Position numbers and translations under genes: made by a program. The notes under the pieces are model-generated. The model searched no databases, was not told where the DNA came from, and worked only from the letters and a program-made list of their open reading frames with translations. This document shows, one piece after another, positions 1 to 64,000 of a stretch of DNA of 64,000 nucleotides (its first letter is position 1; each line of letters opens with the position of its first letter). Origin of the DNA: Plumapathes pennacea (taxonomy: Eukaryota; Cnidaria; Anthozoa; Antipatharia; Myriopathidae); the NCBI GenBank assembly GCA_964036295.1, contig OZ038472.1:13364385-13428384 (forward strand), written 5' to 3'.

Positions 1-104
1 AAGCTAGGATACTTAATAGGACAAATTTAATTACTAGTACGTGCACGCTTTATTAACTATTTTATGTCACATTTATACGTTAGCCCTGATATAGACCATT
101 GCAA
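1..104. repeat. Direct repeat, left copy (partner at 688-795)
   Basis: The first ~100 bases recur in the same orientation at 688-795 with about 85-90% identity by eye, sharing blocks such as AATAGGACAAATTTAAT and TGTCACATTT. Between them lie two palindromic segments (105-420 and 450-640). This reads as a tandem duplication of about 690 bp, or recombination between element copies. No coding potential is seen before 841. Confidence 0.7.
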
Positions 105-420
105 CGAACGAGCGCTTCGTGAGTGAGTAAAATATTGTTTTTACCACGAGAAAATAAAATCCATATCTTCAAGCCGCCGTGTAATTTTCTTTTTATTATA
201 TTAGACACGAGTGTTTTACGAGAAATTGCACAAACAACCGTGCAAAAGCGGGAAATGATGCCAACGATATCCTCGCTAGTGAGGATATGGAAAATACGCC
301 ACTCGGGTCCAGGATGTAGTTTCGTATGGATTTTACGCACGGTATATTTTCCAGTAAAACACTCGTGTCTATATAATAAGAGAGTATATTACACGCTGAC
401 GCGATACGCAATGTTTTTTC
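105..420. repeat. Foldback repeat, copy A
   Basis: The segment with TGAGTGAGTAAAATATTG, a CACGAGTGTTTTACGAGAA block and the small palindrome CTAGTGAGGATA recurs inverted at about 9518-9790 inside a Notch intron. It carries only chance open frames, which also appear on both strands of the other copy. The internal dyads indicate a non-autonomous mobile repeat. Confidence 0.7.
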
Positions 421-449
421 TTGGCTAATTATTTTATAAAAGAAAATAT

Positions 450-640
450 ATAACGTGTTACCGTGTAATATAACCTCATCTAAACACTTGGGAAATTGGG
501 AGAACACTCAAGTAGCGCCGGAAACCACTCGGCGGCCTCGTGGTTTCCTTACGCTACTCTCGTGTTCTCCCAACTTCCCGCGTGTTTAGATGAGGCTATA
601 TTACACGGTGACGCGTTATATATTTCTTAAATATATAACG
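450..640. repeat. Long imperfect palindrome (MITE-like)
   Basis: A left arm beginning near TACCGTGTAATATAACCTC and a right arm ending GGCTATATTACACGGTG are reverse complements around a centre near 540 (GGAAACCACTCGGCGGCCTC / GTGGTTTCC). A half-copy of the same family lies at 60553-60650. The structure fits a foldback-type miniature element. Confidence 0.75.
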
Positions 641-840
641 GCATAGCTTATATCTAATAAGGGTATATTTATCTTGATTAGTGAATAAAGCTGGGATACT
701 AAATAGGACAAATTTAATATACTAAGCACGTGCACGTTTTATTTAGTATTTGTGTCACATTTGTGGCGCGTTACACCTGATATTAAACCACTGCAGCCAG
801 CACAACAAAAAACACTTGACTTCTTCTGCCTGTTCTTCAG

Positions 841-913
841 GTTCCACGTGTACACTGGGGTATTGTAAGAATGGAGGAAAATGCTCTGTAGTCAATGGAA
901 GCGCACGGTGCAG
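841..913 (+). CDS. Notch: Notch exon: first EGF half (C1-C4 only)
   Basis: After the acceptor TGTTCTTCAG the exon reads [15 protein letters not shown] and ends ARC-R at a GT donor (914). It enters in phase 1 and leaves in phase 2, exactly like exon 33366-33444 of the second Notch gene. The next recognisable exon (1594) starts directly at EENIDDC, so cysteines 5 and 6 of this EGF are not supplied. A short linking exon between 914 and 1593 may be missed or lost. Confidence 0.65.
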
Positions 914-3900
914 GTATAAGTGTCTGCACTTTCAGATTCTATTGATTTTATCTACGAATGCATTCAATAAGAGCACCTTTTTAGTGGTTTCCAATGAAGG
1001 AATTGTTGGACTGCATATTAAAAATTCCATGGATCGCGTGCCAGATGTTATGTTGCATGCCAGTCTGATATAATTTTTATGCAAACTGTTCCTCGGTCTA
1101 GTCTTCTCTCGGCTTAAGTTGGTTACCATGTCTGGTACGCCAGCCATGTTGGTTGTACTGAGCCTTAGCGCTAAAGAGCCATTTCTTTGCTGAACTCTTA
1201 CACTGTAAATGACGTTTCAGACGGTCATATTTTCAACGAAGTTTGAGGGAGATTGCAACTTCGTTCCCAGGAAGGTAAAGGCCCTGGGAACGAGGTTTGA
1301 GAGATTGTTATTTAATCTACCCCCGCTTCGAGAAGCTTCAATTTATTTTTTAGCTGCCCTGCACATTTTACTTGATGAAGATACTGTAACTACAGCCAGC
1401 ACATAAATGATTGTAAATCAAACATTGGTTGACTTGTTTTTCTGCAATTGTTGGCCAGGATTATTGTTGGAGCCGGTAATACGGTAGCCGGCAGTACGCA
1501 GATAATACATAAAAGCATAGAAACGGTTGTGTTAGGATAGACCTACGTTCATTATGTGAATGGTCATTGCCAACTTCTTCAATTTATTTTTAGCGAGGAA
1601 AACATTGATGACTGTGCTGAAAAGCCTTGTCAAAATGGCGGCACTTGCAAGGATGGCGTGACATCCTACACTTGTACCTGTCCAGTTGGTTTTACCGGTC
1701 AACAGTGTGAACAGAATGTTGATGATTGTGCTAAAACGCCATGCAAAAACAATGGTAAATGTGTGGATGGAATTAATGATTATACGTGCCAGTGCTCCGC
1801 TGGATACACAGGGAAGGATTGTGGCGTGGATATTAATGAGTGTGCCAGTAATCCCTGTTATCATGGGGGCACTTGTCAGGACCGGGTCAATGGATTTCTC
1901 TGTCTTTGCCGGACGGGAACAAGTGGTAAGTGTCTCTCCTGATGTCTTGCGTTGATGTATTTCATGGGCGAGACAGTGACTTTGAATTGGCACTGCGTCT
2001 GGTCATTATGTAAATAGTATAAAATGCCCATGCAGTCCCACTAATAACTGTAAAACATGCCTGAAAAACTCTGTACTTTTTGGTTTAGAGGCAGCGAATG
2101 GTAAAATCCAAGACGCTGATGCCCTTGTTAAAAACTTGGAGAACAAGACTTTGAGACTCATCAAAAAGGCTGCCGAGATTCCAAGATCGGATCAAAACTT
2201 TCTGAGACCCATGATTTTCTAGATATTGTTCCCCACCCCTTGGTTTACTCGCAGTTTATTGATCTTTGTTCTCAGGGAATCAGTGTGAGTTTAATGGCGA
2301 CGACTGCAAACCTGGTGTGTGCTTGAATGGAGGACAATGTTTGGATAAAGTGAACTCCTACATCTGCCATTGCCATCCTGGTTTTACTGGTCCAAAGTGT
2401 GAAATTGACATTGATGAGTGTGCTTCATTCCCTTGTAAGAATGGTGCGCAGTGTGTCAGTGGCATAGCCCAGTACCAGTGTCTGTGCAGGCAGGGATTCA
2501 CAGGTTTGTACACAAAACAAAGGAATTAGTACAGACCAAAAGAGAATATTGAAGTTCATCAAGCGAAAGGATGGGTTATAATTTAGTTAGTCGTCATTTT
2601 TTGACTTGTAAGCTCAAAATACAAATTCTCCCAACCATTCAACAAGAAAATGTGTGATTGTTGCAGTGAGAATTGATGGTTCAATCAGCTCTCATCTGGC
2701 AAGAGACTTCAATAAAGGAATTAGTCGCTTCTGCGAGTGAAAGGTTTAAGATTTGTTGTAGTAGCTTCTCCACTAAAAGGTTGATCAAACAATACAATTC
2801 TCACAGAGCAAAACAAGTTAAGCAAGTGAACCATTAATTTTGTTTGATCTTCAGATCTGAATACATGAGTCATCTGTCTTCTTTGATCGGTGTCAACTAT
2901 GAAGTGAAGACCACGACAAGAGTGTGTAACTGAATGCATGTGTCATTTTGTTTCCTTTCATAGGTGTTGACTGTGAAGTGAAGATTGATGGCTGCCTTGA
3001 TAATGGATGCCAGAACGGAGCATCATGTGTTGCGAAGTTTGGAGGTTACTCGTGCTCCTGCCGCCCAGGGTTCACAGGTCAACTTTGTAACGTGAACATC
3101 GATGAATGTTTATCCAAGCCATGTACCCATGGAACATGCGTGGACGGTATCAACGACTACACCTGTCACTGTACTCCTGGATACACTGGACGCCACTGCA
3201 CAGTCAATATTGAGGAGTGCCAATCAAGGTAATGAACTGAGGAGTAATGCGAAGCTCAACCCGTTGTTTGACTAGCAGGGCTTGTTTTCTTAATTTTTGC
3301 ATGGCTTAATTTTTGTAAGACACAATACTAAACAAACAGGGAGGGACAGTAAAATATCATTTTAGCCGGGAAAAAGCATTGAAAGTTATATTATTTATGT
3401 CTGACATGACCACTTATTGGGTAAATGAATGTTCCTATACTTCTTGTTTCCGGGTTAAATACAGGTTTTAGGAACAGTGAATTGAAATGTTTCTCTCTTT
3501 TTTTTTTTTTTTTTTTTTTTTTTTCTTTGCTTTAGACCTTGCTCTTATGATGGCTGTTATGATATTGGATGCAAGAACACTGCATCATGTGTTTTTGGTC
3601 CGAAGTTTGCAGTTTCCTCGTGCACCTGCCTCCCAGGGTTCACAGGTCTAGTTTGTAACGTGAACATCGATGAATGTTTATCCAAGCCATGTACCCATGG
3701 AACATGCGTGGACGGTATCAACGACTACACCTGTCACTGTACTCCTGGATACACTGGACGCTACTGCACAATCAATATTGACGAGTGCCAATCAAGGTAA
3801 TGAACTGAGGAGTAGTGCAAAGCTCAACCCGTTGTTTGACTAGCAGGGCTTGTTTTCTTAATTTTTGCATGGCTTTTGTAAGAGTGCATGAGAATTCACC

Positions 3901-6900
3901 AGACACAATACTAAACAAACAGGAAGGGACAGTAAAATATCATTTTAGGGAAAAGCATTGGAAGTTGTTGTTTATGTCTGACATGGCCACTTATTGGGTA
4001 AATGAATGTTCCTATACTTCTTGTTTCCGGGCTAAATACAGGTTCTAGGAACAGTGAATTGAAATGTTTCTCTCTTTTTTTTTTCTTTTTTCTTTTTGCT
4101 TTAGACCTTGCTTTCATGGAGCATCCTGCTTGGATGGAATTAACACATTTACCTGCAGGTGCCCCGTTGGATTTAATGGAGAGCATTGTGAAAATGACAT
4201 CAACGAATGCCAGTTTAATCCATGCCACAATGGAGCTACGTGTATAGACCAGATAGGGTTATATAGTTGCTACTGTAAACCTGGATACACTGGCAAGAAC
4301 TGTGATCGCGTCATAGACCGGTGCAATACGCATCCTTGTAAACATGGAACCTGTTCACATAGTGGAGTGAATTTCACATGTACATGCGATTCAGGGTACC
4401 GGGGAGTCTTCTGTGACGTGGAGGAAGTGTCTTGTTTTGTGGCCATTAGTAAAGCTAATGGAAACAACATTTGCAACGGTGGAACTTGCAAAGATGACAG
4501 CAATGGGGTGCAAACTTGTGTCTGCCCTGCAGGATTTGGAGGAAGTTTCTGTGAGATAAACATTGATGACTGTGCAAGTGGACCCTGTCAACATGGAGCA
4601 ACCTGCATAGATCATGTGGGAAATTATACTTGCAGTTGTTATCGTGGCTTCACTGGTCGTAACTGTGAAGTTGACATTGATGAGTGTGCAGTGGATCCGT
4701 GTAAGAATGGTGGCACATGCATTGATCTAGTGAATGACTGTGTATGCACTTGTCCCGTTGGGTGGGTTGGCTCGCACTGTGAAGTGAATCCCAACGACTG
4801 TTTTGAAGGAGCATGTTTCTACGGAGGAACATGCCATGACGGCTTGCGCAGCTATAACTGTAGCTGTCAGCCAGGCTTCACAGGAGCTCGATGTGAAATT
4901 GGCATTGACAAGTGTGCTGCGAAGCCTTGCTCCAACCGTGGCACCCAGAGGTGTGCCTCTCTTGTAAATGACTACCACTGTCAATGTAAACGTGGATTTG
5001 TGGGAAAAGATTGTGAGACTGACATCAATGAGTGCTTGTCTTATCCTTGTAAGAATGGTGGAAGTTGTAGGAATGGAGCTGGAAAGTACACTTGTATGTG
5101 CTACCATGGGTATGCAGGGTTGAACTGTGAAAGGAAGGTGCACAGCTGCTACGATAAGCCATGCATGCATAATGGTACATGCATGAACTCTGGTGGGAGC
5201 TATACTTGCAGCTGCAAACCAGGTGTAGAGGGCACCCAATGTGAGTGGAACATAGACGAGTGTTTATCAGCTCCTTGTAAGAATGGTGGACAGTGTATTG
5301 ATGGCTATGGCACCCATACATGCCTCTGTGCTGCGGGTTACACGGGAAGGAACTGTGAGCAGAACATTGACGAGTGTCGCAGCATTCCTTGTCGGAATGG
5401 AGGGAAATGTGTTGACCAAGTGAATGGCTACAAATGTATCTGCAGAGGTATGTGTTGACATGGCAAGTCTTTTTTTTTTTTTTTTTTCAAACAACCCAAC
5501 CACTGACATGAAACTGAACAGAGAGTGTTTCACATACAATCTCATTTTCTTTGCCTTTTGTGTACTTTGTAGGGGAATTCACGGGAGATCGTTGTGAGGA
5601 ACGCGCAAAGTGTGAATATGATGATTGTTCAGCCAAGATGATTGGTCCAAGCAAGTGCAAGGTAAGTTGTTATACAGTTCAAAATGCAGATTCTCCCAAC
5701 CATTTAAGAGGAAATTTTATGAGTGATGTAGTGAGAATTAAGAGTTTAATCAGCTGTCATCTGAGCAAGGTACCAAAAGCCAAGTTCTCCTTACTATATA
5801 TGATACATTTCTGGTGAGAAATTGAGGGAGAAAATAGAAGTTGATCACTCTTGGGAGTGAAAACGTTAAACTAACCAGGATAAAACAGTAGAACGTATTA
5901 ACGTAAAGTTGAGGTGCCGGGGGTATATGGTGAACGCCGTAACGACTGTTTATAACTATCAAAAGAAGAGTTTATTTAAAACGTTGTGCGTTTGGTTGAC
6001 CTGTAGGAGCGATGTAACAACCAAGCGTGTGGCTGGGATAATGGGCGCTGCTCCCTGGGCTTGAAACCTTGGGCCAATTGCAGCGCATTGACAGTTAACG
6101 GCTCCGCGTGTTACGACGTGTTTCAAGATGGCCAATGTAACAAAGAATGTAATACCGAACACTGTCTTCTGGATGGATTTGACTGCAAAACTGGCAGCGA
6201 CCAAAAGTGCTGGTAAAGTGGGCGGTTGTTTGCTATTGCAGTCAGTGTAACTGAGATTTTATGTTACGTAAATTAAAGCTGGCATAGTGGAGGGTGCCTT
6301 CTAATTGTGAATTTGTGTGCTTTGCAGGAATCCTTCATATTGCTCGTCTCGATTCTCCAATGCTCGTTGTGACTCCAACTGCAATACAGTCGGATGCTTA
6401 AAGGATGGTCTAGACTGTGCGGCTGACAAACCAAACTATGTGAGTCCTGGCGTTTATTGATGTTGCAATTGGTCCTTCCTCCTCACTCCCCTGATTTCTT
6501 TCATTGCGCCTTTCTTTGAAAGTTCGTCAGTTGTTGCTCTTCCTAAATCGAAATTTTGGTGTTCATAAACCGACAATGGACGAGTTCTCGTGTCCTGACT
6601 CATCGACCCTTTGCCAGATAAATGCGTTGAGGTGAATCCAGTCGAAAATCAGTGGATTCAAATTTACACTCACGGTCCTCATTTAGGATATTGCTGTTGT
6701 TTTCTCAGGCTGACGGTACTCTGGTGTTGATTCTGATGGTGTCACCGAACAAGTTTCTGAACGGCTCACACCAGTTCATGTACAGACTGTCACAAGTGCT
6801 CAGGATTGTCGCTATCATCAAGACTGACGTGAACAACGAACCTATGGTCAAAAAGTACGAGTTCCCGACTTCCCGCAAAAGGAGGGCACTGAGTGAGGTT

Positions 6901-9900
6901 CCAGTGTTCCGCTATAGACGCGCAAGTTCAAGTGGCGGGTACGTACCTGAAGTAAGGCAACTAGGAAGAAGTATATATTGATCAATTCAGGGTTGCATGA
7001 TGTGGATAAACCTAGAGCCGTGAAAGCTGATGTTTTAAGCCTTCGTCCTCCGTTACACTGTAGACGAAGGACTTTAGACGCTCGTAACGCCAGCTTAAAT
7101 CACTTTTACGGCGTCAAGATTGTACACATCGACCTCAAATGGATACATATACGTTTTATCTCAACACCAACACATACACGCGCGTGTGCATATGTACCAG
7201 TTCATGATTCTCTGACCGGGCTGGCAGTGTGCTCAACTTTTCATTCATACTTTCCCGTTTGTTTTTAGAACGGAGTTGCACGTTAAGCTCGACAAGCGGG
7301 GATGTTCAGGAGAGTGTGTACAGGACGCGAATATAGTGCGTATCTAGCTGTCAAGTTATCTGGCATTTTATTGTCTTCCTCGTTGTGTATAGCAGACACT
7401 GGTTAACGGCCCACTTTCCTTCTTTTAGGCTGCAAACTTCTTGGGAGCAACAGCAACAAGTCAAAAACTGGACCTGCCATATGATGTGTATTCCGCTCAA
7501 AGTAAGTAGCCACATGTACTCGGGCTGAAGCAAAGTCACTAAGTCAAGTAAAGTCCGGTCCTGCTTTTTTTTTTCTTTTTTTCTGCGACACTCAAAATTC
7601 CATTGTATTTTAGGTGAGCCTGACTACACCCCGTCCACATCGGCTCCTCAGACGTCTCTGGAGTCCCTGTGGATTGCCCTTCTATGTGTGAGTATTCCGC
7701 TGTTTGTGATGGGAGTTTTAGAGGGCGGCAAGAGAGTGTACGCAAAGGTCTGGTTCCCTGAAGGATTTTCGCAGAGACGTGATCAGCGGCGCTCCTTCAG
7801 GCGCGAACCCGTTGGACAGGAAGTTTCTATGAGGTGAGAAGAGGTCCTCACCTTTTCCTCGTTCTTCTTGCCTGCATACTGGAAGAGCCTAGACAAACTC
7901 GTGCTCTCATCTCGCTAGTTGTATTCACGATAGAAATTTGACTCCACAGATTGATGAGTAAAACTTCCAGTGAGGTGGACGAGGAGGGAGCAGCAGGAGG
8001 CGAGAGGCGGTCAGAGCTCAGCAGCTCCTCAGGAGACTCGTGCGACCCGGCGAAGCGGGTCCGGCTGGATCACTTGAGTGAGAAAGACGAACGCACATGG
8101 ACGCGGCTTCACTTTGAGGCAGCGGATGTCAATGTGAGAACATGCTCGTGCATGATGCCACCTCAGGACGGCGACTGTAAGGGCGCGATGGATTTTGAGG
8201 TGAACCAGCCCGGTCCTGGTGGGATTACGGCACTGCATCTTGCATCTTGCAGAGGCTCACTGACAGATGGCTGTGATGATGATAAGGATAGTGACAACAA
8301 CAGCGGACAGATGGTGCAAGACTTGATCGCGCTCGGTGCCACGATACAGAGTCAGGTCGAGTATACAGGGGAGACCGCGCTCCACCTGGCCGCGCGACAC
8401 TCGCGCGCGGATTCAGCCAAGCGGCTGCTGGAGGCGGGTGCTGACGCGAACGCTAAGGACAACTTAGGACGAACTCCGCTCCACCTTGCGGTCAGCGTTG
8501 ATGCACAGGGGGTGTTCCAGGTATGCAAACCTGTCCACTATTGAGATTCGTTCTTAATTTGGTTGAAAGTTTGTGATGCTTGAGTGTTAAGTCCTGGCCG
8601 TATGGACGCGCAAGTTTCCGACTTAGGCTGCGTTTCCACTTGCCGTTTACACGAAAGCGATTGACTTCAGCGATAAAACGCGTCGATTCGAAAACGCAGC
8701 TAAAATGAATCCGGTTTCTGTTTTCGTGTGAACAACAAAAGACGAGAACGCATCCATATATACGCAGCCTTCCGTTGGCTTTTGTCATTCGATTTGGCCA
8801 GGGCGTTACTGATTGCAGGGAGTCACTGCTTGATGGCTGTGACGATGGTAATGATAACCAAAGTAGTAGTAGACAAATGGGCTTTATCACTTTGGAATCG
8901 CATCTTTTCTAGTTACAATAGTGTCTTTATCTTCAAAGCTTGACGCAGTCACAAACTATCTGTGAATTAGTTCCTAAATGGATGTCTTGCCTTTAATCTG
9001 TAGATTATGTTGAGAAATGATGCAACCAAGCTTGAGGCAAAGATGAACGATGGAACTACGCCACTAATCCAAGCGGCAAAGCTTGAGCTGCTTGACATAG
9101 TGAAAGACCTTATAAAAGCTGGCGCTAGAGTCAACAGCACAGACAACCAGGGTACGTACGTGTAATCAATGGCAAATTTGTTGTGAATCTTGGTTTGTAT
9201 GGCCAATTAATCGTTACTCTTTTTAACAGGTAAAACTGCGCTCCACTGGGCAGCTGCAGTTAACAGTCTCGAGGTAACTGAAGAACTCCTCAAGAACAAC
9301 GCCAAGAAGAATGCTCAGGACGACGAGGTGACGGAATGCTCTCATAAAAACAAAACACAAATATATTTGTAGAGAGTTTGGAGCGGGAGGGGAAGGGGGG
9401 GAGTCGTGTAGCGGATAATGCAATGGTCAAGAATTCAGTGAAAGAAAGTACATCTATGTTCAACCAAAATTTTCAGTTTCTTTTTCTTTTCTCGCACTTT
9501 GGTCACCGCCGTATCGTTTTTTATTATATAGACACGAGTGTTTTACTGGAAAATAAAACCGTGCGTAAAATCCGTACAAAATTACATCCGGGACCTGAGT
9601 CCATATCCTCACTAGTGAGGATATCGTTGGCATCATTTCCCGCTTTTGCACGGTTGTTTGTGCAATTTCTCGTAAAACACTCGCATCTAAAATAATAAAA
9701 AGAAAATTACACGGCGGCTTGAAGATATGGATTTTATCTTCTCGTGGTAAAAACAATATTTTACTCACTCGCGAAGCGCTCGTTCGTAAAACATTGTTTT
9801 TACCACTCGAAAATAAAATTCATATCTTCGCGCCGCGTGTAATATCCTCTATCTATTTGTGTTAGTATCACTATTTATTGGTGGTGTCGCGATTACGGCT

Positions 9901-11157
9901 AGCTTTTCTAACTAATATTTTCTTTTTGTTCATTGCAGGGTCAAACTCCGTTGTTTCTTGGGGCTCGCGAGGGCAACATCGAAACAGTTCGTTGTCTTCT
10001 CATTAATGGTGCAAACAAATCGATGGTGGATTTCATGGAACAAAGTCCGGAACACATCGCCCAACTCAGGTCACATCTGGATATTGTGCAACTGTTGAGA
10101 GCAAATTATTCTCGATATCCCAGTGCTCCTGAAGCAGTACCTATTCCAAAGTCAAACGGTGGTGTTCGTCCTTACTCACATACAGGTAAGTCTTCCACGT
10201 ACGATAGTTTGTTGCGAGAGAAGAAGAAGAAGAAGAAGAAGAAACTTTATTTAACTACGGAATTTCATCAATCTTTACAGATTGCTTTCCATGAAAGCCG
10301 TACTACATACTAATAAATTTATATATAACTTCAAGAGAGAGAGAGAGAGAGTTCTTAGCAAGGAAATCCAGGTACTTTCAAACTCACCTCCACCGAATCA
10401 TCGTGCCAGCGTGGCATTTCCTCCAAATGACCCGCGTCTTAAACTCAACCCCTCCATGCGGAGTGTCCGCTATGAAACGACAACAGTAAACAGAAACCCG
10501 AGACAAAAGCGCAAAAATGAAAACAGTGGTATTTGTCGTTCTTCAGATACATGTCAGCCTTCTACGTACGAGAGTTTGGTGCGAGAGGCTGAGAGTTCTC
10601 AGCAAGGAAATCCAGGTACCAGTTGGAGAGATTTTTCAAACTCACCCCTAGAGAATCAATACTATCAGCTTGCTGGCGCGACATCATCTCCTCCAGTTGA
10701 CCCACAGAATGGAGTCATGAAAGAGTTCCCTGTAACGGTTTGGCGTAAGTCCAACGCCTCCAGACAAAATGCCCGCTCTGAAACGACAAGAGTAAACGGA
10801 AACCCGAAACGAAAGCGCAAAAATCAAGCAAGGCTGGACCATGATGGATCAGTACCACTCACTGTAGCTTCACCTCTCACCAGCTTGTGTTACTCGTCTC
10901 CATCCAACGGTTCCTCTCCTCGTCTTTCGCCCTGCAGCAGCAGGAATTTGTTTCCCCCGTCATACGTTTATGGCGCAAACGGACCGTCCCCACAGGGAAG
11001 CTCGGGCACGGTCGCCATCTCGCCCGCAAACTCCACCACTTTACTTCCGCCTCTGACGGGTTCATTAGACGCTCGGTCACCGTCCTCCATTCAGGATGAC
11101 GTAGGACTCGGCGGAGTGCTTGATGACAGAGATCCTATTTTTGAGACCCAGGTTTAG
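841..11157 (+). CDS. Notch: Notch receptor (leader exon outside or missing)
   Basis: This is a Notch receptor, the single-pass cell-surface protein cut by gamma-secretase to release a CSL-binding transcriptional co-activator. Coding exons read from splice sites: 841-913, 1594-1925, 2276-2503, 2964-3228, 3536-3796, 4105-5447, 5573-5661, 6007-6212, 6328-6439, 6709-6938, 7269-7335, 7429-7501, 7614-7833, 7950-8520, 9004-9151, 9230-9327, 9939-10185, 10547-11157. All junction phases agree, giving about 1,723 visible residues and a stop at 11155. Domain order is about 20 EGF modules, LNRs, NOD/NODP heterodimerisation region, membrane span, RAM, ankyrin repeats, basic NLS, Ser/Pro-rich tail. The first exon starts in phase 1, so a signal-peptide exon is expected upstream of base 1. 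Oddities are an incomplete first EGF and an exon duplication at 3536. Family identity is certain; exact 5' structure and use of every exon are inferred. Confidence 0.93.
1594..3228 (+). CDS. Notch: Notch EGF exons (1594-1925, 2276-2503, 2964-3228)
   Basis: Three exons encode seven consecutive EGF modules, several of calcium-binding type (DIDEC, NIDEC, DINEC starts with a C-x-C-x-x-G-F/Y-T-G end). The first two exons end in phase 1 inside an EGF, just after the TG or TSG tripeptide before the last cysteine, and the third ends in phase 2 at ECQSR. Introns of 350-460 bp separate them. The 2504-2963 intron contains a dispersed repeat (2600-2760) also seen in introns of the sushi genes. Confidence 0.9.
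3536..3796 (+). CDS. Notch: Notch duplicated EGF exon, phase 2-2
   Basis: This 261-bp exon lies after a long T-tract acceptor and is a near copy of 2964-3228, including its second EGF (NVNIDEC ... GYTGRYC) and the following intron start. Its 5' end instead resembles the acceptor of the 4105 exon (PC after the splice). Because both ends are phase 2, including or skipping it keeps frame. When included after 2964-3228 the hybrid module carries two extra cysteines (PCSYDGC, DIGC). When skipped, ECQSR joins PCFHGASC and forms a normal EGF. It may be an alternative cassette or a recent duplication under decay. Confidence 0.6.
4105..5447 (+). CDS. Notch: Notch large exon with 12 EGF modules
   Basis: A 1,343-bp exon, entered in phase 2 and left in phase 1, encodes about twelve EGF repeats without introns, from PCFHGASC to KCICRG. 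Most have the Notch calcium-binding start D-I-D/N-E-C. One module has an insert ([13 protein letters not shown] before ICNGGTC), and another shows NDCVCTC, with a cysteine where an aromatic residue is usual. Fused EGF exons of this size suggest past intron loss. This block would contain the ligand-contacting and Abruptex-like region, but which repeat is orthologous to which cannot be judged by eye. Confidence 0.92.
5573..6439 (+). CDS. Notch: Notch last EGF part and LNR exons (5573-5661, 6007-6212, 6328-6439)
   Basis: 5573-5661 closes the last EGF (GDRC) and leads into the linker ending GPSKCK in phase 0. 6007-6212 carries Lin12/Notch repeats: CGWDNGRC, then [10 protein letters not shown]...CLLDGFDC. 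6328-6439 carries a further [12 protein letters not shown]...CLKDGLDC. LNRs bind calcium through Asp/Asn and cover the S2 cleavage site until ligand pulls. Exon length and phase of 6328-6439 (112 bp, 2 to 0) match exon 36888-36999 of the second gene exactly. Confidence 0.9.
6709..7501 (+). CDS. Notch: Notch heterodimerisation region, NOD/NODP (6709-6938, 7269-7335, 7429-7501)
   Basis: 6709-6938 begins [13 protein letters not shown], a typical NOD start, and runs through [14 protein letters not shown]. Residues RKRR at 6874-6885 and a second RYRR just before the exon end are good furin S1 sites (R-x-K/R-R). 7269-7335 ([14 protein letters not shown]...) and 7429-7501 complete NODP up to the membrane-proximal stalk. 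All three exon phases agree with the second Notch gene, and the dead copy at 15951 derives from this stretch. Confidence 0.9.
7614..7833 (+). CDS. Notch: Notch transmembrane and RAM exon
   Basis: After a short stalk ([13 protein letters not shown]) comes the span [18 protein letters not shown], followed by the stop-transfer GGKR. A Gly-Val pair at the cytoplasmic end fits S3 gamma-secretase cleavage. Residues VWFP at 7748-7759 match the hydrophobic-W-hydrophobic-P motif by which RAM docks on CSL. The exon ends in phase 2 (SMR). Confidence 0.92.
7950..10185 (+). CDS. Notch: Notch ankyrin-repeat exons (7950-8520, 9004-9151, 9230-9327, 9939-10185)
   Basis: The 571-bp first exon has an acidic/Ser-rich linker, a basic KRVRLDH stretch and the first ankyrin units ([31 protein letters not shown]). 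Later exons add [20 protein letters not shown] and [12 protein letters not shown]. Together they form six to seven repeats, the platform for CSL and Mastermind. Frames join 0-0, 1-1 and 0-0. The 9328-9938 intron carries an inverted foldback element. Confidence 0.92.
9518..9860. repeat. Foldback repeat, copy B, inside a Notch intron
   Basis: This is an inverted relative of 105-420, with the same CACGAGTGTTTTAC ends and the same CCTCACTAGTGAGGATA dyad at about 9606. It sits between ankyrin exons 9230-9327 and 9939-10185. The intronic position and palindromy indicate a miniature mobile element; no protein is encoded. Confidence 0.7.
10547..11157 (+). CDS. Notch: Notch terminal exon: NLS and Ser/Pro-rich tail
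   Basis: After the acceptor CGTTCTTCAG the exon reads [14 protein letters not shown] and ends [10 protein letters not shown]-stop. PKRKRKN at 10804-10824 is a basic nuclear localisation signal, and the rest is Ser/Pro-rich with a transactivation/PEST-like composition. The preceding intron (10186-10546) contains a diverged copy of the exon's first half (STYDSLLRE at 10192; [10 protein letters not shown] near 10490), so this region was tandemly duplicated. Direct read-through from 9939 would instead stop at 10313. Confidence 0.82.
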
Positions 11158-12150
11158 TGACATGCCGAGTATTGAGTGGTTCGACAGTCTGAATTTCGAT
11201 TACTCTGAACAGTAAGACTTTGATCATGATTTGTTGTACCTCATGTCCGAGACCGTCCTGGGCGCTGCTGATAGTCTAGCGTCCAATTCTTGGTTTGCAT
11301 GTGACGTCATAAGAAGGCCATCACAGAAGTAACGCACCCTACAAGTCCGATACACTAATATGTTCAAGACTGTTATGCCTTAATACTTACTGCAAAATTC
11401 TGGGTCGACACAAAATATCTATCGGGAGCTATGGACGTTTGAATACCGTGACAACAAAACCGTGTGACACGCTCGTGGCCGACTAAAATCGTTGCTTGTG
11501 TCTGAATTATAAAGTTTTCCTTCACGAAACATTTTAAAATTGGCACTGCGAAGGATGTGAAGTAACATAGAATCAAACTGAATCGTACATCAGCTTCATT
11601 TCGTGTTCCGAGTTATTGGCCGCCATGTTGGTGTACAACCTTGGTCCACCAACATGGCGCCGCATACAAACTCTTATCAAATCTCCAAAAACCAAATTGC
11701 CGCTGCTTCGCCAAAATTAAGCCTGTACAATCCAAAATTGGCATCTGGACTAATTCAGGTGTGCTCTTTTCAGTTCTGGAGTCAGAAAGGTACAATCTGT
11801 TATTTTGGATGGTGCTGCGGTCACGTGACCCGTGAAAACCACGTGAGTGCAAACCAAGAATTTAGGTATGTCCGGCTTCATGGTTCAAAATGATGACCAC
11901 AGACTTTGCTTGGCGTAGTTAGCCACTTGTTAGGAGACAAATACCCATTCAGCCGCATATGGCGACTAAAATCATACGTTGAATGGATTTTTTTTTTCTT
12001 GAAATCTTTGTATTACCTCCTTATAACAAATGTCTGTCGTACAACAAACGTAGCTGTGTTGTAAATAATGTGTGTTTGGTTGAAAGGCTTCTTGTATGTA
12101 ATTGTAAGCTGTAGTTTCTTGTAACGAATAAATAATAGCAGTGTAGCTCA
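11158..12150 (+). other. Notch 3' UTR with polyA signal at 12127-12132
   Basis: No convincing reading frame follows the Notch stop. AATAAA at 12127-12132 (GAATAAATAATAG) is a plausible polyadenylation signal. The piece 11965-12090 (ATCATACGTTGAATGGATTT, then ACAAATGTCTGTCG) recurs at about 21040-21065 plus 22830-22865, and at 28998-29070. The Notch 3' UTR is therefore part of the sequence that was duplicated downstream. Confidence 0.6.
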
Positions 12151-12540
12151 TGGGGTGAGTTTAGAATTTACAGTGTTCATGATATAATTAGCATATCTTG
12201 TCGTATCTCCAAAAACATGTACTGGTTTTAACCGTCATTGCAGCACCGTTGTTTCTGTGTTGATCAAGTTTTCCATTTAGCGTCAGGCGGCCGCAAAGAA
12301 TCGAAGCAGCATCTGCGCGCGAGAATATTATTAGGGCATGCAGGTGCAATATTTATTGTTTCCTTTTCTCGCGTGCAATAGAATAGCAAACATATTGTAC
12401 ATATAATAGTAATAATAGAATAGTACATATTGTGTTGATGACCCCGGGTCAATTTCCCACACATAATCAACCACGACGTGTAAACTAACTCTGCCTCTAA
12501 CGTGTTATTATGCATTTAGTATCATTTGACCGCCGGGCCC

Positions 12541-12920
12541 ACATAACTTTATTGCAGTGGAAGTCATCACTTCAGCTTGGGTGCCAGAGAAAGAAAAGAC
12601 GACAAAAAAGCGAAACAAATAACCAACCAGCAACAATATGGTGGGGCCGGCGGTCCAATGACGTAATGTAAGCTTAGTGAAAATCTTTAGAGGCGCAGTA
12701 GACGTTGTGGTCGATTGATTATGTGTGGGAAATTGACCTGGGGTCATCCACACACGCGTTGAGGGTGTAACAGGAATACTCCAGTCCTCTCACGCACCAC
12801 TGGGAGCTGTTGTCAAGCTGACAACATAACAATATTCCAGTGAAAGCCGTCACTTTAGCTTGGGTGCCAGACTGAGGTATAAGAGACGACAAAAAAGCGC
12901 CGAAACGAGTAACCAACCAG
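12541..12920. repeat. Tandem pair of ~90-bp segments upstream of 12944
   Basis: 12541-12634 and 12824-12920 share CTTGGGTGCCAGA, ACGACAAAAAAGCG and AACCAACCAG in the same order. The pair lies just upstream of the small membrane-protein exon at 12944 and could be duplicated promoter or 5' UTR sequence. The stretch 12150-12540 holds nothing else recognisable. Confidence 0.55.
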
Positions 12921-12943
12921 TTGTTTTCGGCACATTTTGTGGG

Positions 12944-13118
12944 ATGGAGCAATCAGCACTCTACTTCGTATTGGTCATTAGTTCACTTATCGTCGTTATG
13001 CCACTTCTATTGCTTCTCTATTGGTGCACTCTACATGTTGCCGATGCGAACTCAGTACCGATCTTGGGTCGAACTCGATACTGGCCTAAGTGTGAAGGGA
13101 CCCTAAGTGTACTCGCAG
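12944..13118 (+). CDS. First exon of small membrane protein (family member 1)
   Basis: ATG at 12944 opens a short peptide with one long hydrophobic stretch (VLVISSLIVVMPLLLLLYW) followed by a basic segment. It resembles the first exon of the gene at 24504 (SLI-V-LLLL, then TLH). A donor at 13119 (CTCGCAG/GTTTTT) would leave it in phase 1, as in that gene. No downstream exons were found nearby; reading on instead stops at about 13126. It could be a solitary leftover first exon. Confidence 0.35.
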
Positions 13119-13287
13119 GTTTTTAAGCCTCGTTTGCGACACGGTTGCTTCAGTTCGGATCAAGTGTCCAATGAGTTAATTAACAACTTCTATTTTGCCG
13201 TGGGCACAATAGACACATTGGACCGCGAAGAACTGACTGCGCGTGAGAACATGACCTTAGGGCAGCCTGAGCAGTTGTTCATTGTTT

Positions 13288-13492
13288 TCTCGAACAATAA
13301 AATAACGTTCACTGATTTAGTCGCGTGTAACACCCTTTGTCTTCTTTGGAGTACGTTTGCTTTCACTTTTTAGAGTTTTAACCACATTTTTCAGTGTAGT
13401 TAGGACTCTAAAGAGTGAGAGCATAGCATACTCCAAGGAGAACAACGGGTGTTATCACACGCGACTGAATCAGTGAACATTATTTTATAGAA
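13288..13492. repeat. Inverted repeat (hairpin element)
   Basis: The arms at about 13292-13370 and 13410-13490 are reverse complements, sharing GTTCACTGATT, AGTCGCGTGT and CTTTGGAGTA or its equivalent. The short loop makes a strong hairpin. No coding content. Confidence 0.7.
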
Positions 13493-13687
13493 AAAGAGAT
13501 TATTTTTAAGAGACAGTAAACATTTGAAAAGTATGCAAACTAAGACTGACGCCTTCTATTTCAACAGCGACACCGGCAACGCACTTTGAACGTTTTGATT
13601 TTGACGCCCACTTCTTCACACTGCCATGAAAATTAGAGATGAAATTTTCACATTTTGCGCAAGCTCCGTTTTGAATGAGGGGGTAAT

Positions 13688-14195
13688 CTTCGAGTTACGT
13701 CGAGTTAATGGAATGTCGAGTTATGCGTATGCCACACACATATATCTTGGGTCACGCAATATATTTGTCTGATCGTAACTAGAAGACGGTAATTAACTTG
13801 AAAATGTTAGCTGTGGTTACACACACCGTGGTATCAGCGAATCCCAAGGTAAATTTGACCACGGCGAATTCACCTTGGGATTTCTGGTCTCGTTGCTTAA
13901 CATGTCTCGCTAAAGCAGTGGGCATTCTTATCATTCTATCTGCCTGAAAGTTACCTTTTCAAAAGAATTTTTTGCGCGACACTTTAATTTCGGAAATTTT
14001 TTTCGATTAACTCGAACAGATAACAGAACATAACATCTTCAAGTTTAAGTCCTCGAAAAATAACTCGTACCGCGAACGAAACATTGACGTCTTCGAGTTA
14101 CGTTCAGACAAATATCTTGCGTAACACCAAGATATGTCGGTGTGTGGTAGACTGCATAACTTGACATTCCGTTAACTCGGAAGTCTGTGACTCGA
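13688..14195. repeat. Terminal inverted-repeat element
   Basis: The left arm at 13688-13775 (CGAGTTAATGGAATGTCGAG ... ATATTTGTCTGA) pairs with the right arm at about 14103-14190 (TCAGACAAATATCTTGCG ... CATTCCGTTAACTCG). The interior, about 330 bp, is A+T-rich and non-coding. The form is that of a MITE. Confidence 0.7.
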
Positions 14196-14733
14196 AGATG
14201 TTAACTCGAAGAATATCTCCCTCGTTTTGAACTAACTTATTCTTGTAATAAAACATCTAGTCGAAGTTTTGAGTTTTCTTGGTACAGTCTGATGTGACCG
14301 GGTCGAGGTTCGTGTTGTTATGGAAACAACGGCAAAGTAATCCAGTCCAAAATAGGAATTTAATAAAACGCTCGATACAAAGAAAAAAGGAAAGAAAGGT
14401 TTTAAGCCGGTATCCCCAGAGAGAGCCTGCCGTATCATTGCCGCCTGCATTGTGTTACGTCACTGGACTACAGGCACCCGCTTGAGGAGGAAGACCTTCA
14501 CTGGGCAGAGACAGATGTAGAAGAGGAAGAGATATGCTCTGAGAACAACATGCGAGGAAATTTAGCAAGAAATCGACTAATAAACACACACTTCACTTGA
14601 ACAATTTTATTTTCGGTACATAACTTTACTGAGCGCTTGACTTTGAGTTCATGCTTAAGATTTCTTGTTTTTATTTATTTTCTAATGTTACTAGAAACAA
14701 ATGTGAATCAATCGTAAACTTAACATCGATCAA

Positions 14734-15486
14734 TTATTGCTGCAGCTTTTCCAACTCAAGCTCTAGCTTCCTCTTCTTAAGAAAGAGAACTTCGATTTCC
14801 ACTTCAAATTTTCTTTTTTCTGCATCTATGCGGATTAGCTTGGCTGCCAGAACTTCTCTCTGTAACATCTGTACATCCTTTACTTCAGTTGGCTTCTTTT
14901 TTTTTCTTCTCGTTCTCCGTGAACTTTTCCTCTGAGGCATCAGCACAGCTTGCGGCATCTCTTGTAAGGGAGGGATCTGCATGAACAACCGTAAATTAAG
15001 GAAATAGATTATATGTGGAAGATTCATGCTCCAATCCTAAATTTCTAAAACCTTCATCAGACTTCATGTATATGAACGTAATAAAACAAGCATCCGTACC
15101 TTCCAATATTTCCATTTCATGTGCCAAGGGTGGGCTGCCTTGTGGTGTAATGTCTTCGTCAAGTATTTGACTAAATTCCCCACTCGCGTAATCTATGTTG
15201 GAGGCCTTTTCTGATTGGATGCATCCTTTTTAGCCCTGGCCAAAAGGTCTTTCCACTTCTTCCGAACCTCTTCGACAGTTCGCTTTACCCCGCTGAGTGC
15301 ACGTGCATTTACAGCTGTGGTGATTTCTCTCCATATTGCCGGCTTTCTTTGATTTGTCACCGCACTATTAAACTTAGACAAAAGTATGTCTTTCTTAGAG
15401 TCAAATAATTCTATCAAACAGCGAATCTCGCTGTCTGAAAAAACTTGGCTTTCCCTTAACGGTTTGTTTACCCTCTCTGCCATCAC
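14734..15486 (-). pseudogene. Myb/SANT-like DNA-binding protein, disrupted (minus strand)
   Basis: The ATG at 15486 starts a protein with a Myb/SANT-like trihelix (FSDSEIRCLIELFDSKKDI, W-REI, KRTVEEVRKKWKDLL), of the kind found in Harbinger transposon accessory proteins and the NAIF1/MSANTD family. The frame breaks near 15195. Shifting by one base it resumes as NIDYASGEFSQILDEDI down to a donor at about 15101. A second exon at 14734-14983 has a basic patch (RKSSRRTRRKKKKP) and a coiled coil ending in a stop. The phases of donor and second exon do not match well, so I call it a decayed transposon-derived gene. A live gene with a sequencing error is possible. Confidence 0.55.
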
Positions 15487-15499
15487 CGGGAACTGGTCA

Positions 15500-15740
15500 G
15501 GGCCCAGTTTTTCAAAAGCCGATTAAGCTAATCCAGGATTAACGAAATTCTTCCTGACGACCTCTCTGCCGATAAAATGCAGGGTTTTGTTCAACTATGG
15601 ATTAAAAAGCTTGTTTTAGCTGAAAATGTATCAAGGAAATTGTTGCAGGACAAAACCGTCACATTTTCAGGCTTATAAATGACAAGAAAGTTTACACCTA
15701 ATCCAAGATTAGCCTAATCGTGCTTTGAAAAACCGGGCCC
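15500..15740. mobile_element. MITE with GGGCCC-type terminal inverted repeats, copy 1
   Basis: It begins GGGCCCAGTTTTTCAAA and ends TTTGAAAAACCGGGCCC, with subterminal TAATCCAGGATTAAC and AATCCAAGATTAGC. Related copies lie at 52584-52825 and 61750-61987. Roughly 240 bp with no open frame, which fits a cut-and-paste non-autonomous element. Confidence 0.82.
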
Positions 15741-15950
15741 TGAAGAAGTATGCAAATTTTGAATTCAGCGTGTTGTGCAACTGACTTTGCACGTGAACGT
15801 CTGCCGTAACAAAGACTCATTAACGACAAGCTGGTGCAACCGCCATTAACGTCCAGTGTACGTCGAGCCTACGTCCGGACTAACTTCGTCAGACGTAGCG
15901 TTAACGATCGACATAACGCCTGGTCGTACGTCCAACTTTTATGCAACCGG

Positions 15951-18900
15951 GCCCAGTTTATGTACAAACTGTCACAAGTCCTAAGGATTGTCGCTATCAT
16001 CAAGACTGACGCGAACAACGAACCTATGGTCAAAAAGTACGATTTTCCGATATCCCGCAAAAGGAGGGCACTGAGAGAGGTTCCAGTGTTCCGCTATAGA
16101 CGCGCAAGTTCAAGTGGCGGGTACGTACTTTTAGTAAGGCAGCTAGAAAGAAGTGTATATTCAAGGTTGATTTGAATAAACCTAGCGCCGTCAAAGCGGG
16201 CGTTTTGAGCCTTCGTCATTTGTTACAATTTAAACGCTCGTAACTCCAGCTTAAATCACTTTTACGACGTTAAGATTGTACATATAGACCAAGTGGATAC
16301 ATATACGTTTTTTCTCTACATTAACACATACACGCGCGTGTGCATATGTACCAGTTCATGATTCTCTGACCGGGCTGACAGTGTGCTCAACTTGTCATTC
16401 ATGCTTTCTCGTTTGTTTTTTAGAACGGAGTTGCACGTTAAGCTCGACAAGCGGGGATGTTCAGGAGAGTGTGTACAGGACGCGAATATAGTGCGTATCT
16501 AGCTGTCAAGTTATCTGGCATTTGATTGTCTTCCTCGTTGTGCATAGTAGACACTGATTAACGGCCCTACTTCCCTTCGTTTAGGCTGCAAACTTCTTGG
16601 GAGCAACAGCAACAAGTCAAAAACTAGACCTGCCGTATGATGTGTATTCCGCTCAAAGCAAGTAGCCACATGTACTCAGGCCTAATAAAAGTCACAAAGT
16701 CAAGTGAAGTCCGGTCCTGTTTATTGTTTGTTTGTTTTTGCGACACTCAAAATTCCATTGTATGTAGGTGTTCCCAAACGATGGAACGGTCGTAACACAC
16801 AATTTGAGGATTTAAAAGGATGTATTTCCGACGTGAAAAAAAAGATAAACTTCGCAGCATAACAATTAGTCTCAACTCTACATGTAAACACACACGTCAA
16901 CTTCGCTTGAACACATGTCATATCCGAGCCCGCGCGGTGGGCAGTGGTACAATCAAATCAAGAAGCGTGACTGAAAACGTGACTTCGGCAAATTCGTTCG
17001 TAAACATGGCTAAAATCGATCGTTCCGAAACAGTAGGCGAGGCTGACTACACTCCGCCCACATCGGCTCCTCAGACGCCTCCGATCTGGAGCCTCTGTGG
17101 GTTGCCATTCTATGTGTGGATATTCCGCTGTTTGTGGTGGGAGTTTTAGCGGACAGCAAGAGAGTGTACGCAAAGGTCTGGTTCCCTGAAGGATTTCGCA
17201 GAGACGTGATCAGCGGCGCTCCTTCAGGCGCGAACCCATTGGACATGAAGTTTCTATGAGGTGAGAAGAGGTCCGGAAATTAAGACGGAATTTAGAACCG
17301 GATGATAAAATAACTTTCAGGGCTCAGGGCTCAGGGCTCGGTTGTACAAAGCACGAATAGGCTAGCCTGGGTTAGGTTGAATCATTATTTTCATTTTTGA
17401 GTCTGAAAATGATAATCCTCGCTGTGGTTAAAGCTTGAACAGACTTACTGTGTAGTTTCTTGACCAGAAGCACGAGAGGATGAGTTTGATTAATCCTGGA
17501 TTAACTTAATCGAGCTTTGAGCAACCTGGGTTAAGTATCAACTCTCCCTCATTTTTCTCGCCTGTATACTGGAAGAGCTTTCCAAAAAAAAAAAATTACT
17601 TGAAAATTGTTAACCTAAAACAAGGTCTTTAGTTGTCCAGAAGTGGGCATTGCATTTAATACCAAAAGACTGAAAAGGGACTATGGTTATTCTTGGATTA
17701 CGTTCACACAATTCTAGGGACAAACTCGTGCTCTCATCTCACTAGTTGTATTCACAATAGAAATTAGACTACAGATCGATTAGTAAGACTTCCAGTGAGT
17801 CGGCCGAGGTGGGAGCAGCAGGAGGCGAGAGGCGGTCAGAGCTCAGCAGCTCCTCAGGAGACTCGTGCGACCCGGCCAAACGGGTCCGGCTAGATCACTG
17901 GAGTGAGAAAGACTAACGCACGTGGACGCGGCTTCACTTTGAGGAGCGGATGTCAACGTGAGAACATGCTCGGGCACGGCCCTGACGCCACCTCAGGACG
18001 GCGACTGTAAGGGCGCGATGGATTTTGAGGTGAACCAGCCCGGTCCTGGTGGGATTACGGCGCTGCATCTCGCATCGTGCTGGGGCTCATTGACAGATGG
18101 CGGTGATGATGGTAAGGATAGTGACAGCAGCAGCGGGCAGATGGTGCAAGACTTGATCGCGCTCGGTGCCACGATACAGAGTCAAGTCGAGTATACGGGG
18201 AGACCGCGCTTCACCTGGCCACGCGACACTCGCACGCGACTAATTCAGCCAAGCGGCTGCTAGAGGCGGGAGCTGACGCTAACGCCAAGGACAACCTTGG
18301 GCGGACTCCCTTTCATCTTGCTGTTAGTGCAGATGCTCGAGATGTAGTACAGGTAAAGAACGCGCCCTCGATCATTCTCATTGTTCATTTTGTCCGCTGT
18401 TAGTTTGTCGGCTTTGCTTTGGCTGTACACATGCGACAGACAAACAAAACCCTTTTAAGTTTTCTTTGGAATTGCGTGAGAATTCCTATATTTCTGAGTT
18501 GGACGATGTAAGTATCAGGCAAATTAGCTCTAAACTGGATGTTCCGCCTACTTTCTGTAGATTATGTTGAGAAACCGTGCAACCAACCTGGAGGCAAAAA
18601 TGAACGATGGCACCACTCCATACCCTAGCGGCAAAGTATGGCCTGCCTGAAATTGTGAAAGAACTAATAAAAGCTGGAGCCAAAGTCAATAACACAGACA
18701 GCCAAGGTAAGTACGTGAAATTAATCGAAGATTATTTCGCCAGTTATTTTATTTATTTTGTTATAATAGTTTGGCCATTTTTTATTTTTACCACAACACA
18801 CTAGTTTCTCGCTCTCTGATTGGTCGATTAACCGTGGTAAATACGAGTCCAGACAACGATGTAACGCCAGCTGACGCCAGCGTGTCACGCTTTGCAACGA

Positions 18901-19400
18901 AATACAACGAAATTTTATTGTATATTTCTAATTGTTGTAAAAAGCAAATTTCCACTGGTTTGCTCTCGGCGAAGCGCCTCGTGAGTCCACAACATTTTGA
19001 CCATGTGATGACGTAAATTGTGGTAAATAAGAGTCCACACCACGGAAAACCAGTGGAAATTTGTTAAATATCATATGACGGGGGAGCACTGTTGGCCTTG
19101 TTGGCACTGAGGGTGTGGTCACATCCAGTTGTTTGCGTGCTCAGTGATTCTATTACGTTTTTGTTTTGTTTTGTTTTGTTTTTCAGTCAAAAACGGGCCC
19201 TGATGTTTTATGTGTTCTGACCACTTCGAAAGTTCATTGATTGAGTGGGTTAACACCGGGTCTTGGTTTTATAGTCAATTGATGGTGCCTTTTTTTCAAC
19301 AGGTAAAACTGCACTCCACTAGGGAGCTGCAGTTAACAGTTTCCCGGTAACTGAAGTGCTTCTCAAGAACAACGCCAAGAAGGATGCACAAGACTGTAAG
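15951..19400 (+). pseudogene. Partial Notch copy, broken (NOD to ankyrin)
   Basis: This is a duplicate of gene positions ~6774-9327 that starts inside the NOD exon. Recognisable exons: 15951-16120 (NOD, 5' truncated), 16424-16490 (NODP), 16585-16658, ~17037-17262 (membrane/RAM), 17775-18352, 18561-18706 and 19303-19400 (ankyrin). Disruptions are one extra A in 16585-16658, whose donor is GC instead of GT; a stop TAA at 17914 where Notch has GAA; frame shifts in the membrane and ankyrin exons (18561-18706 is 2 nt short); and TAG at 19320 where Notch has TGG. A ~270-bp insertion precedes the membrane exon. The copy ends before the last Notch exons. It is dead as a receptor; a processed role for its RNA is untested. 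Confidence 0.9.
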
Positions 19401-19560
19401 GTAACTAAGTTGATCTCATGAATGAATCTGTCGTAGGGTAACGTAGGGTGGAGGCAGTGGGGAGGAGGAAGAGGTAGGTGGGGGCGTTGAGCAAGGATCT
19501 TGATAACTTGGGGATTGATAGCTTTTATAGCTCTGTTATTTATTTATTTATTTTTCATCC

Positions 19561-21065
19561 ACATGGGAAGGTCTACCAACCAACGAGCTTGTCCTGGAGG
19601 AAAACATGGAAAAGAAAATCAATATCCTTAACTACAAAACAGCTGTGACAGACTTCAACTCGAAACCGTTAATTCTTCTTTCATGAACAAGTAAAGAGCA
19701 TGTCGGTGTGTTATGAGGTGTAGAAGCTCGCGAGAAATTGCAAGAGAAGTTAAGAGAAGCATACAGTGTTTTGTAAATGTGTATGTGTGCATGCATATAT
19801 ACTGTATGTGAGTTGTACTTTTGTTAGAAGCGACAGCCTGAAACTCTGGTTTCCTCCGTAATCACTGCAAAACTCGAACATTTATTGATAAACTGTGGCA
19901 AAGATTTCGTTTGGCAGCGTACAGATTATTTTCCAATTTTCTTGTGACAAATTGCATTGCAACTGTCTTTGTTAAAGACAACATTACGACTAAACCTAAA
20001 ACTCTGTTTATTTATTTATTTATTTATTTTTGTAACCACTAGAAACTCGGACTTTTTCAGAACATGTGGTTGACAAAACTATGGCCACGTTATCACAGAT
20101 CATTTTCCCACTCTCTTCGTTAACCCCTAATATCTCGTTTCCTCTTGTGACAAATTGCTCGAAATATTTCTCCTTAACAAGTCTCATGGACCCCGTCAAT
20201 AAAAACTGTAAAGACGACACAAGGTCACCTGGCTGTGATCAAGAGCAGAGACCGAGCTTACGAGGTAAGAGAGCGAGGCCACGCAGGAAGCACGTTAGAT
20301 ATGACACAAATATATCCTGTATCCGATATCAAGATTGATTGATTACAAATTTTATTTCGATTAAACTTTGGTTAACTTTTTAAACTTTGGTAAACTTCGG
20401 TTAAAGGGGCCCTCTCGGCCTTTTCAATGTTTTTGTTTACATCTGAAAAATCCAAGGCTTTATTTGGTTCCCAACACGAAAGAACGTAATTAATCAAAGA
20501 AATATAGGTTAGTAACACTTTTAGATTAAAAGAAACTAATCTTTTTCTCAAACGAGTCGAATGGAAGTGGATTGCTATTCATCTTTCGACTTTTGGGGCC
20601 CTAAAAATGGCGGAACCAAGGATTTCGGCGTGCAAAGGACTGGTTGATAGGGTCCCTTTAAACTACTTATTGAATTAAACTATTTTTAAGTGTTTGAATT
20701 CAGCACGACAAGTTGCGTTTCTTTGTTCCTCTCATTCATCTGTTTTGTTTCTTTTTCTTTTTGCAGGACTACAAAGAAAAGTTTTATGCTTGCTTATCCA
20801 GCATCAGAGAAGCGATGAATGTACAAATTTTAAACGAGGAGAAGTGGACGCGCAGTTGGAAAAGATCCATCACGAAAATCAAAGAACTTTATTGAGAAAC
20901 TGTCAGCAACCAGGATTCTGTGAGTGTTTGCACACATACATCTGATCAATTGCGGACTAAACCAACTGAACTTGAAGAGAGCAATGAACTTTTACTCGTT
21001 AGTAGAACGTTAACCAATACAAAACGAAAAGAAAAAAAAATCATACGTTGAATGGATTTCTTTTA
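19561..21065. repeat. Duplicated unit, copy A (partner 27510-29035)
   Basis: About 1.5 kb is repeated in the same orientation at 27510-29035 at roughly 90-95% identity, starting CACATGGGAAGGTCTACCAA and ending at ATACGTTGAATGGATTTC. Copy A lacks the splice acceptor that precedes this block at 27477. Its equivalent of the WEGLPTNELVLEEN coding block (to TGA at 19684) is therefore probably not expressed from here. TTTA microsatellites occur at 19540 and 20010. Confidence 0.8.
20186..20945 (+). CDS. Hypothetical two-exon small protein (unit A)
   Basis: I do not recognise this protein. ATG at 20186 opens MDPVNKNCKDDTRSPGC, ending at a good donor (20265, phase 1). The acceptor at 20766 joins in phase to an exon that runs to TGA at 20943, rich in charged and cysteine residues (GEVDAQLEKIHHENQ, NCQQPGFCECLH). 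The total is about 85 residues. The same two exons and phases survive in unit B (28130-28970). The second exon is also open in another frame (DYKEKFYACLSSIREAM, stop 20893), so the true frame is uncertain. Confidence 0.3.
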
Positions 21066-21067
21066 TT

Positions 21068-22822
21068 TGATCCCCGAACGAAGTGAGGGAAATATTTACG
21101 ACGCTAATGCAGTAGTATTATCGCCTTATCGGAGACGCGACTCCAAGCGTGTCGCCATCTCGAAATCTAATGTTCGTGTGTTTGTTTGTGCCATACGACC
21201 TCGTCCCAAGGCCCTCCGCGTCGAGCGATCACAGCAGGCGAGGTTACATCGGCAGCTTAACTGTAAACCGCCATTTTCTTGGAGACATGCGATAGAGTAC
21301 GAACTGAAGTGATTTTGTACAACAAGATGCAGATACAAGGCCAAGCAGTTCGACGGACGGCTGTAAATTGCCCGGATATTTTGCCAGTGCATGGGAGGCA
21401 AGCTTTACTAGACGTAAAGCGGATTCTTTAAGGCCCAACTGGTCGACCTGAACACAATCCTAGACGCCAGTATTGTGTTAAAACGCAGACACTTCTTCAG
21501 AAAGGAATAGCAAAATACAGTCGGTGGAAATCGAACAATCACTGTGGCAAATTTCACCTTTCGCAATAACAGGAATGCAGTTTTCAGAATCCAAGTTTGA
21601 CAAGATGACAACACAATACAATGGAAAGTGGAATTTTCGTACTGTATGAGGACTGCTCTATACAGTGTATTTTGAAATCATTGAAGACGTAAACAATAGT
21701 GTTTTGGGTTTTGTTTCCTTTGCTGGAAAAGAGCTAAAGCTATGGCTTTCAGGAAGCGGTGAGTTTTGAAACTTTAATTCAATTAACGTTAAATACACTT
21801 TTGTTAAACGACGGTCGTGTTATCATTGGTATTTCTACAATTGCCGTATATTTTGTCGTTTGATGCCCCGGTAACTGTGATGAAGGCCAATTAGGATTAT
21901 ACTGTGATCTTTTCCCTGGTTTTCAAGGCTATTTCAGAGTGCCTTCGTGCAAGATTGTGTCATCCGATTCCTGACATGTTTGCATAATTTCATTGACAGT
22001 CTGACACATGCTGTGAAGTTTTGTCGCCGCGTTTGTTGGCACACTGTATTCAAGGATAAAATGTAACCGGGTTAAAATGCTTTTGCTTTTTGAAGGCTAT
22101 TAAAGTAGAAAATATCCGGCCACTGCTTTCCAAATTAAACAATGTGTCTACTAGCGGGACCCCCGTAAGATACTCGCTCAACACAATCGCACTTTGTATT
22201 ATTTAGTGACCGGGTTTGCTCGCTCAATAAAATCGGACCTTCTATTATTTAGTGACTTGATTTCTTTTTTCTGTCAAAGATTTTAAAATCGTCAAACGCA
22301 GTTTGAAAAGTTGTTGTGTTGAAAATTGAATCCCTGCCAAAATTCACACGATTCCGAGACTTCGAAAGCGTGTAAACAAGCGACTCGCTTTGACGGTTCT
22401 AAATTTGGCACACACACACACACACACACACACAAAAACAAACACACGTATGTGGTTAGGATAAAGCATTGGCTGGAGAAATCGCGGCTTTTCTTGAAAT
22501 TCATAAAAACTTCGGTGTCCAAGATCGACTTTGCTTGCCTTTAAAGCCTCGGGAGTATTCTGTAGTTGCGTGTAAATGTTTTCTCAGCGAATTTTGAAGT
22601 TCAGCTAGTGTCTACGAAAATTGCAGACTGTGCACGTTGTCTGAACTAAACCAGACTTCGTGTGACAAAGATTTTTTTTAACGGCCGACTGGTGACGTCG
22701 CTACACAGCCGTGGTTTGCAAAAAAATTTAAATAATCTCCGAACGGAAAATAAGCAAGAATCCCGCTTTCCGAAAACCCACTACTGAGCGAGGGGATATC
22801 TGCGATTATCGTATTTCTAGTA
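21068..22822. mobile_element. ~1.75-kb insertion relative to unit B
   Basis: Where unit B reads directly from TTCTTTTATTTGAAATC into TTTGCATTTTACTCC (about 29033-29050), unit A has an extra block from ATCCCCGAACG to TTCTAGTATC. Its ends share only a weak inverted similarity (ATCCCC...). It contains a CA microsatellite near 22410 and no long reading frame. It is either an inserted element or a deletion in unit B. Confidence 0.55.
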
Positions 22823-22974
22823 TCTTTGCATTTTACTCCGACCTATAACAAATGTCTGTCGCACAAGTGCAAGTTGTGAGTATGCCCCTGCCGTGTATCA
22901 AGTCGATATGTTGTAAATACTGTGGGGTTATTTACTAGACGACTGTTCATAACCACCTGTTTGCCTGTTTCTAC

Positions 22975-24400
22975 CGAAGAGGCGTGTTATTAAATGAAGG
23001 ATCTTCAGAGTGGATTTAAAATATGTGCATTCTTTATTAATTAACTGTGGAAAACATGTCGTATCGAGTTCTAAGAGAGTGCTTCAAGAGTATACAGGTA
23101 TTATCAGCATGAGGTTTCAACTTGAGCTTAAAGGATAACTCCGACCTGAAATTGATGCATTTTTTAAAAAACCCTAAAGGTACGGAGAATCAATATTCGA
23201 ACATCTCTTGCACGTATTGCGCTTCTCGATTTTGTAAAAAATCAATGAATAGCGAGCTTTGGCCTCAAATACCGCGGCGCAAAACACGCATGTCAGCGGC
23301 AATTTTGTGAATGTGTGACGTATAGTATGGGGAGCTTGAGAGTTTTCCAAAGGCAAGATGGTGTGTCGTAATGGCGTTCAATCGCCGAATTGACTCGAGC
23401 AAAGCCAGGGGTATCAACTACAATCGACTTTACAGGAATCCCAACAGACACAAGATACGGCTGGCCTAAATTTCTGGAGAAGATCCTATCTTTTCAAAGA
23501 ATCCTGTCGTGTGCTCCGACTCCGACTACCTCGAGCGTAAATTGTATGAGAGCATAGCTTCTTGATGGAAATTCAATTATGAATCTGAATGCGGACACTG
23601 TGTCTACGATCTTTTCGAACCGTCCACCTCCAACAAACCTCGCTTTATCGTCTGAGACGATAAACAATTGCACTCTGCGACCCGCCGCCATCTTCAAGCT
23701 CCCCATACACTACGTCACACACTGATGAAAATTACCGCTGACACGCGAATTCTGCGCCGCGGTGTTTGAGGCCAAAACTCGCAAAATAGTGACATTCAAG
23801 GATTTTTAAAAAAATCCTGAAGAGCAATATGTGCAAAAGCAGTTCGAATATGGATTATCCGTACCTTTAAGATTTATTTAAAAATGCATTAATTTTTGGT
23901 CGGAGTTATCCTTTAATCTTTTTTGTGCCTTCGCAGTGGGATCACCTAATCATTCAAGTGACAGTTGTTGATCGTTAGTCTTTTGGCACTGAACGTGTCT
24001 TGTAATTGCTTTCATTTTCAGTGGCGCGTAAACCACAATGTCTTTGTCACAGTCCTGCACACACTTTTTCGAAGAAGCGTGTTATTAAATGAAGGAGCTT
24101 CAGAGTGGATTTAAAATATGTGCTTTTTTTTATTAACTGTGGGAAACATCTCGTATCGAGCCCAAAAGAGTGCTTCAAGAGTATTAAGGTATTGTCAGCA
24201 TGAGGTTTCAACTTGAGCTTAATCTTTTTTGTGCCTTCTCAGTGGGATCACCTAATCATTCAAGTGACAGTTGTTGATCGTTAGTCTTTTGGCACTGAAC
24301 GTGTCTTGTAATTGCTTTCATTTTCAGTGGCGCGTAAACCACAATGTCTTTGTCACAGTCCTGCACACACTGGCGCGTGCTGTAAACATTGACAGAAATG
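22975..24400. repeat. Locally repeated promoter-like segments
   Basis: Two segments occur three times each. GTGTTATTAAATGAAGGA...CAACTTGAGCTTA lies at about 22985-23131, 24077-24218 and 29192-29342. GGGATCACCTAATCATTC...GCGCGTAAACCA lies at about 23938-24040, 24243-24343 and 29358-29456. They precede the membrane-protein exons at 24504 and 29748 and may carry their promoters. Apart from the element at 23132 nothing else is seen. Confidence 0.65.
23132..23912. mobile_element. TTAA-flanked inverted-repeat element with THAP-like relic
   Basis: The element begins AGGATAACTCCGACC and ends GGTCGGAGTTATCCT, bounded on both sides by TTAA (23128-23131 and 23913-23916). Paralogous empty sites read GAGCTTAATCTTTT at about 24213 and 29336, which proves insertion at TTAA. 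Arms of about 200 bp are inverted. The centre encodes remnants such as KARGINYNRLYRNPNRHK and NPVVCSDSDYLE, reminiscent of a THAP zinc-finger exon but with stops. TTAA duplication is typical of piggyBac-type transposases. Confidence 0.85.
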
Positions 24401-24503
24401 ACGTCAGTAAAGGAAAAAATGAAACAGCTATCGCAAAGACGAGTACATAAGGGCAGGTGACTTGTCCGCCAAGTCAGTATAACGCAGCTAAGCTTTATGA
24501 ACG

Positions 24504-25203
24504 ATGGACTTTGCATCGGTCTGCTGTTTCCTGGCTCTTAATTCGCTTATCCTCGTGTTGCTTCTGTTGCGTCGCACTCTACACTTGGTTCCCGTTCTTA
24601 TTTCACGTCGGCGCTTTGTAGACCGTCTGCCTTACAAGTTTGATGATCACACTGCACATACTTCTACTTATGGATGGAAAACCAGCAATGACGACGAACA
24701 AGAAAATCTGGCAGGTAACTTTTATAAAACTGATGTCTGAGAAGTTTGTTAGTTTTATAATGTCGGCATTGCAGTATACATGTCATGTTAGAATTGAGTT
24801 ATATTTTTATTGCGAATTTGGCTGTTGCTTGTTTCTGATGAATTTTGGTTTATCAATTTCTTTGCAGTTATCTCAGATAGACTGAGAAAGCTTCCCACGA
24901 CACACGACGAACGAGGTTAGTGACATTTATGGTTATTGTGTTCTATGTTTTTATTATTTGAATTTTTAATATTTGAATCGTGTCCACTTAATATACAGGT
25001 AGAGTTTGTAGCATCTTACTGGGGAGTAGATATCGGGAACTGTCTGCTTAATATAGCTGGGTTCATGTGATTGTAGATGAAGAATGAAAATTTCACTAAT
25101 TTCTGTCCCTGTTTTTCCTTCCTCTGCCTAATCTCTTTCAGCAGAGTGTTCCGCGACCGTCAACATGGCATTCCCTTACATGACTGGAGTTATGGAAAAA
25201 TGA
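24504..25203 (+). CDS. Small single-pass membrane protein (family member 2)
   Basis: Three exons join in phase 1 throughout: 24504-24714, 24868-24915 and 25142-25203, giving 106 residues. The N-terminus (CCFLALNSLILVLLLLRR) is a signal-anchor or membrane span; the remainder is polar with basic SRRRF and acidic NDDEQEN patches. AATAAA at 25361-25366 could end the transcript. Related first exons are at 12944 and 29748. The third exon could be replaced by 27478-27635, which has the same entry phase. I recognise no known family; a signal peptide of a short secreted peptide is an alternative reading. Confidence 0.55.
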
Positions 25204-25992
25204 AAATTCTCTTTTTGAACATAGTTAAAGATAGTTGCTGTCTTATGGAGGTCAAGTTCCAATAGCTATGGTCAACGTTGTAAATTGAGTTGTTGTCTTG
25301 AGCCAGCACAATCATGTTGGTGCACATTCTGTGCGCCTGTCAACAGAGTATTGATTATATAATAAAGTGGTTGTTTATACGAAAATGTCCAGTTTGTTTT
25401 ACGTAACTGAAGTGAAATGTTAGATAAATAAAACATAAACCCACAAGTTTGCAAATGAATGTACTTGTATTCGGTGTTATTGAAACGGATTTTTATAAAC
25501 AGATTTTTGCATTCTTTGCATATGTTAATAACGTGGGAGGTCGTCTAAATAAAAACTGATAATCATTTTGAAGTATATACTATTACGGCACGGACATGTG
25601 TTGGATTTATTCTTAGACTTTTCCATCTCGCAGTATCTTGTGTGAGACAAAGCAGTATTATGCACTAAATAATTGGCATAGTATGAAGCAAGTTGACTTC
25701 AATAGCCCGTACCACAGTTTTAGCATGTGAACCTTTGTTTGGATATTAGGTTACCCCGAACATTCCAGTCGAATAAAACACCGTATTATGTCAGGGTTCT
25801 TTATTATTCTGGTGTCACCACTCCATAGCTCTTTATCAGAGCTTTATTTCCTGAGAAGCATTTCTGTCAAATTTCTGATGCTGTTCTTAACAAAGTCAAC
25901 ATTTCAGTTCCATTATGGAACTCCCAGATTATTGTTAAGCTATGGTTTGTGTTGTTTACTGCTTACTTCATCAGAGGTGTTTTGATATCGAG

Positions 25993-26240
25993 TTAGGTTC
26001 GGCTTGATGGATATGGTGAAAGCCCAGCTGCCCGCACAAAGAGCTTCTTGACCTTTACGTGGGAAAAGGGTTTCTGCATGTCTGTGTACTGAGAAACACT
26101 GACACGTGCTGGGACTGTAAACACTTTGTATGCCTTTGTATCGGAAGATGACGTCAAATCAAAGTAGGGCTTGATCCAGTCATTCAGCTTCTCACATCCT
26201 TTTTCTTTGGCCAGATTAGATAATACTTTCCTTATTTCTG
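25993..26240 (-). pseudogene. Fragment of THAP-associated protein (minus strand)
   Basis: After a possible acceptor near 26241 the minus strand reads EIRKVLSNLAKEKGCEKLNDWIKP. This resembles the region after the THAP domain in transposase-like cnidarian proteins, as I remember them. It is followed by an open stretch (TKAYKVFTVPARVSVSQ) that is shared with 29519-29697 and may be a separate repeat. It lies downstream, on the minus strand, of the THAP exon at 26384-26785. It may be its second exon, but the rest is absent. Confidence 0.35.
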
Positions 26241-26383
26241 TAAACATTAACCAAAATTTGGACACAAAATTATTTTTTAAAAGAGAAGAGTAGAAAGAAA
26301 AAAAGGCGAAACACATTCGCGTGTACGACCCAATTCCTTTGTCAACACTTGCGGCGGACTTTTCCCTGCAGCCCAGTCAAGGG

Positions 26384-26785
26384 TCATGTAGTTGACATCT
26401 TTGTCTTACATTTTGAATTTTTCATAACTTTGTTCCACAGCAACTTCGACAAACCAAACAAAATGGATAAATACCTACCATATCTGTTGTTCCGACGTCG
26501 TTGTGTTTTGACTGAAATCCTTCCGGAACTTGTTGAAACAGCGGCTCCGTTTGTGTCACCTCTGCCACCTCTGAAGTCCTCCACAGCAAAGTGCTTCAAA
26601 CAAACCGCGGAGTTCTTGGTGGGTTCCCATTTTGCGCGCTTTGACTTGACAAATTCTACCCATTTTCTTTTTCTTTTTCGTGCTTGTGGACGATCGTCAT
26701 CCGCAAACGGAATAAAATGTAGCGCAATACCCTCCTTTAAGTTAGGAGTGTTGCTGCATCCACCTACAACGCATCTGCTTGGCAT
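26384..26785 (-). CDS. THAP zinc-finger protein, first exon (minus strand)
   Basis: ATG at 26785 opens a THAP domain, the C2CH zinc finger used for DNA binding by THAP proteins and P-element-type transposases. Visible signature: MPSRCVVGGC, then FIPF, KWVEFVKSKRAKW-P, then AVCLKHFAVEDF. Donors after AVEDF (AGAG/GTGGCA or AG/GTGACA, near 26570) would end the exon within about 75 codons; reading on gives 133 residues. No full transposase is visible, so this is a gene fragment or relic of a domesticated element. Confidence 0.6.
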   Translation of the reverse strand: MPSRCVVGGCSNTPNLKEGIALHFIPFADDDRPQARKRKRKWVEFVKSKRAKWEPTKNSAVCLKHFAVEDFRGGRGDTNGAAVSTSSGRISVKTQRRRNNRYGRYLSILFGLSKLLWNKVMKNSKCKTKMSTT

Positions 26786-26789
26786 TTCA

Positions 26790-27470
26790 AAACGCTATCG
26801 AGAGTCTCCCTATTTATATCTTGCTTGTGTCAGGTTCAGAATGCGAGAAAGTTTCCCTGCGTGACGTCACACGCTAGTTCCCGACCCATTCTCCCAAGTG
26901 TACTTTATCGCGCGGTTTCAAAGATGGCGGGCGGCGTTTACGCTGATTTAGCGGGACTTTGAGAGATCGCGAAAAATAGAGGTTTCGATCAAATCACCTC
27001 ATTTTTTCGCAAAGTTCCTTAGAATTGTATGTAGATTTTGTTCAAATAGTGTAGTTTGAGGGTTGAGGTGCACTTTAAGAGAAAAGATGACGGGAAGCGA
27101 GGAAGAGACCGGTGGGTTCTTTTTGAGAATTTCTCTTGCTTGTCAAGAATGTTAATAGATACTCCCATGCTATAAGTTAAAGACTGCAACTCTATAATCA
27201 TGTTCAGTAGAATGGACACACTTTTCCCGTCCTCCTTCACTCCTCAAATAGAAAAATATAGAAAATCCTTTGGGAGGAAGATAGATTTTTACAGTCCGAT
27301 CCTCGTATGCGGTTTGAACAGAACTTACTTGTATTTTTTAACTATTACATCTCCTTTATTTAACTTTAAGCCTTTTTCTCTCTCACCTCCTCAAAACCTC
27401 CACCCCACCCCCCTAGTCTCTTTCTTTTTGCCCTGACGTCATCCGTCTCTGAACTTCTTTCGTGGAAACT
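26790..27470. other. Non-coding stretch
   Basis: I see no splice-bounded coding exon here. It contains CCTCC/CACCCC-rich sequence around 27390-27420 just before the acceptor at 27477 and low-information A+T sequence otherwise. Confidence 0.4.
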
Positions 27471-27477
27471 TCTGCAG

Positions 27478-27635
27478 ATAAACTCGCGCCATTCCCTAGC
27501 GAGGGAGCCACATGGGAAGGTCTACCAACCAATGAACTTGTCCTGGAGGAAAACATGGAAAAGAAAATCAATATCCTTAACTACAAAACAGCGGTGGCAG
27601 AGTTTAACTCGAAACCGTTAATTCGTCTTTCATGA
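27478..27635 (+). CDS. Possible terminal exon, small membrane-protein gene (unit B)
   Basis: Following the acceptor ACTTCTGCAG, a phase-1 entry reads DKLAPFPSEGATWEGLPTN and runs through VLEENMEKKINILNYKTAV to TGA at 27633. Joined to 24504-24714 and 24868-24915 it gives 138 residues with no frame break. I therefore read it as an alternative 3' end of that gene, or the 3' end of a lost sister gene. The same coding block is in unit A (stop 19684) without an acceptor. Function is unknown. Confidence 0.4.
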
Positions 27636-28129
27636 ACAAGTAAAGAGTATGTTGGTGTGTTATAATGAGTTATAGAAGCGAGAAATTGCAAGAGAAGTTA
27701 AGAGAAGCATACAATGTTTTGTAAATGTGATGTGTGCATGCATATACTGTATGTGAGTTGTACTTTTGTTAGAAGCGACAGCCTGAAACTCTGGTTTCCT
27801 CCGTAATCACTGCAAAACTTGAACATTTGTTGATAAACTGTGGCAAAGATTTCGTTTGGCAGCGTACAGATTATTTTCCAATTTTCTTGTGACAAATTGC
27901 ATTGCAACTGTCTTTGTTAAAGACAACATTACGACTAAACCTAAAACTCTGTTTATTTATTTATTTATTTTTTGTAACCACTAGAAACTCGGACTTTTTC
28001 AGAACATGTGGTTGACAAAACTATGGCCACGTTATCGAACAGATCATTTTCCCACTCTCTTCGTTAACCCCTAATATCTCGTTTCCTCTTATGACAAATT
28101 GTTCAAAATATTTCTCCTTAACGAGTCTC

Positions 28130-28970
28130 ATGGACCCCGTCAATAAAAACTGTAAAGACGACACAAGGTCACCTGGCTGTGATCAAGAGCAGAGACCGAG
28201 CTTACGAGGTAAGAGAGCGAGGCCACGCACTAACAACGCGGTAGCAACGCCTGTAGATATGACACAAATATCTCTGTATCCGATATCAAGATTGGTTGAT
28301 TACAATTTTTAATTTGATTAAACTTTGATTAACTTTTTAAACTTTGGTAAACTTCGGTTAAAGGGGCTCTCTCAGCCTTTTCAATGTTTTTGTCTACATC
28401 TGGAAAATCCAAGGCTGAATTTGGTTCCCAACACGAAAGAACGTAATTAATCAAAAGAAAAATAGGTTAGTAGCACTTTTAGAGTAGAAACTAATCTTCT
28501 CCTCAAAGGAGTCGGATGGAAGTGGATTGCTATTTGTCTTTCGACTTTCGGGGCCCTAAAATGGCGGAACCAAGGATTTCGGTGCGCAAAGGACTGTGGT
28601 TGAAAGGGCCCCTTTAAACTAATCATGTAATTAAACTATTTTTAAGTGTTTGAATTCAGCATGACAAGTTGAGTTTCTTTGTTCCTCTCATTCAGCTGTT
28701 TTGTTTCTTTTTCTTTTTCTTTTTGCAGGACTACAAAGAAAAGTTTTATGCTCGCTTATCCAGCATCAGAGAAGCGATGAATGTACAAATGTTAAACGAG
28801 GAGAAGTGGACGCGCAGTTGGAAAAGATCCATCACGAAAATCAAAGAACTTTATTGAGAAACTGTCAGCAACCAGGATTCTGTGAGTGTTTGCACACATA
28901 CATCATTTGCGGACCAAAACCAAGGAACTTGAATGAAACAGTGCACTGCTACTCGTTAGCAGAACGTTAA
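28130..28970 (+). CDS. Hypothetical two-exon small protein (unit B)
   Basis: This is the counterpart of 20186-20945: exon 28130-28208 (MDPVNKNCKDDT..., phase-1 end) and exon 28729-28970, with identical phases and a later stop (28968). The protein is about 106 residues because unit B lacks the earlier stop. Survival of the frame in both copies is mild evidence for coding; I do not recognise the product. Confidence 0.3.
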
Positions 28971-29747
28971 CGAATACAAAACGAAAAGAGAAAAACAAAA
29001 TCATACGTTGAATGGATTTCTTTTATTTGAAATCTTTGCATTTTACTCCGACCTATAACAAATGTCTGTCGCACAAGTGCAAGTTGTGAGTACGCCCCTG
29101 CCGTGTATCAAGTCGCTATGTTGTAAATACTGTGGGATTATTTATTAGACGACTGTTCATAGCCACCTGTTTGAGTGTCTCTACCAAAGAGGCGTGTTAT
29201 TAAATGAAGGATCTTCAGAGTGGATTTAAAATATGTGCATTCTTTATTAATTAACTGTGGGAAATATGTCGTATCGAGTTCTAAGAGAGTGCTTCAAGAG
29301 TATACAGGTATTATCAGCATGAAGTTTCAGCCTGAGCTTAATCTTTTGCGCCTTCGCAGTGGGATCACCTAATCATTCGAGTGAAAGTTGTCGATCGTTA
29401 GTCTTGTGGCACTGAACGTCTTGTAAGTGCTTTCATTTTCAGTGGCGCGTAAACCATAAGGTATTGTGCCTTTTTAACACACAATACAATAACTAGCACA
29501 GCAACTTATCTATTTTGATATTGAGTTGGGTTCGGCTTGATGGATATGGTGAAAGCCCAGCTGCCCGCACAAAGAGCTTCTTGACCTTTACGTGGGAAAA
29601 GGGTTTCTGCATGTCTGTGTACTGAGAAACACTGACACGTGCTGGGACTGTAAACACTTTGTATGCCTTTGTATCGGAAGATGACGTCAAGTCAAAGTAG
29701 GTGACTGGCCCGCAATTACCGTATAACGCAGCTAAATTTCATGAGCA

Positions 29748-30160
29748 ATGGACTTTGCATCGGTCTGCTGCTTCTTGGCTCTCACTTCACTTATCCTCGT
29801 GTTGCCGGCTGTTGCGTCGTACTCTTACACTTGGTTACCATTCTTATTTCACGTCGGCGCTTTGTAGACCGTCTGCTTTACAAGTTCGATGATCACACTG
29901 CAGAAACTTCAACTTGTGAAGGCAAAAACAGCAATGACGGCGAACAAGAAAATCTGGCAGGTAACTTTTATAAAAACTGATGTCTGAGAAGTTTGTTAGT
30001 TTTACAATGTCAGCTTTGCAGTCTACATGTCATGTTAGAATTGACTTATATTTTCATTCTGAATTTGGCTTTAGCTTGTTTCTTATGAATTTTGGATTAT
30101 GAATTTCTTTGTAGTTATCTCGGATAGAATGAGAAAGCTTCCCATGACACGGCGAACGAG
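29748..30160 (+). pseudogene. Small membrane-protein gene, broken copy (member 3)
   Basis: The exons correspond to 24504-24714 and 24868-24915. Here the first (29748-29960) has two single-base insertions and the second (30115-30160) is two bases shorter. An upstream ATG at 29741 would restore the downstream frame but scramble the N-terminal membrane segment. The third exon is not evident. Probably inactive. Confidence 0.6.
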
Positions 30161-30164
30161 GTTA

Positions 30165-31470
30165 GTGACATTTCTGATGAATGTGTTCTCGGATTTTAAT
30201 ATTTGGTGCGATGATACCTTATTGCCTCCGCAGGGTTTAGGCCCAGAGGCCAAACCCCGAGGAGGCATCATTGGAGTCCCCGGGTATATGTTACTTACAG
30301 TATATGCGAACCGAAGAAAGTGATCGATCAATGGCTCGTATCGACTTGAGCGAAGGTGCCGTCGTGTTCCCTTTGCTGATGTGTAAAAAACATTTGAGGC
30401 ATGCATTTATTTCCACTTTGCCCATTCTTCAACTAGTGTTGTAAATTTGTCTCACCCGGGACTTGCAAGCCACTTTAAAAAGGTCGCGAAATCTGAAAAA
30501 AACTTTTCAACAGTACTTCGTCGCTCAAGCGTTCATTCACAATATCTGTCCACCCATTGGTTATGAGCTGATAACCCATGTCCAAGGAACCAATCAAAAA
30601 CCTAGAAATTCAATAACCGTGGTCCAGTTTACAGTTTTTAGTTAGTGGTCACTATTACTCAGTAGTATTCATTGTATTTACTTTATTTACTTTTGATTTC
30701 ATTGTTCTCTTGGTTCGTTAACCATTGGAATTTGACGCCAAGCGAGAAATGAATAATGTTATATACGTGGCAGTAAGATAACAGCTTGCGTGTCGGATAT
30801 GGTTACTTTTCCCTACTGGGACAAGCCAGGTATGAGTCTATGCTATAACCGCACTTACAATGCCAACGGGCTATGCATCGCTTTTGAAGACAAATTCTAA
30901 AAGCAACTACACTAGCGCTGTGTGTCCTTGCGAGGCGAACTGGCAATCACAAGGTACGTTTTCGACTTAATACGGTTTGTCCGGGCATCCCAAGTTGCGT
31001 CAATAAGCCACTTTCACAATCACGCGCAGTTGTAAATAGCACTTTTTACTCCTCAAGTAAGCAAGTTTTTGTTAAGTAAATCTCTCTGTACGTAGAGCTT
31101 GGTTTTGTTTCTACATGACTGCATTATCGCTAAAGAATCAGTCATCTACTCTGCCCGCCAAGTTTTTTCGTCTGATGGCCTTGCAGAACCGATCTGTGCT
31201 TTACGAACTGCGCATGATCGTGAAAGCGGCTTATTCGCATTGATCCACATGACATACAGCCAACTGGGCTTTGGCTGACTTTTTCCAACTGAATTTTGGG
31301 ATCAGTCTTGCAGAAAACGGATATCCGGACGCGAATTTTGGCGCCAAAACATACTGAGATTTTATAGCTACACTGATCAGAAATGTTCCGCACAAAGAAA
31401 TCAGGACCCGCAGTGGTCGGTTCGATTACGAAAAGTCACCTAACATGCGCTTACATTTTCTTATTTTTAG
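30165..31470. other. Intergenic; one frameshifted EGF-like exon at ~30831-30953
   Basis: Between an acceptor GACAAGCCAG and a donor ACAAG/GTACGT the plus strand reads GMSLCYNRTYNANGLCIAFED. After a one-base shift it continues SKSNYTSAVCPCEANWQSQ. Cysteine spacing (N-x-x-G-x-C then C-x-C) looks like part of an EGF module. It may be a decayed exon of a Notch-type gene. The remainder of the stretch shows no gene. Confidence 0.35.
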
Positions 31471-31483
31471 AGCCAGCTAGTAG

Positions 31484-31550
31484 ATGGGGGCTGCCACGTG
31501 GGCCGAAGCAGTTCTTCTCTTCTCCGTATTGATTGTCACCTCAGTTACAG
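31484..31550 (+). CDS. Signal-peptide exon of the Notch-GT gene
   Basis: ATG at 31484 lies 13 bases inside an exon that follows the acceptor TTATTTTTAG. It encodes a typical leader (VLLFSVLIVTSV) and ends in phase 1 at 31550. The next exon enters in phase 1. The following intron (31551-33365) is non-coding. It contains a dispersed repeat at about 31850-31960 (GCGACCACCTCTC type) that also occurs in the intron at 40100-40220. Confidence 0.85.
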
Positions 31551-34500
31551 GTAACTTTATAGACAGTAGTTATTAGGGTCGGCCAATTTTTGCAGCCAGT
31601 AGTCGAGTTACTAATCCTACTGGTAAAAAACGAACTGGTTATATAAATATTTATGTTAATCAGTTTACATTCCTGAGATTCTGAGAGTAATTATTTGGTC
31701 CTGGATATAAGTATTCGTTTTAATGGCCCGATTGATGTAATGTGTAGTTAGTTTTATTCTATGTGAATATTATTCAACCCAGCATCCTTTTTCGTTTGAG
31801 GCAGACTGTTAAATGTTTATATATATGTACAGTGGAACCTCCTGAGCGACCCCTCTCGTAAGCGACCACCTCTCTTAAGCGACCACCAGTTACCAAATGA
31901 CCGATTGGTCCTCAGTCAAATTACTATTAACTCAAGGTGTTATCCGCTCACTAAAAATTGCATTATTTGACACTGGTTGTGGCTCAAAGCTGAATCTCAC
32001 TTAGGCCTCCCATGGCGAAAAATTCCCGTAAGCGTTTTAATAGCATTTTAATCATGCCCTTAGGTGCAACACTAGCTTGCATTCAAGTAAACCACTTTGT
32101 TTTATTATCTCATTTATTCAATATGTGTTTTTCATCGATATACTGAGATAAGACAATTACTTGATCCGGTTCAATGAAGCTAGTAACAGCTGCTATGAAA
32201 CAAAGACAACTGAGAACAAATATGCCGCCATCGTAAGAACACTACAGCTTGGAGCGCGCGATAGCAGGGCGTTACACTTTGCTAAAGCCAGGAACTTTAG
32301 GGAAAAGTTGGGGCTAAATTTCAGACGTTTTAGGGTCCTTACACCTTCCAATCTGATTATCTTAATTGTCTTTCAAATTCTTTATTCTTGATTGACCAGC
32401 CATAGCGAATCTCATGCTCTCTGAATAGTGGGGGTGTATTGGGCGTGTATTTAATTCCGAATCAACGTAAGCGAAACGGTTTGTTATGTAGACGTACCAT
32501 TTCATGCAAATTTTACTTAAATAAATATTGTATTTTTAGAAGTGCCCACGCGTTTATCAAGCATCTGCGCACGCGCACGACTTGAAGAATTTGAGGTCTG
32601 AGATTTTTCTTAAAAAACTGACGAAAGCTACGAAAACAGAAGGCTGGTCTGTATGTTCTTATCGACCCGTGATATTCCGACCATTTTGTGTAATTATAAT
32701 AATTAAAAATTATTCGCCGAAGTGGAGGTGAATAGCGGTGGCTATTTCGAAATTGAGTAGCCAATCAGAGCGCGCGGAAAGCACTATTCACTTTTGTTGT
32801 ATATACTGAGTACTAATGACCGTGTAAAAGTATGGCAATTTAAGTCTTAGCTACTCACAAACCATTTGATTAGTCGTCCTCTGTTGACAGTTTTATGTTT
32901 ACAGGTGCTTGATAATATAAAGACTGTTGGTTTGAGCCACGAAATGTCGCACGTAGATTGTGTTGCTTCGTGTGACTTGCTCATGCGACAAATTTTCAAG
33001 TCAGGTCTCGGTCGCACTTGTGACATTAGCGACAATAATGTGGACATTTACAACTTCTCAGGTGCAAACGGCGCTTTGTCGCCGGCGAATATGTTGATGA
33101 GCTGCTACTAAACTTCGGAGAAACCGTCGTTTTTCTCTGGATGCTTAGTTAATTATTAACTAAATAGTCTAGTGCTACCGGGCTCTTAACCAACCACGAC
33201 CTCACATGACACTCATATATCTATGCGACAAATCGACAACGAGGCGACAGGCTCATGCGACAAGTCACATAAAATGATAATGTCGCGAGGACATGTCGTG
33301 TGTGACACTTGGACCTTAGCGTCTGTCATAAATGAATGTTCACGCTTAGTCTGCTCTTTCCTTAGCTCACTATCTTGCTTGTATTACGGGGCATTGCCAT
33401 AATGGGGGAAACTGCTCTCTCGTCAATGGACATCCTAAGTGCAGGTATTTATACCCAGTAAGAGATAACATAAAACAGTCGAGCCTCTTTAACACGGATA
33501 TTAGAGAGTGAGTTGTCCGTATTGCATAGGACATCGATGTGACGTCATTCCAAAGAAATATTAATACAATAACAGTTTTTGATCATAACAAAGTGATACA
33601 AAATGCCTAATGCGGCTTTTACTGCATGATTAAAGGACGATGAATTACATTTCTATGGTCTCTTTTCATTCTGTCACAATTGATATTGTTGTTTTCGCAA
33701 ATTACTGTGTTGACTTCCGCAGTCTCTTTTTCTGGTTTTACTTCTTCAGTCGGTTTTTCTCCCTTTTGCTCTTCCTTGAAAGTATGTATGAATTTTGCTC
33801 TCTGCGGCCAACTTTTGGTGTCCTTAGTCTGTAATATGGAGGGTTCGCCTTTAAATAATAATAATAATAAAAAAAAAACAGAAGTGTCCTTAAAGAGAGG
33901 TTTGCCTGTATGTGGATAATATATTTGTGCAGCTGAAAATGCAAATACTTTAAGGCCGTAAAACCCGGTTATGAGATATATTTGTTCATATTGACATCCA
34001 GTATATCGAGGTCTCAAAGTAGTTGCAAACAGTTATAAATAGTTTATTAACGCATTTATTTGTTACCATAATTTCGGGAAAAGAATATTCAGATGCAGTT
34101 GTCTTGTCGTTTAAAGAATGATAAACTCATTAGCTCGACGAAAATTGAAGCGATGACCATTTTTATACTTTTTATATTTCCTCCATAGTTGCAATTCACA
34201 TTTCACTGGCATTCATTGCGAGAAAGACGTGGATGAATGCAAAAACATCTCTCCGCCTTGCCAAAATGGAGCCACATGTGTCAACTATTTGGGCGGCTTT
34301 AGTTGCAGCTGTCTCCACGGCTGGAACGGGTCTGACTGTTCCATAAACATTAATGAATGTGAACCCGATGGCTTTTCTAATTGCCACAATGGAGGAACAT
34401 GTGTAGATGGATTAGGGTATTATACGTGTGTCTGCCCTCAAAACAAAACAGGTTTGTTCTGCACACTTGCTGTTGGTGCTAATAATGCTCAAGGGTGAAG

Positions 34501-37301
34501 TTATTGGTTGAGTTTAAAATCATCAGCAGTCACATGTAAATTGATAGGTTTTTTTTGCTTTGGTGTCTTATTGGTTTTCCTTTAGGCCCAAGATGTGAGC
34601 ATGATAAATGTGTGACGAATCCCTGTGCAAACTCAGCTACGTGCATACTGGATGAATCTGGGAATGCCAGTTGTATCTGTTCCAAAGGCTGGACTGGAAA
34701 ACTTTGCAATTTTGAGAAGAACAAGTCAGTATGCGATAGTGTATATGCCTCCAATCCACCGTGCTACAATGGAGGAACGTGCAAAGAAGTCAATGAAAAT
34801 ATCGCCTGTGACTGCGTTCCCGGTTTTAGCGGTTAGTTGTTCTAGCTCAAGATGTATCGAATGAGTCGTTTTGTTTTGCTTTTGTTTTGTTTGTTTTTGT
34901 TTTTTGTTTGTTTGTTTGTTTGTTTTTTTCAGCGAAAGGTCCTCATTTTCAGGCTTAGAATGACAGCAAAGTTTAGATCTAACCGAGGTTTTAGCTTAAT
35001 CGTGATTTGAACAACCTGCCCTGAGGTTTAACACCATTTTCCATTTGGTCCTAATGGTTATTTTTGTCACATATACATATTCCTAATCGGAGAGCAGCAT
35101 CTAAATCAGTGGTGGTGTGAATGGCCAATGTCTTTGATCTACTGATGCGATGTATATTTCATCGTATGATTTTTGTCATTTCCAAGCTGACAAGGAAGGT
35201 CTAAATTAGCAATATACTGAAAGTCAACTATGTAGATAGTGCCACTTGTTCATCTAATGTCTGATCGTTCGGGTGAGACTATTAGTCTTCAGAAATCTTA
35301 TTGAGTACTGACAATTCAACACCAGGCAACTTCATAAGCATCTAATTCAGATGATGGCATACGTCTCCACTTGCTGCTGTAATTAGCAAGGAGTTCTAGT
35401 GATCGTTAATTCTCTTCTTTTTTAGGCAAATACTGTGAAAAAAGAGCTCCGTGTCAGTCAAGTCCCTGTCGTAATAATGGGACTTGTACGGCCAATGTAG
35501 GTGAATTTAACTGCACTTGCATTAAAGGGTTTTCGGGCGAACGATGCGAGAGAAATATTGATGACTGTGCCTCGTCACCATGTGAACATAATGGTACATG
35601 TGTTGATGGAATCAATGCCTACATTTGCCATTGCATTGGTGGTTACACCGGCAAGAATTGCAAGGCTGAAATTGATGAGTGTGTCAGTAATCCTTGTGCA
35701 AACGGTGGCACTTGCCGGGATCGCGTGAACGGATTTCAATGTGATTGTCGAAAGGGATTTAGAGGTAAGTCAGCTGGTCGATTTTCAACCTTTCATTTAG
35801 CTTAGTATTTAATTTTCATGTTCGTACGTTACTTGTTGTAGTTAACTTGTGTGTAAAACAAGTATTGGAGAATCAATAACTGCTAATTAAAGTTTATAAA
35901 TCCTTATATTCTCTACCGTGTGATTTGCCAAAACAATACAGGAAAGCAATGTGAGATTGTGAACCAAGATGAACCCCATGTTTGTTCAGTTCCAGCTGCT
36001 GGCATTAAACTCTGCAAAGTAAGTCGTAGCGTCTAATATTATAACGTAGTTTTTTCTCATTATGTTTTGTGTGTTTGATTTTTAGGCCCTGTTTACACTT
36101 GAAAACTATTTCAGATACAAAGTATCCGGATAGACCTACTTTCGATTCCGGATTCGTTTTCCCTCCGGATTCACTAAAAATATTCACTACAAGACTTTAT
36201 GCTCTCTAAGCAACAAACTTACTACTACAGTTCTACTAACCCTTCAACCTAATTCTACATTTTAAACCACGACTAATTTAGGTCGCGTTTAAGAGACTAG
36301 CCCTCGCAGCTCGCAGTTTTGTTTTTGTTCTTGTTTTTGAGGTTATGCTTGCAAGGTATAGCAGGGTAATAGAACGTAAAACTAACTTGCAGTACCGTCA
36401 TATGAGAATAGTAAAATGTGCGTTGTCTCCTACCATTGCTTGCAGGCCAAGTATAACAATAAAACATTTGGCTGGAATAACGGGAGCTGCTCTCTTGGGA
36501 CGAAGCCTTGGGACAAATGTACCACAAAGACAGCCAAAGGCTTCTTCTGTTATCAGGTTTTTCAAGATGGCCAATGTGATAAAGAATGCGATACGGATCT
36601 CTGTCTTCGGGATGGGTTTGATTGCGAGAAAGAACGGCCTCATTGCAGGTGCAGTAAACAGTAAACGCAACCTAACACGTCATGTTTAAGGCCGTTTTTG
36701 GATGATTGTTGAAAGTAATCGTGTGATTGCTTTGGTTTTGCGTTTGCTGCGTTTTGTTCGGTTTCGTCTAAATATGTTTAGCATTCTTAGACAATCAGGC
36801 CGAAATGGCAAGGTCGCATCTGAGTATCTTAAAGAAAAGTTGCTATATATTTGTATTTACAGTTGTTATTGCCTGCGCTCTTTACAGACTCTCTTCAAAT
36901 TGTTCGTCCGTCTTCAACGATGGTCATTGTGATGAACATTGCAATAAAGGAACATGTTTCAAAGATGGCTTGGATTGTACGGGAAAAAAAGGAGACGCTG
37001 TGAGTTAGAGTATTTTGCCTCACATACACAATGAAATGGACGTACGAAAAGCAACAGTTTTTCGGATGCTAGTTTTCCCGTGTTCAAATATCTGTGTCTG
37101 TACGTTCATCTGTATCAGTATATCGCTACTTAGTTAGTCATATTTAGTATCATCCTGGGAAACGTTAACAATTAGTATTTTTGGTTAGGGAGTTTAATTT
37201 TGTCTCATTATTGCAACGAAGAATTTTACGTTTTATTTATTTATTTTTACAGATTTTAGTGATATTGTAACTTAGTACGTTTGTAGATAGAGGGCAACTA
37301 G

Positions 37302-37355
<54 letters not shown>

Positions 37356-38475
37356 ATTATTATTATTTTATTTATTTATTTATTATTTTAATTATTATTT
37401 TAATTTTTATTTATATCTCTTTCAGGCTGAAGGCACCCTGGTGTTTACTGTACTGCGCACTTTTTGGAACAAATCTCAACAGTTTATGTTCAAATTGTCC
37501 CACTTGGTCAAGATGGTCGCCACCATTGAAACTAATGGAAACAACGAGCGCATGGTTTCGCCAACTCACAAAAAGAGAGCACACAGCAATGTTTCAGAGC
37601 TGTAAGTTCCGTTATAAACTTGCAAGTTCAATTTTCGGGTGTAGCTTCGGTGTAGGTAGAATGTGTTTTTCCACTGTTTTCATGGGCTTCTCATTTCGTA
37701 TTCAATACATCCACTTTACATTGAATGCAACACTCACGCCCATAACACTGGCACAGCAGTTATTGGGAGGCTACCTGCAGACTGCAAAGCTGGTACGAGG
37801 TACTTATCTGACTGCGCTCAACAGTCTATTAGATCTTTTCTTTAGATCAGTGGGATGGAGATACATCTCGCTCCAGCATTGCTAGCTAGTCGAAAGGGGG
37901 AGGGCGGGGAACGGGGGGGGGGGGGGGGGGGGTAGGATCCTGTTTTGCTGACATCATCACTTAGATGATTTTGTTTCTCTTCAGAACCGAGGTTCACGTG
38001 AAATTTTACAAGCAAGGTTACACAGGGAAATACCTGAAAGATGTGAATATGGTGCGTTGCTTTTGCTGTCAATAAATGATGTTTAAGTGGCTTACAAGCG
38101 TTTTTCCAAGCAACCAGGAGTGTTCAACAGGGCAAAGAGTACTGTAAAATGACTTATGTTAGCCGATTGTGTGAACGTTTGAAATTTCCTTAGATTGAAG
38201 TAACTGAGTTTTTGACAGTGTGAACGCGTGCTAATACAATCTCGGTGTAGATCTTTGTGTGAACGAGCCACATTTGAACGATGCAGTGAATGCGAAATGT
38301 CACGTGCATAGGCCGCCTAAATTGTTTAACTTAATTAAATAACATCCCAAATCTAATTATTCTAGATTAAGGATTTCTTGGGAGCGTTAAAAGTATACAG
38401 AAAGCTGGACCTCCCTTGCCATGTTTTTTCGGTCGAAAGTAAGTACCCACAAAGTAATACGTTTACTACTACTAC

Positions 38476-38553
<78 letters not shown>

Positions 38554-38571
38554 CATCATCATATCATCATC

Positions 38572-38609
<38 letters not shown>

Positions 38610-41600
38610 CATCATCATCATTATTATTATTATTATTATTAGCAAATTAAACATTAGGTTAATGAGATGATCTGAATTGTTGATCTGTGTTTATTACCTC
38701 GACTTTTCTTTGTGAGCTTATTTTCAAAAGTAAGAAATAATAAGGGGAGAGAAATAAGAAGTAAGAGAAGAAACACTGCATTTTATGTCTGTAGTTACGT
38801 TGAGTCAGCTGAAGCACTTAGAAATTGTTAAGAACATTAACGAAGTCTCGAGAAGTCTTACTTTCTTTCCTTCGTAAATGATATAACATCAAATACGAAC
38901 AAAGGCCTCCTTCTACACTTGTTTTTTAGTTTTCTCGAAACTTTAAAATTCTCCTTATCATTTTCAGGTCGGATGCCCATAAAGATTCGACCGCCATCGA
39001 CGTTATCTCTTACAACGTATTGGAATAAAGAATGGCTTATACCTCTTTTGATGTTTACGGGCGCTTTTCTGCTTAGTGCTTTCATATTTTGTATTTGTGG
39101 TCGCCTTTTTTACAAGAGAATGTACACCAAGGTGATGTCCCGTGCTGGTTTTGCGCAAAACCGAAAAGATGAGAGCATGCTTCTGCAGGATGACGGCGCT
39201 GAAGATGCTGCAGATGCTCTAGACAGGTAAGACAGCTGTTATTTTGTTCCGTACTTATTGGTACTTTGACAATCAAATCAAGGTGTTCCGAAACATGATG
39301 TACTTAGAAAACTCCTTCTGTGACTATTCCGGATCTATTCCTATTCCGTTATAAAAAGTAACAGGAATACACAGAATATTATCTCCCACCATAACATGTT
39401 TATTTTGTTGTGTGTTATTCTGATAGCTGACATGATAATAGTATCTGACATGCCAATGTTTAGTAATATTTTGCCTCTTAAATAAAAATCAGAAGATTGA
39501 TCTTTTTAACGTGATCATAAAGTCCTGTACGAGGGTATAAACCAACCGAAGACGTTGTATAAGCCCAGTGTTTATAACCGATATTGCTTTATTCGACTAA
39601 TACAAAACTCAATGAATTTTCACAACTCACAGATGCAGCAACAATAACTCTTGTGAAGCAGATGACCAGGGTTCTTCTGTAGACTCCGCTACGTCTGTCA
39701 CGTTAGACGCTGAACGTGGTAATGCATACTACAAGCGTAATTCAACTCCACGCCGCTGTGAACGTCACCAAACACACGAGGCAGAGCGGCTGTTAGATGG
39801 AGCTGATGCTAACGCCAAGGACAGTTCTGGACGGACTCCAGCTGTAGCGAGTCAATCATTCCCCCATGCTGAGGCAGCTTCGTCTCAAGCGAGCAATATT
39901 CCTGGAGTGGTTGGTTCCAAAACGACCGCCAGTCCGCCACAAGGTGCCCGCCCTAAAACGACCAGAGTGAACGGAAATCGAAACGGGAAATTTGTGCCAG
40001 TGAAGCATGCCGGGACTAACGAGAACATTAGAATGCCTCTGCTAGAATCGTCACCACACCGGGACAGTGGCAATGAAACTCAAACGGTGAGTCTTAAATG
40101 TGGTCATGGTCGCTTACAAGAAGTAACGTCGTTTACGAGAGGTTTTACCAATAGTAATTTGACTGAAAAACCAATTGGTACTTTGGTTACTGGTCGCTTA
40201 AGGAAGCTTGTTTCCCCGTAGTTGAAAGGATTAGCGGGAGATGCCACCATTTTACCGTCGAGGGGGTATAATTTTTAGTTGCTTCATTCTTGAAAAACTT
40301 AATCGCCGGCCGGATAATTATGATGGACATATTTATAAGTGACTTAAGTGATTTATTAGTGAGCTTATTTATAAGCTCGCCGAAGTACCTCGGTAAATTT
40401 TCACTGCTATTCACCTCCACGTCAGCAAATAATTGTTAATTATTTGCAGAACACAGATTTCTGAACAAGTAAGTGCAACATACGTTTACGAAATTTGCAG
40501 TCTGCAATTGTTTTATTTTGTGTAATTCTATTTTTTTTTCCATTTTCTGTATAGTACGTTCATCCCAGTGGAGACGCCCGCCTTACCACTGAGCAGCCGT
40601 TCGTTCAAACAGATCAAATGCACATCTTGTTCTTAGCCAAAACATGGGACGAGTCCATCATAAATCACATGTCCGTACAGTTTGCAAAAAGTGGAAAGGG
40701 GCGAGTATCTTGTCTGGTGGCACACACTAACGAAGACGAAAAGGCAAAAGCTAAGAGAGCCGGGGTTCATTTGTATCTCGCCAACTCCCTGATCGGGTGC
40801 TCAACCGATGACCCTATATTTTTACCACCAGATGGCTTAATTGACGTTGGAGTAGATGTTATCATTGGTTTTGGTCATTTTGGCGGTGTACACGCCCAAA
40901 TTGTAAGGCTTCGTTTTCGCAACAGTATCTGGGTTCATATTGCAGGGTCTTCTTCTGAAGATCAGACTAACTGTGAAATTCAGTTTTGTGAGGACTCAGA
41001 TCTGACTTTTGCCATTGGACGTAAAATGGCAGCAGAATGCGAAGGCCGACTTGCATCGAATAAGAAGACTGTTCATGACATTGTCCCTGCAACATTCAAG
41101 GAGTTCCAAAAGTATGAACAGTCAGATGATGAAAGGGATGTTTCTAAAGTGATAACCTTTTACCCCTCTGTCAGAGAGCTTATTGCAGGTGGAGATATCA
41201 CCAGAATTCCAGCCAAAGCAGTTGGTGGGCTGTCGCGCGACAAATACCGGTTGATTGCCGTGCGTTCTCCGCAGGATGAAGCCAATGAATTGGAAACATT
41301 CCTCCGGAGTGACATTTCTCCCGGCCAACTGAGTGTACGAGGGCACTGTAGCACTGAGGAGAGTTGCAAACTGTTTGTTGAAGGAGATTTGCTGCTTCTG
41401 CCCTTCTCACCATCTAAAACCGAACAGTTTGGTTTCGTTGGCCTGCAGGCTCTTTCAGCAGGTCTTCCTATCCTCGTCGGCAAGGATCTAGGACTTGCGG
41501 AAGCTTTGAGAAAGGTGCCCTTTGGTAGGTCGAGCATAGTGACCTCTAACAAGCCAGAAGACTGGAGCAATCACATTCAGGTTGTGAACGACCAGCAAAG

Positions 41601-42025
41601 AAGTTTACGTCTTTCAGAGTATGACATATTGCGTCAAAGCTATGACGAGCAGTACTCCTGGGAAGGACAATGCAGTAAAGTCCTTGAGGAGATCTTCAAA
41701 TTAGTGCATGAAAAAAAGGTATGTTTTGTTTTTGTTTTCACATTTAGATCCATTCATCCTTGCTTTATACCTTAACCCTTCGAGTCCAAAAAGATAGTTT
41801 CTCCTTGCCTCACAACTTGAAGATACAGTACGGTATGGACAACTTAGTATCTGATTACTTGCACGGTAGACAGCTGATCAAAATTTGAATTCTCTTTATG
41901 TCTCTAATACTCCTGTCTCTTTGCAACAGATGAAAAGATTTTGTACGTAAAGGGTTAAGGAGTAATATTTTTTATTTACATTTCAGCAAGATATCGTGAA
42001 AGACGAAATCCAGGACTCTGCATGA
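31484..42025 (+). CDS. Notch-like receptor fused to a GT-B glycosyltransferase domain
   Basis: Fifteen coding exons join without a frame break: 31484-31550, 33366-33444, 34189-34451, 34586-34831, 35426-35764, 35942-36018, 36446-36648, 36888-36999, 37426-37601, 37985-38051, 38366-38438, 38968-39226, 39633-40086, 40555-41718, 41987-42025. They total 3,618 nt and encode 1,205 residues. Domain order: signal peptide, eight EGFs, LNRs, NOD/NODP, membrane span, a ~200-residue linker with a fossil ankyrin fragment, then a ~390-residue GT-B domain. Ectodomain exon phases equal those of Notch at 841-11157. Unlike Notch it lacks the CSL-docking RAM motif, a working ankyrin array and the NLS, so a canonical Notch output is unlikely. 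The enzyme-like module would face the cytosol. An alternative is two neighbouring genes, with the second starting at ATG 40618; the in-phase splice makes fusion more likely. Confidence 0.85.
33366..36018 (+). CDS. EGF exons of the Notch-GT gene
   Basis: Exons 33366-33444, 34189-34451, 34586-34831, 35426-35764 and 35942-36018 encode eight EGF modules, versus about 20 in the neighbour. Examples are HCHNGGNC completed by FTGIHC, DVDEC, NINEC, NIDDC and EIDEC starts. The phase-2 break inside the first EGF is identical to exon 841-913 of the neighbour, and here cysteines 5-6 are present. The last exon ends in phase 0 before the LNRs. Confidence 0.92.
36446..36999 (+). CDS. LNR exons of the Notch-GT gene
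   Basis: 36446-36648 has FGWNNGSC, then FQDGQCDKEC...CLRDGFDC. 36888-36999 has VFNDGHCDEHC...CFKDGLDC. Calcium-site Asp and Asn residues are kept. The first partial repeat has Tyr-Asn where the neighbour has Cys-Asn, so one LNR disulfide may be missing. This part should still fold as a negative regulatory region. Confidence 0.88.
37301..37400. repeat. ATT microsatellite in intron
   Basis: A run of TTA/ATT units with TTTA blocks lies just upstream of the NOD exon acceptor at 37425. A second, longer run at 38466-38642 (ATT and ATC units) lies in a later intron. Translations in any frame give only homopolymers. Confidence 0.9.
37426..38438 (+). CDS. NOD/NODP exons of the Notch-GT gene
   Basis: 37426-37601 (AEGTLVFTVLRTF...QFMFKLSHLVKMVA), 37985-38051 and 38366-38438 match the neighbour's heterodimerisation region exon for exon; the last two have identical lengths (67 and 73 bp). 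The furin S1 motif RKRR is replaced by HKKR (37567-37578), which lacks Arg at P4, so S1 cleavage may be weak or absent. Confidence 0.87.
38968..39226 (+). CDS. Membrane-span exon of the Notch-GT gene
   Basis: The span LIPLLMFTGAFLLSAFIFCI is followed by GRLFYKR. At the aligned RAM position the neighbour has VWFP, but this gene reads VMSR (39132-39143). The Trp and Pro needed for CSL docking are gone. The exon ends with an acidic Ala/Asp-rich stretch in phase 2. Confidence 0.9.
39633..40086 (+). CDS. Linker exon with fossil Notch intracellular parts
   Basis: It contains [20 protein letters not shown], clearly derived from the ankyrin unit [20 protein letters not shown] of the neighbour. Further on comes RPKTTRVNGNRNG, derived from the pre-NLS stretch [15 protein letters not shown]. 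The core ankyrin array between these is deleted and the basic cluster is lost. It ends in phase 0 at a good donor (ACG/GTGAGT). If this intron is retained, translation ends at 40219 without the GT domain. Confidence 0.85.
40555..42025 (+). CDS. GT-B (group-1 glycosyltransferase-like) domain and C-terminus
   Basis: Exon 40555-41718 is open in phase 0 from its first base, and a 39-bp last exon ends at TGA 42023. The N-lobe starts MHILFLAKTW...INHMSVQFAKSG and contains GVDVIIGFGHFGG. The middle has QFCEDSDLTFAIGRKMAAE, a motif I associate with GT domains of invertebrate immune-type proteins. The C-lobe has TEQFGFVGLQALSAGLPILV, the nucleotide-sugar site of GT4-like enzymes. The usual E-x7-E is E-x7-Q here (41422-41448). 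The intron-poor exon suggests capture of an existing GT exon. Activity and donor are unknown. Confidence 0.85.
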
Positions 42026-42760
42026 GGGCTGACGTCGAAATTAGAGAAAACTGCGCCTGTGTTGTAAGACTTTCGTAGTTAATCATTAACCTATCAGTCT
42101 AGTTATTATTCTGTAGTGTTCAATGTAGTTTGTATTAGTCTACCGTTTAGCCCGTCGGCTGAAACCGAAACTTAACAAGTAAAGCAGCGTGCATGGGTTA
42201 TACGCTCAATAATAGTGAAGCAAATGCGATGAATTGAACACCGCAAAGAAATGTCATCCACTCGGGACAGCACTAAGAAGTCAAAACGTGCGTGCTTCTC
42301 CACAACCTGAAATCAGCCCTTTCATCACCCTACTTCTACGGAGACCCTCAAAGGACAAAGTGCTGCATTAGGTATGGCAGTCTTGACTATCTCAATGTCA
42401 TTGCTTCAAACTTGGTCAAATATCTTTCACTGGTCAGACAATAGAACCGTAAGCAAATTTATTACTGTATTTTATTTATGTTTTACTTCTTGTTTTAGAG
42501 AACTGTAACAGATAATTTCGGCGAAGTAGGGTCACAACTATCATGTTGGGGATGAAATTTTGAACAGACTTTATATTCTTATATAAAAAACTATTGAGTG
42601 GAAGTTTTGAGTTTTCTTGGTGAAGTCTTGACTGGGGTTTTAAGGGTAGTGTTGTGCGAACTTCGAAAACTGGCACTTGGTATTGCTCTTGTTTTTAATT
42701 TTTGCGCGATCACCACTGAATTGAAAATGAACGAATTAGTTTGGACGTATGCTGAGCGCG
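42026..42760. other. 3' flank of the Notch-GT gene
   Basis: No coding exon and no clear AATAAA were found after the stop. A piece near 42600 (GAAGTTTTGAGTTTTCTTGG) is repeated at 14262. Probably 3' UTR followed by repeat-derived spacer. Confidence 0.4.
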
Positions 42761-42764
42761 TTAA

Positions 42765-43232
42765 GCCTGGTTTCCATATAATCGTCTCTGACGTAAGGAT
42801 CGTCTCTGTCGCAGAGTTTTTTGTCAAGCGATCGGGATGATTATATAGCCTGATTTCCATATAATCGTCTCTGACGTAAGGATCGTCTCTGCATTTCCAG
42901 TCGTCTCCGACGCAAGGATAGAACATGGTTCTATCGGGACGGTCGAGTCGCTTCTGACATAAGGATCGTTTGAAACAATCGCAAGAGTGTTTCCATATAA
43001 TCGTCCCGATCACTTGACAAAAAATTCTGCAACAGAGACGATCCTTACGTCAGAGACAATTATATGGAAACCAGGCTTATGGAAACACTCTTGCGATTGT
43101 TTCAAACGATCCTTACATCAGAAGCGACTCGATCGTCCCGATAGAACCGTGTTCTGTCCTTGCGTCGACAAAAAGAAAGCGACAGAGACGATCCTTACGT
43201 CAGAGACGATTATATGGAAACCAGGCTTTACA
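42765..43232. repeat. Complex long palindrome (foldback element)
   Basis: The unit TCGTCTCTGACGTAAGGATC occurs forward at about 42780 and 42864 and reverse-complemented at about 43039 and 43188. The block GTTTGAAACAATCGCAAGAG is mirrored at about 43084-43110. Both ends read CCTGGTTTCCATATAATCG or its complement. Nested arms like these fit a foldback transposon. Open frames within it are artefacts of the symmetry. Confidence 0.85.
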
Positions 43233-43329
43233 GTGCTAAGCTGTTCCGTCCGTCATGATGAAATTTCATCCCTTGAACTGTCGCCAGTTATGTCGTCATA
43301 AACTGTCAGCAGGGCGTTTCAAGTTTCAG

Positions 43330-43418
43330 TTTGCAGCGCTGAAGCAGGACCAGAAGCTTTGTGCATCAACACACAGTTGGGGCGACTCAGCAAGTTTCTT
43401 CTTGTGTCTTGTGTACAG
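43330..43418 (+). promoter_or_regulatory. Likely 5' UTR exon of the factor B-like gene
   Basis: The stretch ending TGTCTTGTGTACAG/GTGAGT at 43418 is a strong donor upstream of the coding leader exon, which itself begins after an acceptor at 44435. I infer a non-coding first exon; its start and promoter are not visible to me. Confidence 0.35.
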
Positions 43419-44449
43419 GTGAGTAGCTCTAGTTGTTTGTTTGTTTGTTTATTGGGGTTGACGAAACTCGACTATTAAGCAGCGGAGGAACTACACTTGA
43501 TCAAGTCTAATTGGCTGCACTTTGTCGCTTTTCAGCTGCCAGAAACGTTTCGTTCGTGTGCCCTGTCCAGTCTAAACAATTCTTATTTGTAGTTCCTCTC
43601 AGCTTATGTCTATACATATACGTGTTGTCGTCACCGGCTCTTGATCTCTGAACTTGCGTGTTCGGTCGCCTGTTTACAGTCAAGGAGGAATCGTTCTTTC
43701 TTTTCCTAATAGCCGCAGTTCTGTTGTGAAATCTCAAAACTGTTCACATTTATCATGTTGATCGTCAACAAACAGCACATCGAAGTCACAAGGGCCTGGT
43801 TTACACTGGCTAAAGAAAATACCGAACTTTGTGTCCTTGTGTTCGGTTTTGTATAGTTCACACTGAAACTGGAATTATCGTCATCGGTAGAGTCGTAAGG
43901 TCGTTTTTGTTGCCAGTGTGAGACAGACTGTGATCATGCACCAAAATCGATCTTTAATACATCTGTAGAATATTCACACTGAATTTCATAGTGTCGCTTT
44001 TCGTATCGAACGTACGTCCGGGCAAGCTAAAACGTGTGTCAGCTTCCAACGACTCACGCATCATGTTCACTTCCGGGCCTGACCATGGCGATGGTCATTA
44101 AGCCATTTGATCTCTGTTAGAATTACGAAAAAGAAAATAGCATGGATTCCGCTCCATTGCTATCCGAAAAGCTCGTTTGAGTGTTCACAATATTTGGTTT
44201 CACTTCAGGACTTAGAAGTTTTTCGAGATCAAATTCGCCGTGTTGCCGTTTCACAAGTGACCAACTCCAACTTTCTCTCTTCAGGTAAGTACAAGCACGA
44301 AGGTAAAAATGTTTCCTTTTCTCTGTCTTTGCTTCGCTCGTTTTTATTTGAAGACGCGCATCTCTTGTACTTGCGATAGCTAGATATACCCTCTTTTTGT
44401 TAGACGCAGTTGTGTAATTTTCTTTTTTTAAACAGGAAGTTGTTGAAAT

Positions 44450-47400
44450 ATGTCGCAGATTTTCATTCGAGTGGCCTTGGCAGTTCTTCTGTTGGCGCTG
44501 TTTACACAGTTTCCTGTATCAGGTAAATTTACCGTCGTCAGAAGCGTGCCGAGTTTCATTCAGTTAGGCAGGGCTGGAGTGATTATCCAATGATACCTTG
44601 CTCAGATGAAAGCTGATTAAACTTTCCAATCAATTCTCACTACATCACTCATACATTTTCTTCTCGAATGACTGCGTTGCGAACATGAAAGTAAATGGCT
44701 TAACATAATCGTATTTGTAAAACATTTCAGGTACCAAGTGCCCAAAACCTGCTAATCCTCAGAATGGTAAAGTCAGGATCTTTGCTCGCGGCCGGCGCAC
44801 ATTCGCTAGGTATATATGCAATAATGGATATAAGATGACTGGCTTCGGCAGCAGACTATGCAACAGTAAAACTGGCAAGTGGGGAGGAAAAGAACCTCTG
44901 TGCGTGAAAAGCAGTGGTATGTACAAATACTTTGGGGAAGGGGAAGGGTGTGGGGATTCAATCCTTCCATTCAATGTCGTCTTGCCTTGTCCAATAAGAG
45001 TTATTAACCACTCAACAGTAAGGGAGCTTTCATTATTATATAGGTTTCATTTCATTAGACTTACACATTTTCTGGGTCAAGAATAGATACCAACCAGAAG
45101 TCATGATTTGCGACTGGTTTTACTCTGAAAAAAAAAAAGACCTACCAGCAGGGCGAGGATATGCCACTTTGCTTGCTTGCGTGAGCAGACTGCAATCATG
45201 AATTTGGCAAAGCAATCAGAAGATTACTTGCGCACTGTATCATAAGAGAAATTAGTCCGTCCAGGTCTAACTCGCCATTCAATTGTTCGCGTTTATCTTT
45301 AAAACTCTGTTACCTTTCTTCTTAGTCATTAGGTCATGTGAACAGCCAGACAGAATACGGAATGGAGCCAAATCTGTGACGAGCCTCGACATCGGCGGCA
45401 ATGTAACTTACAGTTGCAAAACAGGTTATGTCCTTCATGGAAAGACTAATAGAAAATGCCTGCCGAACGGAAAATGGTCAGGCAAGAAGCCATACTGTGG
45501 AAAAGGTAAGACAAAAATCCCATGCGCCCATGCGCACCTCGTACCATGCGTCGGCCATGTTGGATTAGAACGAAAGAGTCGGATATCAACTCCTATTTTC
45601 TTCTGCTGAAGTCCAGTTTCTCACTAGAAATGCATCATAGAGTAAGGAGAACTTGGCTTTTGATACCTTCAATTCTCACTACATCACTGATGCGTTTTGT
45701 GCTTGGGAGCAGCAGCTACTACTGTAGAACCTATTGTAGGTTTAGTACTCAATCAACAGAATTACTAACATTAATTTATTGCCGCAGCTGTACCTTGCGA
45801 AATGTGAAATTGCGGCGTTGCGACTGAACGTGTATTCACACGCAGGCTACAGCTGTACAACAATCTTGTGAAATTCCATCCTTAATCTTAACCGCAATAA
45901 TTCTTCTTTTTCTAGCAAGGAGGTGTAAGGATCCAGGAGTTCCTCAGCACGGCCGTCGACTGGGCAACAAATTCTACGCTGACACCATGGTGCGCTTCCT
46001 GTGCGACGACGGCTATGAAGTAACTGGGTCAGCGGAGCTCGTTTGCTTGAGAACAGGTCAATGGAATGCCCAGAAGCCCAAATGCACGAAAATAGGTAAT
46101 GAATGAATATAAAATACACAGTCAATTTATAAACTCGTGATGTAGTATATAACGATAGCAATCTTAAGCCCTTTTTCTTTTCGCAGATCCATTGAGAGGC
46201 CTCAAAGAAGTGGCAGCGAATCTCCGCCAAAATTTCCTCGACAAATACGCACTGATGACGACTGATAGCCGAGCGCGTTCCGGACTTTCGTCGGGAGCCG
46301 CCGGACTGGATCTGGTATTCATATTTGATAGTTCAGCGAGCGTGGGAACCCATAATTTCCGAAAGGGTATCGATTTTGCAAAAGTAATCCTGGACGAGTT
46401 CGGAATATCAGATTCTCCTTCGGGAACTCGCGTTGCCGTGGTGGTGTTCAGTTCTGATGCGCAGGTGATTTACAACTTGCAGACCAACAAAATGCCTAGT
46501 AAAGAAGAAGGGATCAAGAAGTTAGGTGAGTGATACAGATTGAGTTGCTGAGTTGTTTCAAGAAACACTCCACACTGACGAGTGATGACAGGTAGCACCG
46601 GGTGGAGACCAAAATTCGTTCTCGTACAAATTTCTTGCATAATAAAACGGGAAATCACATAATACAGAATGAATTGGGCAGGGATTATGTAAATATTTCA
46701 TAATGATCAAAAATTATGTTTACAAAATTTCAACCGTCGAACGTCTCCTTATACCTTAGTGACACTTGATCCAACAGCATGGTAGTCTAGGCATTTGAGA
46801 CCTATAACCTAACTGGGTGAGCAGTTCTCTTTTCGGTTATTTAGCAGAAATATATTATAGCAGTATCGAGAATTTGGTTTTTGATAACTTGTTCAGGTGA
46901 CAGCTGATTGAACTATCAACTCTTACTACATCCGTCATACATTATCTACTTGAGAGGTTGGGAGAATTTTTATTCTAAGCTTAGGAGTAAACGGGTTAAA
47001 TGACCGCCATTGTCCTACACTTTTCTACAGAGAATCTACCTTTCCAGGCGGGAGGAACAGCCACGAGCAAAGCCCTTGAAGTGACTCTCCATGAAATCTG
47101 CCCAGAAAATAGAAACAACAGCAGGAAAGCTTTGTTCCTCATCACGGACGGCAGGTCCAACACGGGGCTTCAACCGAAGGACAACGCACAACTGCTTCGT
47201 GAAAGCTGCCACTTCGAGATCTACGCCATCGGTGTCACGGATAGCGTGGACAAAACTGAGCTGGAGAGTATCGCGTCAGAACCGTTCAGGACGCACGTGC
47301 ACCTGTTGGAAGACTTTCAGAGCTTAGCAAAATTGAAGGATCTCATTACTGCTAAAGGCACCGGTAAGGGGCAGAGAAAAAGTGACTTCCTTTTTTTTTT

Positions 47401-49592
47401 TTTTTTTTTTTCGTGTGCTGGTTAGAGGCGCTTATAAAGACTACATTTAGACCTAACTCAGCATTCGCGTAAACGCACTTTGAGACATTTAATACATTTT
47501 TATTTTCAGACCACAGTGAGTGTGGAAAAGCCGGTGAAACTCAGTTCCGGTCCGACAAAGGTCACATGATCCGCGTGGTGGCTGGCAATGAAGCAAAACC
47601 AGGGGCCTGGCCCTGGCAAGCAGCAATCTACGTCAAGGGCTCGTTCAAGTGCAGTGGAGTGGTTATTAATGAGAACTGGACGTTGACCTTAGCACAGTGT
47701 GTTTATTACTCTGGTAAATTGAAAGCCCGAGACATCCTTGTCCGCCTTGGTGAGTGAAATTATAGAAAAATTAGGAAATTTCAACCATCTGACTCTCTTT
47801 CTCCGTTGCTGTCTTTATCTATGCTAGAGCCGTTTTTGCGCCACTGTCGAAATTAGTCGTGTGATTGCTTTGGTTTTGCGTTTGCTACGCTTTCCAACTG
47901 GTCCTAACAACTTTAGCAACATTCTCGGCCAATCAAGAGCAAAAGCAAAACTTGGTTGTGATATTCTCACGCAAGAAAGCAAGTGGCGATGGCGTTTTCT
48001 CCCCGTGGGGGGGGGGAGGTACTCCCATATATGAGCCATATAGGTATGTTCCGCCCCAAAGGGTATCGATTTTAAACTTTGGTCTGAAATAGGGTCGGAG
48101 ATTTTGGTATTTGGTCTGAAATAGGGTCGAAAATTGTACATTTTGGTCTGAAATAGGGTAAGGGTTTTCAGTCCCGGGCGGGACACTCCCACCAAAATTT
48201 TGAGGAGTACCCCCCCCCCCACCCCCCGGGGTTTTCTTGCACTGTTGATTGCCATGCCTTGCCATGTTCCGCTCAAACGTGTTTTTGCTCGCCTCATTGA
48301 TCGTCTCTTTGATTGCTTTGGTTTTGGTTTTCGACAGTCATCCGAAGAACTCTTTGAACTGTGTAATTAGTAATTTGGACAGAATGGACTCTAGTTACCG
48401 GCCACGTGAGAAATCATTTGTGTTTTGTAAACCAGGCGAACACGACCGAGCCCTTCAGGAGGGGAGTGAGCAAAGTATCAGAGTGAAGAAGAGATTCAAA
48501 CATCCTCAAGCTCGACAGCATCTGATTGGCTCTGACTTGGCTCTGCTGAAACTACAGAGGCCCGCTAAGTTGACTCCCTTCGCCAAATCCGTCTGTCTTC
48601 CTCTTGGTACGGATAAACGTCTGGTGCGACCAACAAAGTTTGGAGTGGTTACCGGCTGGGGATCGACTCAGGTGCGTAAACAAGCGAACAGATTCCGGCA
48701 CAGGCCATATTTACACAACCCCTGGTTGGGTTCCAGCCCGGGGCAGATCAGCCATCCTGGTCAACCCGTCTTTAGTCAATCTTCTGTAAAAACATTTACA
48801 TGAACAAAAAGCTTTCTTCGTGTAAACGCTTGCATAAGGTTGACTGAGGAAGGGTTTACCCTGGACGATGACTTGATTTTACAGTAAAAACAGGACTCCA
48901 TATTTTACAGTGAAAACAGACTTGACGCAAGGGCAAGCGCAAACGTTGTTGAAAACTAAAGTTGGTGGATGAGTTAGATGAGGTGACTCGGTTAATTTAT
49001 TTCTTAGAACTCGCCTGGAAACTCCGTCGGTCCCCCGTACGCAGTCCTTCAACAGATCCAGGTTCCATTTGCTTCCTCTCGAGAATGCCGAGTAAACGCG
49101 TCTTCACCGGACCAGATTAACTCTCTGGCAATCTGCGCAGGGGTCCCCACAGCGGAAATAGATGACTGCAAAGGAGACCGGGGATCACCGCTTGTGGTGA
49201 GTATGGGCCAAACACTGTACTACACTCACCCACGCACACGCACACGCACGCTCACACGCTAACATCCACGCATGGACCCACGCACGCACATACACATACA
49301 CATGCGCGCCAGCTCCGATGCATACACTCACACTCGCACGCGCTTACACTCACGCTCACGCTCACGTACACGCACACAAACACGAACACGCACACACACC
49401 AAACGCCACTCACTCTTGTTTTTTCACGCACAGATTAAGCGCAAGACTGGGGAGAAGAGTTGGGCCTTGGTCGGTCTTTCGTCGTGGACCGAGGGGTGCG
49501 CAACGAAAGGAAAGTACGGTGTCTACACAAGCATCATGCTGGATGAACACTTGGAGTGGATCACGAAGAAGACAGGCCAGACACCGAGCTAA
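44450..49592 (+). CDS. Complement factor B/C2-like protein with inactive protease
   Basis: Ten exons join in phase: 44450-44522, 44731-44916, 45326-45505, 45916-46095, 46187-46525, 47031-47363, 47510-47749, 48436-48671, 49008-49196, 49434-49592, giving 704 residues. Domain order is signal peptide, three CCP/sushi domains, VWA, S1 protease, the exact architecture of factor B and C2, which form the alternative and classical C3 convertases. The VWA keeps DSSAS, the MIDAS metal site. In the protease the catalytic Asp is present (48534), but His is Gln (LAQC, 47695-47697) and Ser is Arg (GDRGS, 49179-49181). Convertase activity is therefore not expected; C3b binding through CCP/VWA could persist. 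AATAAA at 49743. Whether active paralogs exist elsewhere is unknown. Confidence 0.92.
44731..46095 (+). CDS. Three CCP exons of the factor B-like gene
   Basis: Exons 44731-44916, 45326-45505 and 45916-46095 each encode one sushi module with four cysteines and a Trp before the last Cys (KWGGKEPLC, KWSGKKPYC, QWNAQKPKC), all phase 1-1. The first is closest to the sushi exon 55436-55609 of the next gene (QNGKV, ARG, GYKM, RLCN), and even the intron start GTATGTACAAATACTTTGGG is shared. Confidence 0.92.
46187..47363 (+). CDS. VWA exons of the factor B-like gene
   Basis: 46187-46525 and 47031-47363 encode a von Willebrand A domain: LDLVFIFDSSASVG with the MIDAS D-x-S-x-S at 46327-46341, then GGTATSKAL and LFLITDGRSN. 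A linker TDSRARSGLS before the VWA is where factor D would cut factor B; whether SRAR works as that site is inference. Confidence 0.9.
47510..49592 (+). CDS. S1 pseudo-protease exons of the factor B-like gene
   Basis: 47510-47749 starts RVVAGNEAKPGAWPWQ and ends shortly after NWTLTLAQCV. 48436-48671 has SDLALLKLQRP and GVVTGWGST. 49008-49196 has ICAG and DDCKGDRGSPLV. 49434-49592 has WALVGLSSW and GVYTSI, ending at TAA. The S1-pocket Asp before the CKGD motif is kept. The first catalytic loss is one base from His (CAC/CAT to CAG). An intron of 686 bp (47750-48435) holds a MITE. Confidence 0.92.
48003..48240. mobile_element. MITE with G/C-run terminal inverted repeats
   Basis: It starts GGGGGGGAGGTACTCCC and ends GGAGTACCCCCCCCC. 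Inside, TTTGGTCTGAAATAGGGT is repeated about three times. It lies in the intron before the protease exon 48436. It encodes nothing. Confidence 0.82.
49210..49425. repeat. CA/CG-rich microsatellite in the last intron
   Basis: Irregular CACACGCA and CTCACG units fill most of the 237-bp intron between 49197 and 49433. Open frames across it are composition artefacts. Confidence 0.85.
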
Positions 49593-51437
49593 GTGACCGA
49601 CCATCGACTTTGTACTGCAAGGCATATATTTACCAGTTAATGTAATCAGATTAAGTCGGCTTGCAGTCGAATCGTGTTCAGTCCTGTACGCATAGCTACA
49701 GTTGACTCTGTTCTTTGTTCTTTGTTTTTTGCATGATCCTAAAATAAAATGCCATGTAGCGCTGTTGTAGTAGTAAGGCAAAGCTGATAAAAAGGTGTAG
49801 ATGGAATAGAACTCAAATGATCAGATGAAAGAGCAGATGAAATAACACTGGTACTGCTAGTGATATTGCATTTTTAAATTTTGGGCAAATATCAGAAAGT
49901 CATAACTGAAACATAGGATAATAAATCTTTTAAGGACGATACTTTTACCGATACGTGACATTTCCAAATTCTAGTTGCCACAAGGCGGTCACAGAAATAA
50001 AAGTAGCAAGGAATTCAAAATTTGAATCGTATACTACTTATATTTCCTTTTTCCTTTAACATCCACTAATAATGCAACTAACTCCGGGTGTTATTTTGGG
50101 CCGAGGTTCGCTTGTGCGTATCTTCGGGTATAATGGGGGAAATCACTTACTAAATGGTGCATTTGGGCAAAATATATAGAGATTACTTCATGGAAAGTGC
50201 GCGCGTACGGTTTTTATTCACGAGTTGTGAAGTATCATAAAACGAACGAGCGAGGCTTTGCGAGCGAGTGAGTTTTATGATACGAAACAACGAGTGAATA
50301 AAAACTGTACAAAGCACTTTCCATGATGTTTTCTGTTTATTATATACATACTGAGACATTTATGATGGGACCGGGAAACCCTTTAAAAGTAGTGAAAAAT
50401 CGTCGTTCGCAGCTTGTGATTGGACGAACGATTTTTTTAACGTGTGAAAAGCGTCGTTCGCGGCCTCTCATTGGCTAGAACTCATTTGCGTACGAAATTT
50501 TACGATATGGCTTTTTCGTGAGTATGTCTCAGTATGTATATAATAAAAAGAGGTTATTACACGGGAAGGAGTGCAATACGGCGGAGTATTTTTACGAGTC
50601 GGTTTTATTTTTTCGAGCCTGCTTCAGGCGAGAAAAAATAAAACTGACGAGTAAAAATACAGCCGTATTGCACGACTTTTCGTGTAATAAATTGTTTATT
50701 ACACGACTAACAAAGCAGGGCAAACATTCTCGCCGCGCGCAAAATGGAACAAAAAAATGACGCGTTCGTAAACTTTGCTTGCGAAAACTGATCACGTAAG
50801 CTAATAAACCAGTTGATCTGGTTCCTGACGAGTGCAATACGCTCCCATCTTTGCACTCGTTTTGGCCCGTATTTGCACTAGAAAATGTGAAGTCGTGTAA
50901 TAAATGTCAATACAACATAATAACCAAAATCCTAGTTTTACAAAACGTCTTCCACCGAACGTCTAATGAGATCTCAAGCAAAGCTTGTCAAAAAGAAGAA
51001 AAAGGCATTTAACAAAATGAAATTGAATAACAAAATAAGACTAAATCTATGAAAATATCAATAAATTACGTTGACCATCACCAATCGGAATCAGTAGGTC
51101 GGATTCCGGATTCCTGCTTTTCTAGACCACCCTCAACCATAAACAGAAGAATAGATATTTGGTACAAGGAATGTAATACCAGAATCGAAAAGATTGCTTC
51201 CAGTCGGGCAATAGCGGGATCACTAAGTCACATCGCAACAACATAGGTTCGTATCACGTGAATTTTTGATCATCGCAGTGAGTGAAGCAACTTACCAACA
51301 ACTACAACAACTATATATGAGTTTATCACATATATACATTATATCAACATAGGTTCGTGTCACTTTTGATACATTGGTACAGCAGCAAAGTCGACGAATT
51401 CGCACATAAGCAGTCGACGCGTCTAACCAGTGCAAAG
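49593..51437. other. 3' end and spacer with two foldback repeats
   Basis: AATAAA at 49743-49748 ends the factor B-like transcript. Further on, two palindromes are visible: 50205-50330 (TTTTTATTCACGAGTTGTG ... AACGAGTGAATAAAAAC) and 50545-50705 (TTATTACACG ... GTGCAATACGGC mirrored by GCCGTATTGCAC ... CGTGTAATAA). No gene. Confidence 0.7.
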
Positions 51438-51632
51438 GATGTTCTCTTAAAACCAAAGATGTGAAGTGAAATAGAAGGTAAGTCAATAAATCTAGTCCAT
51501 GAACAGTGTAATGATATTTGAACTTTGGTGATTGTTTAGACCATAGAGCGCCGTTATGGCCGCCCAGCTAATTGCCTCAAGGCCAAATTCCTGTGAAAGG
51601 TTTGAGAAGGTTTGGCAGTCAGGCTTTGATAC

Positions 51633-51667
<35 letters not shown>

Positions 51668-53280
51668 CTTTTTTCTTCAGGTTTTTTAAAAATAATTCGC
51701 ATGTATATTTGACGCCCAGGTCTGGCTACTTCACAGCAAAAATCACGACTCACAGATATCAGCGTGCAGCACAAGGTACTGACTGCACAGTGAAACTGAC
51801 AGAAGCTTGAACACAAGAGTTACTGAACACAAACGAGCTACCAGAAACTGCTGTAAAGGCATTTTTATTTTTTATTTCTATTATTTTTTTTACATCCATG
51901 GGCTCATGCAGGGCTTGTTTGTAACAGCTAGGGGAATAAAGTTCTAAAGTGAAGACAAATTTAGTAATTTAACGTCTCACTGCAGTATTTGCTGATACCC
52001 GCCGCAATAGTACATGTGGAAAATTACTGCTAGCGTTAAATCAGATCTTGTTGCCTTGGCGGATTGGCCAGAAAGTACAAGTACCAGTTTCAGAGTTAGG
52101 TAACCCTATACGGTTGAGAGGTCAACGGGTAATTGTTCATAGCGCGTAGCAATACTTAGCTGGTCTACCTGGAATCTAATTGTTTAGCTGTGCCTGCGCG
52201 CTGTAAAGAGTGGCAATACTGTTATGACTCGGAAAGAGCATTTGCGTCTTATTAATTAATTACTCTGTTTCAAGAGAGTATGCTCTGTTCTTAATAATTA
52301 ATTACGCTTCCAATAAATACAGCTAGCTTGATCAGGTCCGCTATAATTACTTTGTGCGTTGTCCTTAACGCTAATAAGTGTTTTCATATTTCACTGCAGT
52401 TGTTTCTCGTGACACAAGTGCTGACTTTCCAGAGGTAATTTGTTTTGTTATATTGACTTGTTTCCTCTTGTTTAATTGCTTGCCATTTTTATGATTATCA
52501 TTGTATGAAATTTATCAAAGTCAACAACTTGATATTGTTTGATGGATCATGATGACTGAAAACGGCTTCATGTTTGTAAATCAGGGCCCTGTTTTTCGAA
52601 AGTCGATTAAGATAATCCAGGATTAACGAAATTATTTCTCTCGACCTCTCTCCCAATAAATTGCAGAGTTTTGTTCGAAGATGGATTAGAAAGCTTGTTC
52701 CAGCTTAAAACGTTATCAAGAAAGTCGTTGTAGACGAAATTTTCACGTTTTCGGACTTTATAAATGACAAGAAAGTTTAGACCTTATCCAGGATTAACCT
52801 AATCATGCTTTGAAAAACTGGGCCCCGACAGACTGTGACAAGTCGCGAGAACAAGTGCTATTAGATTTCAGTGGTTTCTTGTCGAACGTTTTTTTGCCGT
52901 GACGTTTGACAGAACGGGCAGTCACCGGATCATTTAAAAGGGAAAAAAAAAAAGAACTTCATTTATAATGAAGTTCACTTTTTTTTTCGATGCGTTTGCC
53001 GACAAGGTTCCGTCCACGCTTAAAAACAGATGTATTATTTTAAACAAAACGGTTTCCAAACTGAAGGTTTTTTTCACTGTAAAGTTTTGAACATTTTACA
53101 TTTTACGATTTTCTTTTACTCTTTGTACTGTAGTACATCTACAATACAAGAGTGATGTTTTGGATTACTTTCCAACAATTAAAGCAAAACTATGGCGGCT
53201 GGTATACGGGCAGTTTGTCATTATAGAAGAAATACAGAGTGTTCCTAAACTGTGTTAAGCTAGGAGTACACTTGATGCGT
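51438..53280. repeat. Upstream segmental duplication, copy 1 (partner 60644-62461)
   Basis: About 1.8 kb from GGATGTTCTCTTAAAACC to GCTAGGAGTACACTTGATGC recurs ahead of the next sushi gene at 60644-62461 at roughly 90% identity, with T-tracts and a MITE in the same places. It lies 550 bp upstream of leader exon 53827 and probably carries the promoter. An extra ~460 bp (53281-53740) is present only in copy 1. A GAAATAGAAG/GTAAGT donor near 51478 could end a 5' UTR exon. Confidence 0.82.
52584..52825. mobile_element. GGGCCC-type MITE, copy 2
   Basis: It has the same terminal repeats and subterminal TAATCCAGGATTAAC as 15500-15740. It is inside the duplicated segment, so copy 3 at 61750-61987 is the same insertion carried along. 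Confidence 0.82.
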
Positions 53281-53826
53281 ATACTTAAGAGCCGGTTTCC
53301 GCTGTAAACTCGAGTAATTATCACGGCAAAATGAAATAATTCTTGTACCAACACAATCTATTCGTAATTGAGAACTTTTCGCCACTTCCTTGAAGATCTT
53401 GATGCCAGGCATCTTTCACTGTAACACCGAAAGATAATTCACAAAACTCTCCCCGAAACAGAAGGACGAATATTCCTATCAGACTCTTATTTTGCGATGA
53501 TAACGCACGTATTATTGTGCATGCATTTTGAGCTAGGAAGGCAAACAAAAACACTCACATCTTCCCTTACGCCTCTTGACTATTTTCGGTATTATTCATA
53601 CCTGATCATCTTACGGAGTCAAACTAGGAAATCAACCTAAATCACAGAAATGCAGTGCTTCTTTTCCTGGTACAGACTTTTTGCATGCGCATGCATTGCT
53701 CGAATTTACAACAGAAAACCTCTCAAGTTGTAACTTGCATGTATATCCTGTCTTTGTTTGTGAGACGTTGTTATGTGATTTCATTTATTTTCTATTTTTG
53801 TTTTTACGACAGGAAATCGTTGAAAC

Positions 53827-55196
53827 ATGTCGCAGTTTTTCATTCGAGCGGCCTTGACAGTTCTAGTTCTGGCGCTGTTTGTTCAGTTTCCTGTGTCAGG
53901 TAAAGTAACGTCGTCAGAAATTCGGCTGTATGTGCTGAGTAATTATCTATAATTTTCTTTTCAGTAATAAGAACTTGGCATTTGATCGATTGCCTAGATG
54001 AAAGCTGATTAAACTATCAGTTCTCACTACATCACTCATACATTTTCCTCTTAAAAGGCTGGGAGAATCTGCATTTTGAGCTTGGGAGACCAAAGCTGAT
54101 TAAACTATCAGTTCTCACTACATCACTCATACATTTTCCTCTTAAAAGGTTGGGAGAATCTGCATTTTGAGCTTGGGAGACCAAAGCTGATTAAACTATC
54201 AATTCTCACTACATTACTCATACATTTTACTCTTAAATGCTTGGGAGAATCTGTTTTATGAAACTGGAAGTGACCGAGGGTTAACATTAATTCTCAGGGA
54301 GAATTAAAATGAATCCGGGCCTCGATGCGTGTCCTAAACCTCCTAATATTCCGAATGGTGAAGTCAAGAAGATTATATGGGGCCCAAGCCGGATAGATGT
54401 GGCAGTATATTCATGTAATGCTGGGTATATGCTGAGAGGGTATTTCACCAGACTATGCATATATGAAAGTGGAAAATGGACAGAAGAACAACCTGAGTGT
54501 GTGAAAACCGAAGGTATGTGCAAATACTTTGGGGGGAGGGGGGCGGGGGGGCGGGGGGGGGGTTCTACTGTATTCACTGCGGTGTTTCCTTGTCAAAAAT
54601 AGTTAATTTAAAACCTCTCTCAAAAGCAGCATGAATGAACGAAGTCATGATATTATGAAACAACTTTTATGATTTTAGTGTTTGCGCTAATAGGTTTCAT
54701 TTCGAGACGATTTCTGGTTCGAGTCAAATTCTTGTCACATTTTGTCACGAAAGGGCACACATTACCAGCGTAAATACGTCATACAGACGAGGCTATAAGA
54801 ATACACTTTCGCATCAGTCAAAACTTAAAAGAAGCCAAGGTAATTTGACAGTTCTACTTCTTAGTGGTGCTGTTTGTTCCATTTTCTGTCTCAGGCAAAT
54901 TAACGTCCTCAGAAAGTCAGATCGCAAGCTTCTTAAGAAATTAATTCTTTAGAAAATCACCAGCTTAACCCATATATGCCATCGAAAAAGGGCACGAAAT
55001 ACAATCTGCGTAAAAGTAGAATGTAAAGTTCCGAAGGTTAACACTGATTGTTATAAGACCATTTTTGTAAATAGACTGATTTTTAAACACCAGTTAGTTT
55101 AGAATAGCTTTAGTATAGTCTTTGGTATTTATAGTGTATAGTTAATTTCGAATTGTGACATAGGATATGTACATTTATCTTATGATTAATAAAGAC

Positions 55197-55232
<36 letters not shown>

Positions 55233-58200
55233 CATTATTATTGTTATTATTATTACTGTATTTTGCGAAATTCAGCTATGTAGGTTGATTAGCCTCGATT
55301 TTTCTATTCAGTCTCTTACATGAGATATATCATTGCAGGTACAGATAAGAGCTGATTGAACTATCAATTCTCACTACATCACTCATACATTTACTTCTCG
55401 AATGTTTGGAAAAATCTGTTCATAAAACATTTCAGGCCTCAATTGCCCTGAACCTGGTGATTTTCAGAATGGAAAAGTCTTTATCCTTGCTCGTGGCAAG
55501 CGGCGTTCCGCGAGATATTTATGCGATGATGGGTATAAGATGAAGGGGCCCGGCGTCAGACTTTGCAACAGAACAACTAGCAAATGGACAAGGAAAGAAC
55601 CTAAGTGCGGTATGTGAAAATACTTTGGAGAGGGCTAGAGATCTTTCCATTGCTTTCCTAATCGAAACATTCTACTCAAACTTCAATTCTCTCAAAAACA
55701 GCGTGAATGGATGTGTTTTCACGATAGTGCAGAGTTTTTATTTAAGTGGTTTACGCTATTAGGTTGATTCGAGTAGAATGTTAAATAAGTTTAAATCATG
55801 TTTGAGTGTCTTTTTTAATTAACCGCCGGTTGTAATGTACAAGAATGAACATTCCTCAAGGACATTTTAGCCCACGCCAAAATTCCTACATTAAAATAAG
55901 AATCGGAAAAAAAGAAAAAAAAAACTGACACACAGAAGCTGACATTTATTCACTTTATGGGTTGTTTCCCAATCAGATGAAAAACCAGCTCCGCAGTTTG
56001 CCCTTTCTCTACCGCTACAGTCCAAAACTCCTCCTCACAAAGTATCACTCCAACGTAGAAGCTGAGGACCTACAGACTTATTCACAAACGTGATTGAACT
56101 ATCAATTCTTACTACATCTGTGTGAACGGGTTAACATAATTATTATAATAATTCTTTGCTGGACAATTAACGTGTTTTGTACAATGCATTTCAGTACTTG
56201 CATGCCGGCCCAAACTTGATGCTCCTCCGAATGGTCGAGTCAAGATCATCCAATATATTAACGTGCCGCAGCTTGATATGGTTGCGAAATATAGATGCAA
56301 TGACGGGTATATACTAAAGGGCAGTACCACGAGAGATTGCCGCAAGGAAACTGACAAATGGACAGGAGAAGAACCTCTGTGCTCGAAAATCAATGGTATG
56401 TGCAAATAATTTAGGGAGGGGGAAGGTTTTAATCCTTCTATTGTGGTGTTTCCTTACTCTTATTATATTCTCTCAAAAATAGCATGAATGGATGAAGCTA
56501 TATTATCACTTCCAATAGACTAAAAGCCCAAAGTCAAACGAGATACAAGTCGATGCAATCTCATGCAAATTAAATTTTGACGCCCTTTTATGATCACAAA
56601 GTACCACAAATGATGGTCGACAAGCAAACGTTTTCTTGATAGCAGAAAAAATTGCGTCGACTCTCATTGACTCGCTTACGCTGGGTGGTCAAACGGTGAA
56701 AAACGTGCGTCGACTTGCTTGCAATTCAAAGCAAGTCAATGCAAGTCCGTGCAAATGTACTCGTGATGTACTCCGGATTATGGGTTTCTCAACGCTTCAC
56801 ATTTTATTTGACGTTCGATGGCCACAGATTGTCACGTACTCAATCAGATTACAGAGCATAACAAACAACTGAATCTGAACCACGCCATTACTACTGAAGA
56901 CAAGATCCCATATGGCCTTGCGAGTCCTGCTCAATTAATACTTCATATAACGTGTGATACATGCAAATGGTGGGCAAACGTAACGCAAGTCCCTGCAAGT
57001 TTGAAAACTTGCATCGAGTTGCAGCTCATTTTTTGCCAGGGCTTTAGACGAATTCTGATGCGAGTCAAATTCTTGTCACCTTTTATGGTGAAAGGACCCG
57101 TCACATTCTTTACGAACATAATGCACAAGGCTGTAAAAGTACTTTTTCAACCAACCGTAACTTGCGATTGACAGTTCCAGTCCTGGGGCTGTTTGTTCAG
57201 TTTCCTGTATCAGGTAAATTAAGGTCGTTAGAAATTCAGTAAATTGTATGTGCAGAGTGATTACCTTACCAGGGATATATCACTTAAGTAAGGAGAACTT
57301 GGCTTTTGATATCTTGCTTAGATGAGAGTTGATTAAACTGTCAGTTCTCATTACATTACTCATACATTTTTTTCTTAGTGAGAAAACCTAAAGCAGTGGG
57401 AGAAATTAAAGCACCCGCGTGCCCCGAAGACAAAGGTATGTGAAAATACTTAGTGGAGAGGGGGAGGATTTTAATCCTTGTATAACTTTTGACTTAAAAG
57501 TTTGGGGGAATTTGCATATATAGCCGAGTAAAATTCCATTTTGCTATTTTTGTTCCAGGCAGCTTTTCCCTGAACTTTGCCAGAAAGGGCATTAGGAGCT
57601 ATACCTCGGTCAAGGGAATGCCTTTTCTAGAAGCCATCACTGCCTGTTTCTGGATGCGATCCAGTGAGCAGAACACCTTCGGAACACCTGTCAGTTACGC
57701 CACCGGTTCTTCACTGTTTGGCAATGATTTCACGGTCTATAACTACAACAACTTCCAAATTTTCGTTAACAACAAACATTCTGGGTTAGCATATATATTT
57801 TCATATTATTTCGAGTCGAGAGTTATTGCCGATCTATTGTTGTTGTTGGTGGTGGTGGTGGTGGTGGTGGTGGTGATGGTGATGGTGATGGTGATGGTGA
57901 TGGTGATGGTGTTGGTGGTAGTGGTGGTGATAATAAAGGAGAAGTCAAGTTGCTGTGGAAGTCTACGATGGCAAATGGTTTGAACCCATGTGAAAAGTAT
58001 TGATGTCCCGATCTCTGGTTGTTAAATAAATGTAATAGGTTTCCCCTCTATTAGTTTTCGTAATACGGTTGGTTGAGAAGATTCTAGCGTGTTTCGTGAT
58101 TGGTCAGTTGTAGTTGTTCTTTTGTCCTTTTAAGCCTATGATGTCAGGCTCTAGTTTTCGATGTTTACGGCGGTTTAAACCCAGTAAGTTTTCACTAAAT

Positions 58201-60136
58201 GAACAAATGCATGCCACAAAAAGTAAAAATATATTATAATTAAAACGGGAACGGAAACAAGCCACACCGATGAACAAAGATTAAATAACTCACTTTCTTT
58301 TTTCTCTCCAACCAGTGAGTCCTCTGTTAGAGCTAACGACGGTAAGTGGCACCACCTATGCTTTACTTGGGAGAACACCGCTGGCTCGTGGAACATTTAC
58401 AAAGATGGCGTTAACAAAAAGAAAGGTTCAGGCCTTAGCAAAGGTTATACAATTGCTGCTGGTGGCTTGCTCGTACTAGGACAGGATCAAGATAAAGTGG
58501 AAGGAGCCTTTCAGGAGATTCAGTCCTTTGTTGGTGATTTGAGTGGCGTCAACATATGGAATCGCGTGCTGAGCAAACAGGAAATTTCCCAGTTGTCCAA
58601 ATCGTGCGACAAAGGAGAGGGAAACGTGTTCAGGTGGTCTAACTTCAAAAGTGGAATCCATGGACAGGTGAAGGTTAATGAACCGTCCACCTGCAAAGCA
58701 GGTAATAATCTCTCTGACAGTACTCATTAAAGTATAGCTATAGCTTCAGAACAAGGGATCAATGATGCATTTTCTTAGGAAAATCTGCATTGTGAGCTTG
58801 AAACTAAAAGCCAGTGAAAAGATTATGAATCATTGTACTGCGCAAAAATATCCCCTTAATACTCATGGAGATCCCCTCTGCATTTACAAAAGAAATGCAC
58901 TTTTGTTGATCTTAAACCTTTTTCTACTAAGAGCCCGTCAACTTGAGAATTCAAGTTTCTCCTTCAGGTTCTCACACGAGATATAACATACAATAAGGAG
59001 CTGTATTTAGTTTTAGGGCCTTGCTCAGAGGAAAAATTATTAAAGGGGCTCGGCCATAAGCTGTGACGCGCTGAAAACAGATTAAAATTCTCCCAAAATC
59101 AAGGCCGATGTTTTAAACGCGTCCTAACTTAGACCTGGTTTATCCCTAAATCAAGGTTTAGACGCCGCCTCCGTGAACCAGGTTTAGCCAGAGGCTAAAT
59201 TGCATTTTTAGAACGCGGATGAGTCACGGCTCACGAAGGCGAGGTTTAGACATGGGTTGGGTTAGTGTTTGGCATTCTTCTGCATCACCTATGCATTACG
59301 AAATGCTGTGCAGTGCAGTTACGAGTGTGACTATGAGAATTATGAGCTCGTGACCGTGTCAAAAGTTGGTTGAGGTGCCCACGTGCAGCGGATGGTACAT
59401 AAATTGGCATTTTGTTTCACCATTTTTGCTTGGCCATGTCAAAACAGTCAAGAACCACTAACTTCAGTGAAGGAAAGAAACTTCTCTTTGCCGAGTTATG
59501 TAAGGCGTTTCCCGATATCAAAAACAAACGGTGCGATGCTCGAGGTCGTTTTGTAATGCATCAACGAGGAGAATCACCTCTTTTTATTGTCAAACCTTTT
59601 TCGAGGAAAATCTTCCTCAAAAGGAAGCGTTGACGGAGGTTTTCTGCATCATATTCTTCGAGGGGATTTTATCGATCCCTTAGATGTCTTATTCGTCGGA
59701 CACATCCACGATTAGCCCATTCCTGCAATTGTTTATAGCGTGCTATGCCGTCCATTTACTCCGGTCAGATGTTAATGCCCTGGCTAAACCTACTCATGAG
59801 CAGCTTTAACTTTCCATTGTTTATTAGTCAGTGCTTAGACGCCATCTAGGCACGGTTTAAGATTAATCACGTTTAAAAAATAGGTCTCCTCGGTTTAAAT
59901 CTTGCTTAAACCAAGACTTTCTTAACCCCGGTCTAATCCTTGTTTAAAAAATTGGCCCGAAGGGTTTACTTCAAAATATACGGACCTTACCTCGCTATCT
60001 TCTGCGGCCTCAAATCTAGTCATACTTCAAAGCTGATTAATTAAACTATAAATTCTCACTACATAACTTATACATTTTCCTCTTAAAAGTTTAAAAGAAT
60101 CTGCATTTTAAACTTTTTTTTTTCTTTCCAGGTTGA
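53827..60136 (+). CDS. Secreted sushi-pentraxin protein
   Basis: Eight exons join in phase: 53827-53899 (signal peptide), 54298-54513, 55436-55609, 56195-56395 (one CCP each), 57379-57435 (short linker), 57559-57784, 58316-58701 (pentraxin/LamG-like fold), 60132-60136 (Gly and stop). The product has 445 residues. The pentraxin part shows FSLNFARKG, then WHHLCFTW at 58347-58370, close to the pentraxin H-x-C-x-S/T-W signature, and FVGDLSGVNIWNRVLS. Pentraxins bind microbial or damaged surfaces in a calcium-dependent way, and CCPs bind complement fragments, so a secreted recognition molecule is likely. AATAAA at 60301. It shares its leader with the factor B-like gene. Confidence 0.88.
54003..54275. 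repeat. Tandem repeat, 3 x 91 bp
   Basis: The unit AGCTGATTAAACTATCAGTT...GAGCTTGGGAGACCAA starts at 54003, 54094 and 54185. Single diverged copies of the same unit are scattered through introns of this window (for example 2600-2760 and 5690-5770 inverted, 44590, 45650, 46870, 55345, 57310, 60045), so it is a dispersed, SINE-like family that amplified locally here. Confidence 0.85.
54847..54894 (+). pseudogene. Decayed leader exon, copy a
   Basis: TTGACAGTTCTACTTCTTAG ... TTTCTGTCTCAG matches the 3' part of the leader exons at 53827 and 62569, but has lost the ATG and has GC at the donor. Confidence 0.6.
57166..57213 (+). pseudogene. Decayed leader exon, copy b
   Basis: GATTGACAGTTCCAGTCCTG ... 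CCTGTATCAG with an intact GTAAAT donor matches the leader exons. No ATG is in frame. It lies before linker exon 57379 and marks a former gene start. Confidence 0.6.
57840..57935. repeat. GGT/GAT microsatellite in the pentraxin intron
   Basis: A run of GGT then GATGGT units lies in the intron between 57784 and 58316; not coding. Confidence 0.9.
59103..59957. mobile_element. Harbinger-like non-autonomous element with Myb-like exon
   Basis: The ends GGCCGATGTTTTAAAC and GTTTAAAAAATTGGCC are inverted repeats of about 16 bp, with further inverted similarity inside (TAGACCTGGTTTA type). On the plus strand, 59436-59633 opens MSKQSRTTNFSEGKKLLFAE and continues KNKRCDARGRF, resembling the start of a Myb/SANT-like accessory protein, truncated after about 66 residues. 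No DDE nuclease is present. It lies in the last intron of the sushi-pentraxin gene. Confidence 0.6.
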
Positions 60137-60552
60137 GCCTGAGAAGAACTCAGCTTGTGTGCCCGACGAGGCCTGTGCAGATTAACATGATTACTGGGAT
60201 ATATTCCTTTTATCGTTAACAATCGGTAAAAACCATCTGTTGGCATAAGGAGTTTATCTAAGTATGAGTTAAATGCATTTTATGTGATTTCAATGGAACG
60301 AATAAAGAAACGGGACGCAGTACTGTTCATTTTTCTGGTTCACTATTTCTTCTGCAAAAACGTGCTGTTCGAGCTCTAACTAACGTTGACTATTATGCAC
60401 ATACAACTCCCTTAACCAGTTAAAACTTTTGGATATTTTCAATATAAATACATTCTATATTTCTAAATTTATGTTCTCTTACCATCATCAATTACTTCCT
60501 CCTTTGTTTCTTGGCTTGTTTGTTACAAACAGCCAAATCACAATCACATATT

Positions 60553-60650
60553 ATAACGCGTCACCGCGTGTAATATAGCCTTATCTAAACACGCGGGAAG
60601 TTGGGAGAATACGAGAGTAGCGTAGGGAACCACGAGGCCGCCGAGGATGT
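60553..60650. repeat. Half-copy of the 450-640 palindrome
   Basis: CGCGTGTAATATAGCCTTAT ... GGGAACCACGAGGCCGCCGA matches one arm of the palindrome at 450-640. It stops at the border of the duplicated segment 60644-62461. Confidence 0.75.
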
Positions 60651-62461
60651 TCTGTACCTAAAACAAAGCTGCGAACTGAAATAGAAGGTAAGTCAGTAAA
60701 TCTAGTACATGAACTGTGTAATGATGTTTGAACGTAGTGATTGCGTGGACCACAACTATGGAGCGCCAATATGGCCGCCCGGCTAATTGCCTAAAGGCCA
60801 AGTTCCTGTGAAAGGTTTGACAATAAAAACAATTCTGGAAGCAATTTTACGGCGGTCAGCTTTTAATATCTTCTTTTTTTTTTTTTTTTTTTTTTTTTTT
60901 CAGGTTCTTCAAAATAATTCGCATGTATATTTGACACCCAGGTCTGGCTTCTTCACAGCAAACCTCACGACTCACAGGTAACTGCACAGCGAAACTGACA
61001 GAAACTTGAACACAATACTTCTGAACACAAACGAGCTACCAGAAACTGCTGTAAAAGTTCTTTACATCTGGGCTTGTGCAGGGCTTGTTTGTAACAGCTA
61101 GGGGAACAAAGTTCTAAAGTCAAGACAAGTTTTGCCTGGAGAGTTCGTTTACGTAATTTAACGTCTCGTTGCAGTATTTGCTGATACCCACCGCAATAGA
61201 CAGGTGGAAAATTACTGCTAGCGTTAAATCAGATCTTGTTGCCTTGGCGGATTGGCCAGAAAGTACAAGTACCAGTTTAATAGTTAGGTAACCCTATACG
61301 GTTGATAGGTCTACGGGTAATTGTTCATAGCGCGTAGCAATACTTAGTTGATCTACCTGGAATGCGCGCTGTAAAGGGTGGCAATACTGTTATGACTCGG
61401 AAAGAGCATTTGCGTCTTATTAATTAATTACTCTGTTTCAAGAGAGTATGCTCTGTTCTTAATAATTAATTACTTTTGCGATAAATACAGCTAGCTTGAT
61501 CAGGTCCGCTATAATTACTTTGTGCGTTGTCCTTAACGCTAACAAGTGTTTCATATTTCACTGCAGTTGTTCCTCGGGACACAAGTGCTGACTTTCCAGA
61601 GGTAATTTGTTTTGTTATTCTGACTTGCTTCCTCTTGTTTAATTGATTGCCTTGTTATGATTATCATTGTATGAGATTTATCAAAGTCACTAACCTGATA
61701 TTGTTTGATGGATCATGATGACTGAAAACGGCTTCATGTTTGTAAATCAGGGCCCAGTTTTTCGAAAGTCGGTTAAGCTAATCCAGGATTAACGAAATTA
61801 TTTCTCTCGACCTCTCTCCCAATAAATTGCAGAGTTTTGTTCGAAGATGGATTAGAAAGCTTGTTCCAGCTTAAAACGTTATCAAGAAAGTCGTTGTAGA
61901 CGTTTCACGTTTTCGGACTTTATAAATGACAAGAAAGTTTAGACCTAATCCAGGATTAACCTAATCGTGCTTTGAAAAACTGGGCCCCGACAGACTGTGA
62001 CAAGTCGCGAGAACAAGTGCTATTAGAGTTCAGTGGTTTCTTGTCGAACGTTTTTTTGCCGTGACGTTTGACAGAACGGGCAGTCACGGGATCATTCAAA
62101 AAGGAAAAAAGAACTTTATTATACACTAGTTGCAGTTGCGGCTACGGTGACACAAATACGTTTTCTTTTGAAAATGTTTTTTTTTTTTTTTTTTTCGATG
62201 CGTTTACCGACAAGGTTCCGTCCACGCTTAAAAACAAAACGGTTTCCAAACTGAAGGTTTTTTCACTGTAAAGTTTTGAACATTTTTACATTTTACGATT
62301 TTCTTTTACTCTTTGTATCTACAATACAAGAATGGTGTTTTGGATTATACTTTGCAATAATTAAAGCAAAGCTATGGCGGCTGGTATGCGGACAGTTTGT
62401 CATAATAGAAGAAATACAGAGTGTTCCTAAACTCTGTTAAGCTAGGAGTACACTTGATGCT
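60644..62461. repeat. Upstream segmental duplication, copy 2
   Basis: This is the partner of 51438-53280 and includes MITE copy 3 (61750-61987). It ends about 100 bp before the leader exon at 62569 because the ~460-bp piece 53281-53740 is missing here. Confidence 0.82.
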
Positions 62462-62568
62462 TGTATATCCTCTATTTATTTGTGAGACGCTGTTATGTGA
62501 TTTCATTTCTGTTTGTTTTGTTTTTTTTTGTTGTTGTTGTTTTTTTTACAACAGGAAATTGTTGAAAC

Positions 62569-64000
62569 ATGTCGCAGATTTTTCTTCGAGTGGCCTTGAC
62601 AGCTTTAGTTCTGGCGCTGTCTGTTCAGCTGCGTGTAGCAGGTAAATTAACGTCGTCAGATATTTGGCTATATCTGCATCATGAGCGATCATCTTTACTT
62701 TTCTTTTCGATTGCTTAGGCTCTGTTCATATGAGAAATATTTGGCCCGGTGGCCCGAATCACCCTCCTCCTCGAGTCAAGTTTAACGAGAGGTCTTTTAG
62801 TCTTTTAATATCACTTCAGTAAGGAGAACTTGACATTTAAGATAGCTTGCTTAGTTCACCTCATTACATTATTCATACATGTTTTTTCTCGAATGTTTAG
62901 TGGGAGAAATTTCAGAACTTCCGTGCCCCAAACTTGATGCTCCTCAGAATGGTGGAGTCAAGATTATCAAACGTCAATGTCTGTACGTGCCTATAGAAGC
63001 GAGATTTACATGCAATTGTGGGTACAAGCTAAAGGGCTCGAGCAAGAGATTTTGCAACAAGCTAACTGGCGAATGGACAGGAAGCGACCCTCTGTGCTTA
63101 AAAGAAAATGGTATGTGAAAATACTTAGTGGAGAGAGGAAGATTTTAATCCTTCCATTGTACATGTAGTGCTTTCTTGTGCGAAAAGGGTTAAAAAATCA
63201 AAACATTAACTTCTCCCAAAAACAGCATGAATAGATGAGTGGAAGTCATGATGTTGCAGAGCTTTTATTATAGACATAGTTCGATTCTTGCTACCTTTTG
63301 TATTGAAAGTACACATATATTACGAACATACCATAAATGCTCAACCCTCCCCCCCCCCCCCACAAGGTCAATTTTTAAAATACGCCATTTTCATCCTTTC
63401 GACTGTGAGCAACAAAATTCGTAGAAAAGAAGGCAAATGACGTCACATTAGGTGTAGCAAGAAAATGAAGTCGTCAGAAATTCGGTCACACGTGCATCAT
63501 GAGTGATCGTCTTTACTTTTCTTTTCGATTGCTTAAGCCCTGTTTATATGAGAAATAGTTGTCTCGGTGACCCCCTCCTCCCCGAGCCAAGTTTGCCGAG
63601 AGGCACTGGTAAATTCTACCCTGTTACATACTGTGTAAAACAGAGTAAATTGTATGTAAATAAGCCACTTTTTGCTTGTAAATTGGAATCTACATGCTGT
63701 CTACCCATTTACGCAATGTGTAAATGGTAGAGAGTATGTTAAAATAATTTACACATGATGTAAATCATGTGTAAATTGTGTGTAGCTTCGTGTAAAATCT
63801 TTGCTAGTCATATTTACCTACTATGTAACAAAGTAGAATTTTCCAGTGAGGTATTTTAGTCTTTTACCAGAGATACATCACTTCAGTAAGGAGAACGTGG
63901 CGTTTAATATAGCTTGATCAGTTCTCATTACATTACTCATACATGTTTTTTCTCGAATGTTTAGCGGGAGAAATTTCAGAACCCGCGTGCCCCAAACTTA
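62569..64000 (+). CDS. Sushi-domain gene, 5' part (runs off the window)
   Basis: Leader exon 62569-62641 (MSQIFLRVALTALVLALSVQ) ends in phase 1. CCP exon 62901-63110 (VGEISELPCPKLDAPQNGG ... WTGSDPLC) is phase 1-1. A second CCP exon starts at 63965 (GEISEPACPKL) and is cut by the window end. The two intron-exon boundaries are near copies of each other, so CCP exons are being duplicated. Its effector domain is not visible. From leader and promoter it is the sister of the sushi-pentraxin gene. Confidence 0.82.

Follow-up and report, generated by a model that had tools for sequence, protein, structure and literature searches.

A Notch-derived receptor gene of Plumapathes pennacea that is predicted to end in a GT4-conflict domain

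Gene C of the antipatharian Plumapathes pennacea (positions 31484 to 42025, forward strand, of the window, which is the whole 64,000-nucleotide stretch of contig OZ038472.1 that was analysed) encodes a Notch-derived receptor ending in a GT4-conflict domain, as confirmed at the level of the sequence. The Notch pathway is commonly regarded as having a single output, in which the freed tail goes to CSL. On balance, we favour reading gene C as a diverged tandem Notch paralog, whose transcriptional interior would have been exchanged for a terminal effector exon and which would act without CSL; a developmental sensor may here have come to serve another output.

The model of gene C was rebuilt from the DNA and comprises 15 exons and 14 introns, all of which are of the GT-AG type with consistent phases. 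The coding sequence of 3618 nt specifies 1205 amino acids and a single terminal stop codon, which bears out the claim of the initial annotation that the 15 exons join without a frame break. Chance joining of unrelated open reading frames is ruled out by the 14 consistent junctions, and an assembly gap by the absence of any N from the window; Rfam, searched at gathering thresholds, gave no matches in the window. Exon 1 (31484-31550), which is immediately preceded by an in-frame TAG, encodes the signal peptide (MGAATWAEAVLLFSVLIVTSVT). Exons 2 to 6 (33366-36018; individually 33366-33444, 34189-34451, 34586-34831, 35426-35764 and 35942-36018) contain the EGF repeats and the start of LNR-A, exons 7 and 8 (36446-36999; 36446-36648 and 36888-36999) contain the degraded LNR-A, LNR-B and LNR-C, and exons 9 to 11 (37426-38438; 37426-37601, 37985-38051 and 38366-38438) the heterodimerisation (HD, NOD-like) region. 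The membrane span and the juxtamembrane part lie on exon 12 (38968-39226), an ankyrin remnant and a Notch-tail remnant on exon 13 (39633-40086), a linker and the GT4-conflict domain (PF20706) on exon 14 (40555-41718), and the last 12 residues and the stop codon on exon 15 (41987-42025). All exons are on the forward strand. Hydropathy peaks at the signal peptide and at residues 589-616, that is, one span follows the signal peptide.

The sequence shared with Notch marks the ectodomain, LNR-B and LNR-C, the HD region and the span of gene C as Notch-derived. The references were a neighbouring Notch duplicate, gene A, and L041, a canonical-looking Notch at C11:15.20 Mb, 1.8 Mb from gene C, which was analysed from the LNR to the tail. 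With these, gene C shares EGF repeats, the first of which is similar, LNR-B and LNR-C, a NOD-like HD region and a single span; it differs in having only about eight EGF repeats and a damaged LNR-A. Pfam detects EGF in seven stretches (PF00008, E=2.4e-37), where eight repeats are seen by eye, and LNR in two stretches (PF00066, 4.2e-10). Seven O-fucose-type and three O-glucose-type consensus sites were found in the EGF repeats by a motif scan. LNR-A has lost cysteines (YNNKTFGWN versus CNNQACGWD in Notch) and is still recognisable beside L041. The NOD match stays below the Pfam threshold (12.5 bits versus a cut-off of 20, E=0.096), but the region aligns to the NOD exon of L041 (tblastn, 8.4e-9). 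For NODP, a scan of a 167-residue segment of gene C gave no match, nor was there a match in a positive control. From the series of EGF, LNR, NOD, NODP and span read in the initial annotation, EGF, LNR-B/C and the span stand, LNR-A is damaged, NOD is below the Pfam cut-off but aligns by tblastn, and NODP was not found in the segment scanned. The span exon has the same phases at both ends in gene C and L041, as has the next acceptor. Over 182 codons of the LNR/HD region, dN between gene C and L041 is 0.32 and dS is 1.74, which is near saturation. The furin-like site is degraded, reading HKKR where Notch has RKRR, and because of this change and the lost LNR-A cysteines it is uncertain whether gene C is gated like a normal Notch. 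Ligand-triggered release of the interior may occur: the span and LNR-B/C are kept, LNR-A and the furin-like site in degraded form only.

On the cytoplasmic side, little of the Notch interior is left. In Notch, the PhiWPhiP motif of the RAM region binds CSL. Where L041 has VWFP, the alignment shows VMSR for gene C, and a PhiWPhiP-type motif was found nowhere in the tail that precedes its GT domain. The surrounding stretch of exon 12, KRMYTKVMSRAGF, still aligns with a 16-residue Notch stretch (1 in 1000 shuffles scored as high), and the juxtamembrane pattern KR.Y.KV...GF is shared. Pfam finds no ankyrin match in gene C at E up to 1, whereas an L041 frame scores 1.5e-14; one remnant repeat lies within residues 696-727 (score 74, reached by 0/1000 shuffles, of which the highest scored 48). 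It is followed within residues 753-785 by a remnant of the Notch tail with the shared stretch QGAR.KTT.VNGN (score 58, again reached by 0/1000 shuffles, of which the highest scored 53), most of the tail being missing. The start of exon 13 aligns with Notch no better than chance (186/1000 shuffles). NLS-like motifs gave no match in exon 13, and KRKRKK and one 12-residue sequence of L041 are absent from gene C. The sequence of gene C shows neither the RAM motif that binds CSL nor the NLS-like motifs, and no more than a remnant is left of the ankyrin domain. The proposal of a GT-like cytoplasmic side holds for the last large exon, which is of the GT4 type, but not for the part before it, in which the ankyrin remnant and the Notch-tail stretch precede the GT domain. 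Relative to L041, loss of RAM motif, ankyrin domain and NLS-like motifs strengthens the case for a non-transcriptional output.

The domain that ends gene C is assigned to GT4-conflict (PF20706; residues 843-1180, E=1.1e-28). Exon 14 alone matches profile positions 20-384 of 385 at 2.4e-30 (106.2 bits versus a cut-off of 26), so that nearly the full length of the domain is matched. It is the domain of the proteins in the GT4 section of PMC8195603, in which GT4 is presented as an effector of conflict systems. A Golgi-type glycosyltransferase such as Fringe was rejected, since Pfam gives GT4-conflict and a cytoplasmic side is inferred from the single span. Profile matches to solved GT-B enzymes (glycogen synthase and GT4 structures; best 5.4e-6) cover the C-terminal half of exon 14 only, and its single-sequence AlphaFold prediction has a mean pLDDT of 36. 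At E up to 0.01, PADLOC assigned neither of two GT domains to a family, and none of the stretches obtained with the domain in viral contigs (2) or with its alignment in prokaryote genomes (14) was confirmed.

The GT exon is found at no fewer than 26 places in the genome including gene C, one of which is a short fragment with two stops; the number is a lower bound, as the genome searches score the best candidates only. The comparison set consisted of gene C and 20 other loci, with five of the 26 places outside it. A Pfam scan of the one or two longest upstream frames at 18 loci (E up to 0.001 and 0.0001; L026 and L030 outside) gave TPR, NB-ARC, ZU5, LRR, Roc/COR or trypsin-like matches at 14, an integrase-type match only at L028 and no match at L024, L039 and L040. 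From order and strand, upstream frame and GT exon probably belong to the same gene at these loci. Where the upstream part can be named, it is of intracellular type or trypsin-like, whereas gene C is a single-span receptor. In a tree of 20 sequences (gene C and 19 others, the truncated L038 being dropped), gene C groups with L025 and L021-L024/L029-L030, separately from the remaining copies (support 97). Its position within this group is weak (61 and 67), so that the tree does not point to one donor copy. According to the main texts of PMC4083563 and PMC12314368, group-1 GT domains of corals are combined with NACHT, TPR, LRR or Ank. Together with the upstream frames, this agrees with the earlier suggestion that such domains occur in immune-type proteins. 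These NLR-like proteins resemble gene C in joining a metazoan sensor to a group-1 GT-like domain but differ in the sensor, which in gene C is a Notch-type receptor; the word Notch is absent from both main texts. No Notch-GT fusion was found in the literature searched, although the architecture figures and supplements of PMC8195603, which lay outside the search, could show an EGF/LNR-GT4 protein.

Taken together, these data are consistent with an origin in which tandem duplication of Notch gave rise to gene C and a phase-0 GT4-conflict exon, probably taken by exon shuffling out of this genome's family of GT4 exons, came to lie in frame behind what is left of the Notch tail. Contact with a ligand carried by an adjacent cell or by a microbe would then pull the EGF/LNR stalk, and cleavage by ADAM and gamma-secretase would free a cytoplasmic chain of about 590 residues, or the membrane would keep it. 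The GT-B-type module might bind a sugar-nucleotide or a glycan-bearing target and act locally, without CSL, in an immune-type role as effector or scaffold. We propose this fuller picture more tentatively than the paralog model itself: a juxtacrine, cleavage-gated Notch receptor with a released or membrane-bound GT4 module, which feeds the effector class otherwise joined to NB-ARC, TPR and LRR and which arose by exon shuffling after the tandem duplication. If true, gene C would be evidence that evolution has handled the Notch sensor as a module, which is what designers of synthetic Notch take for granted: a natural paralog would have kept most of the parts for sensing and membrane anchoring, lost those that bind CSL and gained an effector of the conflict repertoire. 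One could then also test whether receptors gated by cleavage are able to feed immunity-type effectors. The terminal exon is, in addition, a concrete example of an effector cassette reused behind unrelated sensors in one genome.

Alternatively, the fusion protein could stay at the membrane as a decoy that draws ligands or proteases away from canonical Notch, the GT-like domain being no more than a docking site or ballast. Having lost RAM, ankyrin and NLS-like parts, a released chain could not serve CSL through the contacts that are known, and the degraded LNR-A and furin-like site, the absent second EX7E glutamate and the shortened Gly-rich loop also fit a decoy. However, dN/dS of the GT domain versus the nearest copy is about 0.36 (NG86) to 0.43 (YN00; dN 0.37, dS 1.03), which suggests that its sequence was under constraint over a large part of the past, even if such a value averages over both lineages and may partly predate the fusion; related GT exons also lie downstream of sensor-type frames at many other loci. 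We consider a decoy rather unlikely.

Splicing of exon 13 to exon 14 is what the favoured paralog model infers, and the initial reading could also be split into two transcription units, namely a truncated Notch-like receptor ending after exon 13, which is open in frame as far as a stop at 40221, and a GT protein starting from ATG 40618. This ATG lies just before the first GT strand, and a methionine within the 40 residues preceding that strand is found in 6/20 other copies, but 14/20 lack one, and the ATG has neither a purine at -3 nor a G at +4 (ATG 31484 also lacks the purine). Moreover, the intron between the exons is 468 bp long, the exon 13 donor GTGAGT is in matching phase, and the linker of exon 14, whose acceptor is in phase 0, resembles that of the nearest copy. 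As in most copies, the GT exon of gene C is near the gene end, and its best-scoring acceptor is in phase 0, as in 16/19 other copies when the best score in any phase is taken (L038 excluded; the exceptions are L025, L026 and L040), a count that is weaker than it seems, as the copies are related and the acceptor AG ends the frame-opening in-frame TAG in 8/16 copies and gene C, which favours phase 0 by construction. A first scan, biased towards TAG-opened frames, had given 15/20. Two separate units thus appear improbable.

Active GT4 glycosyltransferases possess an EX7E motif with both acids and an N-terminal Gly-rich loop, which, like the R/K pair of GlgA, are significant for ordinary GT activity. 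That the domain is a working glycosyltransferase, modifying host or invader molecules on release, would fit the nearly full-length PF20706 match, the C-terminal profile matches to glycogen synthase and GT4 structures, the kept first EX7E acid (E) and the sugar-transferring role proposed for the family in the GT4 section of PMC8195603. The second EX7E position, however, is Q in gene C and E in 0/21 copies (Q in 17, Y in 2, K in 2), and the Gly-rich loop, shortened in gene C alone among the 20 copies complete there, has 5 residues versus 11-15 in the 19 others (truncated L038 left out). For the R/K pair of GRFDRGQKG in GlgA, the alignment shows no evident counterpart. Because of the non-glutamate residue in 21/21 copies and the shortened loop, ordinary GT4-type catalysis is doubtful, and we rate a working enzyme as a poor candidate.

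The favoured Notch paralog lies downstream of two further Notch copies on the same strand. Gene A (747-11154) contains an EGF array, LNR, NOD, a span, a VWFPEGF RAM motif, ankyrin frames and a tail that ends early; its DNA is 91% identical to L041 over 5767-8808 and 73-81% identical in later pieces up to 11144. Gene B (15953-19406) encodes HD, a span and part of the ankyrin domain, and is probably a broken Notch duplicate. These neighbours point to an unstable locus and, with the degraded LNR-A, could suggest that gene C is a non-functional chimera or pseudogene still open by chance, but this is very improbable: the splice sites of all 15 exons are intact, the frame is unbroken, and a neutral copy with an LNR/HD dS of about 1.7 and dN of 0.32 should carry stops. 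For both halves of gene C, the LNR/HD and the GT part, dN/dS is below 0.5; both values are averages over two lineages with dS close to saturation, and part of the constraint may be older than the fusion. Among the LNR-positive stretches found in the genome (at least 12, again from the best-scoring candidates) and the GT places, LNR and GT coincide only at gene C.

Gene C, a Notch-like gene on the forward strand of the window (31484-42025), was rebuilt from the raw DNA as a 15-exon model, in which all 14 introns have GT-AG borders with agreeing phases and the reading frame comprises 1205 codons plus a stop; the window contains no N bases. Pfam detected EGF repeats in seven stretches (2.4e-37), two LNR stretches (4.2e-10) and, in the whole protein, a nearly full-length GT4-conflict domain (PF20706, here GT; 1.1e-28), for which exon 14 alone scores 106.2 bits against a cut-off of 26. 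Hydropathy predicts a signal peptide and a single membrane span (residues 589-616). The initial annotation had proposed such a joined Notch-GT architecture, which is real at the level of the sequence, and had rightly called it unusual. Among the places found genome-wide, an LNR place lies near a GT place only at gene C. A Notch-GT fusion is rated as likely.

The Notch locus L041, at 15.20 Mb on the same contig, was used as a stand-in for the canonical Notch of this genome. The sequence used runs from the LNR to beyond the tail, with the EGF part outside it; its interior is open across five exons and encodes ankyrin repeats and a long tail. The LNR and NOD stretches of gene C match L041 (tblastn 5.7e-24, 2.6e-8 and 8.4e-9), the exon encoding the span has identical phases at both ends in the two genes, and the following exon also starts in the same phase. 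In the juxtamembrane stretch, a 13-residue Notch segment matches KRMYTKVMSRAGF in gene C, a score equalled in 1 of 1000 shuffles. Notch binds CSL by the motif VWFP, whereas this CSL-facing RAM site reads VMSR in gene C. Exon 13 contains an ankyrin remnant within residues 696-727 (score 74; best of 1000 shuffles 48) and a Notch-tail piece within residues 753-785 (score 58; best of 1000 shuffles 53); its first 37 residues gave no alignment to Notch above chance (186 of 1000 shuffles). The patterns used found no counterparts of the NLS-like L041 motifs PAKRVRLD and KRKRKK in gene C. Cysteines have been lost from LNR-A, and the RKRR of the Notch HD region is replaced by HKKR. Over 182 LNR and HD codons compared with L041, dN and dS are 0.32 and 1.74 (NG86) or 0.35 and 1.54 (YN00), which, with dS near saturation and both lineages averaged, looks like the pattern of a gene under selection for most of its history. 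Gene C is thus best described as a paralog of Notch whose interior has been rewired; it is a Notch-derived variant rather than a fully fledged Notch receptor, because it lacks two defining features that were tested. Loss of CSL output is likely. In a stronger statement, a Notch duplicate appears to have shed its CSL-facing parts and acquired an immune-type terminal exon.

Exon 14 belongs to a family: used as a query, it found at least 26 places in the genome, one of which is a short fragment with two stops, and the Pfam profile found at least 28 stretches, one of them above the cut-off only together with its neighbours. Twenty other GT copies were fetched, each with about 8.5 kb of upstream sequence; tblastn (E up to 0.01) matched neither EGF nor LNR/NOD at any of these loci. 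Pfam analysis of the upstream frames of 18 copies revealed TPR, NB-ARC, ZU5, LRR, Roc, COR or trypsin-like domains in 14, an integrase-type match only in one and no match in three. In 14 of 20 copies, as expected of a last exon, no more than 15 residues separate the end of the domain from the stop of the GT frame. When the 200 bases upstream of the GT domain were scanned for the best-scoring acceptor of any phase, phase 0 prevailed in 16 of 19 copies (exceptions L025, L026 and L040; the truncated L038 was outside the count). In eight of these 16, as in gene C, the AG of the acceptor forms the end of an in-frame TAG, a situation biased towards phase 0 by construction; in the remaining eight the acceptor is located inside the frame. 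The gene C linker VHPSGDARLTTEQP is similar to that of the nearest copy, LQSSGNDHSGGSSPEQP, and exon 13 supplies a phase-0 donor. Acceptor phase and linker provide the strongest available evidence for splicing of exon 14 to an upstream phase-0 donor. Between the GT domains of gene C and the nearest copy, dN/dS is 0.37/1.03 (NG86) or 0.395/0.913 (YN00); the GT tree names no donor copy for the gene C exon. A further pairing is seen at L025 (G000:C11:12365936-12367072), a GT4 copy on this contig at a distance of about 1 Mb, where the upstream frame is a trypsin-like peptidase (Trypsin_2, 4e-17). At the GT4 loci L036 and L037 (C12, 13.46-13.49 Mb), the full exon is preceded by incomplete copies of the linker and the beginning of GT, which looks like an in-place duplication of the terminal exon.

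A profile built from 16 GT sequences out of 21 matched solved glycogen synthases and GT4 enzymes at best with 5.4e-6, mainly in the C-terminal half. The residues of the EX7E motif and the loop after the first strand are relevant to donor binding and catalysis. At the first acidic position of EX7E, 18 of the 21 sequences carry E and 3 carry D; the second position is occupied by Q (17), Y (2) or K (2). The loop comprises five residues in gene C versus 11-15 in 19 others, L038 being truncated there. Because the second acid is replaced and the loop shortened, binding or scaffolding is favoured over sugar transfer as the putative role of the gene C domain.

In canonical Notch, the pull of the ligand opens the receptor, and ADAM and gamma-secretase cut it. 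If gene C, which retains LNR-B/C and the span, were cut like Notch, a chain of about 590 residues carrying the GT domain would be freed; alternatively, the protein would remain in the membrane. Freed or membrane-held, the tail would be unable to recruit CSL via the known contacts. Such a cleavage-gated effector mechanism is tentatively proposed, at somewhat less than even chances. The furin step and the Notch domain layout are described in PMC10970066. PMC8195603, whose main text never uses the word Notch, proposes GT4 domains as effectors of conflict systems and gives over 500 paralogs for Acropora digitifera. PMC4083563 and PMC12314368 describe coral group-1 GT domains combined with NACHT, TPR, LRR and ankyrin parts, and PMC4335385 makes the case for non-canonical Notch signalling in Nematostella.

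The genome-wide LNR search scored at least 12 stretches, located at gene A, gene C, L041, C8, 5.5 Mb on C11 and, with one weak place, C1. Gene A, a Notch duplicate upstream of gene C on the same strand (747-11154), comprises an EGF array, LNR, NOD, a span with VWFPEGF, ankyrin frames and an early-ending tail; its DNA is 91% identical to L041 over 5767-8808, against 73-81% in the pieces that follow. Its tail frame stops at 11154, well short of the L041 tail end. Gene A may be a Notch without the C-terminal region, or decaying. Gene B, a Notch fragment on the forward strand (about 15.9-19.4 kb), lies between genes A and C. A repeat pair (19559-21070 and 27508-29030; 92% identical) lies between gene B and gene C, and a second pair is found at 51436-53283 and 60644-62467 (83.6%). 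Downstream of gene C, 44721-48800 on the forward strand encodes Sushi, a pair of VWA pieces and a trypsin-like frame, arranged as in a complement factor B-type protein, and a Pentraxin domain (58227-58727, forward strand; 3.4e-27) is a further immune-type domain of the window. A THAP domain frame on the reverse strand (26387-26794; 1.7e-9) is perhaps derived from a DNA transposon.
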